NCBI GenBank assembly: GCA_018820855.1
Contig: JAHJNL010000007.1
Span: 62,001 to 126,000, forward strand
Source: Pseudomonadota bacterium
Lineage (GTDB): Bacteria > Desulfobacterota > Desulfobulbia > Desulfobulbales > Desulfocapsaceae
Length of the DNA: 64,000 nt
Reading direction: 5' to 3'
Part shown: positions 1 through 64,000 of the stretch, in pieces
How the letters are laid out: the number at the start of each line of letters is the position of its first letter
Position numbering within the stretch: position 1 is the stretch's first letter
Translations under genes and position numbers: made by a program
The notes under the pieces: model-generated
The model's input: the letters and a program-made list of their open reading frames with translations, nothing else
What the model was told of the DNA's origin: nothing
Database searches by the model: none

Positions 1-586
1 AGGCCATGGAAAGATTGTTTCCTTCTCGGATCTCTGAATTAATTGATCCGAACATGGAGCGGGCTGCCTGATTCATTTTGATGATATTCATGTTTTCATC
101 AATCGTCATAATACTGTCGGAGACACTTCTGAACAGCGTGATTAAGTAGCTGCGATACTTGTCTTTTTCTTCTGTCGCCAGTTGTTTTTCTTTCTGGAGG
201 CGATGCTGTTGCAAGGCAAGGCGGGTTGTTTTGAGGAGTATTTCCTTGTCAACCGGTTTCTGGATGTAGTCAAAGGCACCAAAGCGCACTGCTTCAGAGG
301 CTGTATTAACAGTAGGGTATCCTGTGATCATAATCACAGGGCTTGAGATTCCCAGCTCGCGGATTCTTTTTAATAGATCTATGCCTGAACTACCTCCAAG
401 GACGATATCGCTGATAATCAAATCAAAGGGCCGGCTGGTAAGCTCGCTGACTGCTTCTTCAAAATTGGATGCCATGATAACAGGTCCATATCCTTCCCTT
501 TTGAGAAAAATCTGAAAAGTATGGCGTAAACTTTCTTCATCGTCGACTATAAGAATTGGGGTTTCAGCGTTTGCTTCTTTATTCAT
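1..586 (-). CDS. Sigma-54-type response regulator, N-terminal part (runs off left edge)
   Basis: Partial gene; about 195 codons are visible and the 3' end lies outside the window. It begins with a receiver domain (PILIVDDEESLR, then phospho-acceptor Asp in LIISDIVLGG, and Lys in YIQKPVDKE), followed by a helical linker and the start of a PAS domain (SVSDSIMTIDENMNIIKMN). The same order is found in the regulator at 8622-10418, which continues into a sigma-54 AAA+ domain, so this one probably does too (inference). The start is the ATG at 586; an overlapping ATG at 590 meets a stop after three codons. It lies downstream of the membrane PAS protein and the kinase at 1770-3773 on the same strand, so kinase, PAS protein and regulator look like one operon. 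Confidence 0.85.
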   Translation of the reverse strand, partial: MNKEANAETPILIVDDEESLRHTFQIFLKREGYGPVIMASNFEEAVSELTSRPFDLIISDIVLGGSSGIDLLKRIRELGISSPVIMITGYPTVNTASEAVRFGAFDYIQKPVDKEILLKTTRLALQQHRLQKEKQLATEEKDKYRSYLITLFRSVSDSIMTIDENMNIIKMNQAARSMFGSINSEIREGNNLSMA

Positions 587-608
587 TCATTTCCCCTGTG
601 CATTAAGA

Positions 609-1730
609 TTAAGAAAAGGTGGTGAGATCTCGAAAGACCACCACTGCACCGGTAAGTTTATTACTTTCTATAATTGGGGTGGAAGTGTACTCTACGGTGA
701 AACTGCTCCCATCTTTTGCCCAGAAGATATCATCCGACTTGAAGTGAACCTCTCCGTCCTGGCAGGCCATGTGAATTGGACAATCTTTATCTTTATAGTG
801 GGTTCCGTCGCTATGACTGTGATGAACAAGGTCATGATGTGACCTGCCGATTAACTCTGCCTGTTCCCAACCAAGCATTATGGAAGCAGCCTTGTTCATG
901 AACGTCACATTGCCGTCAATGTCCAAGCCGAAAATTCCTTCTCCGGCAGAATTGAGGATGAGTTCCAGCTGTTTTTTGAGTTTTTTTGTTTTGCCGATAT
1001 CTTTAAATACCACCACTGCACCTGTGACCTTGTTCTCATCAAGAAGCGGTGTGGATGTGTATTCTACGGAAAAGTTCTGGCCAGACTTTTTCCAGAAGAT
1101 ATCATCGGATTCAGAATAATCTTGTCCTTCTTTATAGGCTTTGAGGATTGGACAATCCTGAACCGGAAAATCAGTGCCGTCCTGGTGGGAATGGTGGACC
1201 ATGCTATGGTGGGGATTTCCGATGAGTTCTTCTGCACTCCATCCGAGTAATTCGGTCGCCTTCTGGTTGACAAAAGTTACTTTACCCTGAATGTCGAGGC
1301 CGACAATGCCATCGCCTGCGGAGTTAAGAATAGCCTGCAGCCTTTTCCTCAGTTTGATTCCTTCTGCTTCTGCCTGAATTCGTTCCGCTATTTCTCTGTT
1401 TAAGGAGCCATTGATTACAGACATTTCAAAGGTCTTTTTTTCCACAGCAGCATCAAGACTGGACTGGACATAGTTTAATGCTTCAGTAGTCGAGTTGAGC
1501 TTTTCTTCAAGTTGCAGCAGCCGTTTTTTATAAGAATTAGATGCGCCGATGAAAAGAAAGAGAGTGAAGCCGTAGAGTGAAGAGAGTGTTACAAGGGACC
1601 AGGATTCATAGGGAATATATGATATGCTATTTGCGTTTGCTGTAATTTTAAGGTCAAGGACGTACAAAATCACAGCCACAGAAATGAACGCCAAAGAAAG
1701 CAACAGAGAAAAACGGAATTTAGTGGTCAT
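609..1730 (-). CDS. Membrane-anchored tandem-PAS signalling protein without kinase domain
   Basis: This 373-residue protein has two N-terminal membrane helices (about residues 8-27 and 45-65), a coiled coil (about 68-125), and two PAS domains of high mutual similarity (about 128-245 and 255-370). Both PAS domains carry the same loop, HHSHxDGTxxxxxxCPI, with conserved His and Cys residues that could bind a metal or cofactor. That is suggestive only, because the loop is common in PAS families. There is no HisKA, HATPase, GGDEF or MCP domain, so it must signal through a partner. The start is supported by AAGGAG seven bases upstream. It lies between a histidine kinase and a response regulator on the same strand, so a co-sensor role for that pair is likely. 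Confidence 0.85.
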   Translation of the reverse strand: MTTKFRFSLLLSLAFISVAVILYVLDLKITANANSISYIPYESWSLVTLSSLYGFTLFLFIGASNSYKKRLLQLEEKLNSTTEALNYVQSSLDAAVEKKTFEMSVINGSLNREIAERIQAEAEGIKLRKRLQAILNSAGDGIVGLDIQGKVTFVNQKATELLGWSAEELIGNPHHSMVHHSHQDGTDFPVQDCPILKAYKEGQDYSESDDIFWKKSGQNFSVEYTSTPLLDENKVTGAVVVFKDIGKTKKLKKQLELILNSAGEGIFGLDIDGNVTFMNKAASIMLGWEQAELIGRSHHDLVHHSHSDGTHYKDKDCPIHMACQDGEVHFKSDDIFWAKDGSSFTVEYTSTPIIESNKLTGAVVVFRDLTTFS

Positions 1731-1769
1731 AAAATGCTCCTTGCAAAACGTTACCAGAGACTTAATTCC

Positions 1770-3773
1770 CTAGTAATCTGAACTCGGCAAATCAATAATG
1801 ACCGAGGTAAATGAACCAAACTCACTCTTAATTCTGAGGAATCCTTTGTTGTCGTGAATAAGGCCGTGGCTTATGCTGAGTCCGAGTCCTGTGCCTTCTC
1901 CTTTGGGTTTTGTAGAATAAAAGGGATCAAAAACCCGATCGATAATATCCTGTTCAATTCCAGTGCCGTTGTCAGTTATTGTGAGGCGGATATATGTTTT
2001 ATCTTCGATTAGCACTTTTTCGCTGGAGATGAAGATTTTTTTTTGGGGATGCTGTTTCGGAAAGCGTTTGTTCAGAGCGTATCGGGCATTGGAGAGTACG
2101 TTGAGCAGGACTTGTTGGATCTGTTGCGCGTTACAGCGAACATTTGCTAACTTTGTTTGCCAGTGGAATTCCAGTCGGGTCTGATCTTTACGAAACTGAT
2201 GACCCACCAGTTCAAGACAACTCTGAGCAATATTATGAATGGAGACGTTTTCGAGCACCTCGGAATTCTGCCTGGAAAAATCGAGAAGATTATAAACTAT
2301 GCTCGCAACCCGCTTTCCCTCTTTGATAATACGTTTAAGAAGATCAGGAGTATCGGCATCACTCGGATCGTCAAGAATTATCTGAGCATAATTGATGATG
2401 CCGTTAATGGGATTATTAATTTCATGTGCCACACCGGCAGCTAACTCACCTAGTGAAGCCAGTTGTGCTGCACGTATGGCTTCTGCTTTAATACGTTCTT
2501 CTTCTGACAGATTTCGGGCTACGAGAAGTGTTGCTTCAATATCGTTGTCGAGTTGCTGCAATGGACTGACGGTGAGCAGGTAATTCCCGTGTAGGCCGCG
2601 AAGTTCTGTTTCGATGATACGGCTCTGTCTTGTCTCAATCTGTTGTTCTAAAGGGCAGGATGATCCAACTGTTCTGCCATTGTGAAGAATGTCACACACC
2701 TTGCGGCCAATAACCTCTGATCGTGTTTTTCGTGCCGCTGTAAAGGTAGCAATGTTTGCATCAAGAATTATAGAGTCGTTGGAAACGATCAAGGCAGGGT
2801 CCTGAATAGCTGAAAATATATTTTCCCATTTGGCTATTGCCTGATTGAGATGCTGTCCCGCCTGTATTTGACCTGTAATATCTACACCAAAGAGAACAAG
2901 TCCAACTTTCCCCTGTTGAATGTTTTGGCGAAAAGAACCATGCCAGCTGATTGTTCTGTTTTGATTGTCTTTGGTGAGAAGGCAGGATTCGAAATTTATC
3001 TGCAGCTCTTCACCTTTGAGTAAGTTGGCCAGGAGTTGCTGGTTTGATTTTCGATGTTCCGGAGCCATGAGCACATCAACCCAGTAGAGATCAAGGACTT
3101 CTTCTTCTTTGTATCCTGTGATTTCTTCAGCCTTATGGTTGAAAGAGAGAATCTGGCCGCAAGGCGAGATAGAGACAAGCAGGGCTTGCATGGTGTCAAC
3201 GATTTCCCTATTGAAATCACGTTCCACTTGCATGCGTTGGGTCATTTCCTGCGAGTAAAGAGCAAGAGAAATATCAGCAACGACTGTTTTCAGAAATGAT
3301 ACTTCTTCTTCTGTAAAACAGTCGACCTTCTCAGAATGGATATTGAGAACACCGAATTCTTTTTCTTTATATTTCAGCGGCCATGATGAACAGGATCTGA
3401 ATCCAGTTTTCAGTGAAATGTCACGCAAGGCTTTGGAATCGGTTTGTTGAAGGACATCCTGATAAATGATATGGGTCCCTGAAAGAAGGGCTTTAGCTGC
3501 CGGGTTGGACTCATGCATGTCGGTTATTACTTGTTCGACAAGATACATGCATTGTTTCTCTGGGATGTTTGCTGATGTCAGAGCAACGAGGGGAGAAATA
3601 GCTGTGTCATCGATATCACGTTTACCAGCCCAAATCAGACAATATTCCTGATTTTGCATGATGATTTGGCAGCATTTTTTTAGGAGCGTATCTTTACAAG
3701 TAATTCCTTTGGCATCAGAAGCGGCAAGTTCATTGATCGCCAGCAGTATGTCATTTCTTCTGGAAAAATCCAT
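1770..3773 (-). CDS. GAF-PAS-PAS sensor histidine kinase
   Basis: A 667-residue soluble kinase. A GAF-like domain (about 20-175) is followed by two PAS domains (about 190-310 and 315-430), a HisKA domain with phospho-accepting His at about 450 (GVAHEINNPINGI) and a HATPase domain (N box NVLSNARYAL, G boxes DNGTGIE and GEGTGLGLS). There are no membrane helices, so it senses a cytoplasmic signal, perhaps redox or a small molecule. The second PAS and the kinase core closely resemble the protein at 7418-8620, so the two are paralogues. The reading frame extends to a TTG at 3779, but the ATG at 3773 is the better start. It is probably first in an operon with the PAS protein and the response regulator to its left. 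A perfect inverted repeat with a TATAAT in its loop lies about 60-120 bases upstream. Confidence 0.92.
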   Translation of the reverse strand: MDFSRRNDILLAINELAASDAKGITCKDTLLKKCCQIIMQNQEYCLIWAGKRDIDDTAISPLVALTSANIPEKQCMYLVEQVITDMHESNPAAKALLSGTHIIYQDVLQQTDSKALRDISLKTGFRSCSSWPLKYKEKEFGVLNIHSEKVDCFTEEEVSFLKTVVADISLALYSQEMTQRMQVERDFNREIVDTMQALLVSISPCGQILSFNHKAEEITGYKEEEVLDLYWVDVLMAPEHRKSNQQLLANLLKGEELQINFESCLLTKDNQNRTISWHGSFRQNIQQGKVGLVLFGVDITGQIQAGQHLNQAIAKWENIFSAIQDPALIVSNDSIILDANIATFTAARKTRSEVIGRKVCDILHNGRTVGSSCPLEQQIETRQSRIIETELRGLHGNYLLTVSPLQQLDNDIEATLLVARNLSEEERIKAEAIRAAQLASLGELAAGVAHEINNPINGIINYAQIILDDPSDADTPDLLKRIIKEGKRVASIVYNLLDFSRQNSEVLENVSIHNIAQSCLELVGHQFRKDQTRLEFHWQTKLANVRCNAQQIQQVLLNVLSNARYALNKRFPKQHPQKKIFISSEKVLIEDKTYIRLTITDNGTGIEQDIIDRVFDPFYSTKPKGEGTGLGLSISHGLIHDNKGFLRIKSEFGSFTSVIIDLPSSDY

Positions 3774-3834
3774 AAGCAAAGTAAACGAGTAAAGTTATAA
3801 AGCGAGACACTATGCTACTACTATTGGTGAATGC

Positions 3835-3896
3835 TTACCACATTTGTGTGGCATAAAGGAACATTATACTACACTATTGCCACACAAATGTGGTAA
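3835..3896. promoter_or_regulatory. 19-bp perfect inverted repeat around a -10 element
   Basis: TTACCACATTTGTGTGGCA (3835-3853) is mirrored exactly at 3878-3896 with a 24-base spacer. Read on the minus strand, the spacer contains TATAAT (3863-3868), so a promoter for the kinase operon could lie between two operator arms. The half-site GTGTGGC resembles the GTGTTGC half-sites at 4133, 10427 and 11748. The dyad is visible in the sequence; the binding role is inference. Confidence 0.6.
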
Positions 3897-4132
3897 AATG
3901 TGATAAGATAATGCTTCAGGAGTAGAGTTGCATAGCTTGTGCCTGAATTGATATAGCCACCTTTTTAAAATATTTGAAATAATAAGATATTTAATTAAAA
4001 CAAAGACATATTCCATTGAGAGTTAATGTATATGCATGCTGTTCTCAGTGTATGTTAAAGTTAGAAATCGAAAGTATTTTTTAAAAAAATCTTGACTCCT
4101 AAAAAAAAAAGTGTACTTTGCACAAACATAAA

Positions 4133-4157
4133 GTGTTGCATAAATGTAGCGCAACAC
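4133..4157. promoter_or_regulatory. GTGTTGC-N11-GCAACAC inverted repeat (putative activator site)
   Basis: Perfect 7-bp arms, GTGTTGC (4133-4139) and GCAACAC (4151-4157), lie about 170 bases before the Fe-S gene start. That is a usual distance for an upstream activating site of a sigma-54 activator. The same half-site recurs before both small-membrane-protein operons, suggesting a shared regulator (inference). Confidence 0.5.
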
Positions 4158-4325
4158 ATATGATACATAAAAATTTACATTAAATCAACATATTGTTCCA
4201 ATTAAACTTTTTTGAAGCACTCTGTAATGAATGAAGCCTCATTGTTAAATTGTCGGTTTTTTGTCCGCCTGAAATACCGGCTCGTATGAACACACTTATG
4301 TGTTTTAAGTATTAGGAGGGGAAGA

Positions 4326-5090
4326 ATGAACATTAAGGACTTGGAAAAGGAAAAAAATGAAGGCCTCGATTTACTGCCTTCGGAAGAGCGCCGTAAGTTT
4401 TTGAAAATAGGACTGGCGGTAACTGGTGTTTTTCTCGGTGGCTCTGTATTGTCGTTGACTTCTGTAAAAAGTGCCAAGGGAGGAAACAGTGATTCCGTGA
4501 TTCCTGCTGAAGGGCAATATCCTTACACCAAGCATTATGGGATGATAATGAGGCAGAATAATTGTGTCGGCTGCGAAAAATGTGTCGAGGCCTGCCGGGA
4601 GACAAATCATGTTCCTGTTGGCCATGGCGCCTGGCGGACAACTATTCAGGAGCGTCTGACCACAGTTGATGGTGTTGAAAAAAGAGAATTTAGACCAATT
4701 CTCTGTAATCATTGCAACCGCCCCCCTTGTGTTCGTGTCTGTCCTACCAAGGCAACCTATAAAGATCCTGAAACCGGTATCGTTGTCATGGATTACAAAA
4801 AATGCATCGGCTGTAAAACCTGCATGGCAGCATGTCCCTACAATGCCAGATATTTTAATCATGACAAGTATGCCATTGATAAGTGCAACTTTTGCTTAGA
4901 TACAAGATTGGGAATGGGCGAAAAGGAGACCGCTTGCGCGGCTGCTTGTCCTGCAAAAGTTAGAATTTTTGGCGACATAAAAGACAAACAAAGTGAAATC
5001 TACCGGTTGTTGCATGAACCTGACAATGCAATCTGGGTGTTGCGTCCGGAAACCGGCGCGTTACCAAATGTTTTTTATATGAATGCTTAG
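4326..5090 (+). CDS. Tat-exported four-cluster Fe-S protein (NrfC/DmsB/DsrO-like)
   Basis: A 254-residue periplasmic electron-transfer subunit. The N-terminus has a twin-arginine signal (RRKFLKIG at 22-29, then a hydrophobic stretch). Four ferredoxin-type cysteine groups follow: CVGCEKCVEAC, CNHCNRPPCVRVC, CIGCKTCMAAC and a split CNFC...CAAAC. This is the arrangement of the beta subunits of the DMSO reductase family and of NrfC, each binding four [4Fe-4S] clusters. The start has AGGAGGGG upstream. It heads an operon with a hexaheme cytochrome and an NrfD subunit. Together they would pass electrons between the quinone pool and periplasmic carriers; direction and partner cannot be told from sequence. 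A close paralogue lies at 18360-19187. Confidence 0.92.
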   Translation: MNIKDLEKEKNEGLDLLPSEERRKFLKIGLAVTGVFLGGSVLSLTSVKSAKGGNSDSVIPAEGQYPYTKHYGMIMRQNNCVGCEKCVEACRETNHVPVGHGAWRTTIQERLTTVDGVEKREFRPILCNHCNRPPCVRVCPTKATYKDPETGIVVMDYKKCIGCKTCMAACPYNARYFNHDKYAIDKCNFCLDTRLGMGEKETACAAACPAKVRIFGDIKDKQSEIYRLLHEPDNAIWVLRPETGALPNVFYMNA

Positions 5091-5203
5091 GACGTGTTCA
5101 TCTTGAGGCGGTCATAAGAATATTTGCAGATTTTATGTTTATTTGACTCATTGCGGCGAGTCTTTTTCGCAGACCTTTACCTCCAAATAGGAAAGTGAAT
5201 CAG

Positions 5204-5359
5204 ATGCTTAAACATATCTGCAAGACATCGGAGAATAAGGCCATGACAGGGCACCAGATCACTCCTGTTCAGACAAATGATGAATTCAGGGACTTGGTTC
5301 CCGGGACTCATGGTGGCAGCCCACTCACCGTATATCACTCAGATTCTAGGAGATCCTGA
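5204..5359 (+). CDS. Possible 51-residue peptide between Fe-S protein and cytochrome genes
   Basis: A short open frame starts at the ATG at 5204 (weak AGGA about 13 bases upstream) and ends just before the cytochrome start, overlapping its ribosome-binding site, as in translational coupling. The peptide is polar with no recognisable domain; its C-terminal half reads DEFRDLVPGTHGG. It may be real or simply intergenic sequence. I know of no family for it. Confidence 0.25.
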   Translation: MLKHICKTSENKAMTGHQITPVQTNDEFRDLVPGTHGGSPLTVYHSDSRRS

Positions 5360-5361
5360 AA

Positions 5362-6027
5362 ATGAATAAAAAGTTAGTTAATGCCGTTGGAGTCACCATG
5401 CTTGCAGGGGCTTTTTTGCTTGTAAGCCATGCTTCAGCTACAGAAGAGTATGATGTAAAGGCTTTTGGTCCTAAAAATCCAATAGTTTGGGATAAGCCCG
5501 TTAAAGTTGTCTTTGAACACAGAGTACATACTGATAATGCCGGTCTCGAATGCAGTAGTTGTCATGGTGATATTTTTGCAATGCAGCGTGGCGTTGCTAT
5601 CCAAACTAGTCAACTAACCATGGCTTCTCTAGCTGAGGGACAATTTTGTGGTGTATGCCACGATGGCGATACGGCTTTTGCTTCTGATACGAATTGTAGT
5701 GCTTGTCACATTGTTCCAGATGATCCGATTGTTTGGATTAAACCTGCTAAGGCTGTTGTTTTTTATCATAAAATTCATACAGATGAGTATGGTCTCGATT
5801 GCGACTCCTGTCATAATGATGCGTTTGCCATGAAAAAAGGGCTAGCAGAAAATTCAGATAACTTCACAATGAAGGCTCTTTATAATGGGCATTACTGCGG
5901 TAAGTGCCATGATGGGGAAACTGCATTTGCCTCAAACACCCTTTGCAATACCTGTCACATAGGAGTGAAAGGGTACAATCGGATGATGGGTGGTGTTCCT
6001 CACGCTGATAAAAAAAGTGGTCATTAA
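5362..6027 (+). CDS. Hexaheme c7-type periplasmic cytochrome
   Basis: A 221-residue secreted cytochrome with a Sec signal peptide (residues 1-26, cleavage after SHASA). Six CXXCH haem sites are visible: CSSCH, CGVCH, CSACH, CDSCH, CGKCH and CNTCH. They form two tandem three-haem units, each with the spacing of the c7-type triheme domain: CxxCHxxxFAMxxG, then CGxCHDGxTAF, then CxxCH. Extra His residues (EHRVH, YHKIH) are likely sixth ligands. AGGAGA precedes the ATG. It sits between the Fe-S protein and NrfD, so it probably carries electrons for that complex. The paralogue at 15932 has three such units, showing growth by domain duplication. Confidence 0.93.
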   Translation: MNKKLVNAVGVTMLAGAFLLVSHASATEEYDVKAFGPKNPIVWDKPVKVVFEHRVHTDNAGLECSSCHGDIFAMQRGVAIQTSQLTMASLAEGQFCGVCHDGDTAFASDTNCSACHIVPDDPIVWIKPAKAVVFYHKIHTDEYGLDCDSCHNDAFAMKKGLAENSDNFTMKALYNGHYCGKCHDGETAFASNTLCNTCHIGVKGYNRMMGGVPHADKKSGH

Positions 6028-6130
6028 TCCATCAGGGATGTTTCAGACCTTTTCAATATGATGATCTGCAGGAAATTTTATAAAACGCACAGGCTGTATG
6101 CCTGAAAAATTAATTGCGCAGGAGATTAAA

Positions 6131-7324
6131 ATGGCGAACAATTCATTGGCAAATATATTTGCCGAGACACAGGATACCCGTCTGGCAACTCCGGGTATGA
6201 ACCGGGCAACGATTTTCTCTCTACTTGCTATCGTGGCCGGTCTCAGTTGTGGTGTTGCTTCTTTTATTTTCGGTCATGAAGCCATATATAACAACACTCG
6301 AGAAGTACCTTGGGGGATGTTGATTTCCACTTATGCCTTTTGGGCCATTACCTCCACAGGCCTTTGTATCTATGCCGCTATTTCTCATCTCTTTGGCGGC
6401 ACAAGAATGGCTATAGTCAGTAACAGGATGGTCTGGATGTCAATTGTCTGTATCCTCGCTGCATTTGCTACCATTGGAGTGGAGATTGCAAGTCCTCACA
6501 GGATGATCATTTACAATATTCTTTCTCCAAATCCTACTTCAAACATCTGGTGGATGGGTACCCTTTACGGTTTGGCTGTAGGTTGCATGATAGTTGAGTT
6601 TTTTGGTATTATAACCGGATTGGCCCGTATTGCTGTTATCCTGGGGACTATGGGTGCAGTGGCTGAAATTCTTGCCAACAGCTGTCTCGGCGGCGTGTTT
6701 GCAACACTGCCGGCAAGACCATACTGGTATGGCGGCCAACTTCCGATTTATTTTCTTACAGCTGCTTTTCTCTCAGGTGCAGCAGCCACAATTCTTTTTA
6801 ATCACCTGGCCTATAAGATTCGTAAAGAAAAGATGAGTGAAGCTGTCCGGCTGGGTATTAAAAGTGCTGGTAAAGCAATGACGCTCGTACTTGTTCTCTA
6901 TACCGTAGCCACTTTCTGGCGTCTTATCATGTATTATGTTGGTGGCGCAGAACTTGGCCGTATTGCCGCAGGTGCTTTAATCAGCGGACCTCTTTCTATT
7001 AATTTCTGGGTGTTCGAGATTGCTGTTGGCTTAATAGTACCGCTCTTGCTTGTTATTTTTTCTCGTCTGGAAAATATTGGTATGATGGCTTTTGCTGGTC
7101 TATTAATCCTCATTGGACAGTTTGTAGCCCGCTACGATCTCGTTGTAGCAGGTTTGATTGTTCCTGAAAGTCTTGGCTGGGATAATGTCCCCACCTATTT
7201 GGATTATGTGCCGTCGATCTTCGAATTTGGTGTGATAATCGGAAGTATAAGTGTTGTTTGTTTTGGTTTCCTTATGGGGGAAAGGGTTTTTGGTAAAATA
7301 TTTGAGCAAAAAGAACATCATTAA
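6131..7324 (+). CDS. NrfD-type polytopic membrane subunit, module 1
   Basis: About 397 residues with eight or more hydrophobic helices; it belongs to the NrfD/PsrC/DsrP quinol-interacting subunits. Typical features are a GHEAIYNNTREVPWGMLIS segment after the first helix, the SNIWWMGTLYG loop, and GPLSINFWVFEIAVGLIVP near the end. I chose ATG 6131 rather than the upstream in-frame ATG (6098) because AGGAG lies six bases before it. It would exchange electrons between menaquinol and the Fe-S protein, and is the last gene of the operon. Its paralogue at 16963-18270 keeps the same key segments. Confidence 0.92.
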   Translation: MANNSLANIFAETQDTRLATPGMNRATIFSLLAIVAGLSCGVASFIFGHEAIYNNTREVPWGMLISTYAFWAITSTGLCIYAAISHLFGGTRMAIVSNRMVWMSIVCILAAFATIGVEIASPHRMIIYNILSPNPTSNIWWMGTLYGLAVGCMIVEFFGIITGLARIAVILGTMGAVAEILANSCLGGVFATLPARPYWYGGQLPIYFLTAAFLSGAAATILFNHLAYKIRKEKMSEAVRLGIKSAGKAMTLVLVLYTVATFWRLIMYYVGGAELGRIAAGALISGPLSINFWVFEIAVGLIVPLLLVIFSRLENIGMMAFAGLLILIGQFVARYDLVVAGLIVPESLGWDNVPTYLDYVPSIFEFGVIIGSISVVCFGFLMGERVFGKIFEQKEHH

Positions 7325-7333
7325 TCCAAGAGA

Positions 7334-7368
7334 ACTCAAAAGGTCGCTTCAGGGGGGACCTTTTGAGT
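7334..7368 (+). terminator. Strong stem-loop after NrfD gene
   Basis: A perfect 12-bp stem, ACTCAAAAGGTC with GACCTTTTGAGT, and an 11-base loop, starting 10 bases after the NrfD stop. There is no U-run, so it may stabilise the mRNA end or act as a partial terminator before the kinase gene. Confidence 0.55.
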
Positions 7369-7417
7369 GAGCCGGGATTTCTTGGATGGATTACGTTAAA
7401 ACGATATTGGTTTCTTT

Positions 7418-8620
7418 ATGCAATTTATTACAACTGATTTAGTCACTATGTCAGACACAAAAGAAGATATTGGAAAACATCTTATCCATGCTGAATATCC
7501 TGACTCTCAATATTTCTATTTGGATCGTAGGAAGGGTGGGGGGCCGACCAGAGGTGGAAATGAGCTTTTTCAGGCCATCCAGGATCCTGTTTTTGTTGTC
7601 ACACCCAGCGGAATTATTGTTGGTGCCAATCATGCTGCCTTAAAGGCAGCCCAAAAGAGTCGATCCGAAATCATTGGTAAAGGTATCTGTAAGATTATTC
7701 ATGGAGGAAGTTCCCCCCATCTCAAATGTCCCTTAGAGGCATGCTTGCTTACCTGTTCTCCAAGAGTTGAAGAGACTATACTGCCAGGCCTTTCCGGGGA
7801 ATACCTTCTTACGATATCCCCAGTAAAAAACCACGATGGAACAGTGCGAAAGATTCTTATTGTTGCAAGGGAGTTGACCAGCGATGAGATGAGAAAAGAA
7901 GATTCGCTGCGAACTGCTCAGTTAGCTGCCATAGGTGAACTCGCGGCAGGGGTCGCCCATGAAGTCAATAATCCTATTACCGGGATTATAAATTTTGCCC
8001 AGTTACTCCTTGATGACAGTGAGAAAAATTCATTGCAGGAAGAACTGTTGGAGAGAATTGTTACCGAAGGGGAACGGATTGCTTCTATCATAAAAAAGCT
8101 TCTTTCCTTTGCTCGTGAAAGTGATAATGACAATGAGCCGATCGATCTTGTGCAGGTTATTCAAGATAGCATTTCTCTCGTTGAGCATCAGTTTAAAAAT
8201 GATGGTATTAAAATAATCACTGACTATTCTACGGAGCCTTGTAGTATTTTAGGTAATTTCAGACAATTACAACAAGTTGTTCTGAATTTATTAAGTAATG
8301 CCCATTTCGCCTTAAAGGAACGTTATCCTACCTCCTCGACTGACAAAGAAATTCGAATCAGTTGTCATCTTATTATTAAGGAAGAAGGTCAGTCTATAGT
8401 TCAGGTTTCGATCAGAGATTCAGGGACTGGTATTCCTCAAGGAATCCTGAATAGATTGTTTGACCCATTTTTTACAACTAAGCCCTCGGGGAAAGGGACA
8501 GGACTTGGTCTAAGTATCAGTTATGGAATCATTCGAGATCATGGCGGCATTATCAAGGTTGATTCAATAATTAATCAATACACTGATATGATAATAATTA
8601 TTCCGGCATTAGGTGCTTAA
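7418..8620 (+). CDS. PAS sensor histidine kinase
   Basis: A 400-residue soluble kinase. One PAS domain (about 47-155, with a CPLEACLLTC cysteine pair) is followed by HisKA with phospho-His at about 181 (GVAHEVNNPITGI) and HATPase (N box NLLSNAHFAL, G boxes RDSGTGIP and GKGTGLGLS). There is no membrane segment. The start is uncertain: neither ATG 7418 nor ATG 7448 has a clear ribosome-binding site. It overlaps the following regulator gene, so the two form a cognate pair. It closely matches the C-terminal half of the kinase at 1770-3773, showing that the two signalling systems arose by duplication. Confidence 0.93.
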   Translation: MQFITTDLVTMSDTKEDIGKHLIHAEYPDSQYFYLDRRKGGGPTRGGNELFQAIQDPVFVVTPSGIIVGANHAALKAAQKSRSEIIGKGICKIIHGGSSPHLKCPLEACLLTCSPRVEETILPGLSGEYLLTISPVKNHDGTVRKILIVARELTSDEMRKEDSLRTAQLAAIGELAAGVAHEVNNPITGIINFAQLLLDDSEKNSLQEELLERIVTEGERIASIIKKLLSFARESDNDNEPIDLVQVIQDSISLVEHQFKNDGIKIITDYSTEPCSILGNFRQLQQVVLNLLSNAHFALKERYPTSSTDKEIRISCHLIIKEEGQSIVQVSIRDSGTGIPQGILNRLFDPFFTTKPSGKGTGLGLSISYGIIRDHGGIIKVDSIINQYTDMIIIIPALGA

Positions 8621-8621
8621 T

Positions 8622-10418
8622 ATGGATGATCAAGCTACTCTGGAAAAAGATACTCCTATCCTGATAGTAGATGATGAAGCAAGTATTCGACTAACGTTCG
8701 AGATGTTTTTGGCACGTGCAGGATTTGGACCTATATCAACCGCGTCAACGTTAGATGAAGCACTCATCGCAATCAAAGAAAATGAATTTGATCTTATAAT
8801 TAGCGACATTGTCCTGGAAGGGGAGAGAGGAACCGAGCTTCTGCGTAAAATCAGAGAAACAGGTGTCGAGTGTCCTGTAGTTATGGTGACCGGATTTCCT
8901 AATCTGGATACTGCAGCAGAGGCAGTTCGATATGGTGCTTTTGATTATATCTCCAAACCTGTAAACAAGGAAACCTTGCTTAAATTTGTCCGACAGGCAT
9001 TAAAGCATTGGGAACTGGAAAATGAAAAAAAGCAATTATTACTCGAAAATGAAAAATTTAAGCGCTATCTCGAGGCAATTTTCAGTTCGGTGCGAGATGC
9101 GATTATTACTATAGACAATGAAATGAAAATTGTTCAGCTCAATGATACGGCTAAACAATGGCTTCAATATTCCGAAGAAGACAAGCTGGTCAGTCTTGAA
9201 TCTTATAAAAGTGAAATGGGTAAAGCCTGCCTGCAGGACGCTCAGCAAGTATTATCCAGCAGACAGGAAGTAAGGGAACATCAGGTTGAATGTAAAAAAC
9301 GTGATGGGAATATAAGGATTATAAGTCTGAATGCTGCACCGCTTGAAGATGGATTCGATGAATTTAATGGTGTCGTCATTGTAGCAAGAGATATCACTTT
9401 ACCGGAACCTGTAAGTGGGAGTAACTCCAGAAACAAATTTCATGGCTATGTCGGTTGCAGCCAGGTAATGCAAAATGTTTATAATTTAATAGAAAATGTA
9501 GGAAAGGTTGATACGGCTGTCCTTGTAACTGGTGAGTCTGGAACCGGAAAGGAACTCGCTGCTGAAGCATTGCATGCAGAAAGCCAGAGGCGTGACATGC
9601 CTCTGGTTAAAGTAGATTGTGCTGCTATGTCTGAAGAATTATTAGAGAGTGAGCTTTTTGGGCATAGAAAAGGAGCTTTTACAGGTGCTGATAGAGACCG
9701 TCCCGGCAGACTTCTTCAAGCTGACAAAGGGACGCTTTTTCTTGATGAGATAGGAGATATTTCGCCTCGTATGCAACTTCTTTTACTAAGGTTTCTTCAG
9801 GAAAAAACCTTTACTCCGGTAGGGCAGGATAACCCGATAGCGGTAGATGTCAGAATTATTGCTGCAACCAATGTAAATTTTACAGAAAAAGTAAAGGATG
9901 GAAGCTTTCGGGAAGATTTGTACTACCGGTTAAAGGTTGTTGAGATAAAATTGCCCCCTTTGCGTGATAGAAAGGGAGGCATTCCCATTCTCGTTCATCA
10001 CTTCCTTTCTATGTTTCGCGAAAAACTCAAACGCAATATTCATGGCATCTCAGATCAGGCTATGGAAGCACTTGCACGTTATACATGGCCAGGAAATGTC
10101 CGTGAGTTGCGGCATATAATTGAGAGAGCTTGTGTTTTGTGTGATGGGCCGACTATTTCATTGGAACATTTTCCAGAAGAAATTCAAAAACCGGTAATAT
10201 ACATTTCAGCACAGTCAGGAATCCTTGATCATCGTACAAATATTGCAACGTTACCGCCCTATGTCAGTGAAGAAGATGAAATTATAGAGGCCCTGAAACA
10301 TGCCCGTGGCAATAAATCTAAAGCTGCACGTATACTCAACATTGACCGCTCCACTCTCTACCGTAAGATGCAGAGAATAGGTCTCGCAAGTGATATTGCC
10401 AAAACGAATAACAGGTGA
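8622..10418 (+). CDS. Sigma-54-dependent response regulator with REC, PAS, AAA+ and Fis-type HTH
   Basis: A 598-residue activator. The receiver domain has its phospho-Asp at about 62 (ISDIVLEG). A PAS domain follows (about 150-260), then an AAA+ domain with Walker A GESGTGKE, an intact GAFTGA loop (about 350-355), Walker B LFLDEIGD and arginine-finger segments, and a Fis-type HTH ending in NIDRSTLYRKMQRIG. Intact GAFTGA means it should drive sigma-54 RNA polymerase. A GTG at 8613 is an alternative start. It is translationally coupled to the kinase. Immediately downstream is a 20-bp inverted repeat followed by a small-protein operon, and a similar site with a sigma-54 promoter precedes the second such operon, so these are likely targets. 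Confidence 0.94.
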   Translation: MDDQATLEKDTPILIVDDEASIRLTFEMFLARAGFGPISTASTLDEALIAIKENEFDLIISDIVLEGERGTELLRKIRETGVECPVVMVTGFPNLDTAAEAVRYGAFDYISKPVNKETLLKFVRQALKHWELENEKKQLLLENEKFKRYLEAIFSSVRDAIITIDNEMKIVQLNDTAKQWLQYSEEDKLVSLESYKSEMGKACLQDAQQVLSSRQEVREHQVECKKRDGNIRIISLNAAPLEDGFDEFNGVVIVARDITLPEPVSGSNSRNKFHGYVGCSQVMQNVYNLIENVGKVDTAVLVTGESGTGKELAAEALHAESQRRDMPLVKVDCAAMSEELLESELFGHRKGAFTGADRDRPGRLLQADKGTLFLDEIGDISPRMQLLLLRFLQEKTFTPVGQDNPIAVDVRIIAATNVNFTEKVKDGSFREDLYYRLKVVEIKLPPLRDRKGGIPILVHHFLSMFREKLKRNIHGISDQAMEALARYTWPGNVRELRHIIERACVLCDGPTISLEHFPEEIQKPVIYISAQSGILDHRTNIATLPPYVSEEDEIIEALKHARGNKSKAARILNIDRSTLYRKMQRIGLASDIAKTNNR

Positions 10419-10426
10419 CACTTTTT

Positions 10427-10486
10427 GTGTTGCCATTATGTTGCAATACTGTCGTTTGCAACATAATGGCAACACACGTGCAACAC
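10427..10486. promoter_or_regulatory. 20-bp perfect inverted repeat plus extra half-site (putative UAS)
   Basis: GTGTTGCCATTATGTTGCAA (10427-10446) is mirrored exactly at 10456-10475 across a 9-base spacer, with a further GTGCAACAC at 10478-10486. The repeat starts eight bases after the regulator stop and about 155 bases before the candidate promoter. It could work as an activator site, or as an RNA stem ending the kinase-regulator transcript; there is no U-run. Confidence 0.55.
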
Positions 10487-10630
10487 TCCAGGTTTCCTTC
10501 AGTTTCCCTTCTGGGTAAAAGATTTACTTGTGATAACTTCTTATCTTTATTTTAATTCAGCATGTTAGCGTCTTTCTCAATACTGAATCTGAAAATATTT
10601 AGTTTTTTGGAATGGTTTGTGCATTACTAG

Positions 10631-10646
10631 TGGCACAATGTGGCTT
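10631..10646 (+). promoter_or_regulatory. Candidate sigma-54 promoter with spacing one base short
   Basis: TGGCACAATGTGGCTT has a perfect -24 element (TGGCAC), but the GC of the -12 element is 11, not 12, bases after the GG. The position, about 45 bases before a gene and about 155 bases after an inverted repeat, is right for sigma-54. The short spacing leaves it uncertain. Confidence 0.4.
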
Positions 10647-10690
10647 AGAAGTTAATAGAGCTTAATGCCAACTATCATGAAGGGAGAAAG

Positions 10691-10897
10691 ATGAAAAATA
10701 CAACAGTACTTGCCAGAGATAAAAGCGTCGTTAGAGAGAACGTCACTGTTGAACTCAATAGAGTAGGTATGTGTGTGGTTGGAATTACTTCGATACTCAT
10801 TGGCAGTTGGGCAGTAACTTGCCTCGTTTCCGGTATGGTCCTTAGTGGTGGACCTGTCAGCCTTGTTTCAAATTTTATTTTATCATTCGTCGGGTGA
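10691..10897 (+). CDS. Small single-helix membrane protein, type A (copy 1)
   Basis: A 68-residue protein with a polar, charged N-terminus (1-28), one hydrophobic helix (about 30-54) containing W..TCL, a GGPV turn, and a short amphipathic C-terminus ending FVG. The ribosome-binding site AGGGAG is well placed. It is the first of five paralogues in two adjacent operons, sharing E[IL]x[KR]-helix-WxxxC[LM]-GGP-ending G. This copy has lost the usual AIxG ending. I do not recognise a named family. The conserved Trp and Cys near the end of the helix and the shared GP turn suggest packing against a larger membrane complex (inference). Confidence 0.8.
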   Translation: MKNTTVLARDKSVVRENVTVELNRVGMCVVGITSILIGSWAVTCLVSGMVLSGGPVSLVSNFILSFVG

Positions 10898-10931
10898 ACT
10901 GAAAAGACTCGTATCAGCTAAGGAGCTCAGG

Positions 10932-11147
10932 ATGAATAATACTACACACACTTTGGTAAAAGCTGACAGTCATTCAAAAGAGAGAAGCACTGTCGGTGCT
11001 GAAATTTCAAAAATAGGTGTTTCTGCCATTGCTATCTCGGCTGGTATAATTGCCTGTTGGGCAACAGCCTGCCTTTTTGCAGGTTCCTTGAGTAATGGAG
11101 GGCCGTTTGGGCTCATAATTAATTTAGTAAATGCAATTGTAGGGTAA
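10932..11147 (+). CDS. Small single-helix membrane protein, type A (copy 2)
   Basis: A 71-residue protein built like copy 1: charged N-terminus, AEISKIG, one hydrophobic helix with CWATACLFAG, NGGP, then an amphipathic end NLVNAIVG. I took the ATG at 10932, preceded by AAGGAGCTCAGG, instead of the in-frame upstream ATG at 10845, which overlaps copy 1. It lies 34 bases after copy 1 in the same transcript. Function unknown. It is closest to the copy at 12025. Confidence 0.82.
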   Translation: MNNTTHTLVKADSHSKERSTVGAEISKIGVSAIAISAGIIACWATACLFAGSLSNGGPFGLIINLVNAIVG

Positions 11148-11190
11148 TCTGGTATATTGTCGTATAAATTATAAGGGAACTAACCTGGAC

Positions 11191-11216
11191 AATTTAGTGA
11201 ATGCAATTATCGGATA
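11191..11216 (+). pseudogene. Remnant of a further small-protein copy (C-terminal end only)
   Basis: The 30 bases at 11191-11220 match 11121-11150, the end of copy 2, at roughly four positions in five. They encode NLVNAIIG followed by a stop, without a start or helix. This is a fragment of a tandem duplication and shows the array has gained and lost members. Confidence 0.6.
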
Positions 11217-11263
11217 ATTATTTACTGAAACTGATCTCGTGATAATGTAAGAGGTATCTCCCC

Positions 11264-11488
11264 ATGGAAGAAAAAGCAATCACCAAAGAAAGGATTAAGG
11301 CTACTCCTGCTGTTCATGAAATAGAGCACACTGATAGCGAACTTTATAAAGTTGGAATATATACTACAGCTGCCTTTGCAGTGGGAGCGGGTGTTTGGGG
11401 GATAATTTGTCTTTCAAGTTCTGTTTTTGCAGGTGGCGGGCCTGTTGAAATGCTGAAAAACCTGTATCAGGCCATTGTTGGCTTGTAA
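11264..11488 (+). CDS. Small single-helix membrane protein, type B (copy 3)
   Basis: A 74-residue protein of the second subtype. The N-terminus has HEIEHTDSELYKVG, then a hydrophobic helix with GAGVWGIICLSS, GGGPVEMLKNL, and the ending AIVGL. The W-x-x-x-C and GP positions line up with type A, so the two subtypes are homologous. AGAGG lies upstream of the ATG. It is the last gene of the first small-protein operon, followed by a strong terminator. The closest relative is the gene at 12274. Confidence 0.82.
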   Translation: MEEKAITKERIKATPAVHEIEHTDSELYKVGIYTTAAFAVGAGVWGIICLSSSVFAGGGPVEMLKNLYQAIVGL

Positions 11489-11506
11489 AAAACTCTCATA
11501 TCTAAA

Positions 11507-11559
11507 AAAACACAAAAAGGGGTCATTGAGCAAAGCTCAATGACCCCTTTTTGTGTTTT
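11507..11559 (+). terminator. Rho-independent terminator of small-protein operon 1
   Basis: A perfect 25-bp stem (11507-11531 with 11535-11559) and a 3-base AAA loop, flanked by A- and T-runs. It lies 18 bases after the last gene. Confidence 0.9.
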
Positions 11560-11747
11560 GACTCAATTGGGTCCGCTGATTATTCCTTAGATTTCAATCA
11601 CTGGTAGCCAATTCTTTTGAAGCCAGGGCCTCTGGTGATGTCCGCCAAAAGCGCTTTTCCTTTAGAGCTGCAGTTTCCTATATATTCCCTTGCAAATACA
11701 TATTGTTTCTCTTCGTACGGCCATGTGTCGCACAGTTGTCGCGCACA

Positions 11748-11784
11748 GTGTTGCACGGCTGTTGCAGCGCCACATTTGTGCAAC
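11748..11784. promoter_or_regulatory. GTTGCAC / GTGCAAC dyad (putative UAS of operon 2)
   Basis: GTGTTGCAC begins at 11748 and its mirror GTGCAAC ends at 11784, with further GTTGC and CCACA...TGTG elements between. The cluster lies about 120-155 bases upstream of the sigma-54 promoter at 11905, a normal enhancer distance. The half-site is the same as at 4133 and 10427. Confidence 0.55.
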
Positions 11785-11904
11785 GTTCTCCTTCTTTCAT
11801 TATCGGCTTGTCGATTTACCGTGCTGAATACAATTTGTTATATTTATAATTAAAACGGTATGATGTCAGCTTAACCAAGGGTGCTGAGAATTAATTACTA
11901 AAAC

Positions 11905-11920
11905 TGGCATCATAACTGCA
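11905..11920 (+). promoter_or_regulatory. Sigma-54 promoter of small-protein operon 2
   Basis: TGGCATCATAACTGCA has GG (11906-11907) and GC (11918-11919) exactly 12 bases apart and matches the -24/-12 consensus TGGCAC-N5-TTGCA at most positions. It lies about 105 bases before the first gene. Confidence 0.65.
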
Positions 11921-11948
11921 GTAGTTATCGTATCTTAAATAAGGAGAT

Positions 11949-11995
11949 CTGATCTCATGGTGAGATCAGGCACAACGAGCAAAAAAAACCTATAA
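11949..11995 (+). promoter_or_regulatory. Leader stem-loop with possible 12-residue leader peptide
   Basis: CTGATCTCA (11949-11957) pairs with TGAGATCAG (11961-11969). A good ribosome-binding site AAGGAG (11941-11946) precedes an ATG at 11957 that opens a frame MVRSGTTSKKNL ending with TAA at 11993-11995. The start codon sits in the stem, so translation of the leader and folding would compete. Attenuator-like control of operon 2 is possible but unproved. Confidence 0.35.
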
Positions 11996-12024
11996 GCAGA
12001 GTTCGTAATTTAGCAGGAATCGCC

Positions 12025-12231
12025 ATGAAAGAAACTCAAATCTCAAATAGAACAAGCACAAAAACAGAAAGCATTGCCAATGCAGAAATATCAAGAGTAG
12101 CAGTAACTGCCATAAGTATTTCTGCTGGTGTCATAGGGATCTGGGCAGTTGCCTGTATGATTGCAGGCATTTCTAATAGTAGCGGACCCGTTGATCTGTT
12201 ATCCAGTTTATTTAAAGCAATTATTGGTTAA
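12025..12231 (+). CDS. Small single-helix membrane protein, type A (copy 4)
   Basis: 68 residues: a Ser/Thr-rich polar N-terminus, AEISRVAV, one hydrophobic helix with IGIWAVACMIAG, SSGPVDLL, and the ending KAIIG. Strongly similar to copy 2. GCAGGAA is the ribosome-binding site. It is the first gene of the second small-protein operon, behind the sigma-54 promoter at 11905 and just before a type B gene. Function unknown. Confidence 0.82.
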   Translation: MKETQISNRTSTKTESIANAEISRVAVTAISISAGVIGIWAVACMIAGISNSSGPVDLLSSLFKAIIG

Positions 12232-12273
12232 TTTTAATTTTTTATCCACTCATTAAAACAAAGGATTATTCCC

Positions 12274-12495
12274 ATGAGCAAATCAGAACTTAGCAAACAA
12301 AATGTAAAAGCCACCGTTCACGAAGCTGTAAACACTGATAGTGAATTGTATAAAGTTGGGGCTGTATTGACAGCAGCCTTTGCAGGAGGAGTTGGGGTTT
12401 GGGGTATAATTTGTTTGTCCAGTGCCTTTCTGTCCACCGATGGTCCGGTAGCTCTTGCAAAAAGTCTGTTTGGAGCAATAACTGGCAGTATGTAA
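12274..12495 (+). CDS. Small single-helix membrane protein, type B (copy 5)
   Basis: 73 residues: polar N-terminus with HEAVNTDSELYKVG, then a helix with GVGVWGIICLSS, TDGPVALAKSLF, and the ending AITGSM. Nearly a twin of copy 3. AAAGGA lies upstream. The A-then-B gene order is kept in both operons, so the two types may pair with each other (inference). A terminator follows. Confidence 0.82.
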   Translation: MSKSELSKQNVKATVHEAVNTDSELYKVGAVLTAAFAGGVGVWGIICLSSAFLSTDGPVALAKSLFGAITGSM

Positions 12496-12555
12496 CACAT
12501 GAATTGTGACCATATGATACGGTCACAAATAATTTTTGTTCCGGAATCTTTTTTG

Positions 12556-12589
12556 AGCCAGAGAGATTATATCTCTCTGGCTTTTTTTT
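12556..12589 (+). terminator. Rho-independent terminator of small-protein operon 2
   Basis: The stem AGCCAGAGAGAT (12556-12567) pairs with ATCTCTCTGGCT (12571-12582), followed by a run of eight T. A weaker hairpin (GTGACC/GGTCAC) lies shortly before it. Confidence 0.9.
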
Positions 12590-12759
12590 GACTTATATAT
12601 GGGAATGCATGTATAACTGAGTAAACTGACTGAAAAAAGTACAATCTTGTAGAATAGTTTTTTTTTGCTTGAATGGACTTTCCAAGTAAAATATTGTTGG
12701 CTTATCATTTAACTTGTCGATATGTAATAATTAAATAAGATGTTTTAGGAAAAAAATTA

Positions 12760-14628
12760 ATGGCAATTCTCATTCGAAATCTCTTTATCTTTTTTCTTTT
12801 TACCGTGCTCCTTGGTGGTGGTTATGGCCTATGGAAGCTAGAGCATAAATTGCGCACTGTAACGTATAGCGAGTTTCGCTATTGTCTTACTAATCATGAC
12901 CTTGAGTCTACAACCTTCACCGGAAACAAGGTTATTGCTAAACACAAAGCCGGTGATAGTTATGAAACTACTGTTCCCAACCCTGAAAAACTTATTTCTG
13001 AACTTCAAGATAGAAACATTCAAATTATCTTTAAAAAGGATCGTTCCGAACAGATTTTTGAGGGAGTTGCTCTTGTTTATATAATCTTACTGCTTTTAAC
13101 GGTCATTATCTCGTTGAGTAAAAAGAGAAGACTTGAGGAGGAAGAAAACAAATTCGCCTCAGATAAACTTATATTGCCAACCAGTGGTCAAAAATTAGTA
13201 ACATTTAAAGATGTGGCAGGCATCCCTGAAGCACTGGAAGAATTGCAGGAAATTGTCAATTTCCTGATAGATCCGCATCAATACAGTAAAATTGGTGCAG
13301 TAAGTCCTAAGGGAATATTACTGCAAGGCCCGCCAGGTACCGGAAAAACCTTACTGGCGAGAGCAATAGCCGGTGAAGCGAAGGTTCCGTTCTACAATTT
13401 TAGCGGTTCTGATTTCGTGGAAATGTTTGTAGGGGTTGGTGCATCGAGAGTAAGGGATATTTTCAAAGAGGCAAAAACAAACGCACCCTGCATCATTTTC
13501 ATAGATGAAATCGATGCTGTGGGCGGCATTCGTGCTGGCGGAGTCACTGCCAGCGGTCAGGATGAAAGAAGTCAGACCTTAAATGCTCTGCTCGTCGAAA
13601 TGGATGGATTCAGTTCTTCTGATACGATTGTTGTCTTAGCCGCAACAAACAGGCCTGACATTCTGGACCCTGCGTTGAGACGTCCCGGTCGCTTTGATCG
13701 TCAGGTTAATATCTTGCCTCCTGACATCAAAGGAAGGAAAAAAATTCTGCAAGTCCACGGAAGCAAAGTTGCTCTTTCACCTGATATTGATCTGGATAAA
13801 ATTGCTCATATGGTTCCGGGCTTTACCGGCGCCGAGCTTGCTAATCTTGTGAATGAAGCTGCCCTGATGGCAGCCAGGAACGGTAAGGAAAGTGTGGAGT
13901 ATCAGGATTTTGAATTGGCCAGTGACCGTATACTCATGGGTGTTGAACGTAAGGGGATGATTATTTCTGAAAAGGATCGCAAGGTTCTTGCGTTACATGA
14001 GGCAGGGCATGCAATAGTTGCCAAAACACTACCGCATGCTGATCCCATTCATAAAATTACAATTATTCCGCGGGGACGCGCCTTGGGACAGACCCAGCAA
14101 CTCTCAGTGACTGATCGGAATAGTTACAGTTATGATTATCTTAAAAGCAGAATAACCATTCTCATGGGTGGTAGGGCTGCTGAGGAGATAGCCTTTCAAA
14201 AGAGAACGACAGGAGCGCAGGGCGACATAGCTCAGGCAACAGAAATTGCAACCAATATGGTTTGTAAGTGGGGCATGAGCGATATCATTGGTCCTCAGGC
14301 TATGGTAATTGATGACACCAGTTTTATTGGTAGACCTGCACAGCGTTTGGAAATGAGTGACCGAACCTCTGAGGCTGTTGATAAAGAAATTAAAAAGTTG
14401 CTTGAAATGTGTAACAATGAAGCCGTCACAATTCTCAAAGAAAAATATTACCTGCTAAAACAGCTTGCTGAGATACTTCTTGAGGTAGAGACGTTAGATG
14501 ATGAAGAATTCGAGATCATCATGGATTGCCGTTTTACCGAACAGATAGCTGCTGGTATAAAAGAAAGTAATCAATGTCGTGCTTGTCCGGCAGCTGAGAG
14601 TTGTATCCATTCAAAATTAAAGAATTAA
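12760..14628 (+). CDS. ftsH: FtsH-family membrane AAA+ zinc protease with Cys-rich tail
   Basis: 622 residues. Two membrane helices (about 5-25 and 103-122) flank a small periplasmic domain. The AAA+ domain has Walker A GPPGTGKT (about 190-197), Walker B IIFIDEID and the second-region-of-homology arginines in RRPGRFDRQ. The protease domain has the zinc site HEAGH (about 413). It should degrade membrane and some soluble proteins using ATP. The C-terminus is odd: instead of the usual acidic, Pro/Lys-rich tail it ends with three cysteines (606, 609, 615) in [10 protein letters not shown], a possible metal or redox site. Its place directly after the small membrane proteins suggests an accessory FtsH whose substrates may include them or the redox modules (inference). 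Confidence 0.93.
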
Positions 14629-14631
14629 ATC

Positions 14632-15537
14632 ATGCATTCATTAAAAAAAACCAGCTATCTGACATTTATGGGAGTTTCAATTCTGCTTCTTTTTGTCATT
14701 ATTCTAAGTTTTCGCCAGTATCAGCTTACCGAGAGATACAATTCAATTATCACTCAGAGCGAGAAGGTAATCTTTCAGTTCTCAACTATCCGAGAACAGA
14801 TCACGACTTCCCTGATTGAAAAAGACTGGGATAAAATTGTCAACGCAGCTGATCAGCTTAATAATCTTAATTCAACTTTGGCAAGATTACAGGAAAATAC
14901 CCTAATACCTGGAGAATATCGCCTTGATATGGCAAAACAGGTAGACCTTGCGGGACTGGTTATTTCATCGAAGGAAATTCTTTCCATCAATGATAAGGTC
15001 GCACATAGTCGCAGTTTACAACATAAAATGCGTAACTTGGCAGAATACCTTATGCAGTTCGACAGGATTATTGTCAGTCAGATGCGGGCAAAAGTTGTTC
15101 AGTTTCAAACAATCATGATTGGCGCCTTGGGTGCTGTTATTTGCTTGATCAGCTTTTCCCTGATCCTTCTTTACAAAAAAACCATGCTTCCTCTTCTTCG
15201 ACTTTCCGAGCAAGCAGGAGACCCTGAAGTTCTTGTTACTGGCTTCAGTTATGACGATAAAGCCTGTGCCGAAGTCGCCGATTTCACAAACTCAGTGAAT
15301 GAGCTGATTAAAAGGAAAAGAAAAAATAATGGGTGTGAGGATTCAATTCGACCTCATGATGAACAACTAGCACGCATTATCAATGAGAGTACAAATCTAT
15401 CAAACGGTATCATTAATTATGCTCAATTGTTGGCAGATTCATATCGAGAAGTAGAAGCAGGTAAAGAGGAAACAAAAATCCTTTATAACATTATCGATGC
15501 TGCGGAACGAATTGCTCAGCTCAACAAAGAGATTTGA
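14632..15537 (+). CDS. Membrane protein with inactive HisKA-like dimerisation domain and no ATPase
   Basis: 301 residues. A first helix (about 8-27), a helical periplasmic region (about 30-160), a second helix (about 163-183), and a C-terminal domain (about 245-301) aligning with the HisKA helices of the kinases at 1770 and 7418. It keeps NGIINYAQLLADS and ERIAQL, but the phospho-accepting His is replaced by Asn (about 251, IINES in place of VAHEI), and the protein stops where the HATPase domain would begin. It cannot be a working kinase. It might sense a periplasmic signal and mix with the paralogous kinases through the dimerisation helices (inference). It starts four bases after ftsH, so it is probably co-transcribed. 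Confidence 0.85.
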   Translation: MHSLKKTSYLTFMGVSILLLFVIILSFRQYQLTERYNSIITQSEKVIFQFSTIREQITTSLIEKDWDKIVNAADQLNNLNSTLARLQENTLIPGEYRLDMAKQVDLAGLVISSKEILSINDKVAHSRSLQHKMRNLAEYLMQFDRIIVSQMRAKVVQFQTIMIGALGAVICLISFSLILLYKKTMLPLLRLSEQAGDPEVLVTGFSYDDKACAEVADFTNSVNELIKRKRKNNGCEDSIRPHDEQLARIINESTNLSNGIINYAQLLADSYREVEAGKEETKILYNIIDAAERIAQLNKEI

Positions 15538-15931
15538 AAAAGCTCTTTGTGTGTAAATGTTTAGTGTTAGGTTATTCTTAAAAAACCATAAGCACATAAC
15601 TGTCTGAAGCACCGTGTTAATTTTATTGATTTTTTCTGAATCAGGAATAAACAGATTTTAGTTTTGTGTGCTTGTTAAGGGTTTTATTAAGTTTGGGTTT
15701 GAATTCAATTTTTCCTTGACAGTCTTTTCTGATATAGGTAAGTCCTCCCGTCAACTAAAATAAAATCAATAAAGTATTGGTTGTTACTATCAACTACTTA
15801 GCAATATTTTTCCGGAAACTAATTTTTTCTATTTGGGAGTCATGCAGAAATTATAGAAAATTCTATGGTTGCAGCTCTTGAGTTCTATTGGCATTCATTT
15901 CATTCTGACTAAAATCTTCTGGAGCAAAACA
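15538..15931 (+). other. Intergenic region before second cytochrome module
   Basis: About 390 AT-rich bases with no convincing gene. A TTGACA at 15716-15721 could be a -35 element, but the matching -10 (TAAGTC at 15739) is poor. The GTGTTGC dyads found before the other operons are absent here. Confidence 0.4.
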
Positions 15932-16873
15932 ATGATCAAACGTCCAGTATTAACAGCAACTTTTATGACCCTTGCTGCTTCTCTGCTTTTTGCCGGCAAT
16001 GGCCTGACTGAAGAAGTGTACGATGTTAAGTTGTATGGTCCTAAAACCACAATCGAGTGGAATAAACCAATCAGAGCCACCTTTGACCATAAAACTCATA
16101 CAATGGAAGCTGGACTAGAGTGCTCATCCTGTCATGATGAGGTGTTTTCCATGCAACGTGGAGTTGCTGTGACAGGTCGTAACTTTACAATGAAGGCTAT
16201 GGCTGAGGGGCAGTTCTGTGGTACCTGCCATGATGGTGACACAGCATTTTCCACAGATACAAATTGTATGGCCTGTCATGGTGTCGCAGAAGACCCAATT
16301 ATCTGGGATGAGCCTACTAAAGCTGCATTCAGTCACAAAGCTCATGTTGAAGAATTTAGTCTTGAATGTAATAGCTGCCATAGTGGAGTGTTTGCCATGA
16401 AGAAAGGTGCAGCAACAATGAATAACGATTTCACAATGGCTTCCTTTCAAGAAGGGAAATATTGTGGGACCTGTCATAATGGAGATGACGCCTTTAATTC
16501 CTCAACTCAGTGTGGATCCTGCCATTTCCCCCCTACCGAAAAAATTGTTTTTAATCAACCAGTAAAAACAGTTGTGTTTGATCATGACATTCATGTCAAT
16601 CAAGAGAAGGTGTCTTGTGAGTCTTGTCACAAAGAAGTTTTTGCTATGAAAAAAGGAACTGTTGAAGGTCAGGAGTTTGTCCTTTCTGAAGACCCTGCCG
16701 AAAAGAGGAAATATCTCGAAAATCTCCATAGCAAATATTGTGGCACCTGTCATGATTCTGCACAGGCTTTTGGCTATCTTACCAGATGTACTGTCTGTCA
16801 TATCGGTGTAAAAGGTTTCAACAAGATGACAGGTGGTGACAACAAAACTGAAGAACATGGAAAAGGTCATTAA
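15932..16873 (+). CDS. Nonaheme c7-type periplasmic cytochrome
   Basis: 313 residues with a signal peptide (about 1-25, cleaved near the end of LLFAGNGLT). Nine CXXCH sites are visible: CSSCH, CGTCH, CMACH, CNSCH, CGTCH, CGSCH, CESCH, CGTCH and CTVCH. They form three tandem c7-type triheme units. The last ends in the same CxxCHIGVKGxNxMxGG tail as the hexaheme protein at 5362, so the two differ by one internal unit. I chose ATG 15932 (GGAG upstream) because the longer frame adds 21 residues before the signal peptide. It is first in an operon with NrfD and Fe-S subunits. Three units in line would make a longer electron wire than the six-haem form (inference). Confidence 0.93.
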   Translation: MIKRPVLTATFMTLAASLLFAGNGLTEEVYDVKLYGPKTTIEWNKPIRATFDHKTHTMEAGLECSSCHDEVFSMQRGVAVTGRNFTMKAMAEGQFCGTCHDGDTAFSTDTNCMACHGVAEDPIIWDEPTKAAFSHKAHVEEFSLECNSCHSGVFAMKKGAATMNNDFTMASFQEGKYCGTCHNGDDAFNSSTQCGSCHFPPTEKIVFNQPVKTVVFDHDIHVNQEKVSCESCHKEVFAMKKGTVEGQEFVLSEDPAEKRKYLENLHSKYCGTCHDSAQAFGYLTRCTVCHIGVKGFNKMTGGDNKTEEHGKGH

Positions 16874-16962
16874 TTACTGATTTGTAGTCAGTGGAAATGA
16901 TGTATTTCAGCTAGCCAATAGACCTATTATATTTTTTAAGTATAAATTTAAGGGGAGAAAAG

Positions 16963-18270
16963 ATGACTGGAAGGATGGTTAATATTTCAAAAAGGTGGGG
17001 TTTTCATGGCGTCGAAGCCCTGAGAAACGCAAGCACCACGTACAAGATGGTTATGGGGTTTTTTGTCCTCTTGGCTCTTGCAGGTGCAGTGGTTGGTCTT
17101 CATGGATTACTTGTCGGTTATCATCACGTCTATGGTGTTACCCGTGAGATTTCGTGGGGCTTGCTCATTTCTGCATACATTTTCTGTGTTGTCACATCAA
17201 CTGGTCTCTGTATTGTGTCATCAATAGGCCATGTTTTTGGTGGTGAAGCATTTATGCCCATAGCCAAACGGGCAGTGTTTATGTCCATCATGTTTATGTT
17301 TGGAGGTTTTTGTATTATTTTCTTTGATATTGAAAATCCTTTCCGCATGGCTATCTGGAATGTCTTTTCACCAAACTTTGTTTCCAACATGTGGTGGATG
17401 GGAACTCTTTATGGTGCCTATTTGGTCTTCATGGTCATAGAGTACTACTTTCTGCTTGAACAGAACCATACTCTCTCGCGACTGATGGGCTTTTTTGGAT
17501 TGGTTGTCGGTATTGCGGCTCATAGTAACCTTGGTGCTGTGTTTGGAATGTTGCACGGACGCCCGTTTTGGTATGGTCCTTACCTGCCCATTTATTTTAT
17601 TTTCTCAGCTGCAATGTCAGGTGGTTGTGCCATTCTTTTCTTTACTACGCTTGGTTGGAGAATTAACCCTGAAATCATGAATCAGCGTATGGAACGCTCT
17701 GTAAAGGCAGTTACTCAGATCACTATTTTCCTGATTTCTGTAATTATCTTTTTTACCATCTGGAAAATAATCACCGGTATGGTATCTGAGGGTAAGCATT
17801 TGGTCATCATGTCTTTTTTAAGTGGTGATTATGCCATTAACTTCTGGGTATTTGAGGTTTTTCTCGGCATGTTTCTTCCTCTGTACCTTTTGATTCGTTC
17901 TAGAGGGAATAATTTCAATCTGATTCTGACAGCAACAGGCCTCATGATGATAGGAATCTTCTTCATGCGCTATGATATAGTTATCCCAGGACAGATGGAA
18001 TCGGTCTATCATTCCATGGGTGTTGTCGAAGCTGCAGATATGTTGACTTATACTCCATCTTTTCATGAAATCATGGCCTCTCTCTTTGGTATTGCTTTTA
18101 TAGCCTTTGCCTACTTTGCCGGTGAGAAAATGCTCAATGGCCATCAACTTGAGAAACATGAGATCGTTCCTGAAGGTGGTTACATCTGTCCGGGTTGTGG
18201 TGCCATTCACTATATGGAAGAAGGCGAGACAGAAGAAGATGCTATGAAACGTCATCACAGGATCTGGTAA
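16963..18270 (+). CDS. NrfD-type membrane subunit, module 2, with extra CxxC tail
   Basis: 435 residues with about ten hydrophobic helices. It shares key segments with the subunit at 6131: YHHVYGVTREISWGLLIS, SNMWWMGTLYG and INFWVFEVFLGMFLPL. GGGGAG precedes the start. The C-terminus adds about 35 residues that module 1 lacks, containing YICPGCGAIHYMEEGETEE, a single CxxC knuckle like half a rubredoxin or zinc-ribbon site. It could bind metal between two chains (inference). It lies in an operon between the nonaheme cytochrome and the Fe-S protein and probably oxidises or reduces the quinone pool. Confidence 0.92.
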   Translation: MTGRMVNISKRWGFHGVEALRNASTTYKMVMGFFVLLALAGAVVGLHGLLVGYHHVYGVTREISWGLLISAYIFCVVTSTGLCIVSSIGHVFGGEAFMPIAKRAVFMSIMFMFGGFCIIFFDIENPFRMAIWNVFSPNFVSNMWWMGTLYGAYLVFMVIEYYFLLEQNHTLSRLMGFFGLVVGIAAHSNLGAVFGMLHGRPFWYGPYLPIYFIFSAAMSGGCAILFFTTLGWRINPEIMNQRMERSVKAVTQITIFLISVIIFFTIWKIITGMVSEGKHLVIMSFLSGDYAINFWVFEVFLGMFLPLYLLIRSRGNNFNLILTATGLMMIGIFFMRYDIVIPGQMESVYHSMGVVEAADMLTYTPSFHEIMASLFGIAFIAFAYFAGEKMLNGHQLEKHEIVPEGGYICPGCGAIHYMEEGETEEDAMKRHHRIW

Positions 18271-18359
18271 TTGAACTGGAGATGCCTCTTTCGTGTGCTT
18301 GAATCAAGCTTGCGAAAGAGGTACTCATATTGAACGAATATTTGAAAGGATATTATCAC

Positions 18360-19187
18360 ATGAAATTTCCTAAAATAAATTTAGATAATCTGAAAAATGA
18401 GGGTACAGATTCTGTAACGCCTCAGGAAAGAAGAAAGTTTCTGAAACTCGGACTTGCAATCGCCGGTGTTTATGCTGGAGGAAAAATACTGTCTTTAACT
18501 TCTGTCATTGGTACTGCACACGCATCAGGTGGTGGTGTCGAATTTGTCAAAAAATATCCATATAATCCGCACTACAGTATGGTTATCCGCCAATCACTCT
18601 GTATAGATTGTGAAAAATGTGTCGATGCATGTAATACCACAAATCATGTGCCTGAATATGGTTATAGGACCCGTATTCTAACCAAAAAATATACTGGTAA
18701 TCTCGACAAACAGGTTGAGTTTATTCCTGTGCTCTGTAATCACTGTAACGATGCCCCATGTGTAAGGGCATGCCCGACCAAGGCAACCTATAAGGATCCT
18801 ATTACAGGTATCGTTCGTATGGAAAGCAAGAAATGCATCGGTTGTAAAACCTGCATGCTAGCCTGTCCATATGATGCCAGATATTTCAGTGCTGCAAGAC
18901 GCGCCGTTGACAAGTGTGATTTCTGTTGGGAAGAGAGATTATCTAAAGGTAAAAAGCAGACAGGTTGTTCAGCCGCATGTCCGACTGGGGCCAGGACCTT
19001 TGGTAACCTTACTGATCCGGATAACATTGTCTACAAACTTGTTCATCAGCTTGAAGAGCAGGTTTGGGTATTACGCCCTGCAGATGATACAAAACCAAAT
19101 ATTTTCTATATGAAAGGAAATATGAGATCTGTTGACAATATACTTAGAGGACAAAAATTTATTAATTTTTCTTCTGAGAAACGTTAG
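18360..19187 (+). CDS. Tat-exported four-cluster Fe-S protein, module 2
   Basis: 275 residues with a Tat signal (ERRKFLKLG at 23-31) and four ferredoxin-type cysteine groups (CIDCEKCVDAC, CNHCNDAPCVRAC, CIGCKTCMLAC, CDFC...CSAAC). It is clearly paralogous to the protein at 4326. The frame begins at a TTG at 18330, but ATG 18360 has AAAGGA ten bases upstream and is the better start. Gene order differs between modules: Fe-S, cytochrome, NrfD in the first; cytochrome, NrfD, Fe-S here. The same three parts were therefore kept after rearrangement. A strong terminator follows. Confidence 0.92.
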   Translation: MKFPKINLDNLKNEGTDSVTPQERRKFLKLGLAIAGVYAGGKILSLTSVIGTAHASGGGVEFVKKYPYNPHYSMVIRQSLCIDCEKCVDACNTTNHVPEYGYRTRILTKKYTGNLDKQVEFIPVLCNHCNDAPCVRACPTKATYKDPITGIVRMESKKCIGCKTCMLACPYDARYFSAARRAVDKCDFCWEERLSKGKKQTGCSAACPTGARTFGNLTDPDNIVYKLVHQLEEQVWVLRPADDTKPNIFYMKGNMRSVDNILRGQKFINFSSEKR

Positions 19188-19234
19188 GCTGTAACTACAA
19201 GATAATTTTCTTCTGCTTATTTCTCAATAGTTGA

Positions 19235-19280
19235 GGAAACAAAAAAAGGGACGCTGCTCAGCGTCCCTTTTTTTGTTTCC
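19235..19280 (+). terminator. Rho-independent terminator after module 2
   Basis: A long stem with GGGACGCTG/CAGCGTCCC at its core, extended by matching A- and T-runs (AAAAAAA/TTTTTTT) and GGAAAC/GTTTCC, about 50 bases after the Fe-S gene. Confidence 0.9.
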
Positions 19281-19295
19281 AGTTTGTAACCCTTC

Positions 19296-19325
19296 TTGAC
19301 TCTGTTTTAGATAATGGGGTATGTT
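19296..19325 (+). promoter_or_regulatory. Candidate sigma-70 promoter of pentapeptide-repeat gene
   Basis: TTGACT (19296-19301) and TATGTT (19320-19325) with an 18-base spacer, about 55 bases before the gene and after the terminator. Confidence 0.4.
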
Positions 19326-19380
19326 TCAGATCTAGCAACTAATCATCTTTAACAAATAATACCTTCCATTAGGAGAATTC

Positions 19381-20913
19381 ATGTTTGGAGTAAAACGACT
19401 TCTGTTTTCCGGGTTTGCTCTTTTACCATTGTCGATAATTACAGGTTCAGCCTTATGTGGACAACTTTCCACGTCAATAGAGGTGCAAGGGAATATTAAT
19501 ACGCTGCAGCAGACAAAGAGCTGTCCTCAGTGTGATTTAAGTGGTGCTGATTTGAATCGAATGGATCTCTCAGGGGCTAACCTTGAAGGGGCGAATTTGT
19601 CACGAGCCAAACTAAATCTTACTAATCTCTCGAGAGCCAACCTGCGAAATGCTGATTTGCGAGATGTAGGATTCGGTGGGGCTGACCTTGCAGATGCTGA
19701 CCTTAGAGGGGCTGATCTCCGAGGAACATCGTTTGCCGGTGCCTATATGAGTGGTGTCCTTCTTGATGGAGAATTGATAACCACGACACCTTATGTTCAG
19801 GAGCAGATAAGTAATGTTGAAGAAACGATTTATGTTGAAGATACAGTTAAACCCAAAACTGTTCCTAAAACTGAAGAGATGAATATTAGTGCTCGGCGAG
19901 ATTTTGAAGAGATACCGCCAACTTTACCTGCGGATGAAATGGAAGTGGTAACAGAGGAAATTGCTGCCGAAAACACTCTAAGTGACAGTTTAATAAATGA
20001 AGAGACAGTCCCAAATGAAACACTTGTTCCTCAGCAAAGTGCAGCTGCCCCCGAGGCTAAAGCCGTACCTTCCATCCAGCAGGTACGTATGGCTGCTCCT
20101 TATGAAAAAAATAATGAAATAGCCCATGACGAGACCAGTGGGCAAGAAGCGGAGGTTTTAACAGAGGGAGAGATAAGGGGAGGGGAGCAACCTCTTACAG
20201 CCACCCTAACCGAGGCTACAGACAGTATAGAGAGTGAGGGAAAGGTGATAGCTTCTATTTCGCAAAATCAGCAAGTTCAAACAACAAATACCACTGAGGT
20301 GCCAGATCTCGATGTCCCTGCTATTGTGGAACAGGTTTCTAAACAGGAACTGACAACTGCAGATGAGGCTGAGCAAGAAACAGAGATTAAGGTTATTGAG
20401 ACTGATCTCTCAGTTGTCGCAGCAACTCCTGAACAGAGCAACTCTGATCAGAAAAATGATGTCGATCCTTCCGTTGCAACAGAAGCACAGCATGAGATTG
20501 GGAAAGATGGAGAAGAGACAAACATCGAATCCGTTATGGAACAAACTGTTTTGTCTTTGGGGACAGAGGTGCTCCGCAATGTGGAAACATTACTTGATAC
20601 GAATCAATGCTATGGCTGTAATCTGGAAGGTGCCGATCTCAGCGGCAAGGATCTTGAGGCGTCTGATCTTGAAGGAGCCAATTTGAGGCAGGCTAACCTC
20701 AAAGGAACTGATCTGGAAGGCGCCAATCTTAAAGGAACAAACCTTTCAGGAGCAGATTTGCGAAAAGCTGACCTGGATGGGGCTGATCTGTATAAGGCAG
20801 ATTTGACGGGTGCGGATTTAACTGAGGCCAGTCTTGACAAAACCTTGATTGATGATGCCATTCTTACAGGGGTGAAAGGGTATAAGCAGGAAACCCTTTT
20901 GATGATGGAGTAG
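19381..20913 (+). CDS. Exported protein with two pentapeptide-repeat domains and a long acidic linker
   Basis: 510 residues. A signal peptide or anchor (about 1-28) is followed by a first pentapeptide-repeat block (about 44-125, A[DN]LxG pattern), a low-complexity linker of about 270 residues rich in Glu, Thr and Val, and a second block (about 405-500). Both blocks open with a CxxC pair, CPQCDLSGADL and CYGCNLEGADL, giving a duplicated Cys-capped beta-helix. Each quadrilateral helix may serve as a rigid protein-binding rod with the linker as spacer (inference). AGGAG precedes the ATG. It stands alone after the second electron-transfer module; partners unknown. Confidence 0.88.
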   Translation: MFGVKRLLFSGFALLPLSIITGSALCGQLSTSIEVQGNINTLQQTKSCPQCDLSGADLNRMDLSGANLEGANLSRAKLNLTNLSRANLRNADLRDVGFGGADLADADLRGADLRGTSFAGAYMSGVLLDGELITTTPYVQEQISNVEETIYVEDTVKPKTVPKTEEMNISARRDFEEIPPTLPADEMEVVTEEIAAENTLSDSLINEETVPNETLVPQQSAAAPEAKAVPSIQQVRMAAPYEKNNEIAHDETSGQEAEVLTEGEIRGGEQPLTATLTEATDSIESEGKVIASISQNQQVQTTNTTEVPDLDVPAIVEQVSKQELTTADEAEQETEIKVIETDLSVVAATPEQSNSDQKNDVDPSVATEAQHEIGKDGEETNIESVMEQTVLSLGTEVLRNVETLLDTNQCYGCNLEGADLSGKDLEASDLEGANLRQANLKGTDLEGANLKGTNLSGADLRKADLDGADLYKADLTGADLTEASLDKTLIDDAILTGVKGYKQETLLMME

Positions 20914-21010
20914 TTTATCAACAGCGCTATGGGTCAAATATTTAGTGCTCTCTGACAATATATCGGTACATTAAATATAGAGCAGGAGATGTACCTATAT
21001 CGCGCTATTT

Positions 21011-21577
21011 TCAGTTAAGGAGAATATTCAGGGCATTAGTGACCCTGATGTCCGAATCGATGCTGTCGTCTGTCAGGATCGATTCAATGGTGTCGAGTTT
21101 GTGTTGGATATTTCCCACAGCAAGTTCCAGGTTTTGGATGGTTGCAGCGGCATTAGTCTCAGTGACATCCATTGCCTGTCGGAGATCCTCGGCGCTACGG
21201 AGGATGGAACGCATGGTTGCAATTTTTTCCAGTCTGAGAAAAAGCTCGGTGAAATTAATTGGTTTTTCCAGGTAGTCAGCTGCCCCCTTTTTCATGGCTT
21301 CTACGGCCGTGTCAATGGAGGAATGGGCGGTAATAAGGATTACCTCAATATTTCGATTGAGATCTTTTGCGATGTCGATCACCTCGATTCCACCGATATC
21401 TCCAGGCATCATCAGGTCTGTGAGGACCACATCAACGTGATTTCCTTGTAGAATATTTTCCGCCTTATGTCCATCTTCGGCAAGAAGGACCGTATAATTT
21501 TCTTTTGCAAGGCGCTGTTCAAGAAGTCTTCTGATCACTGGATCATCATCGACAACAAGTATTGTTAGATTGTTCAT
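21011..21577 (-). CDS. CheY-like response regulator with helical C-terminal extension
   Basis: 188 residues. The receiver domain (1-120) has the acidic pocket DDD, phospho-Asp in VVLTDLMMPG and Lys in YLEKPINFTE. A helical extension (about 125-188), probably coiled coil, follows, with no DNA-binding domain. The ATG at 21577 has AGAGG upstream; the frame itself extends 41 residues further into cheR without reason. Last gene of the chemotaxis-type operon, so it probably receives phosphate from the CheA at 24321. The extension may bind a partner other than the flagellar switch. Confidence 0.85.
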   Translation of the reverse strand: MNNLTILVVDDDPVIRRLLEQRLAKENYTVLLAEDGHKAENILQGNHVDVVLTDLMMPGDIGGIEVIDIAKDLNRNIEVILITAHSSIDTAVEAMKKGAADYLEKPINFTELFLRLEKIATMRSILRSAEDLRQAMDVTETNAAATIQNLELAVGNIQHKLDTIESILTDDSIDSDIRVTNALNILLN

Positions 21578-21590
21578 CAGAGAACCTCTG

Positions 21591-22430
21591 TTATTTTTTC
21601 TGGTAAAAAATGGCACGTAGATGTCTTTTCGGAATGAAACGCGAGCAGATACCGGTGAGTGATTCGGTTGAACCAATGATGAGATAGCCGTCATCGGCAA
21701 GACAATCTGCTATTTTATTAAAGAGTTTTTTTCGATCTTCAAGAGTAAAATAAATTGCCACATTACGACAGAAGATGATGTCAAATTTTCCAAGCCCGGT
21801 AAAGGGAAGCATCAGATTGAGTTTGCGGAAATTGACCATTCCCCGGAGCTCATCTTTGACCTTCCAGGTGTCTCCAAAAAGCGTGAAATGCTTTTGCAGG
21901 GTCTGGCGGGGAAGTCCTCGTTCTATCTCAAATTTGTTGTATTTCCCATAGCTTGCCTGTTTTATGGCCGTATCTGATATATCGGTTCCTAAAAGACTGA
22001 AGTTGAACTTTGCCATCTGGGTACCCAGGAGTTCCTGAAGGGTAATAGCAATGGAATAAAGTTCCTGACCTGTGGATGACGCTGAACTCCAGATTTTGAT
22101 GTTTGTTTTCAGAAGAGGAGAGCGTGGCGCACGGGCATCTATAATTTCGGGAAGAATTTTGTGTTTGAGGAGATCAAAAGGACTTGTATCTCGAAAGAAG
22201 AGTGTTTCGTTAGTAGAGATGGCATCAATTATTTGCCTTTCGATGAGTTTTGCCGGATCTCTTCTGGCCTTATCGTAAAGTGCACGATAGGATGTGCAGC
22301 CTAGTTCTTCTGCAATAGAACCGAGTCTCGTTTCAAAGAGATATGACTTGCTCTGATCCAGGTATATTCCGGATATCTCATGGATATATTGAGCTATAAT
22401 TTTCAGCTCTTCAGCTGTGATCTTCAGCAT
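21591..22430 (-). CDS. cheR: CheR chemoreceptor methyltransferase
   Basis: 279 residues. An N-terminal helical domain (about 5-75) precedes a SAM-binding domain with the CheR features SSASTGQELYSIAI (motif I region), LGTDISDTAI, and FDIIFCRNVAIYF. It methylates glutamates on chemoreceptors. The start is the ATG at 22430; the frame extends five codons to a TTG. It follows cheB on the same strand. No intact receptor gene is in the operon, so it must act on receptors encoded elsewhere. Confidence 0.93.
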   Translation of the reverse strand: MLKITAEELKIIAQYIHEISGIYLDQSKSYLFETRLGSIAEELGCTSYRALYDKARRDPAKLIERQIIDAISTNETLFFRDTSPFDLLKHKILPEIIDARAPRSPLLKTNIKIWSSASSTGQELYSIAITLQELLGTQMAKFNFSLLGTDISDTAIKQASYGKYNKFEIERGLPRQTLQKHFTLFGDTWKVKDELRGMVNFRKLNLMLPFTGLGKFDIIFCRNVAIYFTLEDRKKLFNKIADCLADDGYLIIGSTESLTGICSRFIPKRHLRAIFYQKK

Positions 22431-22487
22431 ATTTTCCAGATGCAAGTTTCTTTAAAGGAAGTGGGCAATGAATATGAATGCATAATT

Positions 22488-23618
22488 TTAACGGACACTC
22501 TTCATGATTTCTTCAGCAATTTTATTCAACGGGGCTATAACATCAGCCAGACCTGTTTCAATGGGAGCCTTAGGCATGCCGTAAACGACGCAGGTCTCTT
22601 CATTTTGAGCTATGATCCTGGCCCCTTTTTGACTTAAAATATTGAGGCCTTTGGTACCGTCAGATCCCATCCCGGTCATGATAACAGCTGTAGTTCTTCC
22701 GACATAATAGTCACCAATTGATCTAAAAAGATAGTCAACAGAGGGTTTGCAGGAATTTTCAGGCGGATCGTCAGTGATTTTTATCTGTCTGTTCTGTCCG
22801 TCAGCACTGGCAACGAGTTTCATCTGTTTGCCGCCTGGTGCAATATATACGGTATTTTTTTTTATCACTTCTCTATCTTCGGCTTCTTTTACTTTCAGTG
22901 CACATTTGTTGTCCAGGCTTGTGGCCAACGACTTGGTAAAGACAGGTGGCATATGTTGCACAATAAGAATGGGAACACCGATGTCTCCAGGCAACATGGG
23001 GAGCATTTGTGTAAGTGCATTTGGACCACCTGTAGAGATTCCGATGGTGACAATTTCGGATTTTCCTCGATTGATGGTCGGTCTGATTTTGCCATTTGTC
23101 GAGGAAGGAGATGTGGTTGAAATGGATTTAATGGGCTTGCGCAGAACAGTTTTCGCGCCTTTATTGAACTCTCCCTTGGTACGTAAAAAAGATGAGGCAT
23201 TTCTGGAGAGTCTGAATTCTCTCAGAATCGGTGTTAACGCCTGTTTTAGCAGATTTTTACTTTCGGTGGGATTTTTACTCTGTGGTTTGAGGATAAAATC
23301 AAACGCACCAAGTTCCAGTGCTTTCATGGTCATCTCACCCCCATCAGTTGTCAGTGTGGAGACCATTATAGCGCCAATATTGGGGTGAGTTCGCTGTAAT
23401 TCGGCAAGTACTTCGATACCGTTCATTTCAGGCATTTCGATATCGAGGGTGAGTATGTCCGGTTTTAAGGTGGCAATTTTTGCCATGGCAATTTTACCAT
23501 TATGGGCAACGCCAACAACTTCTATTCCAGGAATTTCAGAGAGGATATCAGATACAGCTTTCCGATAGACAATGGTGTCGTCTACAACAAGAACCCTAAG
23601 TTTTTTCCCAATTATCAT
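22488..23618 (-). CDS. cheB: CheB protein-glutamate methylesterase / response regulator
   Basis: 376 residues. The receiver domain has phospho-Asp 59 (LTLDIEMP), then a linker (about 140-188) and the CheB esterase domain with catalytic Ser about 195 (IGISTGGP), His in IVQHMPP and Asp in MTGMGSDG. It removes methyl groups from chemoreceptors when phosphorylated by CheA. The start codon overlaps the cheW stop (ATGA), showing translational coupling. Confidence 0.95.
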   Translation of the reverse strand: MIIGKKLRVLVVDDTIVYRKAVSDILSEIPGIEVVGVAHNGKIAMAKIATLKPDILTLDIEMPEMNGIEVLAELQRTHPNIGAIMVSTLTTDGGEMTMKALELGAFDFILKPQSKNPTESKNLLKQALTPILREFRLSRNASSFLRTKGEFNKGAKTVLRKPIKSISTTSPSSTNGKIRPTINRGKSEIVTIGISTGGPNALTQMLPMLPGDIGVPILIVQHMPPVFTKSLATSLDNKCALKVKEAEDREVIKKNTVYIAPGGKQMKLVASADGQNRQIKITDDPPENSCKPSVDYLFRSIGDYYVGRTTAVIMTGMGSDGTKGLNILSQKGARIIAQNEETCVVYGMPKAPIETGLADVIAPLNKIAEEIMKSVR

Positions 23619-24079
23619 TGATTGATCTCTTCTACTCGTAAAACCTTTTCGACATCGAGAATACCGATTAATTTATCCTCGGTTTTGTATACCCCGGTAA
23701 AGAATTCTCCTTGAATCCCTCCCATGTTCGATGGTGGGGGTTCGAATCGCTCTTTGTTGGCTTGTACCACATCGCTAATCTTGCTAACGAGTAATCCGAT
23801 GTGTTCTCCCGGAGAGTTGACAATAATATTTCTTGGGTCAAGAGAGAGATCTGTTTCTCCAAGACCAAGTTTTTTACCAAGATCTATACTGGTTACAATT
23901 TGACCTCGTAAATTCAATATCCCGAGTACATAACTTGGTGCCTGCGGCACTGCTGTCATCTCGATCAGTTTGTTGATTTCTTGAACCTTGAGTATGTCCA
24001 TACCACAAAGAGCATCGCCTATCATAAAGGTTGCGAGCTCAACGAGATTTTTATTGGCAGCTTGATCTTGCTTTTCCAT
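23615..24079 (-). CDS. cheW: CheW coupling protein
   Basis: 154 residues forming one CheW domain (FMIGDALCGMDILKVQEI, then YVLGILNLRGQIVTSIDL, typical of the family). It couples chemoreceptors to CheA. AAGGAG precedes the start. It lies between cheB and the decayed receptor fragment. Confidence 0.93.
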   Translation of the reverse strand: MEKQDQAANKNLVELATFMIGDALCGMDILKVQEINKLIEMTAVPQAPSYVLGILNLRGQIVTSIDLGKKLGLGETDLSLDPRNIIVNSPGEHIGLLVSKISDVVQANKERFEPPPSNMGGIQGEFFTGVYKTEDKLIGILDVEKVLRVEEINQ

Positions 24080-24302
24080 AATTGTAACTCCTTATGGGAA
24101 AATTGATGCTTGATGAAATAGTGAAGTTATTGATTTCCTGCGTCAGCCTATCTGCCAGGTCCCGTAACTGATTAGCCTTGGTGCCAATCTCGCCATTGCC
24201 TTAAGACGGAGATTGAGATGCTTCGCTTATTTGGCAAATACCCCTGGCAAATTCATCTGACACGGTGATTCTGATTTTTAATCCTGAAAGTATAACCTCT
24301 TT
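24080..24302 (-). pseudogene. Decayed C-terminal end of a methyl-accepting chemotaxis protein
   Basis: The minus strand between cheA and cheW reads, in one frame, LKIRITVSDEFARGICQISEA, then a TAA stop, then GNGEIGTKANQLRDLADRLT. Both parts resemble the helical C-terminus of chemoreceptors, where EF..GI.QI and a final helix with QL..LA..L are usual. There is no start and an in-frame stop, so it is a remnant. Position and strand fit an ancestral cheA-mcp-cheW order. Confidence 0.55.
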
Positions 24303-24320
24303 TCAGATCTTCATCAGTTT

Positions 24321-27191
24321 TTAATGGAGTTGTTTAATGTAGTGATGTACTGAAGCCATGAGTTTTTCTTTATCAAGCTTAATGTGATACTCATTTACCC
24401 CCACAGCTTTTCCTTTGGCAACATCCTCCTCCCCGGCGAGCGTAGTCAAGGCGATAATCGGCATGGATGAAAAGCGAGGGTCTTTCCTTATGGTTTCTGT
24501 CAGCTGAAAACCATTCATGTTGGGCATCTCAATGTCTGTGACCACAATGGAGATTTCGTCACCATGCTCCTGTAGTAGATCCCAGGCAATAGCACCATCT
24601 TCTCCTTCAATGACATTGTAGCCTGATTCGGTCATATACGATTTCACCTGATTTCTGAAGAAATTGGAGTCTTCAGCTATAAGAATGGTAGGTACGGGCC
24701 CTCCTTCCTCTTCAACTTCATAGACTTCCTGATTTTCGAACCATTCAGGGTACAACGCACCTACTACCTCAAAAATGTCGACCAGCATGGTGGTCTGTCC
24801 ATCGATAATAGTAGAACCCATGATCCCAGGTTGTTTTAAGGTGACACCATCAATGGCTACTGAAATTTCCATTGCATCAATAGGTCCGATGGCCAGAAGA
24901 CCGACGATCTGCGAAGCTATATTAAAAACAATGACCAGAAGATTATCGTTATCTGCCAGGGGTTGAACCATGGCCACATCATCCACGGCAAGCAGGGAAA
25001 GGCTGCCGCCACGATATTGCATTACTTTTTTCCCGCCAAGTTCTTCTATATCACTCCGTTTTATTTTTTCTATACGTTCGACCTGATTGAGGGGAACAGC
25101 GAACTGTTCTTTCTCCGAACTTCTGAAGGTGAGGAGCGCTTGTTTATCTTTTTGGGCCTTAACCTTATCTTCTGCAGCCATGGCTACTTCGGTTGCCCTG
25201 TCTGTACCATCTATTGAAGTGAGATGTGCCATACGGGCAAGGTTTGTCACATCGAGGATAAGGGCTATGCGTCCATCTCCCATGATTGTTGCACCGGCAT
25301 AGCCTTTGCATTGCTGCAGATGTCTACCGAGTGGTTTGATGACAATTTCTTCAGAATCCTGCAGGCGATCAACAATGAGACCATATTTTAATGCACCGTT
25401 GGATACGACAACTATGTTTAAAGCACTGGAGGCAGCGTACCGTCTGTCAGAGTTGCTTCGTGCACCCTCGGCATCAACTGTGTTTATCTCACTCTCTTGA
25501 GTATTATCGTCCTCATTTTTAAAAAACGGCGACTCCTTGCCCCTGCGATCAGAGATACGCTCTCTTCTGTCTTGTTTATACTTATTTGTATTTATGTCAA
25601 AATAGGTTCTTTCAATACCCAGAACATCGGACAGGCGAATAAGAGGGAGTAGATTTCCACGCAGTCGGACAACTTCTGCATTACCCACTCGTTCAACACG
25701 TTCTTTTACATGCTTGGCAGGAATGCGTAGCAGCTCCTCAAGATTAACCTGGGGGATGGCATATCGTTCTCCTCCGGTCATAATTATTTGGCAGGGGATG
25801 ATAGCGAGTGTCAGCGGAAGTTTGATTGAAATGGTTGTTCCATGCCCCGGTTCGGAGATGATATCGACCTGGCCTCCGAGCTTGTCGAGATTTGTTTTGA
25901 CAACATCCATGCCGACGCCTCGACCTGAAACATCGGTTACCTGTTTGGCCATGGAAAAACCAGGCAGGAAAATGAGATTCACCTTCTCTTTATCCGACAT
26001 CAGCTGGAGCTGTTCAGCAGTGATCAGGCCTTTGGTAATGGCCGAGGCACCAAGAATGTTGCCGTCAAGTCCTTTCCCATCATCGCTGATTTCGATAACC
26101 ACCTGTCCAGCCTCATGATAGGCCTTGAGGATGACAAGACCTTTAGGCGATTTCCCTACACGGGCACGCTCATCAGGCATTTCAATGCCGTGATCAACGG
26201 AATTACGCACAAGATGAGTTAAAGGATCGTTGATCAATTCAATGATGGTTTTATCAAGTTCAACGTCTTTGCCGACAATGGTGAGGTCTATATTTTTACC
26301 AAGTTTGCTGGAGAGATCTCTAACTACCCGATTGAATTTATTAAAGACGTTGCCTATGGGCTGCATGCGGGTGAGCATGATTGCTTCTTGCAGTTCTGAG
26401 GTGATCAGGTCAATACGTTGTCCAACGACTTCGGCGTTGCGCACGTCATCTGAGGATATCGTCTGTAATAACTGATTACGACTGAGTACCAGTTCTCCGG
26501 CAAGGGTCATTAACGAGTCGAGCAGGCTGACATGAACCCGAATACTGGTATCCATCTTAACCGGATCCTGTTTTTTCGCGTTTCCTGTGGTGGAAGATGT
26601 TACAGAACTGGGTGTCGAGATTTCAGGTGTTGCTGCAATTTCTGCTGTTACCGAAGGTTCTGGAGGCGCGGTCACCACTGCTGGTTCTGGCGCAGGTTCA
26701 GGAATTGAAAATTCTTCAGGAGGAGTAGGGGCCATTTCCGCCTCTTCCTCGATATCTTCGGACAAGTATTCAGTGGGAACAGACTCAATTACAGCCTGGG
26801 GAACATTCCCTTCGACGATCTCATTTAGAGGAATCAAGTGGTCTTGAATGTCATAATCATTGCTGTTCTGGACATCTTCAATCATAGTCTGAAGTTTATC
26901 AGAGGCCTGCAGCAAAACATTGATGATTTCAGGATTGGGAATAAGCTTTCTGCTGCGGATCTGTCCCAGCACATTTTCCATGACATGTGACAGGTCCTGG
27001 ATGACTGTTAACCCCATGAATCCGGCTCCACCCTTGATAGAGTGGGCGGCGCGGAAAACCTTGTTGACTAGTTCTTCATCGATATCACTGCCTGCTTCTT
27101 CTATTTGCAGAAGATCGTTTTCTATATCGGCGAGATGCTCAAGTGATTCTTCTATGAAACCCTGTAGTATTTCGTCGTCTTCAATTTGCAT
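24321..27191 (-). CDS. cheA: CheA hybrid histidine kinase with two CheW domains and C-terminal receiver
   Basis: 956 residues. P1 Hpt with phospho-His about 50 (RAAHSIKGGAGFMGL); acidic Pro/Glu-rich linker (about 130-205); dimerisation helices; HATPase (HLVRNSVDHGIE, DDGKGLDG, SGRGVGMDVV); first CheW domain with a charged insertion rich in Arg/Asp (about 525-575); second CheW-like domain (about 680-815); and a receiver with phospho-Asp in VVTDIEMPNMNG (about 880). The two CheW domains and receiver place it among the hybrid CheA proteins often used in non-flagellar pathways such as pilus control. No flagellar or pilus gene is nearby, so the output is open. AAGGAG precedes the start. Confidence 0.94.
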   Translation of the reverse strand: MQIEDDEILQGFIEESLEHLADIENDLLQIEEAGSDIDEELVNKVFRAAHSIKGGAGFMGLTVIQDLSHVMENVLGQIRSRKLIPNPEIINVLLQASDKLQTMIEDVQNSNDYDIQDHLIPLNEIVEGNVPQAVIESVPTEYLSEDIEEEAEMAPTPPEEFSIPEPAPEPAVVTAPPEPSVTAEIAATPEISTPSSVTSSTTGNAKKQDPVKMDTSIRVHVSLLDSLMTLAGELVLSRNQLLQTISSDDVRNAEVVGQRIDLITSELQEAIMLTRMQPIGNVFNKFNRVVRDLSSKLGKNIDLTIVGKDVELDKTIIELINDPLTHLVRNSVDHGIEMPDERARVGKSPKGLVILKAYHEAGQVVIEISDDGKGLDGNILGASAITKGLITAEQLQLMSDKEKVNLIFLPGFSMAKQVTDVSGRGVGMDVVKTNLDKLGGQVDIISEPGHGTTISIKLPLTLAIIPCQIIMTGGERYAIPQVNLEELLRIPAKHVKERVERVGNAEVVRLRGNLLPLIRLSDVLGIERTYFDINTNKYKQDRRERISDRRGKESPFFKNEDDNTQESEINTVDAEGARSNSDRRYAASSALNIVVVSNGALKYGLIVDRLQDSEEIVIKPLGRHLQQCKGYAGATIMGDGRIALILDVTNLARMAHLTSIDGTDRATEVAMAAEDKVKAQKDKQALLTFRSSEKEQFAVPLNQVERIEKIKRSDIEELGGKKVMQYRGGSLSLLAVDDVAMVQPLADNDNLLVIVFNIASQIVGLLAIGPIDAMEISVAIDGVTLKQPGIMGSTIIDGQTTMLVDIFEVVGALYPEWFENQEVYEVEEEGGPVPTILIAEDSNFFRNQVKSYMTESGYNVIEGEDGAIAWDLLQEHGDEISIVVTDIEMPNMNGFQLTETIRKDPRFSSMPIIALTTLAGEEDVAKGKAVGVNEYHIKLDKEKLMASVHHYIKQLH

Positions 27192-27559
27192 AAGAGAGCT
27201 CCTTCCATAAGAAAGAAATTGGGAAGTTGTTAGGGTAGTTATTCAAAATGATTCAAATTATAAAGGAATACAATACGTTCCGTCTGTAAGTATTATTATT
27301 GTATATGTCGCTTTCTTGAATGTACAGCGAATTTTTCAAAAAAAAGAAGTGGGCAGAGAAGTAGCGTTTAAAAAAAGAGGGAGAAAAAGTGTCTGGAAAA
27401 AATAAAAAAGAATGAATCGGGATTTGTGCCACTAAGTGGTGCAATCATCATCTGCCGTAACACTTCGAAAGTGTTACATATATTATAGGGTGCAAATAAT
27501 ATTACGGCAGGATGATGATTGAACCAAGAATGGTCGGATGATACAAGGTGGTAGAAAAA
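27192..27559. other. Intergenic region with nested inverted repeats
   Basis: About 370 bases without a convincing gene between cheA and the FKBP gene, both on the minus strand. Its main content is the folded element at 27425-27521, described separately. Confidence 0.5.
27425..27521. repeat. Nested dyads: long inverted repeat enclosing a 9-bp hairpin
   Basis: CAATCATCATCTGCCGTAA (27442-27460) is mirrored at 27502-27521 with one extra base. Overlapping it, GTAACACTT pairs with AAGTGTTAC (27457-27477, 3-base loop). Just before, CCACT-A-AGTGG forms a short palindrome (27429-27439). Such stacking could be a cruciform, a structured RNA or a decayed mobile-element end. No coding potential is evident. 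Confidence 0.6.
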
Positions 27560-28003
27560 TCATCCTTTTGTAATATTGACAACAGTCAATTCATAATTGA
27601 GAGGATGACCGGCAAGGGGATGATTGTAGTCAATGATTATAGAATCGGTTTTGATTTCAACTATGGTCGCCGGTACCTGATGGTTAACGCCATCTCTTTC
27701 AACATTCATAGAAAGAAGCATACCGACCTTAGGTTCAATTTTATCAGTGAACTTCTGTTTGGGGATAGTGTGGAGGAGATCTTTGCGCCGGATACCAAAC
27801 CCTTCTTCAGGCTCAATGCGAATTTTGCGCATTTCTCCAACCTGCATACCCAGAATAATTCTTTGTATTGCCTGAGGAGTTTCTTGTTCGCCGATTTTGA
27901 TGATTCTGGGTTCGGATACGGTTGCAGTTTCAAAGACTGTGCCATTGTCGAGCGTTCCGACTAAGGAGACGGCAACGGTATCTTGTTTTTCTACCTGGTT
28001 CAT
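27560..28003 (-). CDS. FKBP-type peptidyl-prolyl isomerase, SlyD-like
   Basis: 147 residues with the SlyD fold order: an FKBP strand segment (VAVSLVGTLDNGTVFETA), an inserted flap domain (about 68-118, including GFGIRRKDLL and the KVGMLL turn), and the closing DYNHPLAGHPLNYELTV, the hallmark of SlyD-type FKBPs. It catalyses prolyl cis-trans isomerisation and acts as a chaperone in the cytoplasm. The His-rich metal-binding tail of E. coli SlyD is missing, so a role in nickel delivery is less likely. Confidence 0.93.
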   Translation of the reverse strand: MNQVEKQDTVAVSLVGTLDNGTVFETATVSEPRIIKIGEQETPQAIQRIILGMQVGEMRKIRIEPEEGFGIRRKDLLHTIPKQKFTDKIEPKVGMLLSMNVERDGVNHQVPATIVEIKTDSIIIDYNHPLAGHPLNYELTVVNITKG

Positions 28004-28334
28004 AAAAAGGACAATGCTCCCTGTTAAATAGAGTGAATAATAAAGGTTCTGCCAACTTGCTGAGACGAAAGTACTCTTTTTATCCGATCAGGATACCTTT
28101 GGCAATGTTTTGCTTGGTGCTCTCTGGAAGTTTTCAGGTTCTTCTTCCTTTGCGATAGAAAAAGCTGTTTCTTGACAAATGGGTGATACATGCATACATT
28201 ATTTCGCTTTATGATAGAAATGTAACGAATTGGCTCGTGGCGTACTCTTCAGCTCGCTGCGAATGGAACATAATGATTTGTTGATCTTATCCGCTCCAAT
28301 ATTTTTTCCAGGTAATCCCAAAAAGGTATGACGT
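28004..28334. other. Intergenic region between FKBP and hisI genes
   Basis: About 330 bases separating divergent genes. I see no gene, strong hairpin or clear promoter in it. Confidence 0.4.
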
Positions 28335-28907
28335 ATGATAATTACTTGTGAAAAGTACAAGGAGGCCATGGAGGCAGAGGAAGCCGAATGCCGTCATCCT
28401 GATGATTATTGTACAAGCAGAACATCCTGCATGATCAATTTTTTGGAAAAGGAGCGAAAACGAGAACAGGCACATGGCAAAGCGGACATGGATCATAAGA
28501 CATATTTAAAGGCTAAGACAGGTATGGTAGAGCTAGATTTTGCAAAAAGTAAGGATGGGTTGCTTCCTGCCATTGTACAGGATGCCGTAAGTGGAGAAGT
28601 ACTTATGCTGGCATATATCAATCAGGAATCCTGGAGAAAAACTATGGCAACCGGTAAGGCTCATTACTGGAGCAGATCGAGAAACAAACTATGGCTTAAA
28701 GGTGAGTCTTCTGGGCATGTTCAACTTATTCGTGATATCTTTGTCGATTGTGATCAGGATACTGTGGTTTTCAAAGTGGAACAGTTAGGTGGAGCTGCCT
28801 GCCATAAGGGATACAGGTCTTGTTTTTATCGTCGTATTGAAAATAATGAATTGCAGACAGTCGGTGAAAGGGTTTTTGATCCGGCTGTTGTTTATGGAAA
28901 TAAATGA
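28335..28907 (+). CDS. hisI: Phosphoribosyl-AMP cyclohydrolase with N-terminal Cys-containing extension
   Basis: 190 residues. The C-terminal part (about 63-180) is His[43 protein letters not shown], then the metal site DCDQDTVVF and [15 protein letters not shown]. It opens the ring of PR-AMP in histidine synthesis. The first 55-60 residues are an extra region with CEKY...CRHPDDYC...SC, not part of normal HisI (about 110-130 residues), which could bind metal or be a fused small protein. hisG follows at once, and engB overlaps hisG, so the three are probably co-transcribed. Confidence 0.93.
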
Positions 28908-28938
28908 TGGGCTCATTCCCCCCCAAAGGTTAATTGAT

Positions 28939-29823
28939 ATGGAGAACAAAATGCAGCAGCTGAAACTTGGCCTCCCCAAAGGAAGTCTAGAAAAAGCCAC
29001 TATTGAACTTTTTGAAAAAGCCGGATGGCTCATCAAACCAAAGTCACGCAACTATTTTCCCGAAATTGACGACCCTGAACTTGTCTGTTCAATTTGTCGT
29101 CCCCAGGAGATGTCTCGCTATGTTGAAAGCGGTATGCTTGATGCGGGTATCACAGGCAAGGATTGGACAATGGAGAATCAGTCAGAGGCAGTTATTGTCA
29201 GTGATCTCATTTACTCCAAGGTCAGCAGGAAGCCGACCCGATGGGTGATTGCCGTAAATGGCGAATCGGACATCAAATGTATTGAAGACCTGGAAGGAAA
29301 AAAAGTTGCCACTGAACTTATTAATGTGAGTAAGCGTTTTTTTGCCGAAAAAAATATTAATGTGGAAATCGAATTTTCCTGGGGAGCAACTGAGGCAAAG
29401 GTTGTTTCCGGGCTTGCAGATGCCATTGTTGAGGTCACTGAAACAGAGAGCACCATAAGGGCACATGGTTTGCGTGTAATATATGAACTGATGGAATCCA
29501 ATACCCAGTTTATTGCCAATAAGGACGCGTGGAATGATCCTTGGAAAAGAGAAAAGATCGAGAATATTGCCATGCTCCTTCAGGCTTCTCTCAATGCTGA
29601 CAGGATTGTCGGTCTCAAGATGAATGTTTCCCAGGCAAAACTTGATCAGATTATTGAATTATTACCCAGTCTCAACGCTCCGACCGTTGCCAATCTCTAT
29701 CATACAGACTGGTTTTCCGTGGAGACTGTGGTCTCTGAGGATGTGGTAAGAGACCTGATCCCAGCTTTGAAAAAAGGTGGTGCTGAAGGGATCATAGAAT
29801 ACCAACTCAGTAAGGTTATATGA
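28939..29823 (+). CDS. hisG: ATP phosphoribosyltransferase, long form
   Basis: 294 residues. It catalyses the first step of histidine synthesis (ATP + PRPP to PR-ATP). The catalytic part begins [22 protein letters not shown], with [14 protein letters not shown] and the PRPP-binding segment [19 protein letters not shown]. The C-terminal 80 residues ([20 protein letters not shown] onward) are the regulatory domain of the HisG-long type, which senses histidine and does not need HisZ. I took the ATG at 28939, with AAAGG upstream; the frame extends 50 residues further into hisI. Confidence 0.95.
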
Positions 29824-30407
29824 AATTTATTGATATCAAGTTTTTACTGAGTGTTCATAAATTATCCCAATTACCACCACTCTCCCTGCCCGAGATAGCC
29901 TTTGCCGGGAGGTCCAATGTTGGCAAGTCTTCTTTGATCAATGTTCTGGTTGGCAGAAAAGCCTTGGTAAAAGTTAGTGGGCGACCCGGAAAAACGCAGG
30001 GGCTTAATTATTTCGAGATTGACGAGTCCGTCTATCTGGTAGATCTTCCAGGATATGGTTTTGCCAGGGTTTCAAAGGGGATGCAGGATAGCTGGCAATC
30101 TCTTATTACCAGTTATCTGGAAACACGTTCTACCCTTTGTTGTGTCGTAGTGATTATGGATATACGCCACGGACCCAAACCTCAGGACACTCAACTGATA
30201 TCCTGGCTGAAGCAACAGGACATTCCTTGTCTGCCGGTCTATACAAAAGTGGATAAATTATCTGGTAACGAAAGACAAAGAAATGCAGCAGTACTCGACG
30301 CCGGACACACTATCAATTCTTCAGAGAGGATACTCTTTTCTGCCAAAAGTGGTCAGGGAAAAGAAGAGCTGGAGAGAGCTCTTGCGTCTTTTGCGAAAAT
30401 AGATTAG
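29820..30407 (+). CDS. engB: Ribosome biogenesis GTPase EngB/YsxC
   Basis: 195 residues. GTPase motifs: G1 [11 protein letters not shown]3 DLPGYG, G4 TKVDKL, G5 SAKSGQG. It assists late assembly of the large ribosomal subunit. The start overlaps the hisG stop (ATGA), so translation is coupled. Usual length for the family. Confidence 0.95.
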
Positions 30408-30511
30408 CTTTCTTTTTCATAGGTATTTAGACCTATATAGTATGGATTGCGACTCGTTTTTGTCTAACGGCAGTCATCAGTTACAATGGATCCATGAAAG
30501 GGAGGCTATGT

Positions 30512-30790
30512 ATGCCACTTCGCTCCGATTGGCCATGCTGGGAAATCATGAAGTGTAATGATTCACAGGGGTGTCCGGCAAAGGAAAGTTCGTCAAAGCT
30601 TTGCTGGGAGATTATTAAGGAAGTTGATAGTTATTCTTTCAATATATGCAGAGATTGTCTTGTCTACGTCAGTAAACAGAAAAACTCTCAATTCAGCAAA
30701 GAAGAACTTTTGAGCATCATGGCTCAGAAGGGGGTGAACGTCTTGAATGGCGAACAATGTCCTAACTTCACAGGTTGCTGCGAAGAATAA
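30512..30790 (+). CDS. Small Cys-rich protein with CW-E-K-C modules
   Basis: 92 residues with nine Cys. It shows the repeated pattern PCWEIMKCN...CPAK, then LCWEII...CRDCLVYV, then QCPNFTGCCEE. Similar CW-[EK]-x-x-x-C modules occur in anaerobic bacteria both as short free proteins and fused to signalling proteins, where they probably bind metal; function unknown. I chose ATG 30512 because GGGAGG lies six bases before it; another in-frame ATG is at 30494. Ends before a two-way terminator. Confidence 0.75.
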   Translation: MPLRSDWPCWEIMKCNDSQGCPAKESSSKLCWEIIKEVDSYSFNICRDCLVYVSKQKNSQFSKEELLSIMAQKGVNVLNGEQCPNFTGCCEE

Positions 30791-30811
30791 ATTGTAGTCG
30801 GGCAAAACGTT

Positions 30812-30857
30812 AAAAAAAAGGAGTGATGATCGAAACGATCATCACTCCTATTTTTTA
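30812..30857. terminator. Bidirectional terminator between convergent genes
   Basis: AGGAGTGATGATCG (30819-30832) pairs perfectly with CGATCATCACTCCT (30836-30849), with an A-run before and a T-run after, serving both the small Cys-rich gene and lepA. Confidence 0.9.
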
Positions 30858-32648
30858 TTGTTCAGATTTCAGAACGGCTAAAAAAGCTTGCTGTGGGATA
30901 TCAACATTCCCGACAGTCTTCATTCGTTTTTTTCCTGCTTTTTGTTTTTCCAAGAGTTTCCGTTTCCGACTGATGTCACCACCATAACATTTTGCGGTTA
31001 CGTCTTTACGCAGGGCTGAAATGTTCGTTCGGGCCACAATGGAACCGCCAATAGCAGCTTGAATAGCAATTTTAAACATCTGCCTCGGAATTTCCTCTTT
31101 CAGCCTTTCGCAGGCATGAATACCGCGAGCTCTGGCCTTGGAGCGATGGACCAGTTGAGAGAGGGCATCGACAACCTCTCCGTTGACAAGAATGTCAAGT
31201 TTAACCAGGTCGCTTTTTCGATAGTCGTAAAGCTCGTAATCAAAAGAACCATAACCCTGAGTAACGGATTTGAGTTTGTCGTAAAAGTCATAGATCACTT
31301 CAGCCAGAGGCAGTTCACAGCTGAATTCTATCCTGCCTGGCATTGGGTAGTGGTAATTGGTGTTCTCTCCACGTCTCTCCATGCAAAGGGTCATAACGAC
31401 ACCCATGTACCGTTCGGGGATGAGAATAGTAGCCTTGATAAAGGGCTCCTCAACCCGATCAATCTGCATAGGATCTGGAAAGTAGGCAGGATTGTCCACT
31501 TCCAGAACGCTCTGGTCTCTTAAATAAAAAATGTATTTAACTGAAGGAACTGTTAAAATCAGTGAGATGTCAAACTCACGTTCAAGCCTTTCCTGAACAA
31601 CCTCAAGATGCAAGAGACCAAGGAATCCACAGCGGAAACCAAATCCTAGAGCAGCAGAGGAATCTTTTTGGAAGGTAAGTGCGGCATCATTGAGTTGCAG
31701 TTTTTCCAGAGCTGTTGCCAAATCTTCATATTCATCCGTTGATATGGGATAGATAGAAGAAAACACCACCTGCTGCACCTCTTTGAAGCCTTTTAGCGAT
31801 TCGGCACATGGATTCTCTTTCAGGGTGATGGTGTCCCCTGGACGGGTGTCGCTGATATTTTTCACTCCGGCGACAATATATCCGACTTGGCCGGCGCTCA
31901 AGGATTTGACCGGTTCTTTGATCACTTTGTAGACACCTACTTCTTCCACCCGGTACTCTGCTTTATTGGACATGAAGTAAATGATATCATTCTGTTTGAC
32001 GGTACCGTTCATGATTCTGCAGGAGATGATGGTTCCTCGGAAAGGATCATAGTTTGCATCAAAGATAAGGGCTTGCAGGGGAGCTTTCGGGTCTCCTTGC
32101 GGAGGTGGAATAAATTTGACGATTGCCTCCAGGATCTCTTTTACCCCCTCTCCGGTTTTTGCCGAGCAACGTTGGATTAATTCACCTTCCAGGCCAAGAT
32201 CTTCCTCTATCTGGTTGGATACCTTCTCTGGTTCTGCGGAGGGGAGGTCAATTTTATTGACGACCGGAATGATTTCCAGGTTGTTTTCCATGGCAAGGTA
32301 GAGATTGGCCAGGGTCTGTGCCTGAACACCCTGTGCTGCATCCACTAAGAGAAGAGCCCCCTCACAGGAACTGAGTGCCCGTGAAACTTCATAGCTAAAA
32401 TCAACATGACCCGGGGTATCCACAAGATTGAGACTGTACTCTTTTCCATCTTCGGCTATATAGGGGAGACAGATGGTCTGGCTTTTGATGGTGATTCCGC
32501 GTTCACGTTCAATGTCCATGTTATCCAGTAACTGGTCATGAAAATCGCGAGCACTCACCTGTTGACATAATTGAATCATGCGATCTGCAAGGGTGGATTT
32601 GCCATGATCTATATGGGCAATAATTGAAAAGTTACGTATGTTTTTCAT
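30855..32648 (-). CDS. lepA: Elongation factor 4 (LepA), ribosomal back-translocase GTPase
   Basis: 597 residues, the normal length. GTP-binding motifs: AHIDHGKSTLADR (G1), DTPGHVDF (G3), NKIDLPSA (G4). The EF-G-like domains are followed by the LepA-specific C-terminal domain ending KCYGGDISRKRKLLEKQKAGKKRMK. It binds ribosomes and affects translocation or assembly, mostly under stress. Encoded alone on the minus strand, convergent with the Cys-rich gene. Confidence 0.97.
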   Translation of the reverse strand: MKNIRNFSIIAHIDHGKSTLADRMIQLCQQVSARDFHDQLLDNMDIERERGITIKSQTICLPYIAEDGKEYSLNLVDTPGHVDFSYEVSRALSSCEGALLLVDAAQGVQAQTLANLYLAMENNLEIIPVVNKIDLPSAEPEKVSNQIEEDLGLEGELIQRCSAKTGEGVKEILEAIVKFIPPPQGDPKAPLQALIFDANYDPFRGTIISCRIMNGTVKQNDIIYFMSNKAEYRVEEVGVYKVIKEPVKSLSAGQVGYIVAGVKNISDTRPGDTITLKENPCAESLKGFKEVQQVVFSSIYPISTDEYEDLATALEKLQLNDAALTFQKDSSAALGFGFRCGFLGLLHLEVVQERLEREFDISLILTVPSVKYIFYLRDQSVLEVDNPAYFPDPMQIDRVEEPFIKATILIPERYMGVVMTLCMERRGENTNYHYPMPGRIEFSCELPLAEVIYDFYDKLKSVTQGYGSFDYELYDYRKSDLVKLDILVNGEVVDALSQLVHRSKARARGIHACERLKEEIPRQMFKIAIQAAIGGSIVARTNISALRKDVTAKCYGGDISRKRKLLEKQKAGKKRMKTVGNVDIPQQAFLAVLKSEQ

Positions 32649-33053
32649 AATAAATCGTTAGTTGTGAGCGGGGTTGTGAATTATTACTTTATGAACAGAG
32701 CAGAATAAGGTGAAAAAGTTATGCCTTCTAGCATATAACCGAAAACAATAAAATAGAATTTTATCCATTCTTCGTGCTATGGTAACATATCGGTGAGATT
32801 TAATAAAAAAAACAAATTGTATCTTTGGATATTCTGGTATCCGTGGATATTCTGATTGCCTTTTCCAGGCACAGGGGTAATAATGTATAGTTCCGTCCAC
32901 CTATTATATCACTATTTGGAGAATCTGTCCTGTATGGTGTCTGACGAAATTAACTCTTTTCAGAGTTTGACAAAAGCAGACCTTTGATTTCATCTGTATT
33001 TGTGTGCAATCCCAAAACGCTGACCCAGTTGCGCTTATTAAGAGATAGAGGAT
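32649..33053. other. Divergent intergenic region between lepA and sigma factor gene
   Basis: About 400 bases. No gene is convincing. GGATATTCTG occurs twice about 20 bases apart (near 32826 and 32847). No strong promoter match stands out. Confidence 0.4.
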
Positions 33054-34022
33054 ATGAGTTCCCATAAAAAGAAAGAATCAGGTGATCCAACAGAGCCGCA
33101 GTTACATCCTCTGGTTGCTTTGCCTGAAGATAACCATCTTCCCGTACTGAGCAATCCTGCATTGCATCGTTATCTTCAGGAGATCAGTCAGTATGAACTC
33201 CTCAGTCGTGAAGAAACAGATGAGCTCTCTATCAAATTTCGTGAAAATGGCGATCAGGATGCAGCCTACAGGCTGGTCTCTGCCAATCTTCGACTTGTGG
33301 TCAAGGTAGCCATGGATTTCCAGAAGTATTGGATGCAGAACTTTATGGATTTGATCCAGGAGGGAAATGTCGGTCTGGTCCAGGCGACCAAAAAGTTTGA
33401 TCCCTATCGAGGTGTGAAGTTTTCCTATTATGCTGCCTATTGGATTCGAGCCTATATCCTTAAGTTTATAATGGATAATTGGCGAATGGTTAAAATCGGA
33501 ACAACTCAGGCACAACGGAAACTGTTTTTCTCTCTGAACAAAGAAAAAAGATTGCTTGAATCCCAAGGATTCAAACCCGAAGTGAAGCTTCTTGCACAAA
33601 GGCTCAATGTCAAAGAAACCGAAGTCATTGAGATGAGCCAAAGGATGGACAGCTGGGATGTCTCATTAGAAAGTCCTGTGCGATCGGATTCCGATGATGA
33701 ACAGAAAAACTTTATTCCCACCAATGGACCTGCTATTGAAGATGTTGTAGCCGGAGACGAAATGAAAAGTCGTCTTGGTGAGTTACTTGCCATACTTAAA
33801 GAAAAACTGAATGATAAAGAAACAATGATCCTTGAAGAAAGATTACTTACCGATGAACCGCTTACTCTGCAGACCATTGCAGACCGTTTTGGTATCTCCA
33901 GAGAACGGGTTCGTCAAATAGAAGTTAATCTTTTGAAGAAAATGAAGAAGTATCTTGAGGCAGAGATGCCAGATATTATAGATTTTTTTGACGGAAAACG
34001 AATGATTCGAAAGGGAGGCTGA
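33054..34022 (+). CDS. rpoH: RpoH-like (sigma-32 family) RNA polymerase sigma factor
   Basis: 322 residues. Region 2 has LVVKVAMDFQKYWMQNFMDLIQEGNVGLVQATKKFDPYRGVKFSYYAAYWIR. Just after it comes the RpoH box, here TTQAQRKLFFSLNKEKR, which separates heat-shock sigma factors from RpoD. Region 4 ends with the HTH ISRERVRQIEVNLLKKMK. It should direct polymerase to heat-shock genes. AGAGGAT precedes the ATG. About 35 residues before region 1.2 are rich in His and Pro and probably flexible. Confidence 0.9.
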   Translation: MSSHKKKESGDPTEPQLHPLVALPEDNHLPVLSNPALHRYLQEISQYELLSREETDELSIKFRENGDQDAAYRLVSANLRLVVKVAMDFQKYWMQNFMDLIQEGNVGLVQATKKFDPYRGVKFSYYAAYWIRAYILKFIMDNWRMVKIGTTQAQRKLFFSLNKEKRLLESQGFKPEVKLLAQRLNVKETEVIEMSQRMDSWDVSLESPVRSDSDDEQKNFIPTNGPAIEDVVAGDEMKSRLGELLAILKEKLNDKETMILEERLLTDEPLTLQTIADRFGISRERVRQIEVNLLKKMKKYLEAEMPDIIDFFDGKRMIRKGG

Positions 34023-34102
34023 TGAAGTAAAAGTGGCAGTCTGCTTTTATTTGTCTGTTTTTTTTCAGATCTCCGTCGTTACATGAGAGAGCAAATTACA
34101 TT

Positions 34103-35281
34103 ATGAAAGTTCCATTATTAGATTTAGGCATTCAACTGAAGTCCATGAGAGAGGACATTGTCGCTGCTGTGACAAAGGTAATTGATTCAACGACCTATAT
34201 TCAAGGTCCGGAAGTCGCTTCTCTCGAAGAAGAGGTCGCATCCTACTGCGGTACCAAATACGGTATTGGCGTTTCCAGCGGTACAGATGCTCTTCTTGTG
34301 TCCCTGATGGCTTTAGGCATTGGGCCTGGTGATAGAGTTCTTACTACCCCCTATAGCTTTTTTGCAACAATGGGAGTCATTTTACGATGCGGCGCTCTTC
34401 CTGTTTTTGCCGATATTGATCTTCTTTCGTACAATATCAATCCTCAGGCAATGGAGGAAATTCTCGCTGCGGACAAAGAAAAGACTATAAAGGCAATTCT
34501 TCCTGTGCATCTTTATGGACAATGTGCTGATATGAGTGCAATCCTTGGTCTTTCTAAAAAATATAATATTCCTGTGATTGAAGATGCAGCGCAGGCCATT
34601 GGCGCTGAGTATCCTGACTTATCCAGTGGAGAATGGAAAAAGAGCGGTGCCATGGGGTTGGCCGGCTGTTTTTCTTTTTTTCCAAGTAAAAATCTTGGAG
34701 GTATCGGCGACGGAGGAATGGTGGTTACCAATGATTCCGCATTTGCCGACTTGTTGCGGATGTTGCGGAATCATGGCGCAGAGCCTAAGTATTATCATTC
34801 CAGGATAGGTGGGAATTTCCGTCTTGATCCTATCCAGGCTACAGTTCTCCGTATCAAACTCCAATACCTTGAGCAGTGGCATGCTGCCAGAAGGAAAAAT
34901 GCTGCTAATTATAATGAGTTGTTTGCTAAAACCACTCTTTTGCAGGACGAGCGTATTTTCGTGCCGACGGCAGTATACGCAGACCAGGCGGCACATGCCG
35001 GTGGTAACAAAAATTATCACATATATAACCAATATGTGATTCGTGTTCAAGATCGTGATGCATTGATAGAATGGCTTCGTTCCAACGACATAGGGTGCGA
35101 GATCTATTATCCTGTTGCTTTACACGAACAGGAGTGCCTGCGGGGGTTGATGGACAAGGAGGTATTGCCGAATGCAGAGCTTGCTGCACAGTCCACTCTG
35201 GCCTTGCCGATTTATCCGGAACTTACCCTCGCAATGCAAGAGTATGTTGTTGAAAAAATAGCCGCATTCTATGAGCGTTGA
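34103..35281 (+). CDS. DegT/DnrJ/EryC1-family sugar aminotransferase
   Basis: 392 residues, PLP-dependent. Visible features: [21 protein letters not shown] (cofactor phosphate region), VIEDAAQAIGA, and the Schiff-base Lys in FSFFPSKNLGGIGDGG. Such enzymes transfer an amino group to a keto-sugar nucleotide for surface polysaccharide or glycan synthesis; the exact substrate cannot be told. Only 30 bases separate it from the large TPR/outer-membrane gene, which may be co-transcribed, so a role in surface polysaccharide is possible (inference). Confidence 0.88.
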   Translation: MKVPLLDLGIQLKSMREDIVAAVTKVIDSTTYIQGPEVASLEEEVASYCGTKYGIGVSSGTDALLVSLMALGIGPGDRVLTTPYSFFATMGVILRCGALPVFADIDLLSYNINPQAMEEILAADKEKTIKAILPVHLYGQCADMSAILGLSKKYNIPVIEDAAQAIGAEYPDLSSGEWKKSGAMGLAGCFSFFPSKNLGGIGDGGMVVTNDSAFADLLRMLRNHGAEPKYYHSRIGGNFRLDPIQATVLRIKLQYLEQWHAARRKNAANYNELFAKTTLLQDERIFVPTAVYADQAAHAGGNKNYHIYNQYVIRVQDRDALIEWLRSNDIGCEIYYPVALHEQECLRGLMDKEVLPNAELAAQSTLALPIYPELTLAMQEYVVEKIAAFYER

Positions 35282-35311
35282 TAAACAGTCTACAGGTATT
35301 ATTACTTTCTG

Positions 35312-38300
35312 ATGCTGCAGTTCAAGCACCTTCATGTCTCAGATTTCAGGACTAAAAGCAATGGTACTGTTGTCTTTAGGAGGTCAACCCGCCTGCTTAG
35401 GGGGTTGACCTGCCTGCTTTTTTTGATCCTGCTCCTGTTTCCCTCCATTCTCTTAGCAGAAAACAGCACTGAACTCTTAGATGTTGCCAGCAGTCATGGG
35501 CTTGTCTTGAAAGGAGTTCAAGATCAGCCCACTTGGATGCAGCTCTGGGATAAGGGCCGAGAATCAGCGCGCTTGGGTAAGTTAGAAGAAGCGGCAGCAA
35601 TCTATCGGAAACTTCTTCAAAAAAAGCCAAATATTGAAGAAGCACTTCGAGAATATGTCTTGGTCCTGATGAATCTGGAGCAATGGTCTGAGGCCAGCAT
35701 TATCTTACATAAATTGTTGGAGATTGATTCGGAATCTCCTCAATATCAACTTTATGCCGGAAGGGTAGCATTAAGGCAACAACGCTACGAGCAGGCTTCG
35801 ACCTATTTTGGTCAGGTATACACCTTGTCTCCTGATGGGCCTGATTCTGTTGAGGCCCTCAAGGGATTGGTCCTTGCCATGCAGAAACTTGAAGATAAGG
35901 AGTTGGCCTATCCATTGATGGAACAACTCTATCTGCGTGTTCCTAAAGAAGAAAAAAATGTTCGACAATTGGCACAGTACAGTCTGGATCTGGGCTATAT
36001 CAAGAAAGCCCAGGATTTCTATCGAATTCTTCTGAATGAATTTGGTGGAGAAGCTCAGGATTTCCTTGCTGCGGCCCCTTTATTTGAAGAATCAGATGAT
36101 CTGGACATGGCTGTTCGTTGTTGGCGTGGTTACCTGGAAAGTTACTCTTATTACCTTCCTTTTCATAAAAAGTTGTCTCAGTATTATCTCACTCATAATC
36201 AGGAGCGTTTAGCTCTTCCTCACCTCCTTGTACGCCTGGCCCACAAAGAAAATAATTCAGAGATCCTGCTTCAAATTGGTCGCATTTATCTCTATCAGGA
36301 AAGTCGGCCTGACAAGGCACTGTATTTTTATGAAGAGTATCGAAAAAAGAATCCTCGGAACAAAGACGTTGTATCGGAAATCAAACGAATTCAAGCCGTT
36401 CTCGCCAATGATCTGTTGGTCATCGTGGAAAATGAAGGTGCTTGGCCCCTTTGGCGAGATCTTGCCAGAATAGCTCCCAGCCGTCTGGCTATTTATTCCT
36501 CAATGGCTGAACAGCTTGAAAAAATGGGTAAGAAAAAAGAACTGCTTGAAGTTTTGGAGATTATTCATACTCACGATCCTAACGATCAAAAGGTATCTTT
36601 CAAGCTGGCGCAGCTTTATTTTTCTAACGAGAATCTGACAGCCTGTAGTGAAGTTCTGGATTCTTTAAAAGAAGAAGAACGTTCTGGGAAGGATTACTTT
36701 TTTCTCCGAGCGCGAATCGAGGAGGAGAGGAAAAACCGAATCCAGGCCCTAGCTTATTATAAATTATATTTACAAGAAAATGTTCCGGATTTTTCTTCCC
36801 TGTTAAGATGTCTCAAAATGGCAGGCGATCTGGGCTTGATAAATGAGCTCAACTATTTTTTTCAGCTACTTCCCGAACACTCTACAAACAAGGAAGAAGC
36901 TGATGAGGGGAGTCTTGTTTACGGAGAGGCTCTGGTCCTTAATGGATTAACGTCAACGGCACGATTATGTTATCAAAAGCTTCTTAAGCAGGGAGACTTA
37001 GCTCCGGTCACACGTCAGAATGTTGAGGCGAACATTGTAAAAACCCTACAGCTTGAAGAAAACATCTTCGAGGCTGAACAGGAGTTGATGGCGTTTCTCG
37101 TCCGTGATGGGGGAGATAAGTTTTTCGCTACTCAATTAATACATAATGCTCTGCAGGATAAAGACTGGGACAGAGCCTGGAAATGGTATGAATTCCTTGT
37201 GTTGAGTAGTGATACGACCCAGAAAAATTGTGCTAGCGATACTGTTTTGCTTTTCAACGAGAAGATTAATATCCTGCAGGAATCAGGTCAGATCGAAGTG
37301 GCCATAGAGATGACAGAGGATTTTCTTGAAAGCTATGAGTCTCTATGCAGAGATGAAAAGATAACATGGTCGGAACCGAGAGCAAAACTTGCTGAACTCT
37401 ACTACAAAAATGATGAACCTCAAAGAGGCAAAGCCATTCTTGAAACGTTAGCCCCCCAATCTCCTGGAAACTTTAATATCCAGGTCTTAGAACAGGCTAT
37501 TGTTTGTAAAACTTCTATGGATGAATCTTGCAGTCATCTTCTGAAATTTATCCAGAATTCAGGTGAGGGCACAAATGTTCTCTTAATGGATACGGCTTTA
37601 CTCTTAAAAAAATATGGTGAGTATAAAACTGCTCTTTTTCTTGTTGGAAAATACCTCGAGGAGGTACCGGACTCTCTACGAGGAAGATTGCTCAAGGCAC
37701 AGTTGTTTGTAGAGACAGGAGATGACTTTGCAGCCCTGGCACTTTACAGAGAAATAGGTCAAGAATTTCCCAATGAAATGATATTTCAAAAGAATATCTT
37801 GGAAATTCAATTTCAGCTCGCAAAATTTAATGAGCTTATTCAGGAGCTAGCTCCTGAATGGATGCCGGTTAAGAGAGATGATATCCTCCTTGCTGAATAC
37901 TCCATTCCGCCAGCTATAGAAGCTATGCCGATATGGAAGCAGCTGCTTTTGGCCCGAACATTCTGGGCAGTTCGGAGATGGGACGATTCCTTGTTGATTT
38001 ATGAATCTCTTCTGCAACCTCCTGTTGATCAACAATTTACAGAAAAGATAAAACTTGAAGATGTTCAGTTGACCCTCCCTCCGCCAAAACGAACATTTTG
38101 GAATATAATCAGCTTTACTACTCCCGCAGAGCCAGATAGGTTGACAGTGGTCATGAGTCCTGAGTTTATCAGAACAAACCTTGAAAAATCAGTCGTTGCC
38201 ATTGCCGCAGAATTTTACACTTCATACCGCTGGCAACAAGCTGTGGCAAAAGAGTTGTCTGTACGTAAGGCAATGCGTGATGGAAATTATTATCAGGCGA

Positions 38301-39400
38301 TGAAAGAGTATCAGAATCTCCTGCAAAATGAGTTTTCAACAGAAAGTCTTTTTGACTTGGCTGGGATTTACAGCCGTCTGGGATTTCTCGGTAAAGAGGC
38401 GGCCATCTATGAAATTATGAAACAGGAAAGCCCAGGCTATCCAGATCTTGATGAATCCGTTCAGCGTAACGCCATGAAACGGAAGCCCAGGGTTACACTT
38501 TTGTCTACCTTTATGGAAAAAAACGGTAGAGAAGGGTATTATGATAACAGGGAGATAGGGGGAGGGTTGCAAAGCTGGTTTATGCCCTCACTTCGCCATG
38601 AAATTCTGGTTGATTGGCGCCGTATTTATGATAATTCCGATGATACTGAGCAGACACTTTGGCGGAATCGTCTTCAAGCCAGGATGAAATGGAGCCCCGT
38701 ATATGATCTTGATTTTTTTCTTGGCGTAGGAGCTGACAGGGCAGATGACGAAATTGGAACCACTGCTCTTTATAGTATGCAGATGAAGGGGCGTGTCGGA
38801 GATATGGTCCAGGGGCACCTTGGTGTTGCCCAGGATGTCGTTGACGATACAGTTGAATCACTGCGGGACCTGATCAACAAAAAAGAATATGAGGCAGGGC
38901 TTACTCTCGATTTCCTGCCACGTTTGTTTGGAGGGGGGGGCTATCTGTTTACAGAGTATTCAGACGGTAACCATCAGAACAGATATGATCTGTGGACTTC
39001 ATATATTCTGCATAGCGAACCAACGCTGTTACAATTAAGATACGGTTATGAATTCTCGCATAATTCGGATGGAAATCTTGGCAGGGATTTTTCTTATGAA
39101 AATCAATTTGCTCCTGGAGACCATCCTTACTGGAGTCCAAAAGAATACTGGCAGCATCTCTTTACCATATCTTTCGAGCACCAACTTGCGGAAAATATAC
39201 TTGGGCGCGGTGCACCAAGTTATTATTCTCTTGAATATTCATTTGGCTACGAATTCGGTGGCTATGATAACCATCAGATAAAAGCCGAGATTTTTCTTGA
39301 AATAAGTCGCCATTTTTTATTAGATAGCACTCTCGCTGTAATTCAAGGAGATCAGCAGAGAGAACAGAATGTTTGGCTATCTATGATCTATCGCTGGTGA
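35312..39400 (+). CDS. Very large TPR protein with C-terminal outer-membrane beta-barrel (PelB/BcsC-like layout)
   Basis: 1362 residues. N-terminal signal peptide (LTCLLFLILLLFPSILLAEN, about 31-50), then about 900 residues of tetratricopeptide repeats (clear examples LGKLEEAAAIYRKLLQKKP and YEQASTYFGQVYTLSPDG), then a Tyr/Trp-rich C-terminal part (about 1080-1362) with alternating strand patterns ending in Trp, as in outer-membrane barrels. This layout matches PelB and BcsC, which guide exopolysaccharide through the periplasm and out of the cell. No other pel or bcs genes are near, so the cargo is unknown. No good ribosome-binding site marks the start. Confidence 0.75.
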   Translation: MLQFKHLHVSDFRTKSNGTVVFRRSTRLLRGLTCLLFLILLLFPSILLAENSTELLDVASSHGLVLKGVQDQPTWMQLWDKGRESARLGKLEEAAAIYRKLLQKKPNIEEALREYVLVLMNLEQWSEASIILHKLLEIDSESPQYQLYAGRVALRQQRYEQASTYFGQVYTLSPDGPDSVEALKGLVLAMQKLEDKELAYPLMEQLYLRVPKEEKNVRQLAQYSLDLGYIKKAQDFYRILLNEFGGEAQDFLAAAPLFEESDDLDMAVRCWRGYLESYSYYLPFHKKLSQYYLTHNQERLALPHLLVRLAHKENNSEILLQIGRIYLYQESRPDKALYFYEEYRKKNPRNKDVVSEIKRIQAVLANDLLVIVENEGAWPLWRDLARIAPSRLAIYSSMAEQLEKMGKKKELLEVLEIIHTHDPNDQKVSFKLAQLYFSNENLTACSEVLDSLKEEERSGKDYFFLRARIEEERKNRIQALAYYKLYLQENVPDFSSLLRCLKMAGDLGLINELNYFFQLLPEHSTNKEEADEGSLVYGEALVLNGLTSTARLCYQKLLKQGDLAPVTRQNVEANIVKTLQLEENIFEAEQELMAFLVRDGGDKFFATQLIHNALQDKDWDRAWKWYEFLVLSSDTTQKNCASDTVLLFNEKINILQESGQIEVAIEMTEDFLESYESLCRDEKITWSEPRAKLAELYYKNDEPQRGKAILETLAPQSPGNFNIQVLEQAIVCKTSMDESCSHLLKFIQNSGEGTNVLLMDTALLLKKYGEYKTALFLVGKYLEEVPDSLRGRLLKAQLFVETGDDFAALALYREIGQEFPNEMIFQKNILEIQFQLAKFNELIQELAPEWMPVKRDDILLAEYSIPPAIEAMPIWKQLLLARTFWAVRRWDDSLLIYESLLQPPVDQQFTEKIKLEDVQLTLPPPKRTFWNIISFTTPAEPDRLTVVMSPEFIRTNLEKSVVAIAAEFYTSYRWQQAVAKELSVRKAMRDGNYYQAMKEYQNLLQNEFSTESLFDLAGIYSRLGFLGKEAAIYEIMKQESPGYPDLDESVQRNAMKRKPRVTLLSTFMEKNGREGYYDNREIGGGLQSWFMPSLRHEILVDWRRIYDNSDDTEQTLWRNRLQARMKWSPVYDLDFFLGVGADRADDEIGTTALYSMQMKGRVGDMVQGHLGVAQDVVDDTVESLRDLINKKEYEAGLTLDFLPRLFGGGGYLFTEYSDGNHQNRYDLWTSYILHSEPTLLQLRYGYEFSHNSDGNLGRDFSYENQFAPGDHPYWSPKEYWQHLFTISFEHQLAENILGRGAPSYYSLEYSFGYEFGGYDNHQIKAEIFLEISRHFLLDSTLAVIQGDQQREQNVWLSMIYRW

Positions 39401-39473
39401 TATTTTTTTCCTGTAGAATGACTCATTTGAAGAGTTACTCTGCAGGATTTTGTTTTTTATATGGAGGAAGCTA

Positions 39474-39959
39474 ATGGTAGTACGCATACCAATGTCAAAG
39501 GCAGGATATCAGAATCTTAAGGAAGAACTGAATCAGCTTGAACATGTGGACAGGCATATAGTTGTCAAGTCTATTGAAACAGCCAGAGAACATGGTGATT
39601 TAAAGGAAAACGCCGAATATCATGCGGCAAAAGAGCGCCAAGGGCATATTGAGGGACGTATTCGGGAGTTAAAGGACAAGCTGGGAAGGGCAGAGGTTAT
39701 AGACTGTGCAAACGTGAATTGTCAACGGGTTGTATTTGGCACAGTGGTTATCCTTCTTGATATGGATACTGATGAAGAGGTCAGCTATCAGCTGCTTGGG
39801 CCTGAGGAAGCTGATGTGAAGAGTGGTTCAATATCCATACTTTCTCCCTTGGGAAAGAGTATGTTGGGAAAAGAAGTCGGTGATGATGTGGTGACAAAAA
39901 CACCGGGGGGGACACGAGAATTTGAGGTCGTGGCTATTTTCCCGTCCAAGTTCAGCTAA
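39474..39959 (+). CDS. greA: Transcription elongation factor GreA
   Basis: 161 residues. The N-terminal coiled coil (EELNQLEHVDRHIVVKSIETAREHGDLKENAEYHAAKERQ, with the acidic tip residues) is followed by an FKBP-like C-terminal domain (SISILSPLGKSMLGKEVGD). It rescues backtracked RNA polymerase by transcript cleavage. GGAGGAAG precedes ATG 39474; the eight extra residues upstream in the frame are unlikely. A terminator follows. Confidence 0.95.
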   Translation: MVVRIPMSKAGYQNLKEELNQLEHVDRHIVVKSIETAREHGDLKENAEYHAAKERQGHIEGRIRELKDKLGRAEVIDCANVNCQRVVFGTVVILLDMDTDEEVSYQLLGPEEADVKSGSISILSPLGKSMLGKEVGDDVVTKTPGGTREFEVVAIFPSKFS

Positions 39960-39970
39960 GCTACCAGTCA

Positions 39971-40006
39971 AAAATGAGAGTGACTTTACCGTCACTCTCA
40001 TTTTTG
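39971..40006 (+). terminator. Rho-independent terminator after greA
   Basis: AAAATGAGAGTGAC pairs with GTCACTCTCATTTT around a 6-base loop, with T-run; also usable by the convergent TetR gene. Confidence 0.9.
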
Positions 40007-40045
40007 TTACAGAATAGTTTTAGACAGGTAATGTCCTGATTGAAA

Positions 40046-40675
40046 TCAGTCGTTCCGATAAGAAATACCGGGTTCCAGCATACCTGAAAGGAAGATTTCA
40101 AGTACCTGATTAATGGTTTCCTCTACGGTATATTCTGTTTCCAGAGAGAGTGTCCAGACTCTGGAAATCTCATCCAGCGCACCAAAAAAAGCCCGCTTTG
40201 CGATACCAGGGCGTATCGTGGATCTATAAATATTTTGTTCCTGACCGATTTTAATGATTGTTGAAATAATATTCACATATTCACTGAATTTATTATTTCG
40301 ATACTCTTTGATGAGTTTGGCGCTTTGTCTGAGTTCGATTTGAATGACTTCTGCCAGATTTTTATTCTTTTTCATTACAGTCAAATGCTTTGTTGCAAAG
40401 ATCTCAAGCATTTTCCTGGGGTCTTCTTCGTCTGCCAGAAGTTTTTTGACCTGTTCAATCAGGTTACCGATTTCTTCCTCAAAGACTGAAATGAGGATGT
40501 CGAATTTATTATTGAAGTAGAGGTAGATTGTTCCGTCTGCTACCTTGGCTTCTTTGGCGATATCGGATATCCTGGCGTTGAAAAAGCCTTTTTTGGCAAA
40601 GACTTTTGTCGCCGCATGGATTATTTTGGAATGTTTGTTAGCAGCTTTCATTAGAGATGATTTTACCAAGGTCAT
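40046..40675 (-). CDS. TetR-family regulator
   Basis: About 209 residues. The N-terminal HTH (KIIHAATKVFAKKGFFNARISDIAKEAKVADGTIYLYFNNK) is typical of TetR. The ligand domain resembles the FadR/YsiA-like group that often controls fatty-acid genes (tentative). The frame goes up to 40723, but that part overlaps a 13-bp palindrome, so the start is probably 40675 or 40651. It sits between greA (convergent) and purD (divergent). Probably self-regulating. Confidence 0.85.
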   Translation of the reverse strand: MTLVKSSLMKAANKHSKIIHAATKVFAKKGFFNARISDIAKEAKVADGTIYLYFNNKFDILISVFEEEIGNLIEQVKKLLADEEDPRKMLEIFATKHLTVMKKNKNLAEVIQIELRQSAKLIKEYRNNKFSEYVNIISTIIKIGQEQNIYRSTIRPGIAKRAFFGALDEISRVWTLSLETEYTVEETINQVLEIFLSGMLEPGISYRND

Positions 40676-40700
40676 TAGACAACGGTAAGAAAAGAGAAAT

Positions 40701-40730
40701 AAAATGAATGAATGGTTATTCATTCATTTT
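40701..40730. promoter_or_regulatory. TetR-type operator palindrome
   Basis: AAAATGAATGAAT (40701-40713) is mirrored exactly at 40718-40730 with a 4-base centre. The TGAATGA..TCATTCA form is usual for TetR operators. It lies just before the regulator gene and could also affect purD. Confidence 0.75.
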
Positions 40731-40912
40731 ATTCATTCTGTCTGAATTGTCAATGTTTTGTCTTGCTAAATGGTAATTTATTTTGTTTAGGTTGTTAGGC
40801 AACTTCCCGAAACCATGCGCAAAGCCTTGGGAAAGTCTTATAAATATAGTTAACCTCCATGTCTTTTCGCATCGTTTGGGGGAATCCTTTAATTATTGTC
40901 AGGAGTAGAATC

Positions 40913-42688
40913 ATGAAAGTTCTGGTTGTTGGTTCCGGTGGTCGTGAACATGCCCTTGTCTGGAAAATCCAGCAAAGTTCCCGAGTAAAAAAGATTTTTT
41001 GTGCACCTGGGAACGCAGGTATAAAAAAGATGGCCGAATGTATCGATATCAGTGTCACAGACATTGATGCTCTTGTAACCTTTGCCAAAAAGGAAAACAT
41101 TGATTTGACCGTTGTCGGTCCTGAATTGTCCCTCACCGCAGGTATTGTTAATCGCTTTGAGAGTGAAGGGTTACGGATTTTCGGACCGTCACAGGAGGGA
41201 GCCATACTTGAAGGAAGTAAGGTTTTTACTAAAGAATTTTTAGAAAAATATAATATTCCCACTGCCCGTTTTAAAGTGTTTAGTGATAGGAAAAAGGCCA
41301 AAAAGTATATTGAAAAATGTGGCGCTCCGGTCGTGGTCAAAGCTGATGGACTGGCTGCCGGTAAGGGGGTTATCGTTGCTTCCTCGGTAAAAGAGGCGAA
41401 AGATGCAGTCGATCTGATTATGCAGGAGAAGGCATTTGGCGATGCCGGAAGTAAGATTATTATTGAAGAATGTCTGAAAGGAGAAGAAGCCTCCTTTATC
41501 GCCTTCACCGATGGAAAAACGATCCTTCCGCTTCCCACTTCACAGGACCATAAGGCAGCCTACGACGGTGACAAAGGGCCTAATACCGGCGGCATGGGGG
41601 CCTACTCTCCTGCACCTGTGGTGACAGAGAAAATTGCTGATTATGTCATGCAGGAAATCATGCTGCCAACTATACAAGGAATGGCAACAGAAGGGCGCCC
41701 TTACAAAGGTATGCTCTATGCCGGACTGATGATCGATGGCGATTCGATTAACGTTCTGGAATTTAATTGTCGTTTCGGTGATCCGGAAGCCCAGCCACTG
41801 CTGATGCGTTTGAAAAGTGACGTCATTGATATCTTTGAGGCTGTTATTGACGGCAACTTGGACCAGGTGGATATGAAAATCGACCCACGCCCTACCGTTT
41901 GCGTGGTAATGGCCTCAGGAGGTTATCCTGGGAATTATGAAAGCGGCAAGACTATTCGTGGCTTAAGCAAGGCTGCTCACGTTGATGGCGTTGTGGTCTT
42001 CCATGCTGGTACCCAGATCATAAACGGTAGGGTATCCTCTGCCGGAGGCCGCGTTTTAGGAGTGACTGCTGTCGGTAAAGATCTTACAAAGGCCATAACT
42101 CAGGCTTATAAAGCCGTTGATTTGATCTCCTGGACAGGTTCTTTTTACCGTACAGATATCGGTTCAAAAGCATTGAATAGAGGACAGGAGTCTGAGGTAC
42201 ATTCCGTCGTTGGTATTGTCATGGGAAGTGATTCCGATCTGCCGGTTATGCAGGTTGCAGCCGATTTCTTGAAAGCCATGGGGATTCCTTATGAAATGAC
42301 AATTGCTTCTGCGCACAGAACTCCTGAACGTGCTGCAAAGTATGCCTCTACTGCCAAAAAACGAGGACTGAAAATGATTATTGCCGGGGCCGGAATGGCA
42401 GCCCATCTGGCAGGGGTACTTTCCGCTCATACAGATCTCCCTGTTATCGGTGTCCCTCTTGATGCCTCGCCGCTTCAGGGAATGGATGCTCTGTTGGCCA
42501 CGGTTCAAATGCCTCCAGGTATCCCTGTCGCAACCATGGGTATAGGTAAACCTGGAGCCAAAAATGCAGCTGTTCTTGCTGCTCGAATTCTTGCCTTGGA
42601 CGATAAGAAACTTGCAGACCGGTTGGTGGAATTCAGAGCTGCAATGGCCGAAGAGGTGAATGCAAAGGCAAGAAAGATTGGTGGCTAA
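40913..42688 (+). CDS. purD-purE: Fused phosphoribosylamine-glycine ligase (PurD) and N5-CAIR mutase (PurE)
   Basis: 591 residues. Residues 1 to about 425 are PurD: VLVVGSGGREHALVWKI, the ATP-grasp part with VKADGLAAGKGVIVA and TGGMGAYSPAP, and NCRFGDPE. Residues from about 430 are PurE: VGIVMGSDSDLPVM, ASAHRTPE, GAGMAAHLAGVLS. These are steps 2 and 6 of purine synthesis. The two are normally separate proteins, so this one-chain form is unusual. The join lies near GQESEVHS with no sign of frameshift. AGGAG precedes ATG 40913; 18 earlier residues in the frame are not needed. The Sua5-type gene follows after two bases. Confidence 0.93.
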   Translation: MKVLVVGSGGREHALVWKIQQSSRVKKIFCAPGNAGIKKMAECIDISVTDIDALVTFAKKENIDLTVVGPELSLTAGIVNRFESEGLRIFGPSQEGAILEGSKVFTKEFLEKYNIPTARFKVFSDRKKAKKYIEKCGAPVVVKADGLAAGKGVIVASSVKEAKDAVDLIMQEKAFGDAGSKIIIEECLKGEEASFIAFTDGKTILPLPTSQDHKAAYDGDKGPNTGGMGAYSPAPVVTEKIADYVMQEIMLPTIQGMATEGRPYKGMLYAGLMIDGDSINVLEFNCRFGDPEAQPLLMRLKSDVIDIFEAVIDGNLDQVDMKIDPRPTVCVVMASGGYPGNYESGKTIRGLSKAAHVDGVVVFHAGTQIINGRVSSAGGRVLGVTAVGKDLTKAITQAYKAVDLISWTGSFYRTDIGSKALNRGQESEVHSVVGIVMGSDSDLPVMQVAADFLKAMGIPYEMTIASAHRTPERAAKYASTAKKRGLKMIIAGAGMAAHLAGVLSAHTDLPVIGVPLDASPLQGMDALLATVQMPPGIPVATMGIGKPGAKNAAVLAARILALDDKKLADRLVEFRAAMAEEVNAKARKIGG

Positions 42689-42690
42689 CA

Positions 42691-43326
42691 GTGACTGATT
42701 GCATCCTCCCTTCTCCAGAGCAGTACAGGGTAGCCCTGGAAACACTGGAGAAGGGTGGAATTGTCGCTTATCCGACAGAAACATTTTATGGCCTGGCTGT
42801 TGACCCCCGGAATGATCAAGCCATTTCTGCCCTGTATGCCCTGAAAAAAAGAGAGCGCCGGAAACCGCTTTCACTCCTTGTTCCGAATATGACTGTCCTC
42901 TCCTCCTACATCCGTTTTTTCCATCCAATCTATTACACTCTTACTGAGAGTTTCTGGCCAGGCCCCCTAACTTTGGTGTTTCCAGCTCAAGCAGATACTT
43001 CCATATTACTGCGTGGAGGTGGGGATACTTTAGCCATACGGATATCTTCGCATCCCGTTGCTCAAAAACTCTGTTCACTCTGGGGGGGGGCACTCACAGC
43101 AACCAGTGCCAACGAAAGCGGTAAGTCTCCTCTTTTAAATGCGGTCCAGCTCAGGCAATTCTGGGGTGATCAGATCAATTATGTGCTTGATGGCGGTACT
43201 GTGCCAGGTGGCAAAGGATCAACCATGGTAGAAGTTATCGGTGATGAGCTTCACATACTCCGTAATGGGGTGATAGATACGGGACACATTTTTCAGGTCT
43301 TGGAGAAAATGAAGAAAAACAGTTGA
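42691..43326 (+). CDS. Sua5/YciO/YrdC-family L-threonylcarbamoyladenylate synthase-like protein
   Basis: 211 residues with the YrdC fold signatures GIVAYPTETFYGLAVD, KKRERRKPLSLLVPN and TATSANESG. Proteins of this family make threonylcarbamoyl-AMP for the t6A modification of tRNA. The start is a GTG two bases after purD-purE, so the two are coupled. Confidence 0.9.
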   Translation: MTDCILPSPEQYRVALETLEKGGIVAYPTETFYGLAVDPRNDQAISALYALKKRERRKPLSLLVPNMTVLSSYIRFFHPIYYTLTESFWPGPLTLVFPAQADTSILLRGGGDTLAIRISSHPVAQKLCSLWGGALTATSANESGKSPLLNAVQLRQFWGDQINYVLDGGTVPGGKGSTMVEVIGDELHILRNGVIDTGHIFQVLEKMKKNS

Positions 43327-43466
43327 ACTCTTCCTCTTTCTATCGAGTCAGTTATTCAGGTTGTAAAAAAAAATACAAATGTGATAGCATTTTTATAAAT
43401 AATAAAAAGTCGTTGCTTAGTAATAAGTAGAGTTCTTAGGGGTTGCTATTATGAAGGAGGGAGTGC

Positions 43467-43790
43467 ATGGATGACTTGAAATGGGACAGAGAATTTGCCT
43501 TGGATCAGGCAGCTGAAGATGAAGAACTGTTACAGGAATTAATAGAAATCTTTAAAGAGTCATCCACTTCTGATTTGGCAAATCTGAAACAGGGCATCAG
43601 TAAAGGGGATGCTGCCATGAGTATGGCCAGTGCTCATTCTATCAAAGGCGCTGCCGCGAGTCTTGGTTTGAAGGGCCTCCGTGATCTGACTGCAATTATT
43701 GAGGCAGATTGCCGCGAAGGATCCTTACGTGTTGCGACAGAGAAGCTTTCCGATTTAGAGAAGTTATTGTCTCTTCTGCAGGAATTGTAG
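43467..43790 (+). CDS. Stand-alone Hpt phosphotransfer protein
   Basis: 107 residues forming one Hpt domain with phospho-His in ASAHSIKGAAASLGLKGL (about residue 53). It passes phosphate between a hybrid kinase and a response regulator. AGGAGGGAG precedes the ATG. No partner gene is adjacent. Confidence 0.9.
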   Translation: MDDLKWDREFALDQAAEDEELLQELIEIFKESSTSDLANLKQGISKGDAAMSMASAHSIKGAAASLGLKGLRDLTAIIEADCREGSLRVATEKLSDLEKLLSLLQEL

Positions 43791-44277
43791 ATGCCATTGA
43801 CCTATGAGTTCGCTTTGGCCACGGTTTGTTTTTACAACAGCAACGAGATTCTTGGCACTGTCTGCTCTTGAGGGAATCTCGGTTTAATTGTATGCAAGTG
43901 CGGTGTTGTGCTATCTGCGAACGTCGGCAGAAAAAAATAGTATTTTGATCAGCGTCTCATTTGAAGCCTTGTGTTTCACCACCCAGTCAGCGATCAGCCC
44001 ATCCAGAATAACAAAGTATGGTTGGGCAGGCTGATCGCGAACCTTTAGAACAGATCAGGATAGTTTTATTTTGAGGTATCATGAAGTCGGGGGGCATGTT
44101 GGCTGTTGCTGATACCTTATACATCTCCAACTCAGTATTCACCTGAGTTTGCTTTGTTGTTTGCTTTTTTTTATGTTGCACCAGGCGTTACAGAACACGC
44201 TATGCCTGCCTTAACGCCCCTTGAAAGCAAAAAACATACGGCACAACCCGTAGTAAACTTTATTGTCTGTATTTCTC
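43791..44277. other. Intergenic region with a long hairpin
   Basis: About 490 bases between convergent genes, with no convincing protein. GCGATCAGCC (43990-43999) pairs with GGCTGATCGC (44029-44038), with partial pairing inside. There is no U-run on either side, so a simple terminator is doubtful; a small RNA is possible. Confidence 0.45.
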
Positions 44278-45960
44278 CTAACGGGTGAGTTGACGATATT
44301 TGATTCTATGTGGCTGGTCTGCCTCTGTTCCCAGTCGTGCCTTCTTGTCTTTTTCATAATCCGAATAATTGCCTTCAAACCAGACAACCTGGGAATCTCC
44401 CTCAAAGGCAAGGATGTGAGTCGCAATTCTATCTAGAAACCACCTGTCATGACTGATAACCACAGCGCAACCGCCAAAGTTGTCCAAGGCTTCTTCTAAG
44501 GCTCTGAGGGTGTTGACGTCCAGGTCATTTGTCGGTTCATCGAGAAGGAGTACATTGCCGCCTTCCTTGAGCATTCTGGCCAGATGTACTCGATTACGTT
44601 GTCCGCCAGAAAGGAGGCCAACTTTTTTCTGTTGAGCAGATCCGGAAAAGTTGAATTTTGCCACATAGGCCCTGGAGTTTATCTCTTGTGTACCAAGCCA
44701 TACAGTCTCCTGGCCTTCTGAAACGGCCTCCCAGATTGTCATTTCCGGGTCAAGTACTTCACGGCTCTGATCCACGTAAGACAGTTTGACGGTTTCTCCT
44801 AAACGGATAGTACCCTCATCAGGGGTGTCTCTGCCGGTGATCATTTCAAAGAGGGTGGATTTACCAGCCCCGTTGGGTCCTATGATGCCGACTATGCCAC
44901 CTGCGGGAAGGCTGAAATTCATGTCGTCAACAAGGATGCGGTCGCCGAACGCCTTGCGTACATGTTCTGCCTCAATAACAAGTTTGCCGAGCCGGGGGCC
45001 GGGAGGGATAAAGATCTGCAGATCTTTGGCCATCTTTTCAGTTTCCTGGCCAAGAAGTTGTTCGTAGGAACTGATACGGGCCTTGGACTTGCTTCGTCTC
45101 CCCTTGGGAGACATCTTGATCCATTCCAGCTCTCTTTGCAGAGTCCGTCGGCGATCACTCTCCTTCTTCTCTTCATTGGCCAACCGTTGTTCTTTCTGTT
45201 CCAGCCAAGATGAATAATTTCCTTTCCAGGGAATGCCTCGTCCCCGATCAAGTTCCAGAATCCATCCTGCAACATTATCGAGGAAATAGCGATCATGGGT
45301 GACTGCAATGACGGTCCCGGAATATTGTTGGAGGTGGTGCTCCAGCCAGGCGACGGATTCGGCATCCAGGTGGTTTGTCGGCTCATCGAGGAGCAGGATA
45401 TCGGGTTTTTTCAAAAGGATACGGCAGAGGGCAACACGCCTCTTTTCACCACCTGAGAGGATATCGCATTTTGCCTCAGAAGGCGGACAGCGCAGGGCAT
45501 CCATGGCCATTTCCAGTTTGGAATCAAGATCCCAGGCATCAAGGGTGTCCAATTTGTCTTGTACTTCACCCTGGCGTTCGATAAGGGCCTGCATCTCATC
45601 GTCGCTCATGGGCTCTGCAAATTTTTCGTTAATTGTGTTGAATTCATTTAAGAGATTCACTGTGGACTGGGCACCTTCCTCAACTATCTCTTTCACTGTT
45701 TTGGTAGGATCGAGTTCAGGTTCCTGGGGCAGGTAATCGATGGTCAGTCCGGGGGACATAATCGTCTCCCCATTAAAATCTTTATCTATCCCGGCAAGAA
45801 TACGAAGCAAACTGCTTTTTCCGGAACCATTGAGACCAAGTACGCCTATCTTTGCTCCATAAAAATAGGAGAGAGATATATCTTTAAGAATCGGTTTGTC
45901 GTCATAGTACTTACTGACTTTAATCATCGAATAGATAATTTTTTTATCATCAACACTCAT
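44278..45960 (-). CDS. ettA: ABC-F translational throttle protein EttA
   Basis: 560 residues with two ABC ATPase domains (Walker [11 protein letters not shown] and [10 protein letters not shown]; signatures [13 protein letters not shown] and [13 protein letters not shown]; Walker [12 protein letters not shown] and [11 protein letters not shown]) and the linker of about 80 residues between them that reaches into the ribosomal E site. There are no membrane segments. It links translation to energy status. Usual length for EttA. Confidence 0.96.
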
Positions 45961-46235
45961 TTGATTATCCTGATTTGAGATGGGTGAATAGGGGGAAAAG
46001 TTCTACGTGACTGAGAACAGTCATAATACCCTGAATGCCACGAAAAGAAAAGATCGATATGGCTGATTTGTTAAGCCTTATACAAAGGGCTATCAGGAAT
46101 GATTAAGTTGCCGTTGGTAACTTGCTATGTTGAGAAAAACAAGTAATATGAGAAAGGGTCGCAAAAAAACTTACCACACATTTATGCGCTGAGCGGTTAA
46201 TTCAAAATTCCAAAATTTTTCTTTTTTACATTTAC

Positions 46236-48557
46236 ATGAAAATACGCAGTTTCATCTTCTTGATTGTCATAGTCCTGGGCCTCTTTCCTCTTTTTATTAT
46301 GGTTGCCCTCAATTGGCCAAAAACCATCGAACGACTGGAATATGCAGCTGAATCAGAGACTCAGGCCCAGTCACATGTGGAGTTTGCTCAGTTAAATGCC
46401 AGAATACGTTGCCTGAAAAAGAGTCTTATTCGTTCCGCCACACTTCCCTCTGCCTTTGCCGCGATCCACGATTCCACAAATATTGATACCATGTCCGGGG
46501 TTCTGAAAAGATGGTTCGAGAGCGATGAGCAGGTTCAGGAGCTCACCCTTTTCAGTGGTAACGGTGATGAGTTGCTTTCTTTCCACCGAGAGGGGCCTGA
46601 GTTACTGGCAGGTGCTTCTGTTGTAAATCATTTTGAGCATAGATTTTTTCGGCAATCGCTCGAACTTGATGAAAATCAGGTTTTTGTGAATCTTGTCGGT
46701 CAGAAAACTGATCCTTTTCAGCATACCGGCAGCGATGAGTACGAACTGCTAATGTCAACACCTGTGGTCGAGACTGGTCGAGGTCCCATTGGTGTCATGA
46801 TGATGCGTATAGATATGTCTGAGTTCCTTAAAAATTTTAAGGATTCATATTGGGTAACTGAAAACGGGAGTTACCTGCGTGGATGTGACGCCAGTGTACC
46901 TGCTCCTGATTCTGTGCGTGATATGGAGAGTGATACCTGTAATGCCTTCACCGAGTTTCCCGGTCTGCAGGTAACGGAAATCAGTGATCCCTTGATTTTG
47001 TCAGGAAAAAACAAGAAAAAAATTGCCTGGATGCCGCTTATTTTTAATGAAGAACATCAAGCTGTCATGTGGGTGGGGAGCCGGGTTGATGAGAGTGCCA
47101 TAGAAAAATGGAAAATGAGTCTGACGATAAATGTTGTTATGATCATCTGTATCATGTCACTTCTGGTTTTCATTTCCGCTACCTGGATTGCAGGGAAACT
47201 GGAGTTTATCCAGAAAGATCTCCTCACAGGCCTCGACAACATTATCAACAATGAAAAAAGGACGGAATTCAAGTGGAATGGCCCGCAAGAGATCAAAAAC
47301 CTTGCTCTTGACCTTACAGCCCTTTCTGAGAGTTATAGTGATACCTGTGAGGCCAGAACCCTTGCCGAAACCTCACTTCGCGAGAGTGAAGACAAGTTCA
47401 GAAGCCTTACTGCTTCTGCCCTTGACGGCATTATTCTCATGGATCATCAGGGGAATATTGCCTATTGGAATGAAGCGGCAACCACGATTTTTGGCTTTAC
47501 CTCTGATGAAGCCATGGGAAAGCCTATTCATGCCCTTCTCGAACCACGACGTCAAGGGGGGAATCTGAGTGTTGAACCTCTGGGAAAGGCTAAATCCGGA
47601 AGAAATGTTGCCCACACCGTTGAGCTTATAGTTCGGAATAAAAATACTAATGATGTCTTTGTGGAGCTTTCTCTTTCCTCTACGAGAATAAAAGGTCAAT
47701 GGCACGCAATTTGGATTGTTCGTGATATTACCGAGAGAAAAAGCAACGAAGAGGCGGCCAGGACACAGCAGCAACACCTGCTCCATGCTGACAAGATGAT
47801 TTCTTTGGGGCTCTTGGTCTCCGGTGTTGCCCATGAAATCAACAATCCAAATTCTATCGCCCTGTTAAATCTTCCCATTCTCACGCGTTCATGGGAAAGT
47901 GTAAAACCAATTTTAGACGAGTTCTATGAAGAAAATGGTGATTTCAGTGTTGCTGGGATTGACTATTCCAAAATGCGGCAACAACTCCCGCGGACCTGCA
48001 CGGAGCTAGAGGAAAGTGCCGGACGAATCAAACAGATTGTCGTTGATTTGAAAGATTATGCCAGACAGGAGACCAGCGGCCTGATGTCACCCGTGAATAT
48101 CGCCGAGGTGGTTCAGTCAGGAGTTCGTCTTACTTCTAGCAGTATTCATAAGGCCACCAATAAATTTGTCACGCGCTATGGTGCAGATCTGCCACAGGTC
48201 CTCGGAAATAAGCAGCGACTTACACAAGTGGTTATCAATCTGATTCAGAACAGTTGCGAAGCGTTGGCTGCCAGTGACCTCTCGCTTACCATTACCACTC
48301 GCTATAACAGAGAGAGTGACGGGGTGGAAATCTCCATTCGTGATGAGGGTGCAGGCATAGCCGCCGATGACTTGAAGCAGGTAACAGATCCTTTTTTCAC
48401 GACTAAGCGGAGTATGGGGGGGACCGGTCTGGGACTTTCTGTTTCTGCTGGAATCGTCAAGGAACATAACGGGGTGATGAATTTTTACTCAGAGCTTGGC
48501 AAAGGTACTGAGGTGGTTATTATTCTTCCTGCATTACTCCAAACACCAACACACTAA
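46236..48557 (+). CDS. Membrane sensor histidine kinase with large periplasmic domain
   Basis: 773 residues. First helix (about 5-23), a periplasmic sensor of about 260 residues (Cache-like, tentative), second helix (about 290-312), a helical linker, PAS (about 385-505), HisKA with phospho-His about 533 (GVAHEINNPNSIALL) and HATPase (NLIQNSCEAL, RDEGAGIAADD, MGGTGLGLSV). The following regulator gene lies 26 bases downstream, so they are a pair. Their place before the arn operon suggests they sense an envelope signal such as cationic peptides or metal ions (inference). No clear ribosome-binding site. Confidence 0.92.
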   Translation: MKIRSFIFLIVIVLGLFPLFIMVALNWPKTIERLEYAAESETQAQSHVEFAQLNARIRCLKKSLIRSATLPSAFAAIHDSTNIDTMSGVLKRWFESDEQVQELTLFSGNGDELLSFHREGPELLAGASVVNHFEHRFFRQSLELDENQVFVNLVGQKTDPFQHTGSDEYELLMSTPVVETGRGPIGVMMMRIDMSEFLKNFKDSYWVTENGSYLRGCDASVPAPDSVRDMESDTCNAFTEFPGLQVTEISDPLILSGKNKKKIAWMPLIFNEEHQAVMWVGSRVDESAIEKWKMSLTINVVMIICIMSLLVFISATWIAGKLEFIQKDLLTGLDNIINNEKRTEFKWNGPQEIKNLALDLTALSESYSDTCEARTLAETSLRESEDKFRSLTASALDGIILMDHQGNIAYWNEAATTIFGFTSDEAMGKPIHALLEPRRQGGNLSVEPLGKAKSGRNVAHTVELIVRNKNTNDVFVELSLSSTRIKGQWHAIWIVRDITERKSNEEAARTQQQHLLHADKMISLGLLVSGVAHEINNPNSIALLNLPILTRSWESVKPILDEFYEENGDFSVAGIDYSKMRQQLPRTCTELEESAGRIKQIVVDLKDYARQETSGLMSPVNIAEVVQSGVRLTSSSIHKATNKFVTRYGADLPQVLGNKQRLTQVVINLIQNSCEALAASDLSLTITTRYNRESDGVEISIRDEGAGIAADDLKQVTDPFFTTKRSMGGTGLGLSVSAGIVKEHNGVMNFYSELGKGTEVVIILPALLQTPTH

Positions 48558-48583
48558 TTTATTCTCTTTACTCTAACGTTATC

Positions 48584-49999
48584 ATGACAAAAACACGCTA
48601 CCCAACACTCCCTGTCCTTCTCGTTGACGATGAAAATGCCTGGTTGAACAGCTTTGGCCTTACCTTACAAGCTGCAGGAATAAATAATGTTGTTACCTGC
48701 AATGATTCACGAAATGTCCTTGAGCTAATAAAGATGCAGCCGATCAGCGTGCTTGTCCTGGATCTTACCATGCCCCATTTGGCAGGGGATGAGCTCCTGC
48801 CGCTGGTAGTAAAAGATTATCCTGAGATTCCAGTGATCATCATGACCGGGCTGGATCAGGTTGAGACAGTCGTTTCCTGCATGAAACTAGGTGCCTATGA
48901 TTTTTTCACCAAGGTCACGGAAGAATCACGACTGGTCACCGGTGTTCAGCGTGCCATTGATCTCGGTCTGTTGCGCAGGGAGAACAGCTCCCTTAAAGAA
49001 CATTTTTTAAAAGATCAGCTGAATCATCCGGATGCCTTCTCTCATATCATTACCCATAATAAAACAATGCGTTCGGTCTTTCAATATATTGAAGCCATTG
49101 CAACTACTTGTGAACCTGTGCTCATCACTGGAGAAACAGGATCCGGCAAGGAGCTTTTTGCCCGCGCCATTCATCATCTTTCAGAGAGAAGCGGAGAGTT
49201 TGTGGCAGTGAATATTGCAGGCCTGGATGACACCATGCTTGGTGATACCCTGTTTGGGCACAAGAAAGGTGCTTTTTCTGGTGCTGAGCAGAGTCGCAAG
49301 GGGTTAATCGCAACCGCTGCTGACGGCAGCCTCTTTCTTGATGAAATAGGTGACCTTTCCCCTGGTTCCCAGATTAAACTCCTGCGCCTGATCCAAGAAA
49401 GAGAATATTATCCTCTGGGGTCGGACGTAGCTCGCAGTACTAATTTACGCATGATCTTTGCCACTCATCGCGATCTTGATTCTCTGCAGGAATCCGGGGA
49501 ATTCCGTCAGGATCTTTTTTTCAGGCTGCGCACCCATCACGTCCATATCCCTCCTCTGCGCGAACGCTTAGACGATCTGCCACTACTGCTCGATTACTTT
49601 CTGGAGGAGGCTGCAGATCGACTGAAAAAGAAAAAGCCTGCCTATCCCAATGAACTTCCTATCCTTCTTGGCACATACAATTATCCTGGAAATGTTCGTG
49701 AGCTGCAGTCTATGGTTTTTGACGCACTATCCAAGCACAAGAGTAGAACTCTTAGCATGGATGTGTTCAAGGACTACATTGAAAAACGCTGCAGTAACTC
49801 TGATGATATTATGGCGGACGTGACAGGCGAAACGGTTTTTAGTATTCTCAGTACCCTGCCGACCTTGAAGGAATCCGGTCGTATTCTGGTACACGAGGCT
49901 CTGCATCGATCTCAGGGCAATCAGGCCATTGCTGCTCAGATGCTGGGAATTACCAGGCAGGCATTGAACTGGAGACTGAAACAGGAGGCAGAAAATTAA
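48584..49999 (+). CDS. Sigma-54-type response regulator with GAFSGA variant
   Basis: 471 residues. The receiver has phospho-Asp about 60 (LVLDLTMPH). The AAA+ domain follows, with Walker A GETGSGKE, the sigma-54 contact loop GAFSGA (about 229-234, Ser in place of the usual Thr), Walker B LFLDEIGD, and a Fis-type HTH (AAQMLGITRQALNWRLKQE). Thr in this loop contacts sigma-54; Ser is conservative, so activity may be kept. It is paired with the kinase upstream. The best -10 before arnB looks sigma-70-like, so its targets are open. Confidence 0.93.
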   Translation: MTKTRYPTLPVLLVDDENAWLNSFGLTLQAAGINNVVTCNDSRNVLELIKMQPISVLVLDLTMPHLAGDELLPLVVKDYPEIPVIIMTGLDQVETVVSCMKLGAYDFFTKVTEESRLVTGVQRAIDLGLLRRENSSLKEHFLKDQLNHPDAFSHIITHNKTMRSVFQYIEAIATTCEPVLITGETGSGKELFARAIHHLSERSGEFVAVNIAGLDDTMLGDTLFGHKKGAFSGAEQSRKGLIATAADGSLFLDEIGDLSPGSQIKLLRLIQEREYYPLGSDVARSTNLRMIFATHRDLDSLQESGEFRQDLFFRLRTHHVHIPPLRERLDDLPLLLDYFLEEAADRLKKKKPAYPNELPILLGTYNYPGNVRELQSMVFDALSKHKSRTLSMDVFKDYIEKRCSNSDDIMADVTGETVFSILSTLPTLKESGRILVHEALHRSQGNQAIAAQMLGITRQALNWRLKQEAEN

Positions 50000-50030
50000 T
50001 GGTAGGGCAGCGGCAGACAGAGGGCAGAGA

Positions 50031-50291
50031 ATGAAGAAAATTTCATGCAATATCAACGGATACAGTGTAACATTTGATCAGGCTAAGGCAATGGCCAGAA
50101 TAGTAGCCGAACCCGAAAATGATTTTACCACTCTGGTTTCCTGGTATGACCGTGATAAAGGCGTCCATTCTCCATGTTGTTTGAAATGTGAACTTCATGG
50201 TGAGCCCGGGTGGGAAGTATATGGAAAAAATCACGAGGGACGTTTGCGGATCTCTGTTGATAATGATCGCTTTGTTTTTATTTATTCCTGA
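50031..50291 (+). CDS. Small protein of unknown function
   Basis: 86 residues, beginning MKKISCNINGYSVTFDQAKAMARIV, with CCLKC in the middle and a beta-rich end. It somewhat resembles small archaeal and bacterial proteins annotated as AF1514/DUF5619; this is from memory and uncertain. It starts 31 bases after the regulator gene and may be co-transcribed. Confidence 0.65.
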   Translation: MKKISCNINGYSVTFDQAKAMARIVAEPENDFTTLVSWYDRDKGVHSPCCLKCELHGEPGWEVYGKNHEGRLRISVDNDRFVFIYS

Positions 50292-50445
50292 GTAGATAGT
50301 TGTTCCATTCCCGCAGCTGTATGGTTTCTCCTCGCTTCTTCTTGCTATCTGGTGTAGAGAAATAGCGATACTTTTGTCCTGATTTTATGGCTGCTTTTCC
50401 CTTCGTTTTTTGAGCATATTTTAGAAAACGGGGCAGAGACGTCAT
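50278..50445 (-). CDS. Possible 55-residue basic protein
   Basis: A short minus-strand frame starting at ATG 50445, strongly basic (KYRYFSTPDSKKKRGETIQL), overlapping the end of the preceding small gene by 14 bases in convergent orientation. A stop lies two codons before the ATG and no ribosome-binding site is seen. It could be a small conserved protein or chance. Confidence 0.3.
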   Translation of the reverse strand: MTSLPRFLKYAQKTKGKAAIKSGQKYRYFSTPDSKKKRGETIQLREWNNYLLRNK

Positions 50446-50629
50446 CAGTTATGGTCAACTGATAATTCATTGAGAACTGATTGCTTACTTTTTCAATTAC
50501 ATTCTGCCGTGATACAGGTATTTTGTGTTTTTGTGAACAGATACAAAGAGGACGACTGGAGAATAAGAATGGTCATAGATCCATACAGTTTTTCCAGCAT
50601 ACACAAAACATTACGCTTTGTGAATTTCA

Positions 50630-50635
50630 TATAAT
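50630..50635 (+). promoter_or_regulatory. TATAAT -10 element just before arnB
   Basis: A perfect TATAAT ends nine bases before the arnB ATG, so a transcript would begin at about the start codon. There is no ribosome-binding site, consistent with a leaderless mRNA. The -35 region (AACATT at 50607) is poor. Confidence 0.4.
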
Positions 50636-50643
50636 CTGACATT

Positions 50644-51792
50644 ATGCGTTCTGAATTTCTTCCCTTTTCCAAACCCTCTATCAGTGAGGATGATATCGCC
50701 GCAGTGGCCGACGTCTTACGTTCAGGCTGGATTACCACAGGAAAGTGGAACAGACAGTTTGAGGATGATATCTGTCAATATTGTGGCAGCAAAGGCGCTG
50801 TGGCTCTTTCTTCCGCAACAGCCGGAATGCATCTTGTGCTGAAGGCCCTTGGTATCGGTCCCGGCGACGAGGTCATTACCCCGGCCATGACCTGGGTCTC
50901 TACTGTTAATCTCATTGTGCTTGCCGGTGCCACCCCTGTTTTTGTGGATGTGGATAAAGACACCCTTATGATTAGCGCAATGGAGGTGAAGCAAAAGATT
51001 ACATCCAGGACACGGGCCATTATTCCTGTCCATTATGCCGGTGCTCCTGTCGACCTTGATCCATTGAGGCAATTGGCGGTTGAATATAATATCCCGCTTA
51101 TCGAAGATGCAGCCCACGCCCTTGGCACCTCATACAGAGGACAGAAAATAGGAATGACAGGAACGGTAATATTCTCCTTTCACCCCATCAAGAATATCAC
51201 CAGTGGGGAAGGGGGGATGGTCTGCTCAGATGATGATCAGCTTTTGGATCGTATACGCAGTCTGAAATTTCACGGGCTTGGAGTTGATGCCTATGACCGT
51301 TCCGGCCAGGGGCGCTCTCCACAGGCCCAGGTAATGGAACCTGGATATAAATACAACCTTCCTGATATACTTGCAGTACTGGGCGTGAAACAACTGAGCC
51401 GAATAGAACAATTTAACCAAAAACGGCGGCTACTTGCCTTGCGATACCTTGAGCTGCTTCAGGATGTGGAAGAGATACGACCTTTGAGTCTTCCCTCCTA
51501 TCCCCATGTTCATGCCTGGCATCTGTTTATCGTCCGGGTCCTTGCCAAAAACAAAGATATTGATAGAGATCATTTCATGAATAAGCTGAAAGAAAACAAT
51601 ATCGGTACCGGGCTACATTTTCGAGCTGTTCATCTGCAGAAATTTTATCATGAACAGTTGGCAATGCAGGAGGGAATGCTGCCCAATACCGAGTGGAATT
51701 CAGAGCGAATCTGTTCACTTCCGCTGTTCCCGGATATGCATGAAGAGGATGTCATAGACGTTGTATCCGCCGTGAAGGGTTGCTTGAGGTGA
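50644..51792 (+). CDS. arnB: UDP-4-amino-4-deoxy-L-arabinose aminotransferase ArnB
   Basis: 382 residues, PLP-dependent DegT family. It makes UDP-L-Ara4N from the 4-keto sugar with glutamate as donor. It opens [19 protein letters not shown] and [14 protein letters not shown], very like known ArnB, which fixes the start. The PLP Lys lies in [17 protein letters not shown] and the cofactor Asp in [13 protein letters not shown]. First gene of the arn operon. Confidence 0.94.
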
Positions 51793-51796
51793 GGCT

Positions 51797-52801
51797 ATGA
51801 ATGAAACTGGTACCAATAAGGTAGGGGAACCTGTTATTTCAGTTGTTATTCCCGTGTACAACGAAGAGGCCTGTCTGCGGGAGCTTATCCCCCGCACCCT
51901 TGCCGCCTGTCGTAAGACAGAGAAATCATTTGAAATCCTTTTTGTTGATGATGGTTCCTCTGATACCTCGGCCACCCTTATCAAAGAGGCAGCAAAAAAT
52001 AATGCGGGTGAGGTGGTCGGGGTCTTTCTGAATCGGAACTATGGGCAGCATAATGCGATAATGGCAGGATTTTCCAAGGTTCGCGGAGAAATCGTTGTTA
52101 CTCTTGATGCCGATTTACAGAATCCTCCTGAAGAGATACCACGCCTGGCTACCTTGGGCGCAGAGTATGATGTGGTCGGCACTGTCCGGGCTCACCGCAG
52201 TGATTCGTTTTTTCGAAAATTTTCTTCATCACTCGTGAACAGGGCCGTACAGAGGGCGACCGGGGTTATGATGCATGATTATGGCTGTATGCTGCGGGTC
52301 TATAAACGCCATATTGTTGAAGCTATGCTCATGTGCCAGGAACGGTCTACCTTTATCCCCGTGCTCGCCAACAGTTTTGCCAGAACAACGACGGAGGTGG
52401 AGGTGGAGCATGCTGCAAGAACACTGGGAGAATCAAAGTACAGTTTTGGAAAGCTGATCTCCCTGATGTTTGACCTGGTCACCACCATGACGACCTATCC
52501 CTTGCGCCTGCTTTCCATTGTCGGCGGGATCATATCAGCTACTGGATTTGGTTTTGGTATACTGCTTCTGATCCTCCGCCTTATTTACGGTGCCGAATGG
52601 GCTGTGGGAGGGGTCTTTACACTCTTTGCCCTGGTTTATTTCTTTATTGGTGCCCAGTTTATTGCCATGGGCCTGCTGGGCGAATATATCGGTAGAATTT
52701 ATCATGATGTCAGGGCTCGGCCCAGATATTTTATCCAAGAGATTGTCGGCTCGCAGCCAGATAATAAAGGGGCCTTGCGAGACACAACGTCTTCCCATTA
52801 A
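51797..52801 (+). CDS. arnC: Undecaprenyl-phosphate Ara4FN transferase ArnC
   Basis: 334 residues. A cytoplasmic GT2 domain ([11 protein letters not shown]-type start, [20 protein letters not shown]) is followed by two C-terminal membrane helices (about 235-265 and 270-300), then [20 protein letters not shown], usual for ArnC and related polyprenyl-phosphate transferases. It moves the formylated aminosugar onto undecaprenyl phosphate. AGG upstream; it starts four bases after arnB. Confidence 0.93.
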
Positions 52802-52827
52802 TGTTTACACTTTGTTATTAGATTATT

Positions 52828-54840
52828 ATGAAAGCTATAGTCCTTGCCTACCATTCCATAGGTTGTATCGGTATTGATAAATTAATTGAAGCCGGTTTTG
52901 ACATTCAGGCAGTTTTTACCCACCCTGATGATCCCAATGAAAACACCTGGTTCGATTCGGTTGCCGAACGTGCAGCTCTTCACGATCTTCCTGTTTTCGC
53001 GCCTGAAAACATTAATCATCCCCTCTGGGTGGAAAAGATCAGTGCCATGCAGCCTGATATCATTTTTTCTTTTTATTATCGGAATATGGTGGGCAGGGAG
53101 GTATTGGAAATACCTGCACAGGGCTGTCTCAATCTTCATGGATCTCTGTTGCCAGCTTATCGTGGACGTTGTCCTGTCAACTGGGTACTGGTTCATGGTG
53201 AAGACAAGAGTGGCGTAACCCTCCATTACATGACTCCACAGCCGGATGACGGGGACATCGTCGGTCAGGAGGTAGTCGGCATCAACCGGGACGATACTGC
53301 TCTAACCCTGCATCGTAAAATTGCAGAGGCCAGTGGCAAACTGTTGCAGAAGGTTTTGCCGGGGATTCTGGATGGCAGTGCAGTACGCATCCCCCAGGAT
53401 AATTCTCTGGCCACCTATTTTGGCGGACGCAAACCCACTGATGGTGAGATTGACTGGACAAAAAGTGCGGAAGAAATCCGTAATCTGGTTCGAGCGGTTA
53501 CCAAACCCTATCCAGGTGCTTTCAGTTTTCTTGGTACGAGAAAGGCAGTGTTTTGGCAGGTGGAGACCTCAACTGTTAATCAGGCAGCAAAGCCAGGTCT
53601 GGTCATATCAGACGCCCCCTTTATTGTTGCCTGTGGTGACGGAGCCGTGGAAATCAAATCCGGGCAGGTAGGTGACAACGGATTGATGCTCAGCGGCAGA
53701 CACCTTGTTTCTGCCATGTCTCTTGTCAAGGGCATGCACCTCGGCCCTGATGTGAAAAAGAAACTGGCTGCCCGCCGTAAAAAATCTGTCCTTATTCTGG
53801 GGGCCGATGGTTTTATTGGCAGCCATCTCTCCGAGTACCTCCTTGATACCGGTCGCTACGAAGTGCATGGCATGGATCTTGGGTCCAGTTATATCAAGCA
53901 CTTACTTGGTCACCCGAACTTTCATTTCTTCGAAGGCGATATCTCTATCCAGAGGGAATGGATTGAATATCATGTCCGCAAATGCGACATCATTTTGCCA
54001 CTGGTTGCTATTGCTACCCCCGCGGAATATACCAAAAATCCTTTACGGGTTTTTGAACTCGATTTTGAAGAGAATCTGCGTATTGTTCGTTACTGTGCCA
54101 AATATGGCAAACGTGTTCTCTTTCCCTCGACCTCCGAGGTCTATGGGATGTGTCAGGATACCAATTTTGATGAAGACAATTCGCAACTGGTCCTTGGACC
54201 TATCCGTAAACAACGATGGATCTATTCCTGTTCAAAACAGCTGATGGATCGGGTTATATGGGCTTATGGTGCTACCAAGGGACTTGACTTTACTCTGTTT
54301 CGCCCCTTCAACTGGGTCGGTTCACGGTTGGACAGTCTGGCCTCTGCTCGTATAGGTTCTTCCCGGGCCATTACCCAGCTTATCCTGAACCTGGCAGAGG
54401 GGACTCCCATCCAGCTGGTGGATGGAGGGTACCAGAAACGGTGTTTCACTGATGTTAAAGATGGAATAGATTGTCTTTATCGTATTATCGAGAATAAAAA
54501 TAATGTCTGTGATTCTGGTATATTTAATATTGGCAACCCTTACAATGAGGCCTCTATCCGTTCGTTAGCAGAAATTCTCGTGGATAAGTTTCAAAAACAT
54601 CCCCTTGCTGACAAATTCCCCCCCTTTGCAGGCATGAGAGAGGTGGAAAGCCGTACGTTTTATGGTAAGGGGTATGAGGATGTCAATTTCAGAAAACCTT
54701 CAATTAAGAAGGCCGAGCGGCTGCTGGGGTGGAAGCCTTCTGTGTCACTGGAACAATCCGTTGAAGAGACCCTGGATTTCTTTCTAAAACAGGCAGTAGA
54801 TACCGGAGAGTTTGAGATCAGTCACAAAGATGATTTCTGA
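52828..54840 (+). CDS. arnA: Bifunctional ArnA: UDP-L-Ara4N formyltransferase / UDP-glucuronate decarboxylase
   Basis: 670 residues. The N-terminal formyltransferase (1-300) has the folate-enzyme active-site segment [18 protein letters not shown] and the DDGD motif. The C-terminal short-chain dehydrogenase-type domain (about 315-660) starts [19 protein letters not shown] (NAD site) and carries STSEVYG and [10 protein letters not shown] (catalytic Tyr/Lys). It oxidatively decarboxylates UDP-GlcA and formylates UDP-L-Ara4N. Normal length for ArnA; both halves look complete. Confidence 0.95.
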
Positions 54841-54858
54841 TAACGGCTGTCCAGGCAG

Positions 54859-55749
54859 ATGATGCAAAAAATTGGGCTGCGAATCGATGTCGATACCCTA
54901 CGGGGAACGCGACTGGGAGTCCCGGAACTCTGTCAACTGTTGGCGGAACACGGTATAACGGCTTCTTTTTTTTTCAGTGTCGGTCCCGACAATATGGGCA
55001 GGCACTTATGGCGCTTACTACGCCCCTCGTTTCTTATCAAAATGCTGCGGACCAATGCAGCAAGTCTTTATGGTTGGGATATTCTTTTAAAAGGGACATT
55101 CTGGAGAGGGCCATCCATTGCAAAAGGTGGAGCTGCTGCCATCCTTCAGGCAGCCGCTGATGGACATGAACTAGGGGTTCATGCCTGGGACCATCATGGC
55201 TGGCAGGCCGGCGTTGAAAATTGGTCGACCGAACAGGTGGAAATGCTGCTGCAGAAGGCCGTAGATACATTACAGCACATTACCGGACAGTCTCCTGTTT
55301 CTGCCGCAGCTCCGGCCTGGCGCTGTACGGACAATGTCTTGCTGGCCAGGGAAAAATTTGATTTTTCCTATAGCTCTGACTGTCGTGGCAGTTCTGCTTT
55401 TGTCCCGGAAATAGGCGGTAAACGTCTTCATACGCCACAAATCCCCACTACCTTGCCGACCTATGATGAACTGATCGGCAGCCAGGGAGTGACAACTGCA
55501 AACTACAATGAACGGCTGTTATCTTTTGTCCGGCCAGGACAACTCAATATCCTTACTATCCATGCGGAAGTTGAAGGAATTGTCTGCAGTTCGCTGTTTC
55601 GAGACTTTTTGACGAGGGCTCGGGAAGAGGGGTATTGCTTTTGCCCTCTTGGTGAATTCGTCTCTGCAACTGCTGAATCTTTGCCTTCCGGCAAGATCGT
55701 CTCTACAGAAATTCCGGGGAGAGACGGCTGGATATCGATACAGAAGTAG
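54859..55749 (+). CDS. arnD: ArnD deformylase (polysaccharide-deacetylase family)
   Basis: 296 residues. It removes the formyl group from undecaprenyl-phosphate-Ara4FN. NodB-type features: LRIDVDTLRG (metal Asp), GVHAWDHHGW (metal His pair), APAWRCTDNVL and a late ILTIHAEVEG. It follows arnA after 18 bases. Confidence 0.93.
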   Translation: MMQKIGLRIDVDTLRGTRLGVPELCQLLAEHGITASFFFSVGPDNMGRHLWRLLRPSFLIKMLRTNAASLYGWDILLKGTFWRGPSIAKGGAAAILQAAADGHELGVHAWDHHGWQAGVENWSTEQVEMLLQKAVDTLQHITGQSPVSAAAPAWRCTDNVLLAREKFDFSYSSDCRGSSAFVPEIGGKRLHTPQIPTTLPTYDELIGSQGVTTANYNERLLSFVRPGQLNILTIHAEVEGIVCSSLFRDFLTRAREEGYCFCPLGEFVSATAESLPSGKIVSTEIPGRDGWISIQK

Positions 55750-55844
55750 GGGCAGAATTCCTCCACTGTCTTTGGCGTGGGTAATGTTTCTCGAGTACAG
55801 CGGCTTTAACAAATTATTAGAATTTAGATGAACTGATACGAATA

Positions 55845-57554
55845 ATGATGCGATCTCAAGGGAAATCTCCGTTCATGAAAGGGGTGCCTTTTCTGGCATT
55901 TGTCCTCTTTGCCGTCCTTTATCTCCTGCCTCTGGGCAGTAAACCTCTCTTTATGCCCGATGAAACTCGTTATGGCGAGATTGCCCGGGAGATGCTTGCC
56001 ACTGGAGATTGGGTTGTCCCTCGTCTTGATGGTATGCGCTATTTTGAAAAACCGATTATGGGACACTGGCTGAATGCGTTGTCTCTCAAGGTTTTTGGGG
56101 AAACAGAGTTTGCAGTTCGTTTCCCAACTGCACTTCTCACTGGTCTTACCGGATTTTTTGTCTTCTGTTTTGCCAGGCGCAAAGGAGGTGCGGTGGCAGG
56201 AGGGCTTGCAGCTCTTATCTATCTTAGCTTTACCCAGGTCTATATCATGGGTACTGTCGCACTTCTTGATGCCATTCTTACCTTTTTCCTGACAGGCGGA
56301 CTCTTTTTCTTTTTTCTGTATACCGAGGCAAAATCTAACACAGGACAACGAGGCTATTTGTTTCTCTTCGGTGTCTTCTGCGGTTGTGCCTTTCTTACCA
56401 AAGGGTTTCTTGCCTTGGCTATCCCTGTTATTGTTGCCATTCCCTATATGGTCTTGCAGAAACGGTTCAGAGATATTTTTTTGCAGCTCCCCTGGATTCC
56501 TCTGGCTTCAGCCTTGCTCATCATTGCACCATGGGCACTTCTGATTCACCGGGCAGAACCTGATTTTTGGTATTATTTTTTCTGGGTGGAGCATATTCAG
56601 CGTTTTATCGGAGCAGATGCAGGCCAGCATCCTCAGCCATTCTGGTTTTATCTGCCCGTACTGTTGTTGGGGGCATTGCCCTGGACAATATTTTTTCCTG
56701 TCCTTTTCATCAGAGACAACAGGCCAAAAACAGAAAGTGGGGAAAACCAGTTTCTCTGGCTCTGGTTCCTGCTGCCAATTCTCTTTTTTTCTCTTTCTAG
56801 TGGAAAGTTAGCCACCTATATCCTGCCTTGCTTTGTGCCTCTGGCCATATTTCTAGGAAAGAGAGTTGCTGTAGATTTTATCAAAATTAACAAATGGTGG
56901 TCTCTGGGTTCGTTCCTTTTCGCTATTTTCTTTTTTCTGGCCCTTGTTGTACTGTTTCTCTTTCCTCTATTTGCGAAAAGCACAACTCTTTACGCTCTTG
57001 ATGAACAGAAGAAGCTCTATCTCCTCTATGGAACATTGCTTATCTCCAGTCTGTCGATGCTTGGGGCATCTAAAACCCAAAAGGGAATGACGATATACTT
57101 TTTTATCTTCGCCTCTTGTCTTCCTCTCTTGATGAGTAACTTCCTCCTCCCTCAGGTACTCTTGCGATCTAAAGCACCAGGACCTTTTCTCACCAGATTT
57201 CAAGACCGGGTGGATAACAAGACCATTATTGTTTCGCACGATGATCCCTTGCGTGAAATATGCTGGTATTTTAAGCGGGACGATGTCTATATCTTTGTGG
57301 CCCCAGGCGAGTTACGCTATGGAACGTCTTATGTTGATGCCAAAGATCGTGTGGTCATGGATCATGCCGCTGAGCCGCCGGCAGAACTGAATGAATTTTC
57401 CCTGTTTGTCGAGCAATGGAATCGCAAAAAAAGGAAAGTTGTCCTTGTGGTTCCCGAATTCATCTACAAGATTTATCGAGAATTAAATGCTATTCCACAA
57501 CCTGATCGTATGGAAAGTAATGGCAAATTTGTCTTTGCTGAATTTCTCCCATAA
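55845..57554 (+). CDS. arnT: ArnT: lipid A 4-amino-4-deoxy-L-arabinose transferase
   Basis: 569 residues, PMT-like GT-C glycosyltransferase with about 11-12 membrane helices. The first periplasmic loop has PLFMPDETRYGEIAREML, including the catalytic-type Asp-Glu, and a second loop FEKPIMGHWLNAL. It transfers Ara4N from undecaprenyl phosphate to lipid A phosphates in the periplasm, lowering negative charge and giving polymyxin resistance in other bacteria. It ends the operon. The flippase genes arnE and arnF are not nearby. Confidence 0.92.
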   Translation: MMRSQGKSPFMKGVPFLAFVLFAVLYLLPLGSKPLFMPDETRYGEIAREMLATGDWVVPRLDGMRYFEKPIMGHWLNALSLKVFGETEFAVRFPTALLTGLTGFFVFCFARRKGGAVAGGLAALIYLSFTQVYIMGTVALLDAILTFFLTGGLFFFFLYTEAKSNTGQRGYLFLFGVFCGCAFLTKGFLALAIPVIVAIPYMVLQKRFRDIFLQLPWIPLASALLIIAPWALLIHRAEPDFWYYFFWVEHIQRFIGADAGQHPQPFWFYLPVLLLGALPWTIFFPVLFIRDNRPKTESGENQFLWLWFLLPILFFSLSSGKLATYILPCFVPLAIFLGKRVAVDFIKINKWWSLGSFLFAIFFFLALVVLFLFPLFAKSTTLYALDEQKKLYLLYGTLLISSLSMLGASKTQKGMTIYFFIFASCLPLLMSNFLLPQVLLRSKAPGPFLTRFQDRVDNKTIIVSHDDPLREICWYFKRDDVYIFVAPGELRYGTSYVDAKDRVVMDHAAEPPAELNEFSLFVEQWNRKKRKVVLVVPEFIYKIYRELNAIPQPDRMESNGKFVFAEFLP

Positions 57555-57853
57555 AGGGTAGTGGCTCTTGAGGAAGATTTGCCAATGACTTTTTCCAGCA
57601 GTGGGCCATCTTGATGATACCGATTCCCAGGTGATCTCAGGGGAATGGTATTTCCTGAATGAAGCGTCCCCCAATGAAAGGGAGCCCAGGAAAGAAACAG
57701 CGAGTATCGTTAGCAGCCACTTAGCTCAAGTTACGAATCCTATGGTGGAGTGAAATTGGCGGGAGACTTGTTGCGTTTGCTGGGTTATAAACCAAAAAAG
57801 GCCCTTTGTCTTTACGACAAAGGGCCTTTTTTGGTTTGGTTGCTGACTAAGAC
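57555..57853. other. Intergenic region between arnT and molybdoenzyme operon
   Basis: About 300 bases without a convincing gene, ending in the two-way terminator at 57790-57836. Confidence 0.4.
57790..57836. terminator. Bidirectional terminator
   Basis: A 21-bp perfect stem (57790-57810 with 57816-57836), containing GGCCCTTTGTC and flanked by A/T runs, between the convergent arn and Fe-S genes. Confidence 0.92.
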
Positions 57854-58663
57854 TTACTTGCTGTCTTCATTGTCAGAGAGACCTTTAACAAGCATAACAC
57901 CGGCCAATCCAAGGATACCCATGTCTTTTGCTTTTCTCATTGCAGGTTTCACCATGGAGGCCATCATGGCACGGCGTTTGACGCTGCCCATGTCAGCCAT
58001 TTTCGGGGTGTAATCGGCAAAAAGAAGTCCCATATCTTTCTTGTTTCCGTAGTAACGGGAATTAGTACCGAGATGTCCGCCTTTGGGCTCCAGTCCTTTG
58101 GCTCCCTTTTTCACGTACTGAGAAACCTCTGAGTTGGGATCAGCGAGGTCGCCAAAGATTCGGGCGTCGGCAATACAAGTCTGAACACAAGCAGGAGTGA
58201 GTCCTGCTTCAACACGTGGTTTACAGTAAGTGCATTTGTCGACCTTACCCTCACTGTTGTCATCTGCGAGGTCGGGGTTGACATAGCGAGCACCGTATGG
58301 GCATGCATCGGCACAGGCACCGCAACCAAGGCAGCGCTCTTTGTCGACCTGAACACTGCCGTCAAAGGGATCTTTCCACGTTGCAGCCACTTCCATGGTT
58401 TTGGTTTTTCCGGTTTTATAATCGGTAAAAGTCATTTCCACAGGTTCAGCAGGGCACTCATCCACACAAGGTGGTTTATCGCAGTGATTGCAGAGTCCGG
58501 GATAGTAGGTAGAAGCCATACCGTCATCTGTCATGGTTGGGCCAAGGCGTTTGACCCAGTTACGCTGGTAGGGAACTGGAACCTCCCACTCTGCCCGACA
58601 GGCAATGGTGCAGGCATGACAGCCCACACATCGTTCCAGATCTATGATCATTCCATATTGCAT
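57854..58663 (-). CDS. Four-cluster Fe-S subunit of molybdopterin oxidoreductase
   Basis: 269 residues. It begins MQYGMIIDLERCVGCHACTIAC with no signal peptide, so it is probably exported with the Tat-carrying catalytic subunit. Four ferredoxin-type clusters: CVGCHACTIAC, CNHCDKPPCVDEC, CLGCGACADAC and CTYC...CVQTC. The C-terminal 50 residues are an extra helical part with a short hydrophobic stretch (MGILGLAGVMLVKGL) that may touch the membrane. No NrfD or DmsC-type anchor gene is nearby. AGGAGG lies upstream of the start. Confidence 0.93.
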   Translation of the reverse strand: MQYGMIIDLERCVGCHACTIACRAEWEVPVPYQRNWVKRLGPTMTDDGMASTYYPGLCNHCDKPPCVDECPAEPVEMTFTDYKTGKTKTMEVAATWKDPFDGSVQVDKERCLGCGACADACPYGARYVNPDLADDNSEGKVDKCTYCKPRVEAGLTPACVQTCIADARIFGDLADPNSEVSQYVKKGAKGLEPKGGHLGTNSRYYGNKKDMGLLFADYTPKMADMGSVKRRAMMASMVKPAMRKAKDMGILGLAGVMLVKGLSDNEDSK

Positions 58664-58699
58664 TGAATATATCCTCCTGAAAAGAGCTTAAAGATGAGA

Positions 58700-60940
58700 T
58701 CAGGCTGGAATGTCCAGAACCTTTCCATCTTTGATCAGTTTAACAAAGTTGTTTCTCATTCCATTGCAGCCGGTTTCAGGATCAATAGCCAGGTTGGTAA
58801 TAAGGCTCTGATCGTCGACACCTGCGCCAACGCCGATGGTCAAGAGAGGATTGGCACTGCCGTATCCGTGATACATGTAGACACAATCCTTCCTGATACC
58901 TGGTGTAACCTTGACAGTGGTAGTGGTGCGGGATTCAACCCCATCGCTGTTTACAAAACCAACAACGTCTCCGTCAATAAGACCGAGATTGGCTGCAACC
59001 TGGTCGTTCAGCCAGACTGGGTTGTCAGGCATGGCGTTGTGCAGCCATACGTTGTTCTGACTCCTGTTGAAGGTGTGGACCGGTGCACGACCGTAGAGCA
59101 GTCGGGCAAAGCCTTTGGGAGGTTGAGGTACCGGCTTGTAGGTAGGGGCACCAGGGTGTCCCGCATCCTCAATATCCTCGTTGAAGAGTCTAACCATAAA
59201 GTCTTCGGGGATGCCGTAGGGATCTTTTCCAGGCTGGATATGAATACCATCCTCTGCTTTGAGTTTTTCGATAGAAAGTTCAGCTGTGGCCAGATTCTGG
59301 TCAACCATTTCTTCGATGGTTTTGACAGGGATCTTGGCTTCATGGCCCATGCGCTTGGCAATTTCGTTGGTGATATATATCTGATCCTTGCGTTCAAACA
59401 TGGCGGGGACAAGAGGCATACGGGCAGAGATATACTGCTGATGCTCTTTGGAGAGATCCCATTGTGTCCCTGTCTTGATAAAATCGTAGCGCTCAAGGTA
59501 ACTGGATTCCGGTAATAAGATGTCTGCCCACATGGTCACATCTGTTGGCATGACATCGACACACATAATAAAATCCATGGCGCGGAAGAGATCTTTCATC
59601 TTCTCCTGACCGGGAATGGTCTGCATAGGATTCTGACCCCAGACAACGCAGCTCTTGATCGGATACGGCTTGCCGCTGATGGCACAGTCACGAATCAGTT
59701 CAGTGGGGGTTCCCGGAGGATTATAGGGATAAACCTTTGCATCTTCCTCATGATTGTAATTCAGGTTGTATTTGTGGCCATGGTCCTCTTTGGCCCAGCT
59801 GACACCGCCAACCTTTGGTCCCTTGGCAGGAACCCAGCCACCCTTGACATAATAAGCGCCAAGGATTCCGGTCAGGCAGGCCAGGGCACGCTGACGTTGA
59901 AAATCGTTGCCGTGCCAGGAAACGTGGCGGCCAGGGTGGATTGCCACATTGGGTGCATTGGCTGCAAGCATCTCGGCAACTTCCTTGATCTGCTCAGCAG
60001 TGATGTCACATTCTTTAGCAGCTTTTTCCAGTGTCCATTCGGAGATGGCAGCAGAAAATTCCTCGAAACCTTCGGTGTGGTTTTCAACGAATGCCTTGTC
60101 ATATTTGTTGTTTTTGACAAGGTAGTTCATGATGGCCAGCATATAGGCGGTATCGGTACCGGGTTTGATCTGAACCCAGATGTCGGCCTTGGCAGCAGAT
60201 GCAGAAAAACGGGGGTCGGCAACAATCAGCTTAGCACCGTTCTGCAGGCCCTGAATGTAGGCTTTAATATGAGAGACATGGATGTTCTCACCAAGATGGT
60301 CTCCAATGAAAAAGAGAACCTTGGTATTTGGCATGTCGACTTTTTCGCCAGGGGCCTTGCCAATAGTGGCAACATAGGCAGTATCACGAATACCACGACA
60401 CTGGAAAAAAGAGGCCTCACTGACATTGTGGGTACCTACAGCACGCTCAAAGTAATGCATTGGGTACTTGGCAGAAGCACCATGGGGGAAAACACAGATT
60501 CCTTGGGCACCATATTGATCAACGGTACTTTTCAGTTTTGATCCGCACTCGTCCAGGGCCTCTTGCCAGGAAATACGTTTCCATTTTGGCGCGCCACGCT
60601 CACCCACATTCTTCATGGGGTATTTCAAGCGATCCACGTCGTAGAGCAGTTGGACACCGGCATTACCGCGGGCACATATTGCGGTACCGTTGTCAATGGA
60701 TTTGGGGTTCCCTTCCAGTTTCATCAGGCGACCGTCGCGGACCTTACCGACCAGCTGGCAGCGCCAGAAACACATTTCGCAAATTCCACCAACCACGGTT
60801 TTATCCCCGTTGGTTCCCTTGGCGACAAGTGGAGCCTTGGTGACACCTGTGGTTGCGGAAACGACCTTGGACAGTGGAACCGCGGCTGCTGCCAGGGATG
60901 CTGTCTGAAGGAATTTACGCCTTGTTAGGTTGAAAGCCAT
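58700..60940 (-). CDS. Tat-exported molybdopterin oxidoreductase, catalytic subunit
   Basis: 746 residues. The Tat signal TRRKFLQTASLAAAAV (about 6-21) is followed by the N-terminal [4Fe-4S] site C54EMC57FWRC61 and C89, then the bis-MGD domains. The likely Mo ligand is C181 in FFQCRGIRD; the dinucleotide-binding C-terminal domain has ARLLYGRAPVHTFNRSQNN and NDQVAANLGLIDGD. It belongs to the Psr/Phs/Ttr/Arr side of the DMSO reductase family; the substrate (polysulfide, thiosulfate, tetrathionate, arsenate or other) cannot be assigned. ATG 60940 has AAGGAGGAAG upstream. It overlaps the chaperone gene by 26 bases. Confidence 0.92.
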   Translation of the reverse strand: MAFNLTRRKFLQTASLAAAAVPLSKVVSATTGVTKAPLVAKGTNGDKTVVGGICEMCFWRCQLVGKVRDGRLMKLEGNPKSIDNGTAICARGNAGVQLLYDVDRLKYPMKNVGERGAPKWKRISWQEALDECGSKLKSTVDQYGAQGICVFPHGASAKYPMHYFERAVGTHNVSEASFFQCRGIRDTAYVATIGKAPGEKVDMPNTKVLFFIGDHLGENIHVSHIKAYIQGLQNGAKLIVADPRFSASAAKADIWVQIKPGTDTAYMLAIMNYLVKNNKYDKAFVENHTEGFEEFSAAISEWTLEKAAKECDITAEQIKEVAEMLAANAPNVAIHPGRHVSWHGNDFQRQRALACLTGILGAYYVKGGWVPAKGPKVGGVSWAKEDHGHKYNLNYNHEEDAKVYPYNPPGTPTELIRDCAISGKPYPIKSCVVWGQNPMQTIPGQEKMKDLFRAMDFIMCVDVMPTDVTMWADILLPESSYLERYDFIKTGTQWDLSKEHQQYISARMPLVPAMFERKDQIYITNEIAKRMGHEAKIPVKTIEEMVDQNLATAELSIEKLKAEDGIHIQPGKDPYGIPEDFMVRLFNEDIEDAGHPGAPTYKPVPQPPKGFARLLYGRAPVHTFNRSQNNVWLHNAMPDNPVWLNDQVAANLGLIDGDVVGFVNSDGVESRTTTTVKVTPGIRKDCVYMYHGYGSANPLLTIGVGAGVDDQSLITNLAIDPETGCNGMRNNFVKLIKDGKVLDIPA

Positions 60941-61505
60941 CTTTGTCTTCCTCCTTAGTGAAGAAATCAATTAACATTACAACCACCCTGAAATATGGAT
61001 GGTGAGCTTCTTCCGTTACCCGAGCATAAAACTTTTGATACCAGGGACGGAATAGTTTCGTCAGGAATTTCTCTTCTCCGGCAAAATCTTTTTCTTCAGC
61101 CAGAAGGGAAAGAAATTCAAGTTCGTGAATAAGGTGATCGGGAAGGTCTGCATTCTGGTCCATATCAAAGCCTTTTTCTCGGTAAAAGGCCAAGGTATTA
61201 CCAGCAAAGGTGCCTTGCAGTGCTTTGTCCATGTAGACGGACGCGTAGGGAGGTGCAACCACATGGGGAACACCGTTAATAAAGAGACGGGTATATTCCA
61301 CCTGCAGATCTTCGATATAGTCATCGGCACTATTGATGGCTTTGCGAATCTCAACTCCCTCTTCAATTCCGCCAAGGGTTCCAAGTAGATTGTAGAAGAC
61401 ATTAAAGAAATCTTCGTTCATCCAGTCAGTATCAGGGTATTGCATACATTGAGCGAGAAACCGGTAGACAGCGGCAATGTCTTTAGATGTATCGGGAAGT
61501 GGCAT
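60915..61505 (-). CDS. TorD/DmsD-family molybdoenzyme chaperone
   Basis: 196 residues, all-helical, with the family pattern (YRFLAQCMQYPDTDWM at the start, EYTRLFING..HVVAPPYASVYMD in the middle, HELEFLSLLAEEK late). It binds the Tat signal of the molybdoenzyme and holds it until the cofactor is inserted. It is first in the operon, about 115 bases after a strong promoter. Confidence 0.92.
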   Translation of the reverse strand: MPLPDTSKDIAAVYRFLAQCMQYPDTDWMNEDFFNVFYNLLGTLGGIEEGVEIRKAINSADDYIEDLQVEYTRLFINGVPHVVAPPYASVYMDKALQGTFAGNTLAFYREKGFDMDQNADLPDHLIHELEFLSLLAEEKDFAGEEKFLTKLFRPWYQKFYARVTEEAHHPYFRVVVMLIDFFTKEEDKDGFQPNKA

Positions 61506-61627
61506 AGTGATAAGTTGAACACGTATTGAAGTAACGAGGTGAAAAACGTTGTCCTCGGCACTTAATTTTATGCTGTACTGGTTCCAGGAAGGGGCCAGGG
61601 CAACAGTTGTTAATTGAAAACGGAATA

Positions 61628-61656
61628 ATCATAGTCAAACGATTGGCGGTTGTCAA
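61628..61656 (-). promoter_or_regulatory. Near-consensus sigma-70 promoter for the molybdoenzyme operon
   Basis: On the minus strand TTGACA (61651-61656) is a perfect -35, followed after exactly 17 bases by TATGAT (61628-61633), one base off TATAAT. It points towards the chaperone gene. Confidence 0.75.
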
Positions 61657-61846
61657 TGAATTGCTCAAGCCTAGCCTTGACAAATCAGGTAGTTGAGAAC
61701 AGTCTGTATCATGTTGTATTAAAAAATGTAGTGGTTTTTTTAAAAAGAAGAGGAGGGGTGCTACTGTTTTCTCTTGAAAAGTGAAGTTCTAATTGAGCTA
61801 AATTCTCTGTTGTCAGTTATGTGATGATGAACATATGCTTTTTATG

Positions 61847-61860
61847 ACACCATGTGGTGT
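61847..61860. promoter_or_regulatory. Palindrome ACACCATGTGGTGT
   Basis: 6-bp arms around TG, about 190 bases upstream of the -35 element. Possible binding site for the regulator at 62288; weak evidence. Confidence 0.3.
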
Positions 61861-62287
61861 TAATTTTACTCTAAATATTTTGTATTATTCTCTGTGGTTA
61901 TTTTTAATTTTCAAAATCGTAACAGATAAAAATAAATTTGATACAGTGAAAATTATGTGTGAACAATTATAGGGGTATTGATTTTATGTAGTACCTGATT
62001 TCAGGGAAGAGCAGAGCATCTTTTTTTGAAAAAAATTAAAGAGGGAGTATTAAAAAAAAATAGAGGCAAGATTTATGTTGGGTGTATTGATTGGTTTGTC
62101 TGTTAGTCATCCTCTTCTTTAAAAGGTCACCTCGATTCTCTTCATTATTTTTGTTTGCCGGTATCTATATTAAGATTTAACAGTCGATAGTGATGAAACC
62201 GATAATTCAGTAGGTTGTTAGTCCAACGTGCGACTGAGCCTCATTGTCTCAGAGACAAAGTCTCTATACATCTTGTTGCAGGGTCGT

Positions 62288-63694
62288 TTAATAGGCAGAT
62301 TTATCCACGGTGATATTGTATTTTTTGAGTTGCTTCCAGAGGGTTACCCTGGAAATTCCCAATATCCTGGATGCTTCAGATTTGTTACCATTGGTCTTAT
62401 TGAGGACATGCAGGAGCTGCTGGCGTCTGTCTGAGAGAGAGTGAAGGAGGGGAGAGCTGGCGTCATTCACTGCCCCAGAAGGCATTTGAAATTGCAGGGG
62501 TAAATGCTTCGGGGTGAGCTCTCCTTTCGAGCAGATCACAAAGGCATATTCGATAACATTGATTAATTCACGGATGTTGCCGGGCCAGTGGTAGCTTATC
62601 AAAAGATCAAGAGCGTTTTTGCTGATGGACGTAATGTCTTTTCCTGTTTTCAGACGGGAACGATTGATGTAAATATCGACTAGTTGAGGAATATCCTCTG
62701 GATGCTGCCTGAGAGGAGGGATATTGATGGGGAGAACACTAATTCTGTAGTACAGATCTTCTCTGAATTTATCTTCCGCCATCAGATTGTTGAGATTTTT
62801 GTTTGTTGCTGTAATAAAACGGACATCTATGGGGATCTGCTGGTGCTCTCCAACACGTCCAACCTCCTGTTCCTGGAGAACACGCAACAGTTTGGTCTGC
62901 GTGGTCAGGGGCAGGTCTCCAATTTCATCAAGGAAGATGGAGCCTTCATCTGCAGCTTCAAATCGTCCTGTCCTTACCCGCTCTGTTTCAATAATGCCTC
63001 TTTTGGTATGTCCGAACAGTTCGTTTTCCAGAATACTCTCATTGAGTGCAGCACAGTTTACCTTGATAAAAGGTGCTTCAGTCCGCGCGCTCAATTGATG
63101 GATGGCCTTGGCTACTAACTCTTTTCCTGTTCCAGTCTCACCATAAATGATAATTGGTGCATTGGATTGGGCGGCACTTTTGATAAGTTCATATACTTGT
63201 GTCATGACCAGGCTATTGCCGATCAATCCGTGAAAATCATCTTCCAGGTTCAGTTGGTTGCGAAGATCTTTGATAACTTTTTCATTATTGACCACAGCAG
63301 TCAGGTCAGTCAATGTTTCAACTCCTGCCACTACAGTTCCCTTGTTGTCGGTAAGGACTGTGGCATTTTTCAGAACTTGAATTCGATTACCGTTTTTCTG
63401 TTTAAAGGAACAACGAAGATCACGTACGTCTCCCTTTCGAAAAAGGGCGCAGTGTTTTCCGTCCTGCACCACATTGTGGCCAACGCAGGTATCGCATTCA
63501 AGAATTTCACAGGATTGCCCCAGGAGCTCTTTCATGCTGAACAGGAGCAAATCTTCCATGGCCTTGTTCACATATAAGATATTACCCTGAAGATCAACAA
63601 GCATCAGCCCTTCTTTCATCCTGTCGACAACGTTCTTCCAATTGTCATAGAAATACTCTTTTATCCGTCCTTTCTGTACCATGAGGCGTCCCAT
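62288..63694 (-). CDS. PAS/AAA+/Fis-HTH regulator lacking the GAFTGA loop
   Basis: About 468 residues. A PAS domain (about 20-135, with CDTCVGHNV and a second Cys in HCALF) may bind a cofactor. The AAA+ domain has Walker A GETGTGKE and Walker B IFLDEIGD, but where GAFTGA should be (about 231-238) it reads KRGIIETE. The Fis-type HTH is ASRILGISRVTLWKQLKKYN. Without GAFTGA it should not activate sigma-54 polymerase; TyrR-like control of a sigma-70 promoter is more likely, and the operon it precedes has such a promoter. The start is uncertain: the frame goes to 63808, with ATGs at 63754, 63694 and 63682. I chose 63694 because operator-like repeats overlap the earlier ones. Confidence 0.85.
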   Translation of the reverse strand: MGRLMVQKGRIKEYFYDNWKNVVDRMKEGLMLVDLQGNILYVNKAMEDLLLFSMKELLGQSCEILECDTCVGHNVVQDGKHCALFRKGDVRDLRCSFKQKNGNRIQVLKNATVLTDNKGTVVAGVETLTDLTAVVNNEKVIKDLRNQLNLEDDFHGLIGNSLVMTQVYELIKSAAQSNAPIIIYGETGTGKELVAKAIHQLSARTEAPFIKVNCAALNESILENELFGHTKRGIIETERVRTGRFEAADEGSIFLDEIGDLPLTTQTKLLRVLQEQEVGRVGEHQQIPIDVRFITATNKNLNNLMAEDKFREDLYYRISVLPINIPPLRQHPEDIPQLVDIYINRSRLKTGKDITSISKNALDLLISYHWPGNIRELINVIEYAFVICSKGELTPKHLPLQFQMPSGAVNDASSPLLHSLSDRRQQLLHVLNKTNGNKSEASRILGISRVTLWKQLKKYNITVDKSAY

Positions 63695-63744
63695 ATCTTT
63701 TTGTTGCTGGTGTTGAAGTGTCTTTTTTACAATGATATTGACAT

Positions 63745-63780
63745 ATGTTAACATCAACCAAGTGTTAAAACGAGTGTTAA
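63745..63780. promoter_or_regulatory. Operator-like repeats before the PAS/AAA+ regulator
   Basis: The palindrome ATGTTAACAT (63745-63754) is next to two direct copies of AGTGTTAA (63761-63768 and 63773-63780). Possible self-regulation site. Confidence 0.35.
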
Positions 63781-64000
63781 TTTTGTGGTTTTTATTCTTA
63801 ATATTCAAGGTGGTAGGAGGTTAGTAGGGTGATGTTGAATGAATGACAGCAATATTTCTTACAAAACCATGTAAATGCAATAAGATAGAGGGTGAGACGG
63901 CAGGGCGGGCACCACGGGCGGGCTAACAGCTTGTCAGTGGAGATAGAGAGGTTAGATGGGCAATTTTCTGCAGAGTTCAGGCAGCAGGTTAACAAGACTG

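Follow-up and report, generated by a model that had tools for sequence, protein, structure and literature searches.

Small membrane peptide genes under predicted sigma-54 control beside a dedicated FtsH and NrfD-type redox genes in a Desulfocapsaceae bacterium

Background

SpoVM is a short helical peptide that associates with the membrane and is linked to FtsH. In the Psp response a sigma-54 activator drives small inner-membrane proteins, and PspF is an activator without a receiver domain. CbcSTU is made of cytochrome c7, FeS and NrfD subunits. Lambda CIII is described as both an inhibitor and a substrate of FtsH (PMC1838920), and MgtR is reported to promote degradation of MgtC (PMC6813294). 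MgrB is presented as a small single-helix membrane protein made by the PhoPQ two-component system (PMC8404706). HmcD is termed a hydrophobic peptide of Hmc (PMC10924467), and NrfD-like subunits are described as binding quinones (PMC8076601).

How does the locus studied here compare with these systems? The window is a stretch of 64,000 nucleotides from contig JAHJNL010000007.1 of a Desulfocapsaceae bacterium, and it carries genes for peptides that, like lambda CIII, SpoVM and MgtR, are short, helical, membrane-located and linked to FtsH (by gene neighbourhood). Unlike these three, with which they have no Pfam or NCBIfam family in common, they are multi-copy, under predicted sigma-54 control and accompanied by a dedicated FtsH paralogue. 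From MgrB they are set apart by the lack of a family match, the many copies, sigma-54 and FtsH. The locus does not qualify as a Psp system, as the window regulator has a Response_reg domain and none of the PspA, PspB and PspC families was found among the scanned neighbour proteins. The module has the subunit types of CbcSTU, Qrc and Hmc, namely c7, FeS and NrfD, but here a pseudo-kinase, a sigma-54 regulator and ftsH go with them. The likeness to HmcD lies in the second helix of a two-helix partner protein and in a type III NrfD that resembles HmcC; however, this partner stays below the HmcD cut-off, and the peptides match only its other helix, have a separate promoter and are multi-copy.

Results

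The peptide family

The features of the locus are collected in Table 1. The preliminary description, made from the letters of the window, had proposed two operons with five intact peptides of about 70 residues and one fragment, and these were borne out over positions 10691-12495. The motifs E[IL]x[KR], WxxxC[LM] and GP are present in all five window peptides, while the AIxG-like end, also taken as common, is found in four and is replaced by SFVG in pepA1. Six columns are invariant in the alignment of the five (E21, W40, C44, G54, P55, G68), and WxxxC is kept in 77 of 86 peptides. A five-row profile of the window peptides gave 13 matches in the same genome at E < 1e-6, and dN/dS against four relatives was 0.06-0.48 in 19 of 20 comparisons, the 20th having a saturated dS and some best matches being paralogues. 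The frames are therefore not chance, the peptides are under purifying selection, and a coding artefact was rejected on dN/dS. The order of subtype A before subtype B holds at all 12 loci showing both types; a 13th stretch has B alone. Structure models were poor (pLDDT 67, pTM about 0.3).

Table 1. Features of the peptide locus and its surroundings (positions in the window)
Feature	Position	Strand	Basis
FeS subunit, redox set 1	4326..5090	+	domain scan
Multihaem cytochrome c7, redox set 1	5362..6027	+	domain scan
NrfD-like subunit, redox set 1	6098..7324	+	domain scan
Soluble PAS histidine kinase, transmembrane helix not found	7418..8620	+	domain and helix scan
NtrC-type regulator: receiver, PAS, sigma-54 AAA+, Fis-type HTH, recognition helix DRSTLYRK	8613..10418	+	domain scan
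Putative activator array, operon 1: five TGTTGC/GCAACA half-sites, 11 bp between neighbours either side of centre	10428..10485	.	repeat and motif scan
Predicted sigma-54 promoter, operon 1, weaker, TGGAATGGTTTGTGCA	10608..10623	+	score 13; box position as in loci L062, L066
pepA1, subtype A, 68 aa, single-helix membrane peptide	10691..10897	+	ORF, profile match, dN/dS
pepA2, subtype A, 71 aa	10932..11147	+	ORF, profile match, dN/dS
Fragment, duplicate of an A-gene 3' end (NLVNAIIG-stop)	11191..11218	+	86% to 11121-11148 (pepA2)
pepB1, subtype B (SELYKVG), 74 aa	11264..11488	+	ORF, profile match, dN/dS
Terminator-like inverted repeat, operon 1	11507..11559	+	repeat scan
Putative activator array, operon 2: TGTCGC, TGTCGC, TGTTGC, TGTTGC, GCCACA	11726..11774	.	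motif scan
Predicted sigma-54 promoter, operon 2, good, TGGCATCATAACTGCA	11905..11920	+	promoter scan
pepA3, subtype A, 68 aa	12025..12231	+	ORF, profile match, dN/dS
pepB2, subtype B, 73 aa	12274..12495	+	ORF, profile match, dN/dS
Terminator-like hairpin with T run, 3' of operon 2	12555..12583	+	hairpin scan
Dedicated FtsH, GPPGTGKT and HEAGH intact	12760..14628	+	domain scan, tree
Membrane pseudo-kinase: two hydrophobic helices, H box His to Asn, without ATPase domain	14632..15537	+	domain scan, comparison with relatives
Multihaem cytochrome c7, redox set 2	15932..16873	+	domain scan
NrfD-like subunit, redox set 2	16963..18270	+	domain scan
FeS subunit, redox set 2	18363..19187	+	domain scan

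Pfam, NCBIfam, PHROGs, PADLOC and PDB sequences all bear out the statement that the peptides belong to no named family. Forty diverse members gave isolated weak matches at most in Pfam and NCBIfam, as did a search of PDB sequences with the peptides, and no family was hit in PHROGs or PADLOC, apart from two weak one-off matches in PHROGs. Nothing on the peptide family or the gene set was found in the searched literature, which mostly did not reach subscription journals.

Peptides occur in 25 of 36 genomes (own genome included), with up to 14 copies per genome. Among the 74 non-redundant loci with both flanks, NrfD is near 50 and ftsH lies within 8 kb of 46, NrfD thus being slightly the more frequent neighbour; some module part is near 55. 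The other 19 loci are orphans, without FtsH, NrfD or regulator nearby, so homologues are not always linked to NrfD/c7 or FtsH genes, as the profile search proposed earlier had asked. Seven orphan loci are found in one genome, G008, and no module genes were found near three very divergent matches (L290-L292).

Predicted sigma-54 control

The expectation of a dedicated sigma-54 control is supported far beyond the window. Of 150 non-redundant peptide operons, 134 have a promoter scoring at least 13 at 20-140 nt before the start; shuffles reach this in 59 of 3000 cases (2.0%). A broader count, at a score of at least 14 anywhere in about 350 nt upstream, gives 141 of 160 operons, but it includes same-contig duplicates and scores window operon 1 through a match inside the enhancer array. 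One strict sigma-54 pattern is found before 122 of 150 peptide operons and only 5 of 270 other module genes; the NrfD, FeS and cytochrome genes of the module almost never have such a promoter. For this reason the peptides were rejected as ordinary constitutive subunits of a complex. Orphan loci mostly keep the promoter, while the peptides of locus L278 have no sigma-54 box with the pattern used. In the window itself the promoter boxes (good for operon 2, weaker for operon 1) and the terminator-like repeats after both operons agree with what had been described. The inverted repeats are present as well, but they are better read as parts of putative activator half-site arrays (TGTTGC/GCAACA), with half-sites often 11 bp apart.

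The half-site TGTTGCA appears in 81 of 129 peptide upstream regions (11.6 expected), and the spacing of half-sites in the same orientation peaks at 11 and 22 bp. A perfect 21-bp inverted repeat 3' of the regulator gene was rejected as a terminator, because its half-sites recur upstream of other operons. In five genomes CCTATC-N-GCAACA has 18 matches, 12 at peptide loci and 6 elsewhere, with 7 of 7 at peptide loci in G008; the reversed pattern has zero. Of the 10 places in the own genome that fit GCNACA-N5-GCAACA, 4 are at the two peptide operons, 1 precedes the redox operon at 4326 and 5 lie elsewhere. Does the half-site follow the regulator? In stretches with a DRSTLYRK regulator, 28 operons hold 85 GCNACA and 0 GGGACA, with fewer than two half-sites in 10 of the 28. 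Five operons with a type II regulator (ARSTLYRQ) hold 23 GGGACA and 5 GCNACA; since they are orthologous within one genus, they represent one evolutionary change. A -24/-12 promoter, activator sites before it and an AAA+ activator gene next door, the marks of a sigma-54 regulon, are all found at the sequence level. The peptide operons are thus predicted to form a regulon of sigma-54 (RpoN) controlled by an activator of the NtrC type, a prediction well supported computationally.

The pseudo-kinase gene lies directly downstream of ftsH in the window. Its product was not classed as a histidine kinase, for it has Asn in place of the phospho-accepting His and HATPase was not found. Among 11 close relatives the same replacement could be read in 9, with two left unread, and none of the 11 has a G box.

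FtsH and the redox sets

As had been noted, the window peptides lie between two c7/FeS/NrfD sets and next to FtsH. The FtsHs linked to the module group in a clade of their own, separated from housekeeping FtsH with 100/100 support. At least two M41 matches are found in 25 of 25 peptide-bearing genomes versus 2 of 11 peptide-free genomes, a correlation confounded by completeness and genome size. At L278, in a single-contig genome of another family, two peptide genes and ftsH stand alone, and NrfD was not found in the 15 kb read. Genomic linkage and co-inheritance lead us to infer that the peptides act with the dedicated FtsH.

Hmc includes HmcA, with 16 haems, as well as HmcE and HmcF; the cytochromes adjoining the peptides are of the short c7 type. 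In hhalign the two-helix partner lines up with the peptides through its first helix (44 columns, probability 94.9), and its second helix matches NCBIfam HmcD in 36 of 37 cases (best E 4.5e-7). In three genomes all 11 HmcD matches fall at partner genes; these 11, like the 36 partner matches, are weaker than the curated cut-off of 34 bits, which was exceeded in 0 of 5 genomes. Type III NrfD is HmcC-like at 356 bits and the window NrfDs score 41 and 49 bits, short of the curated cut-off of 550 bits; the cut-offs for HmcC, DsrP, QrcC and QrcA were not reached. The partner is absent from the window module, and none of the five peptide genes on the window's contig carries one. A Foldseek search of PDB with the partner model (pTM 0.30) and a plasmid search with the partner both gave zero matches.

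Discussion

What might such a locus do? The explanation we favour, with chances about even, is a sigma-54 module that responds to redox state and produces small inner-membrane peptides, which work together with a dedicated FtsH. Its regulatory half is well supported computationally, and the function of the peptides is a matter of inference. On the computational evidence, the NtrC-type regulator beside the peptides would bind the upstream half-site arrays and fire sigma-54 promoters, almost only on peptide operons, both within the module and at orphan loci scattered elsewhere; the peptide genes appear to be inherited together with an FtsH paralogue that is not the housekeeping one. Upstream of this, the soluble kinase might be steered by the c7-FeS-NrfD set together with the membrane pseudo-kinase, which would sense the redox state in the quinone pool or the periplasm. 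Activation would fill the inner membrane with peptides, single helices with a floppy tail of about 20 residues. There they may be clients, competitive inhibitors or adaptors of the dedicated FtsH, and respiratory membrane proteins would be stabilised or removed as a result. FtsH might also clear the peptides once the signal ends.

A bolder and more tentative proposal, which we hold to be somewhat improbable, is a membrane redox response of a new class, made of paralogous, mutually insulated sigma-54 modules. Here c7-FeS-NrfD and pseudo-kinase would sense the quinone pool and flood the inner membrane with tiny peptides programming a dedicated FtsH; every module would bring an activator recognition helix, an enhancer half-site, an FtsH paralogue and a peptide subtype of its own, and peptide gene pairs scattered over the chromosome would be under the command of a single module. 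The data suggest an unrecognised membrane redox-response system in a sulfur-cycling bacterium. It adds a widespread, unnamed family of small proteins with unusually strong comparative evidence for its regulation, and it brings together sigma-54 signalling, a quinone complex of the NrfD type and a dedicated FtsH, three things rarely combined. The promoters, half-sites, cognate regulators and FtsH clade offer concrete handles on respiratory-membrane remodelling in anaerobic sulfur bacteria, and the paralogous regulators with their predicted matched DNA sites form a natural series.

The peptides had been suggested as possible subunits, assembly factors or stress peptides of the NrfD/cytochrome complexes. 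Stress peptides would fit best. A role as subunits or assembly factors is a candidate kept alive by the two-helix partner, whose first helix is peptide-like and whose second is distantly HmcD-like. In the inducible form of this idea, peptides and partner would attach to the c7-FeS-NrfD complex like HmcD in Hmc, tuning activity or swapping isoforms, and the HmcC-like type III NrfD and the NrfD genes near 50 loci agree with this. We consider it unlikely, however, given HmcD matches under the curated cut-off, a window module without the partner, NrfD, FeS and cytochrome genes that do not share the peptide promoters, the lack of NrfD at orphans and L278, and a genome (G008) where orphan peptide loci outnumber complexes.

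The peptides could bind the membrane pseudo-kinase or the kinase and damp the response, as MgrB does on PhoQ. There is a precedent in MgrB (PMC8404706), and here too a two-component system would control a small membrane protein encoded next to a membrane sensor. Yet feedback would not call for so many copies, orphans included, or for two subtypes per operon, the FtsH link is left unexplained and L278 has no kinase, which makes this quite improbable. It is still harder to credit that the peptides are Psp-like fillers acting physically on the bilayer in general membrane stress, with FtsH for disposal only. Such fillers would suit the sigma-54 control, the many copies and the hydrophobic single helices, but the strongly conserved W, C, G and GP and the separate FtsH clade argue for specific contacts, and the regulator has a receiver domain, unlike PspF. 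Least credible by far are peptide toxins or phage-derived small proteins: the peptides are small, hydrophobic, paired and multi-copy, but the PHROG and PADLOC searches show no family apart from the two weak PHROG hits, the two-helix partner has no plasmid match, and synteny with respiratory genes is conserved.

Peptide family

The genome that holds the window is 4.82 Mb, and the window takes positions 62001-126000 of its contig C49. Between the NtrC-type regulator and ftsH there are two operons; they hold five intact ORFs, each encoding 68-74 aa, plus a short fragment. Are these frames real genes? Their dN/dS was 0.06-0.48 (only comparisons with computable dS), so they are protein genes; this confirms the preliminary description, which had reported short paralogous membrane-protein ORFs in two operons. 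Searched with a profile built from the five, the own genome yields 13 copies (E below 1e-6). With the own genome counted, the family is present in 25 of 36 genomes of relatives and in 13 of 297 genomes of a phylum sample, 5 of these 13 being from the same order. No fitting family was found in Pfam, NCBIfam, PHROG, PADLOC or PDB sequences. The WxxxC motif is kept by 77 of 86 distinct members, and the AlphaFold2 model gives one long helix, a GP break and a short second helix (pLDDT 67, pTM 0.32).

Positions of features in the window and in stretches from relatives' genomes (L numbers)
Feature	Position	Remark
Histidine kinase (minus strand)	1770-3779	divergent from redox operon
Half-sites before redox operon	3841-3896, 4134-4159	TGTGGC/GCCACA inverted repeat; TGTTGC-TGTAGC-GCAACA cluster
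FeS-c7-NrfD-kinase-regulator (redox) operon	4326 (start)
Soluble kinase	7418-8620
Half-site array, operon 1	10428-10485
Half-site array, operon 2	11726-11774
Cys-rich FtsH tail	14460-14625	end of ftsH
Pseudo-kinase	14632-15537
Pentapeptide-repeat protein	19381-20913	downstream of redox set 2; cluster in four type I loci
Staphylococcal-nuclease-like protein (PF00565)	L064:4779-5303 and relatives	near peptides in several type III loci; cluster in five loci
Decayed A-type peptide copy	L066:8271-8405	type I operon, pepA2 position; resembles the window's fragment
IS1595-type transposase	L235:5266-6210	between regulator and ftsH, beside sigma-54 box

Promoters and activator sites

Upstream regions were scanned for 172 peptide operons, of which 150 were kept: 12 were dropped for too little upstream sequence and 10 as exact duplicates. 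A sigma-54 box scoring at least 13 lies 20-140 nt before the start in 134/150 operons versus 59/3000 shuffles, which strengthens the earlier claim of dedicated sigma-54-type control; at a score of at least 14 the numbers are 128/150 and 18/3000. Several of the 16 operons under the limit are internal genes split off by the operon grouping. In the window, the box is good at operon 2 and weaker at operon 1. Which genes of the module are the output? One strict pattern matches 122/150 peptide operons, and among the other genes ftsH 4/61, FeS 0/64, NrfD 1/63, regulator 0/28 and kinase-like 0/54. The peptides are the output and the redox genes are not.

The inverted repeats described at first belong to half-site arrays. 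Of 129 upstream regions of peptide operons, 81 contain TGTTGCA (11.6 expected), and half-sites of the same orientation show spacing peaks at 11 and 22 bp. Loci of type II (see below) have GGGACA, phased as the half-sites are elsewhere. The 28 operons in stretches whose regulator has the recognition-helix residues DRSTLYRK, as in the window, carry 85 GCNACA and 0 GGGACA sites, with fewer than two sites in 10 of them; the five with an ARSTLYRQ regulator, all orthologues from one genus, carry 5 and 23. For a further 117 operons, the sequence read around them contained no regulator. Orphan peptide pairs are preceded by a longer element, CCTATC-N-GCAACA; of its matches, 7/7 in one relative (G008, two contigs) and 12/18 over five genomes are at peptide loci.

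Half-sites of the same family also precede the redox operon, where the pattern used found no sigma-54 box. Autoregulation is possible there.

Neighbourhood and partners

Peptide loci show three recurring arrangements. Type I is as in the window. Type II runs kinase, regulator, peptides, ftsH, pseudo-kinase, NapC/NirT-like cytochrome, FeS, NrfD. Type III runs ftsH, c7, FeS, HmcC-like NrfD, kinase-like protein, peptide and a two-helix partner; in named genomes the regulator often comes first, ahead of ftsH. Neighbours were scored within 8 kb of 74 non-redundant operons with at least 5.5 kb on both sides: ftsH was found at 46, NrfD at 50, a regulator at 38, any of these at 55 and none at 19, though the set was picked by these same searches and the counts are not population rates. 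By simple arithmetic, a random locus would lie within 8 kb of an M41 match at about 3% (eight matches in 4.8 Mb).

Two or more M41 matches occur in 25/25 peptide-bearing genomes versus 2/11 others, and peptide and M41 numbers correlate over the 36 genomes (Spearman 0.90), confounded by completeness and size. One FtsH tree splits 26 module-linked from 8 housekeeping proteins at 100/100; of the 26, 23 have a peptide in their stretch, L134 the two-helix partner only, and L235 and L242 neither. The L235 module is from G008; the 18 kb read there hold no peptide, and the G008 peptides sit elsewhere. In another tree a single branch (97/95) takes in 26 module-linked rows and leaves out L244, whose FtsH has NrfD next to it and no peptides.

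Which partner is the most persistent? In L278, a stretch from another family whose genome is one contig, peptide-peptide-ftsH is kept with no NrfD, FeS or regulator match within 15 kb, and the pattern used found no sigma-54 box; this suggests that the most persistent partner is ftsH. Against this, NrfD is overall as frequent as FtsH, and no module gene surrounds L290, L291 and L292. These three very divergent peptide relatives score 27-32 bits and have a C-terminal helix that is similar and an N-terminus that is longer and basic; they may be a separate branch or chance matches. The earlier idea that the peptides are subunits of an NrfD complex is unproven but alive, and what keeps it alive is the HmcD-like two-helix partner. 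This protein of about 100 aa (motif YTHIKGxEY) is encoded at many peptide loci, including 14 of the 19 operons without ftsH, NrfD or regulator; its named loci are chiefly Desulfocapsa, Desulfobulbus, Desulforhopalus, Desulfogranum and Desulfofustis records, which makes a Desulfocapsa-like bacterium of the Desulfobulbales the likeliest host of the window. Its first helix aligns to the peptides (hhalign probability 94.9, 44 columns), and its second matches HmcD under the curated cut-off: 36/37 members reach an E of 0.01 or less, the best 4.5e-7. In three genomes HmcD gave 11 matches, all of them to two-helix partner genes. In the twelve stretches fetched with true HmcD, an HmcC-like NrfD gene adjoins it and no peptide was found.

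Proposed mechanism

The computation shows a dedicated sigma-54 output, half-site arrays and an association with an FtsH clade and redox set. We propose that the NrfD set and pseudo-kinase would sense redox state, and that the peptides would insert in the membrane and act with FtsH. Earlier reports offer precedents in CIII, a small peptide acting with FtsH (PMC1838920), MgtR (PMC6813294), MgrB (PMC8404706) and a review of NrfD (PMC8076601); the peptide family and gene set are not described in passages of PMC6303296, PMC10924467, PMC4641369, PMC3333781 and PMC9751629. The system reads as a sigma-54 membrane response whose effectors are small proteins, and the case for more is plausible. Tails similar to the Cys-rich one of the window's FtsH occur in types I and II and less in type III; the tail may be a metal or redox site.

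Putative sensor proteins

The soluble kinase has no hydrophobic helix, and the pseudo-kinase has two. The H box of the latter reads NE in place of the HE of kinases. Among its 11 close relatives 9 share the NE, with no reading from the other two, and the G box is absent from all 11 compared. The longer kinase-like proteins of type III are mixed, with His kept in some and Asn or Ser in others. The histidine kinase divergent from the redox operon is full-length and has both boxes, H (AHEINNPINGIINYAQ) and G; it resembles the pseudo-kinase family and may be the partner kinase.
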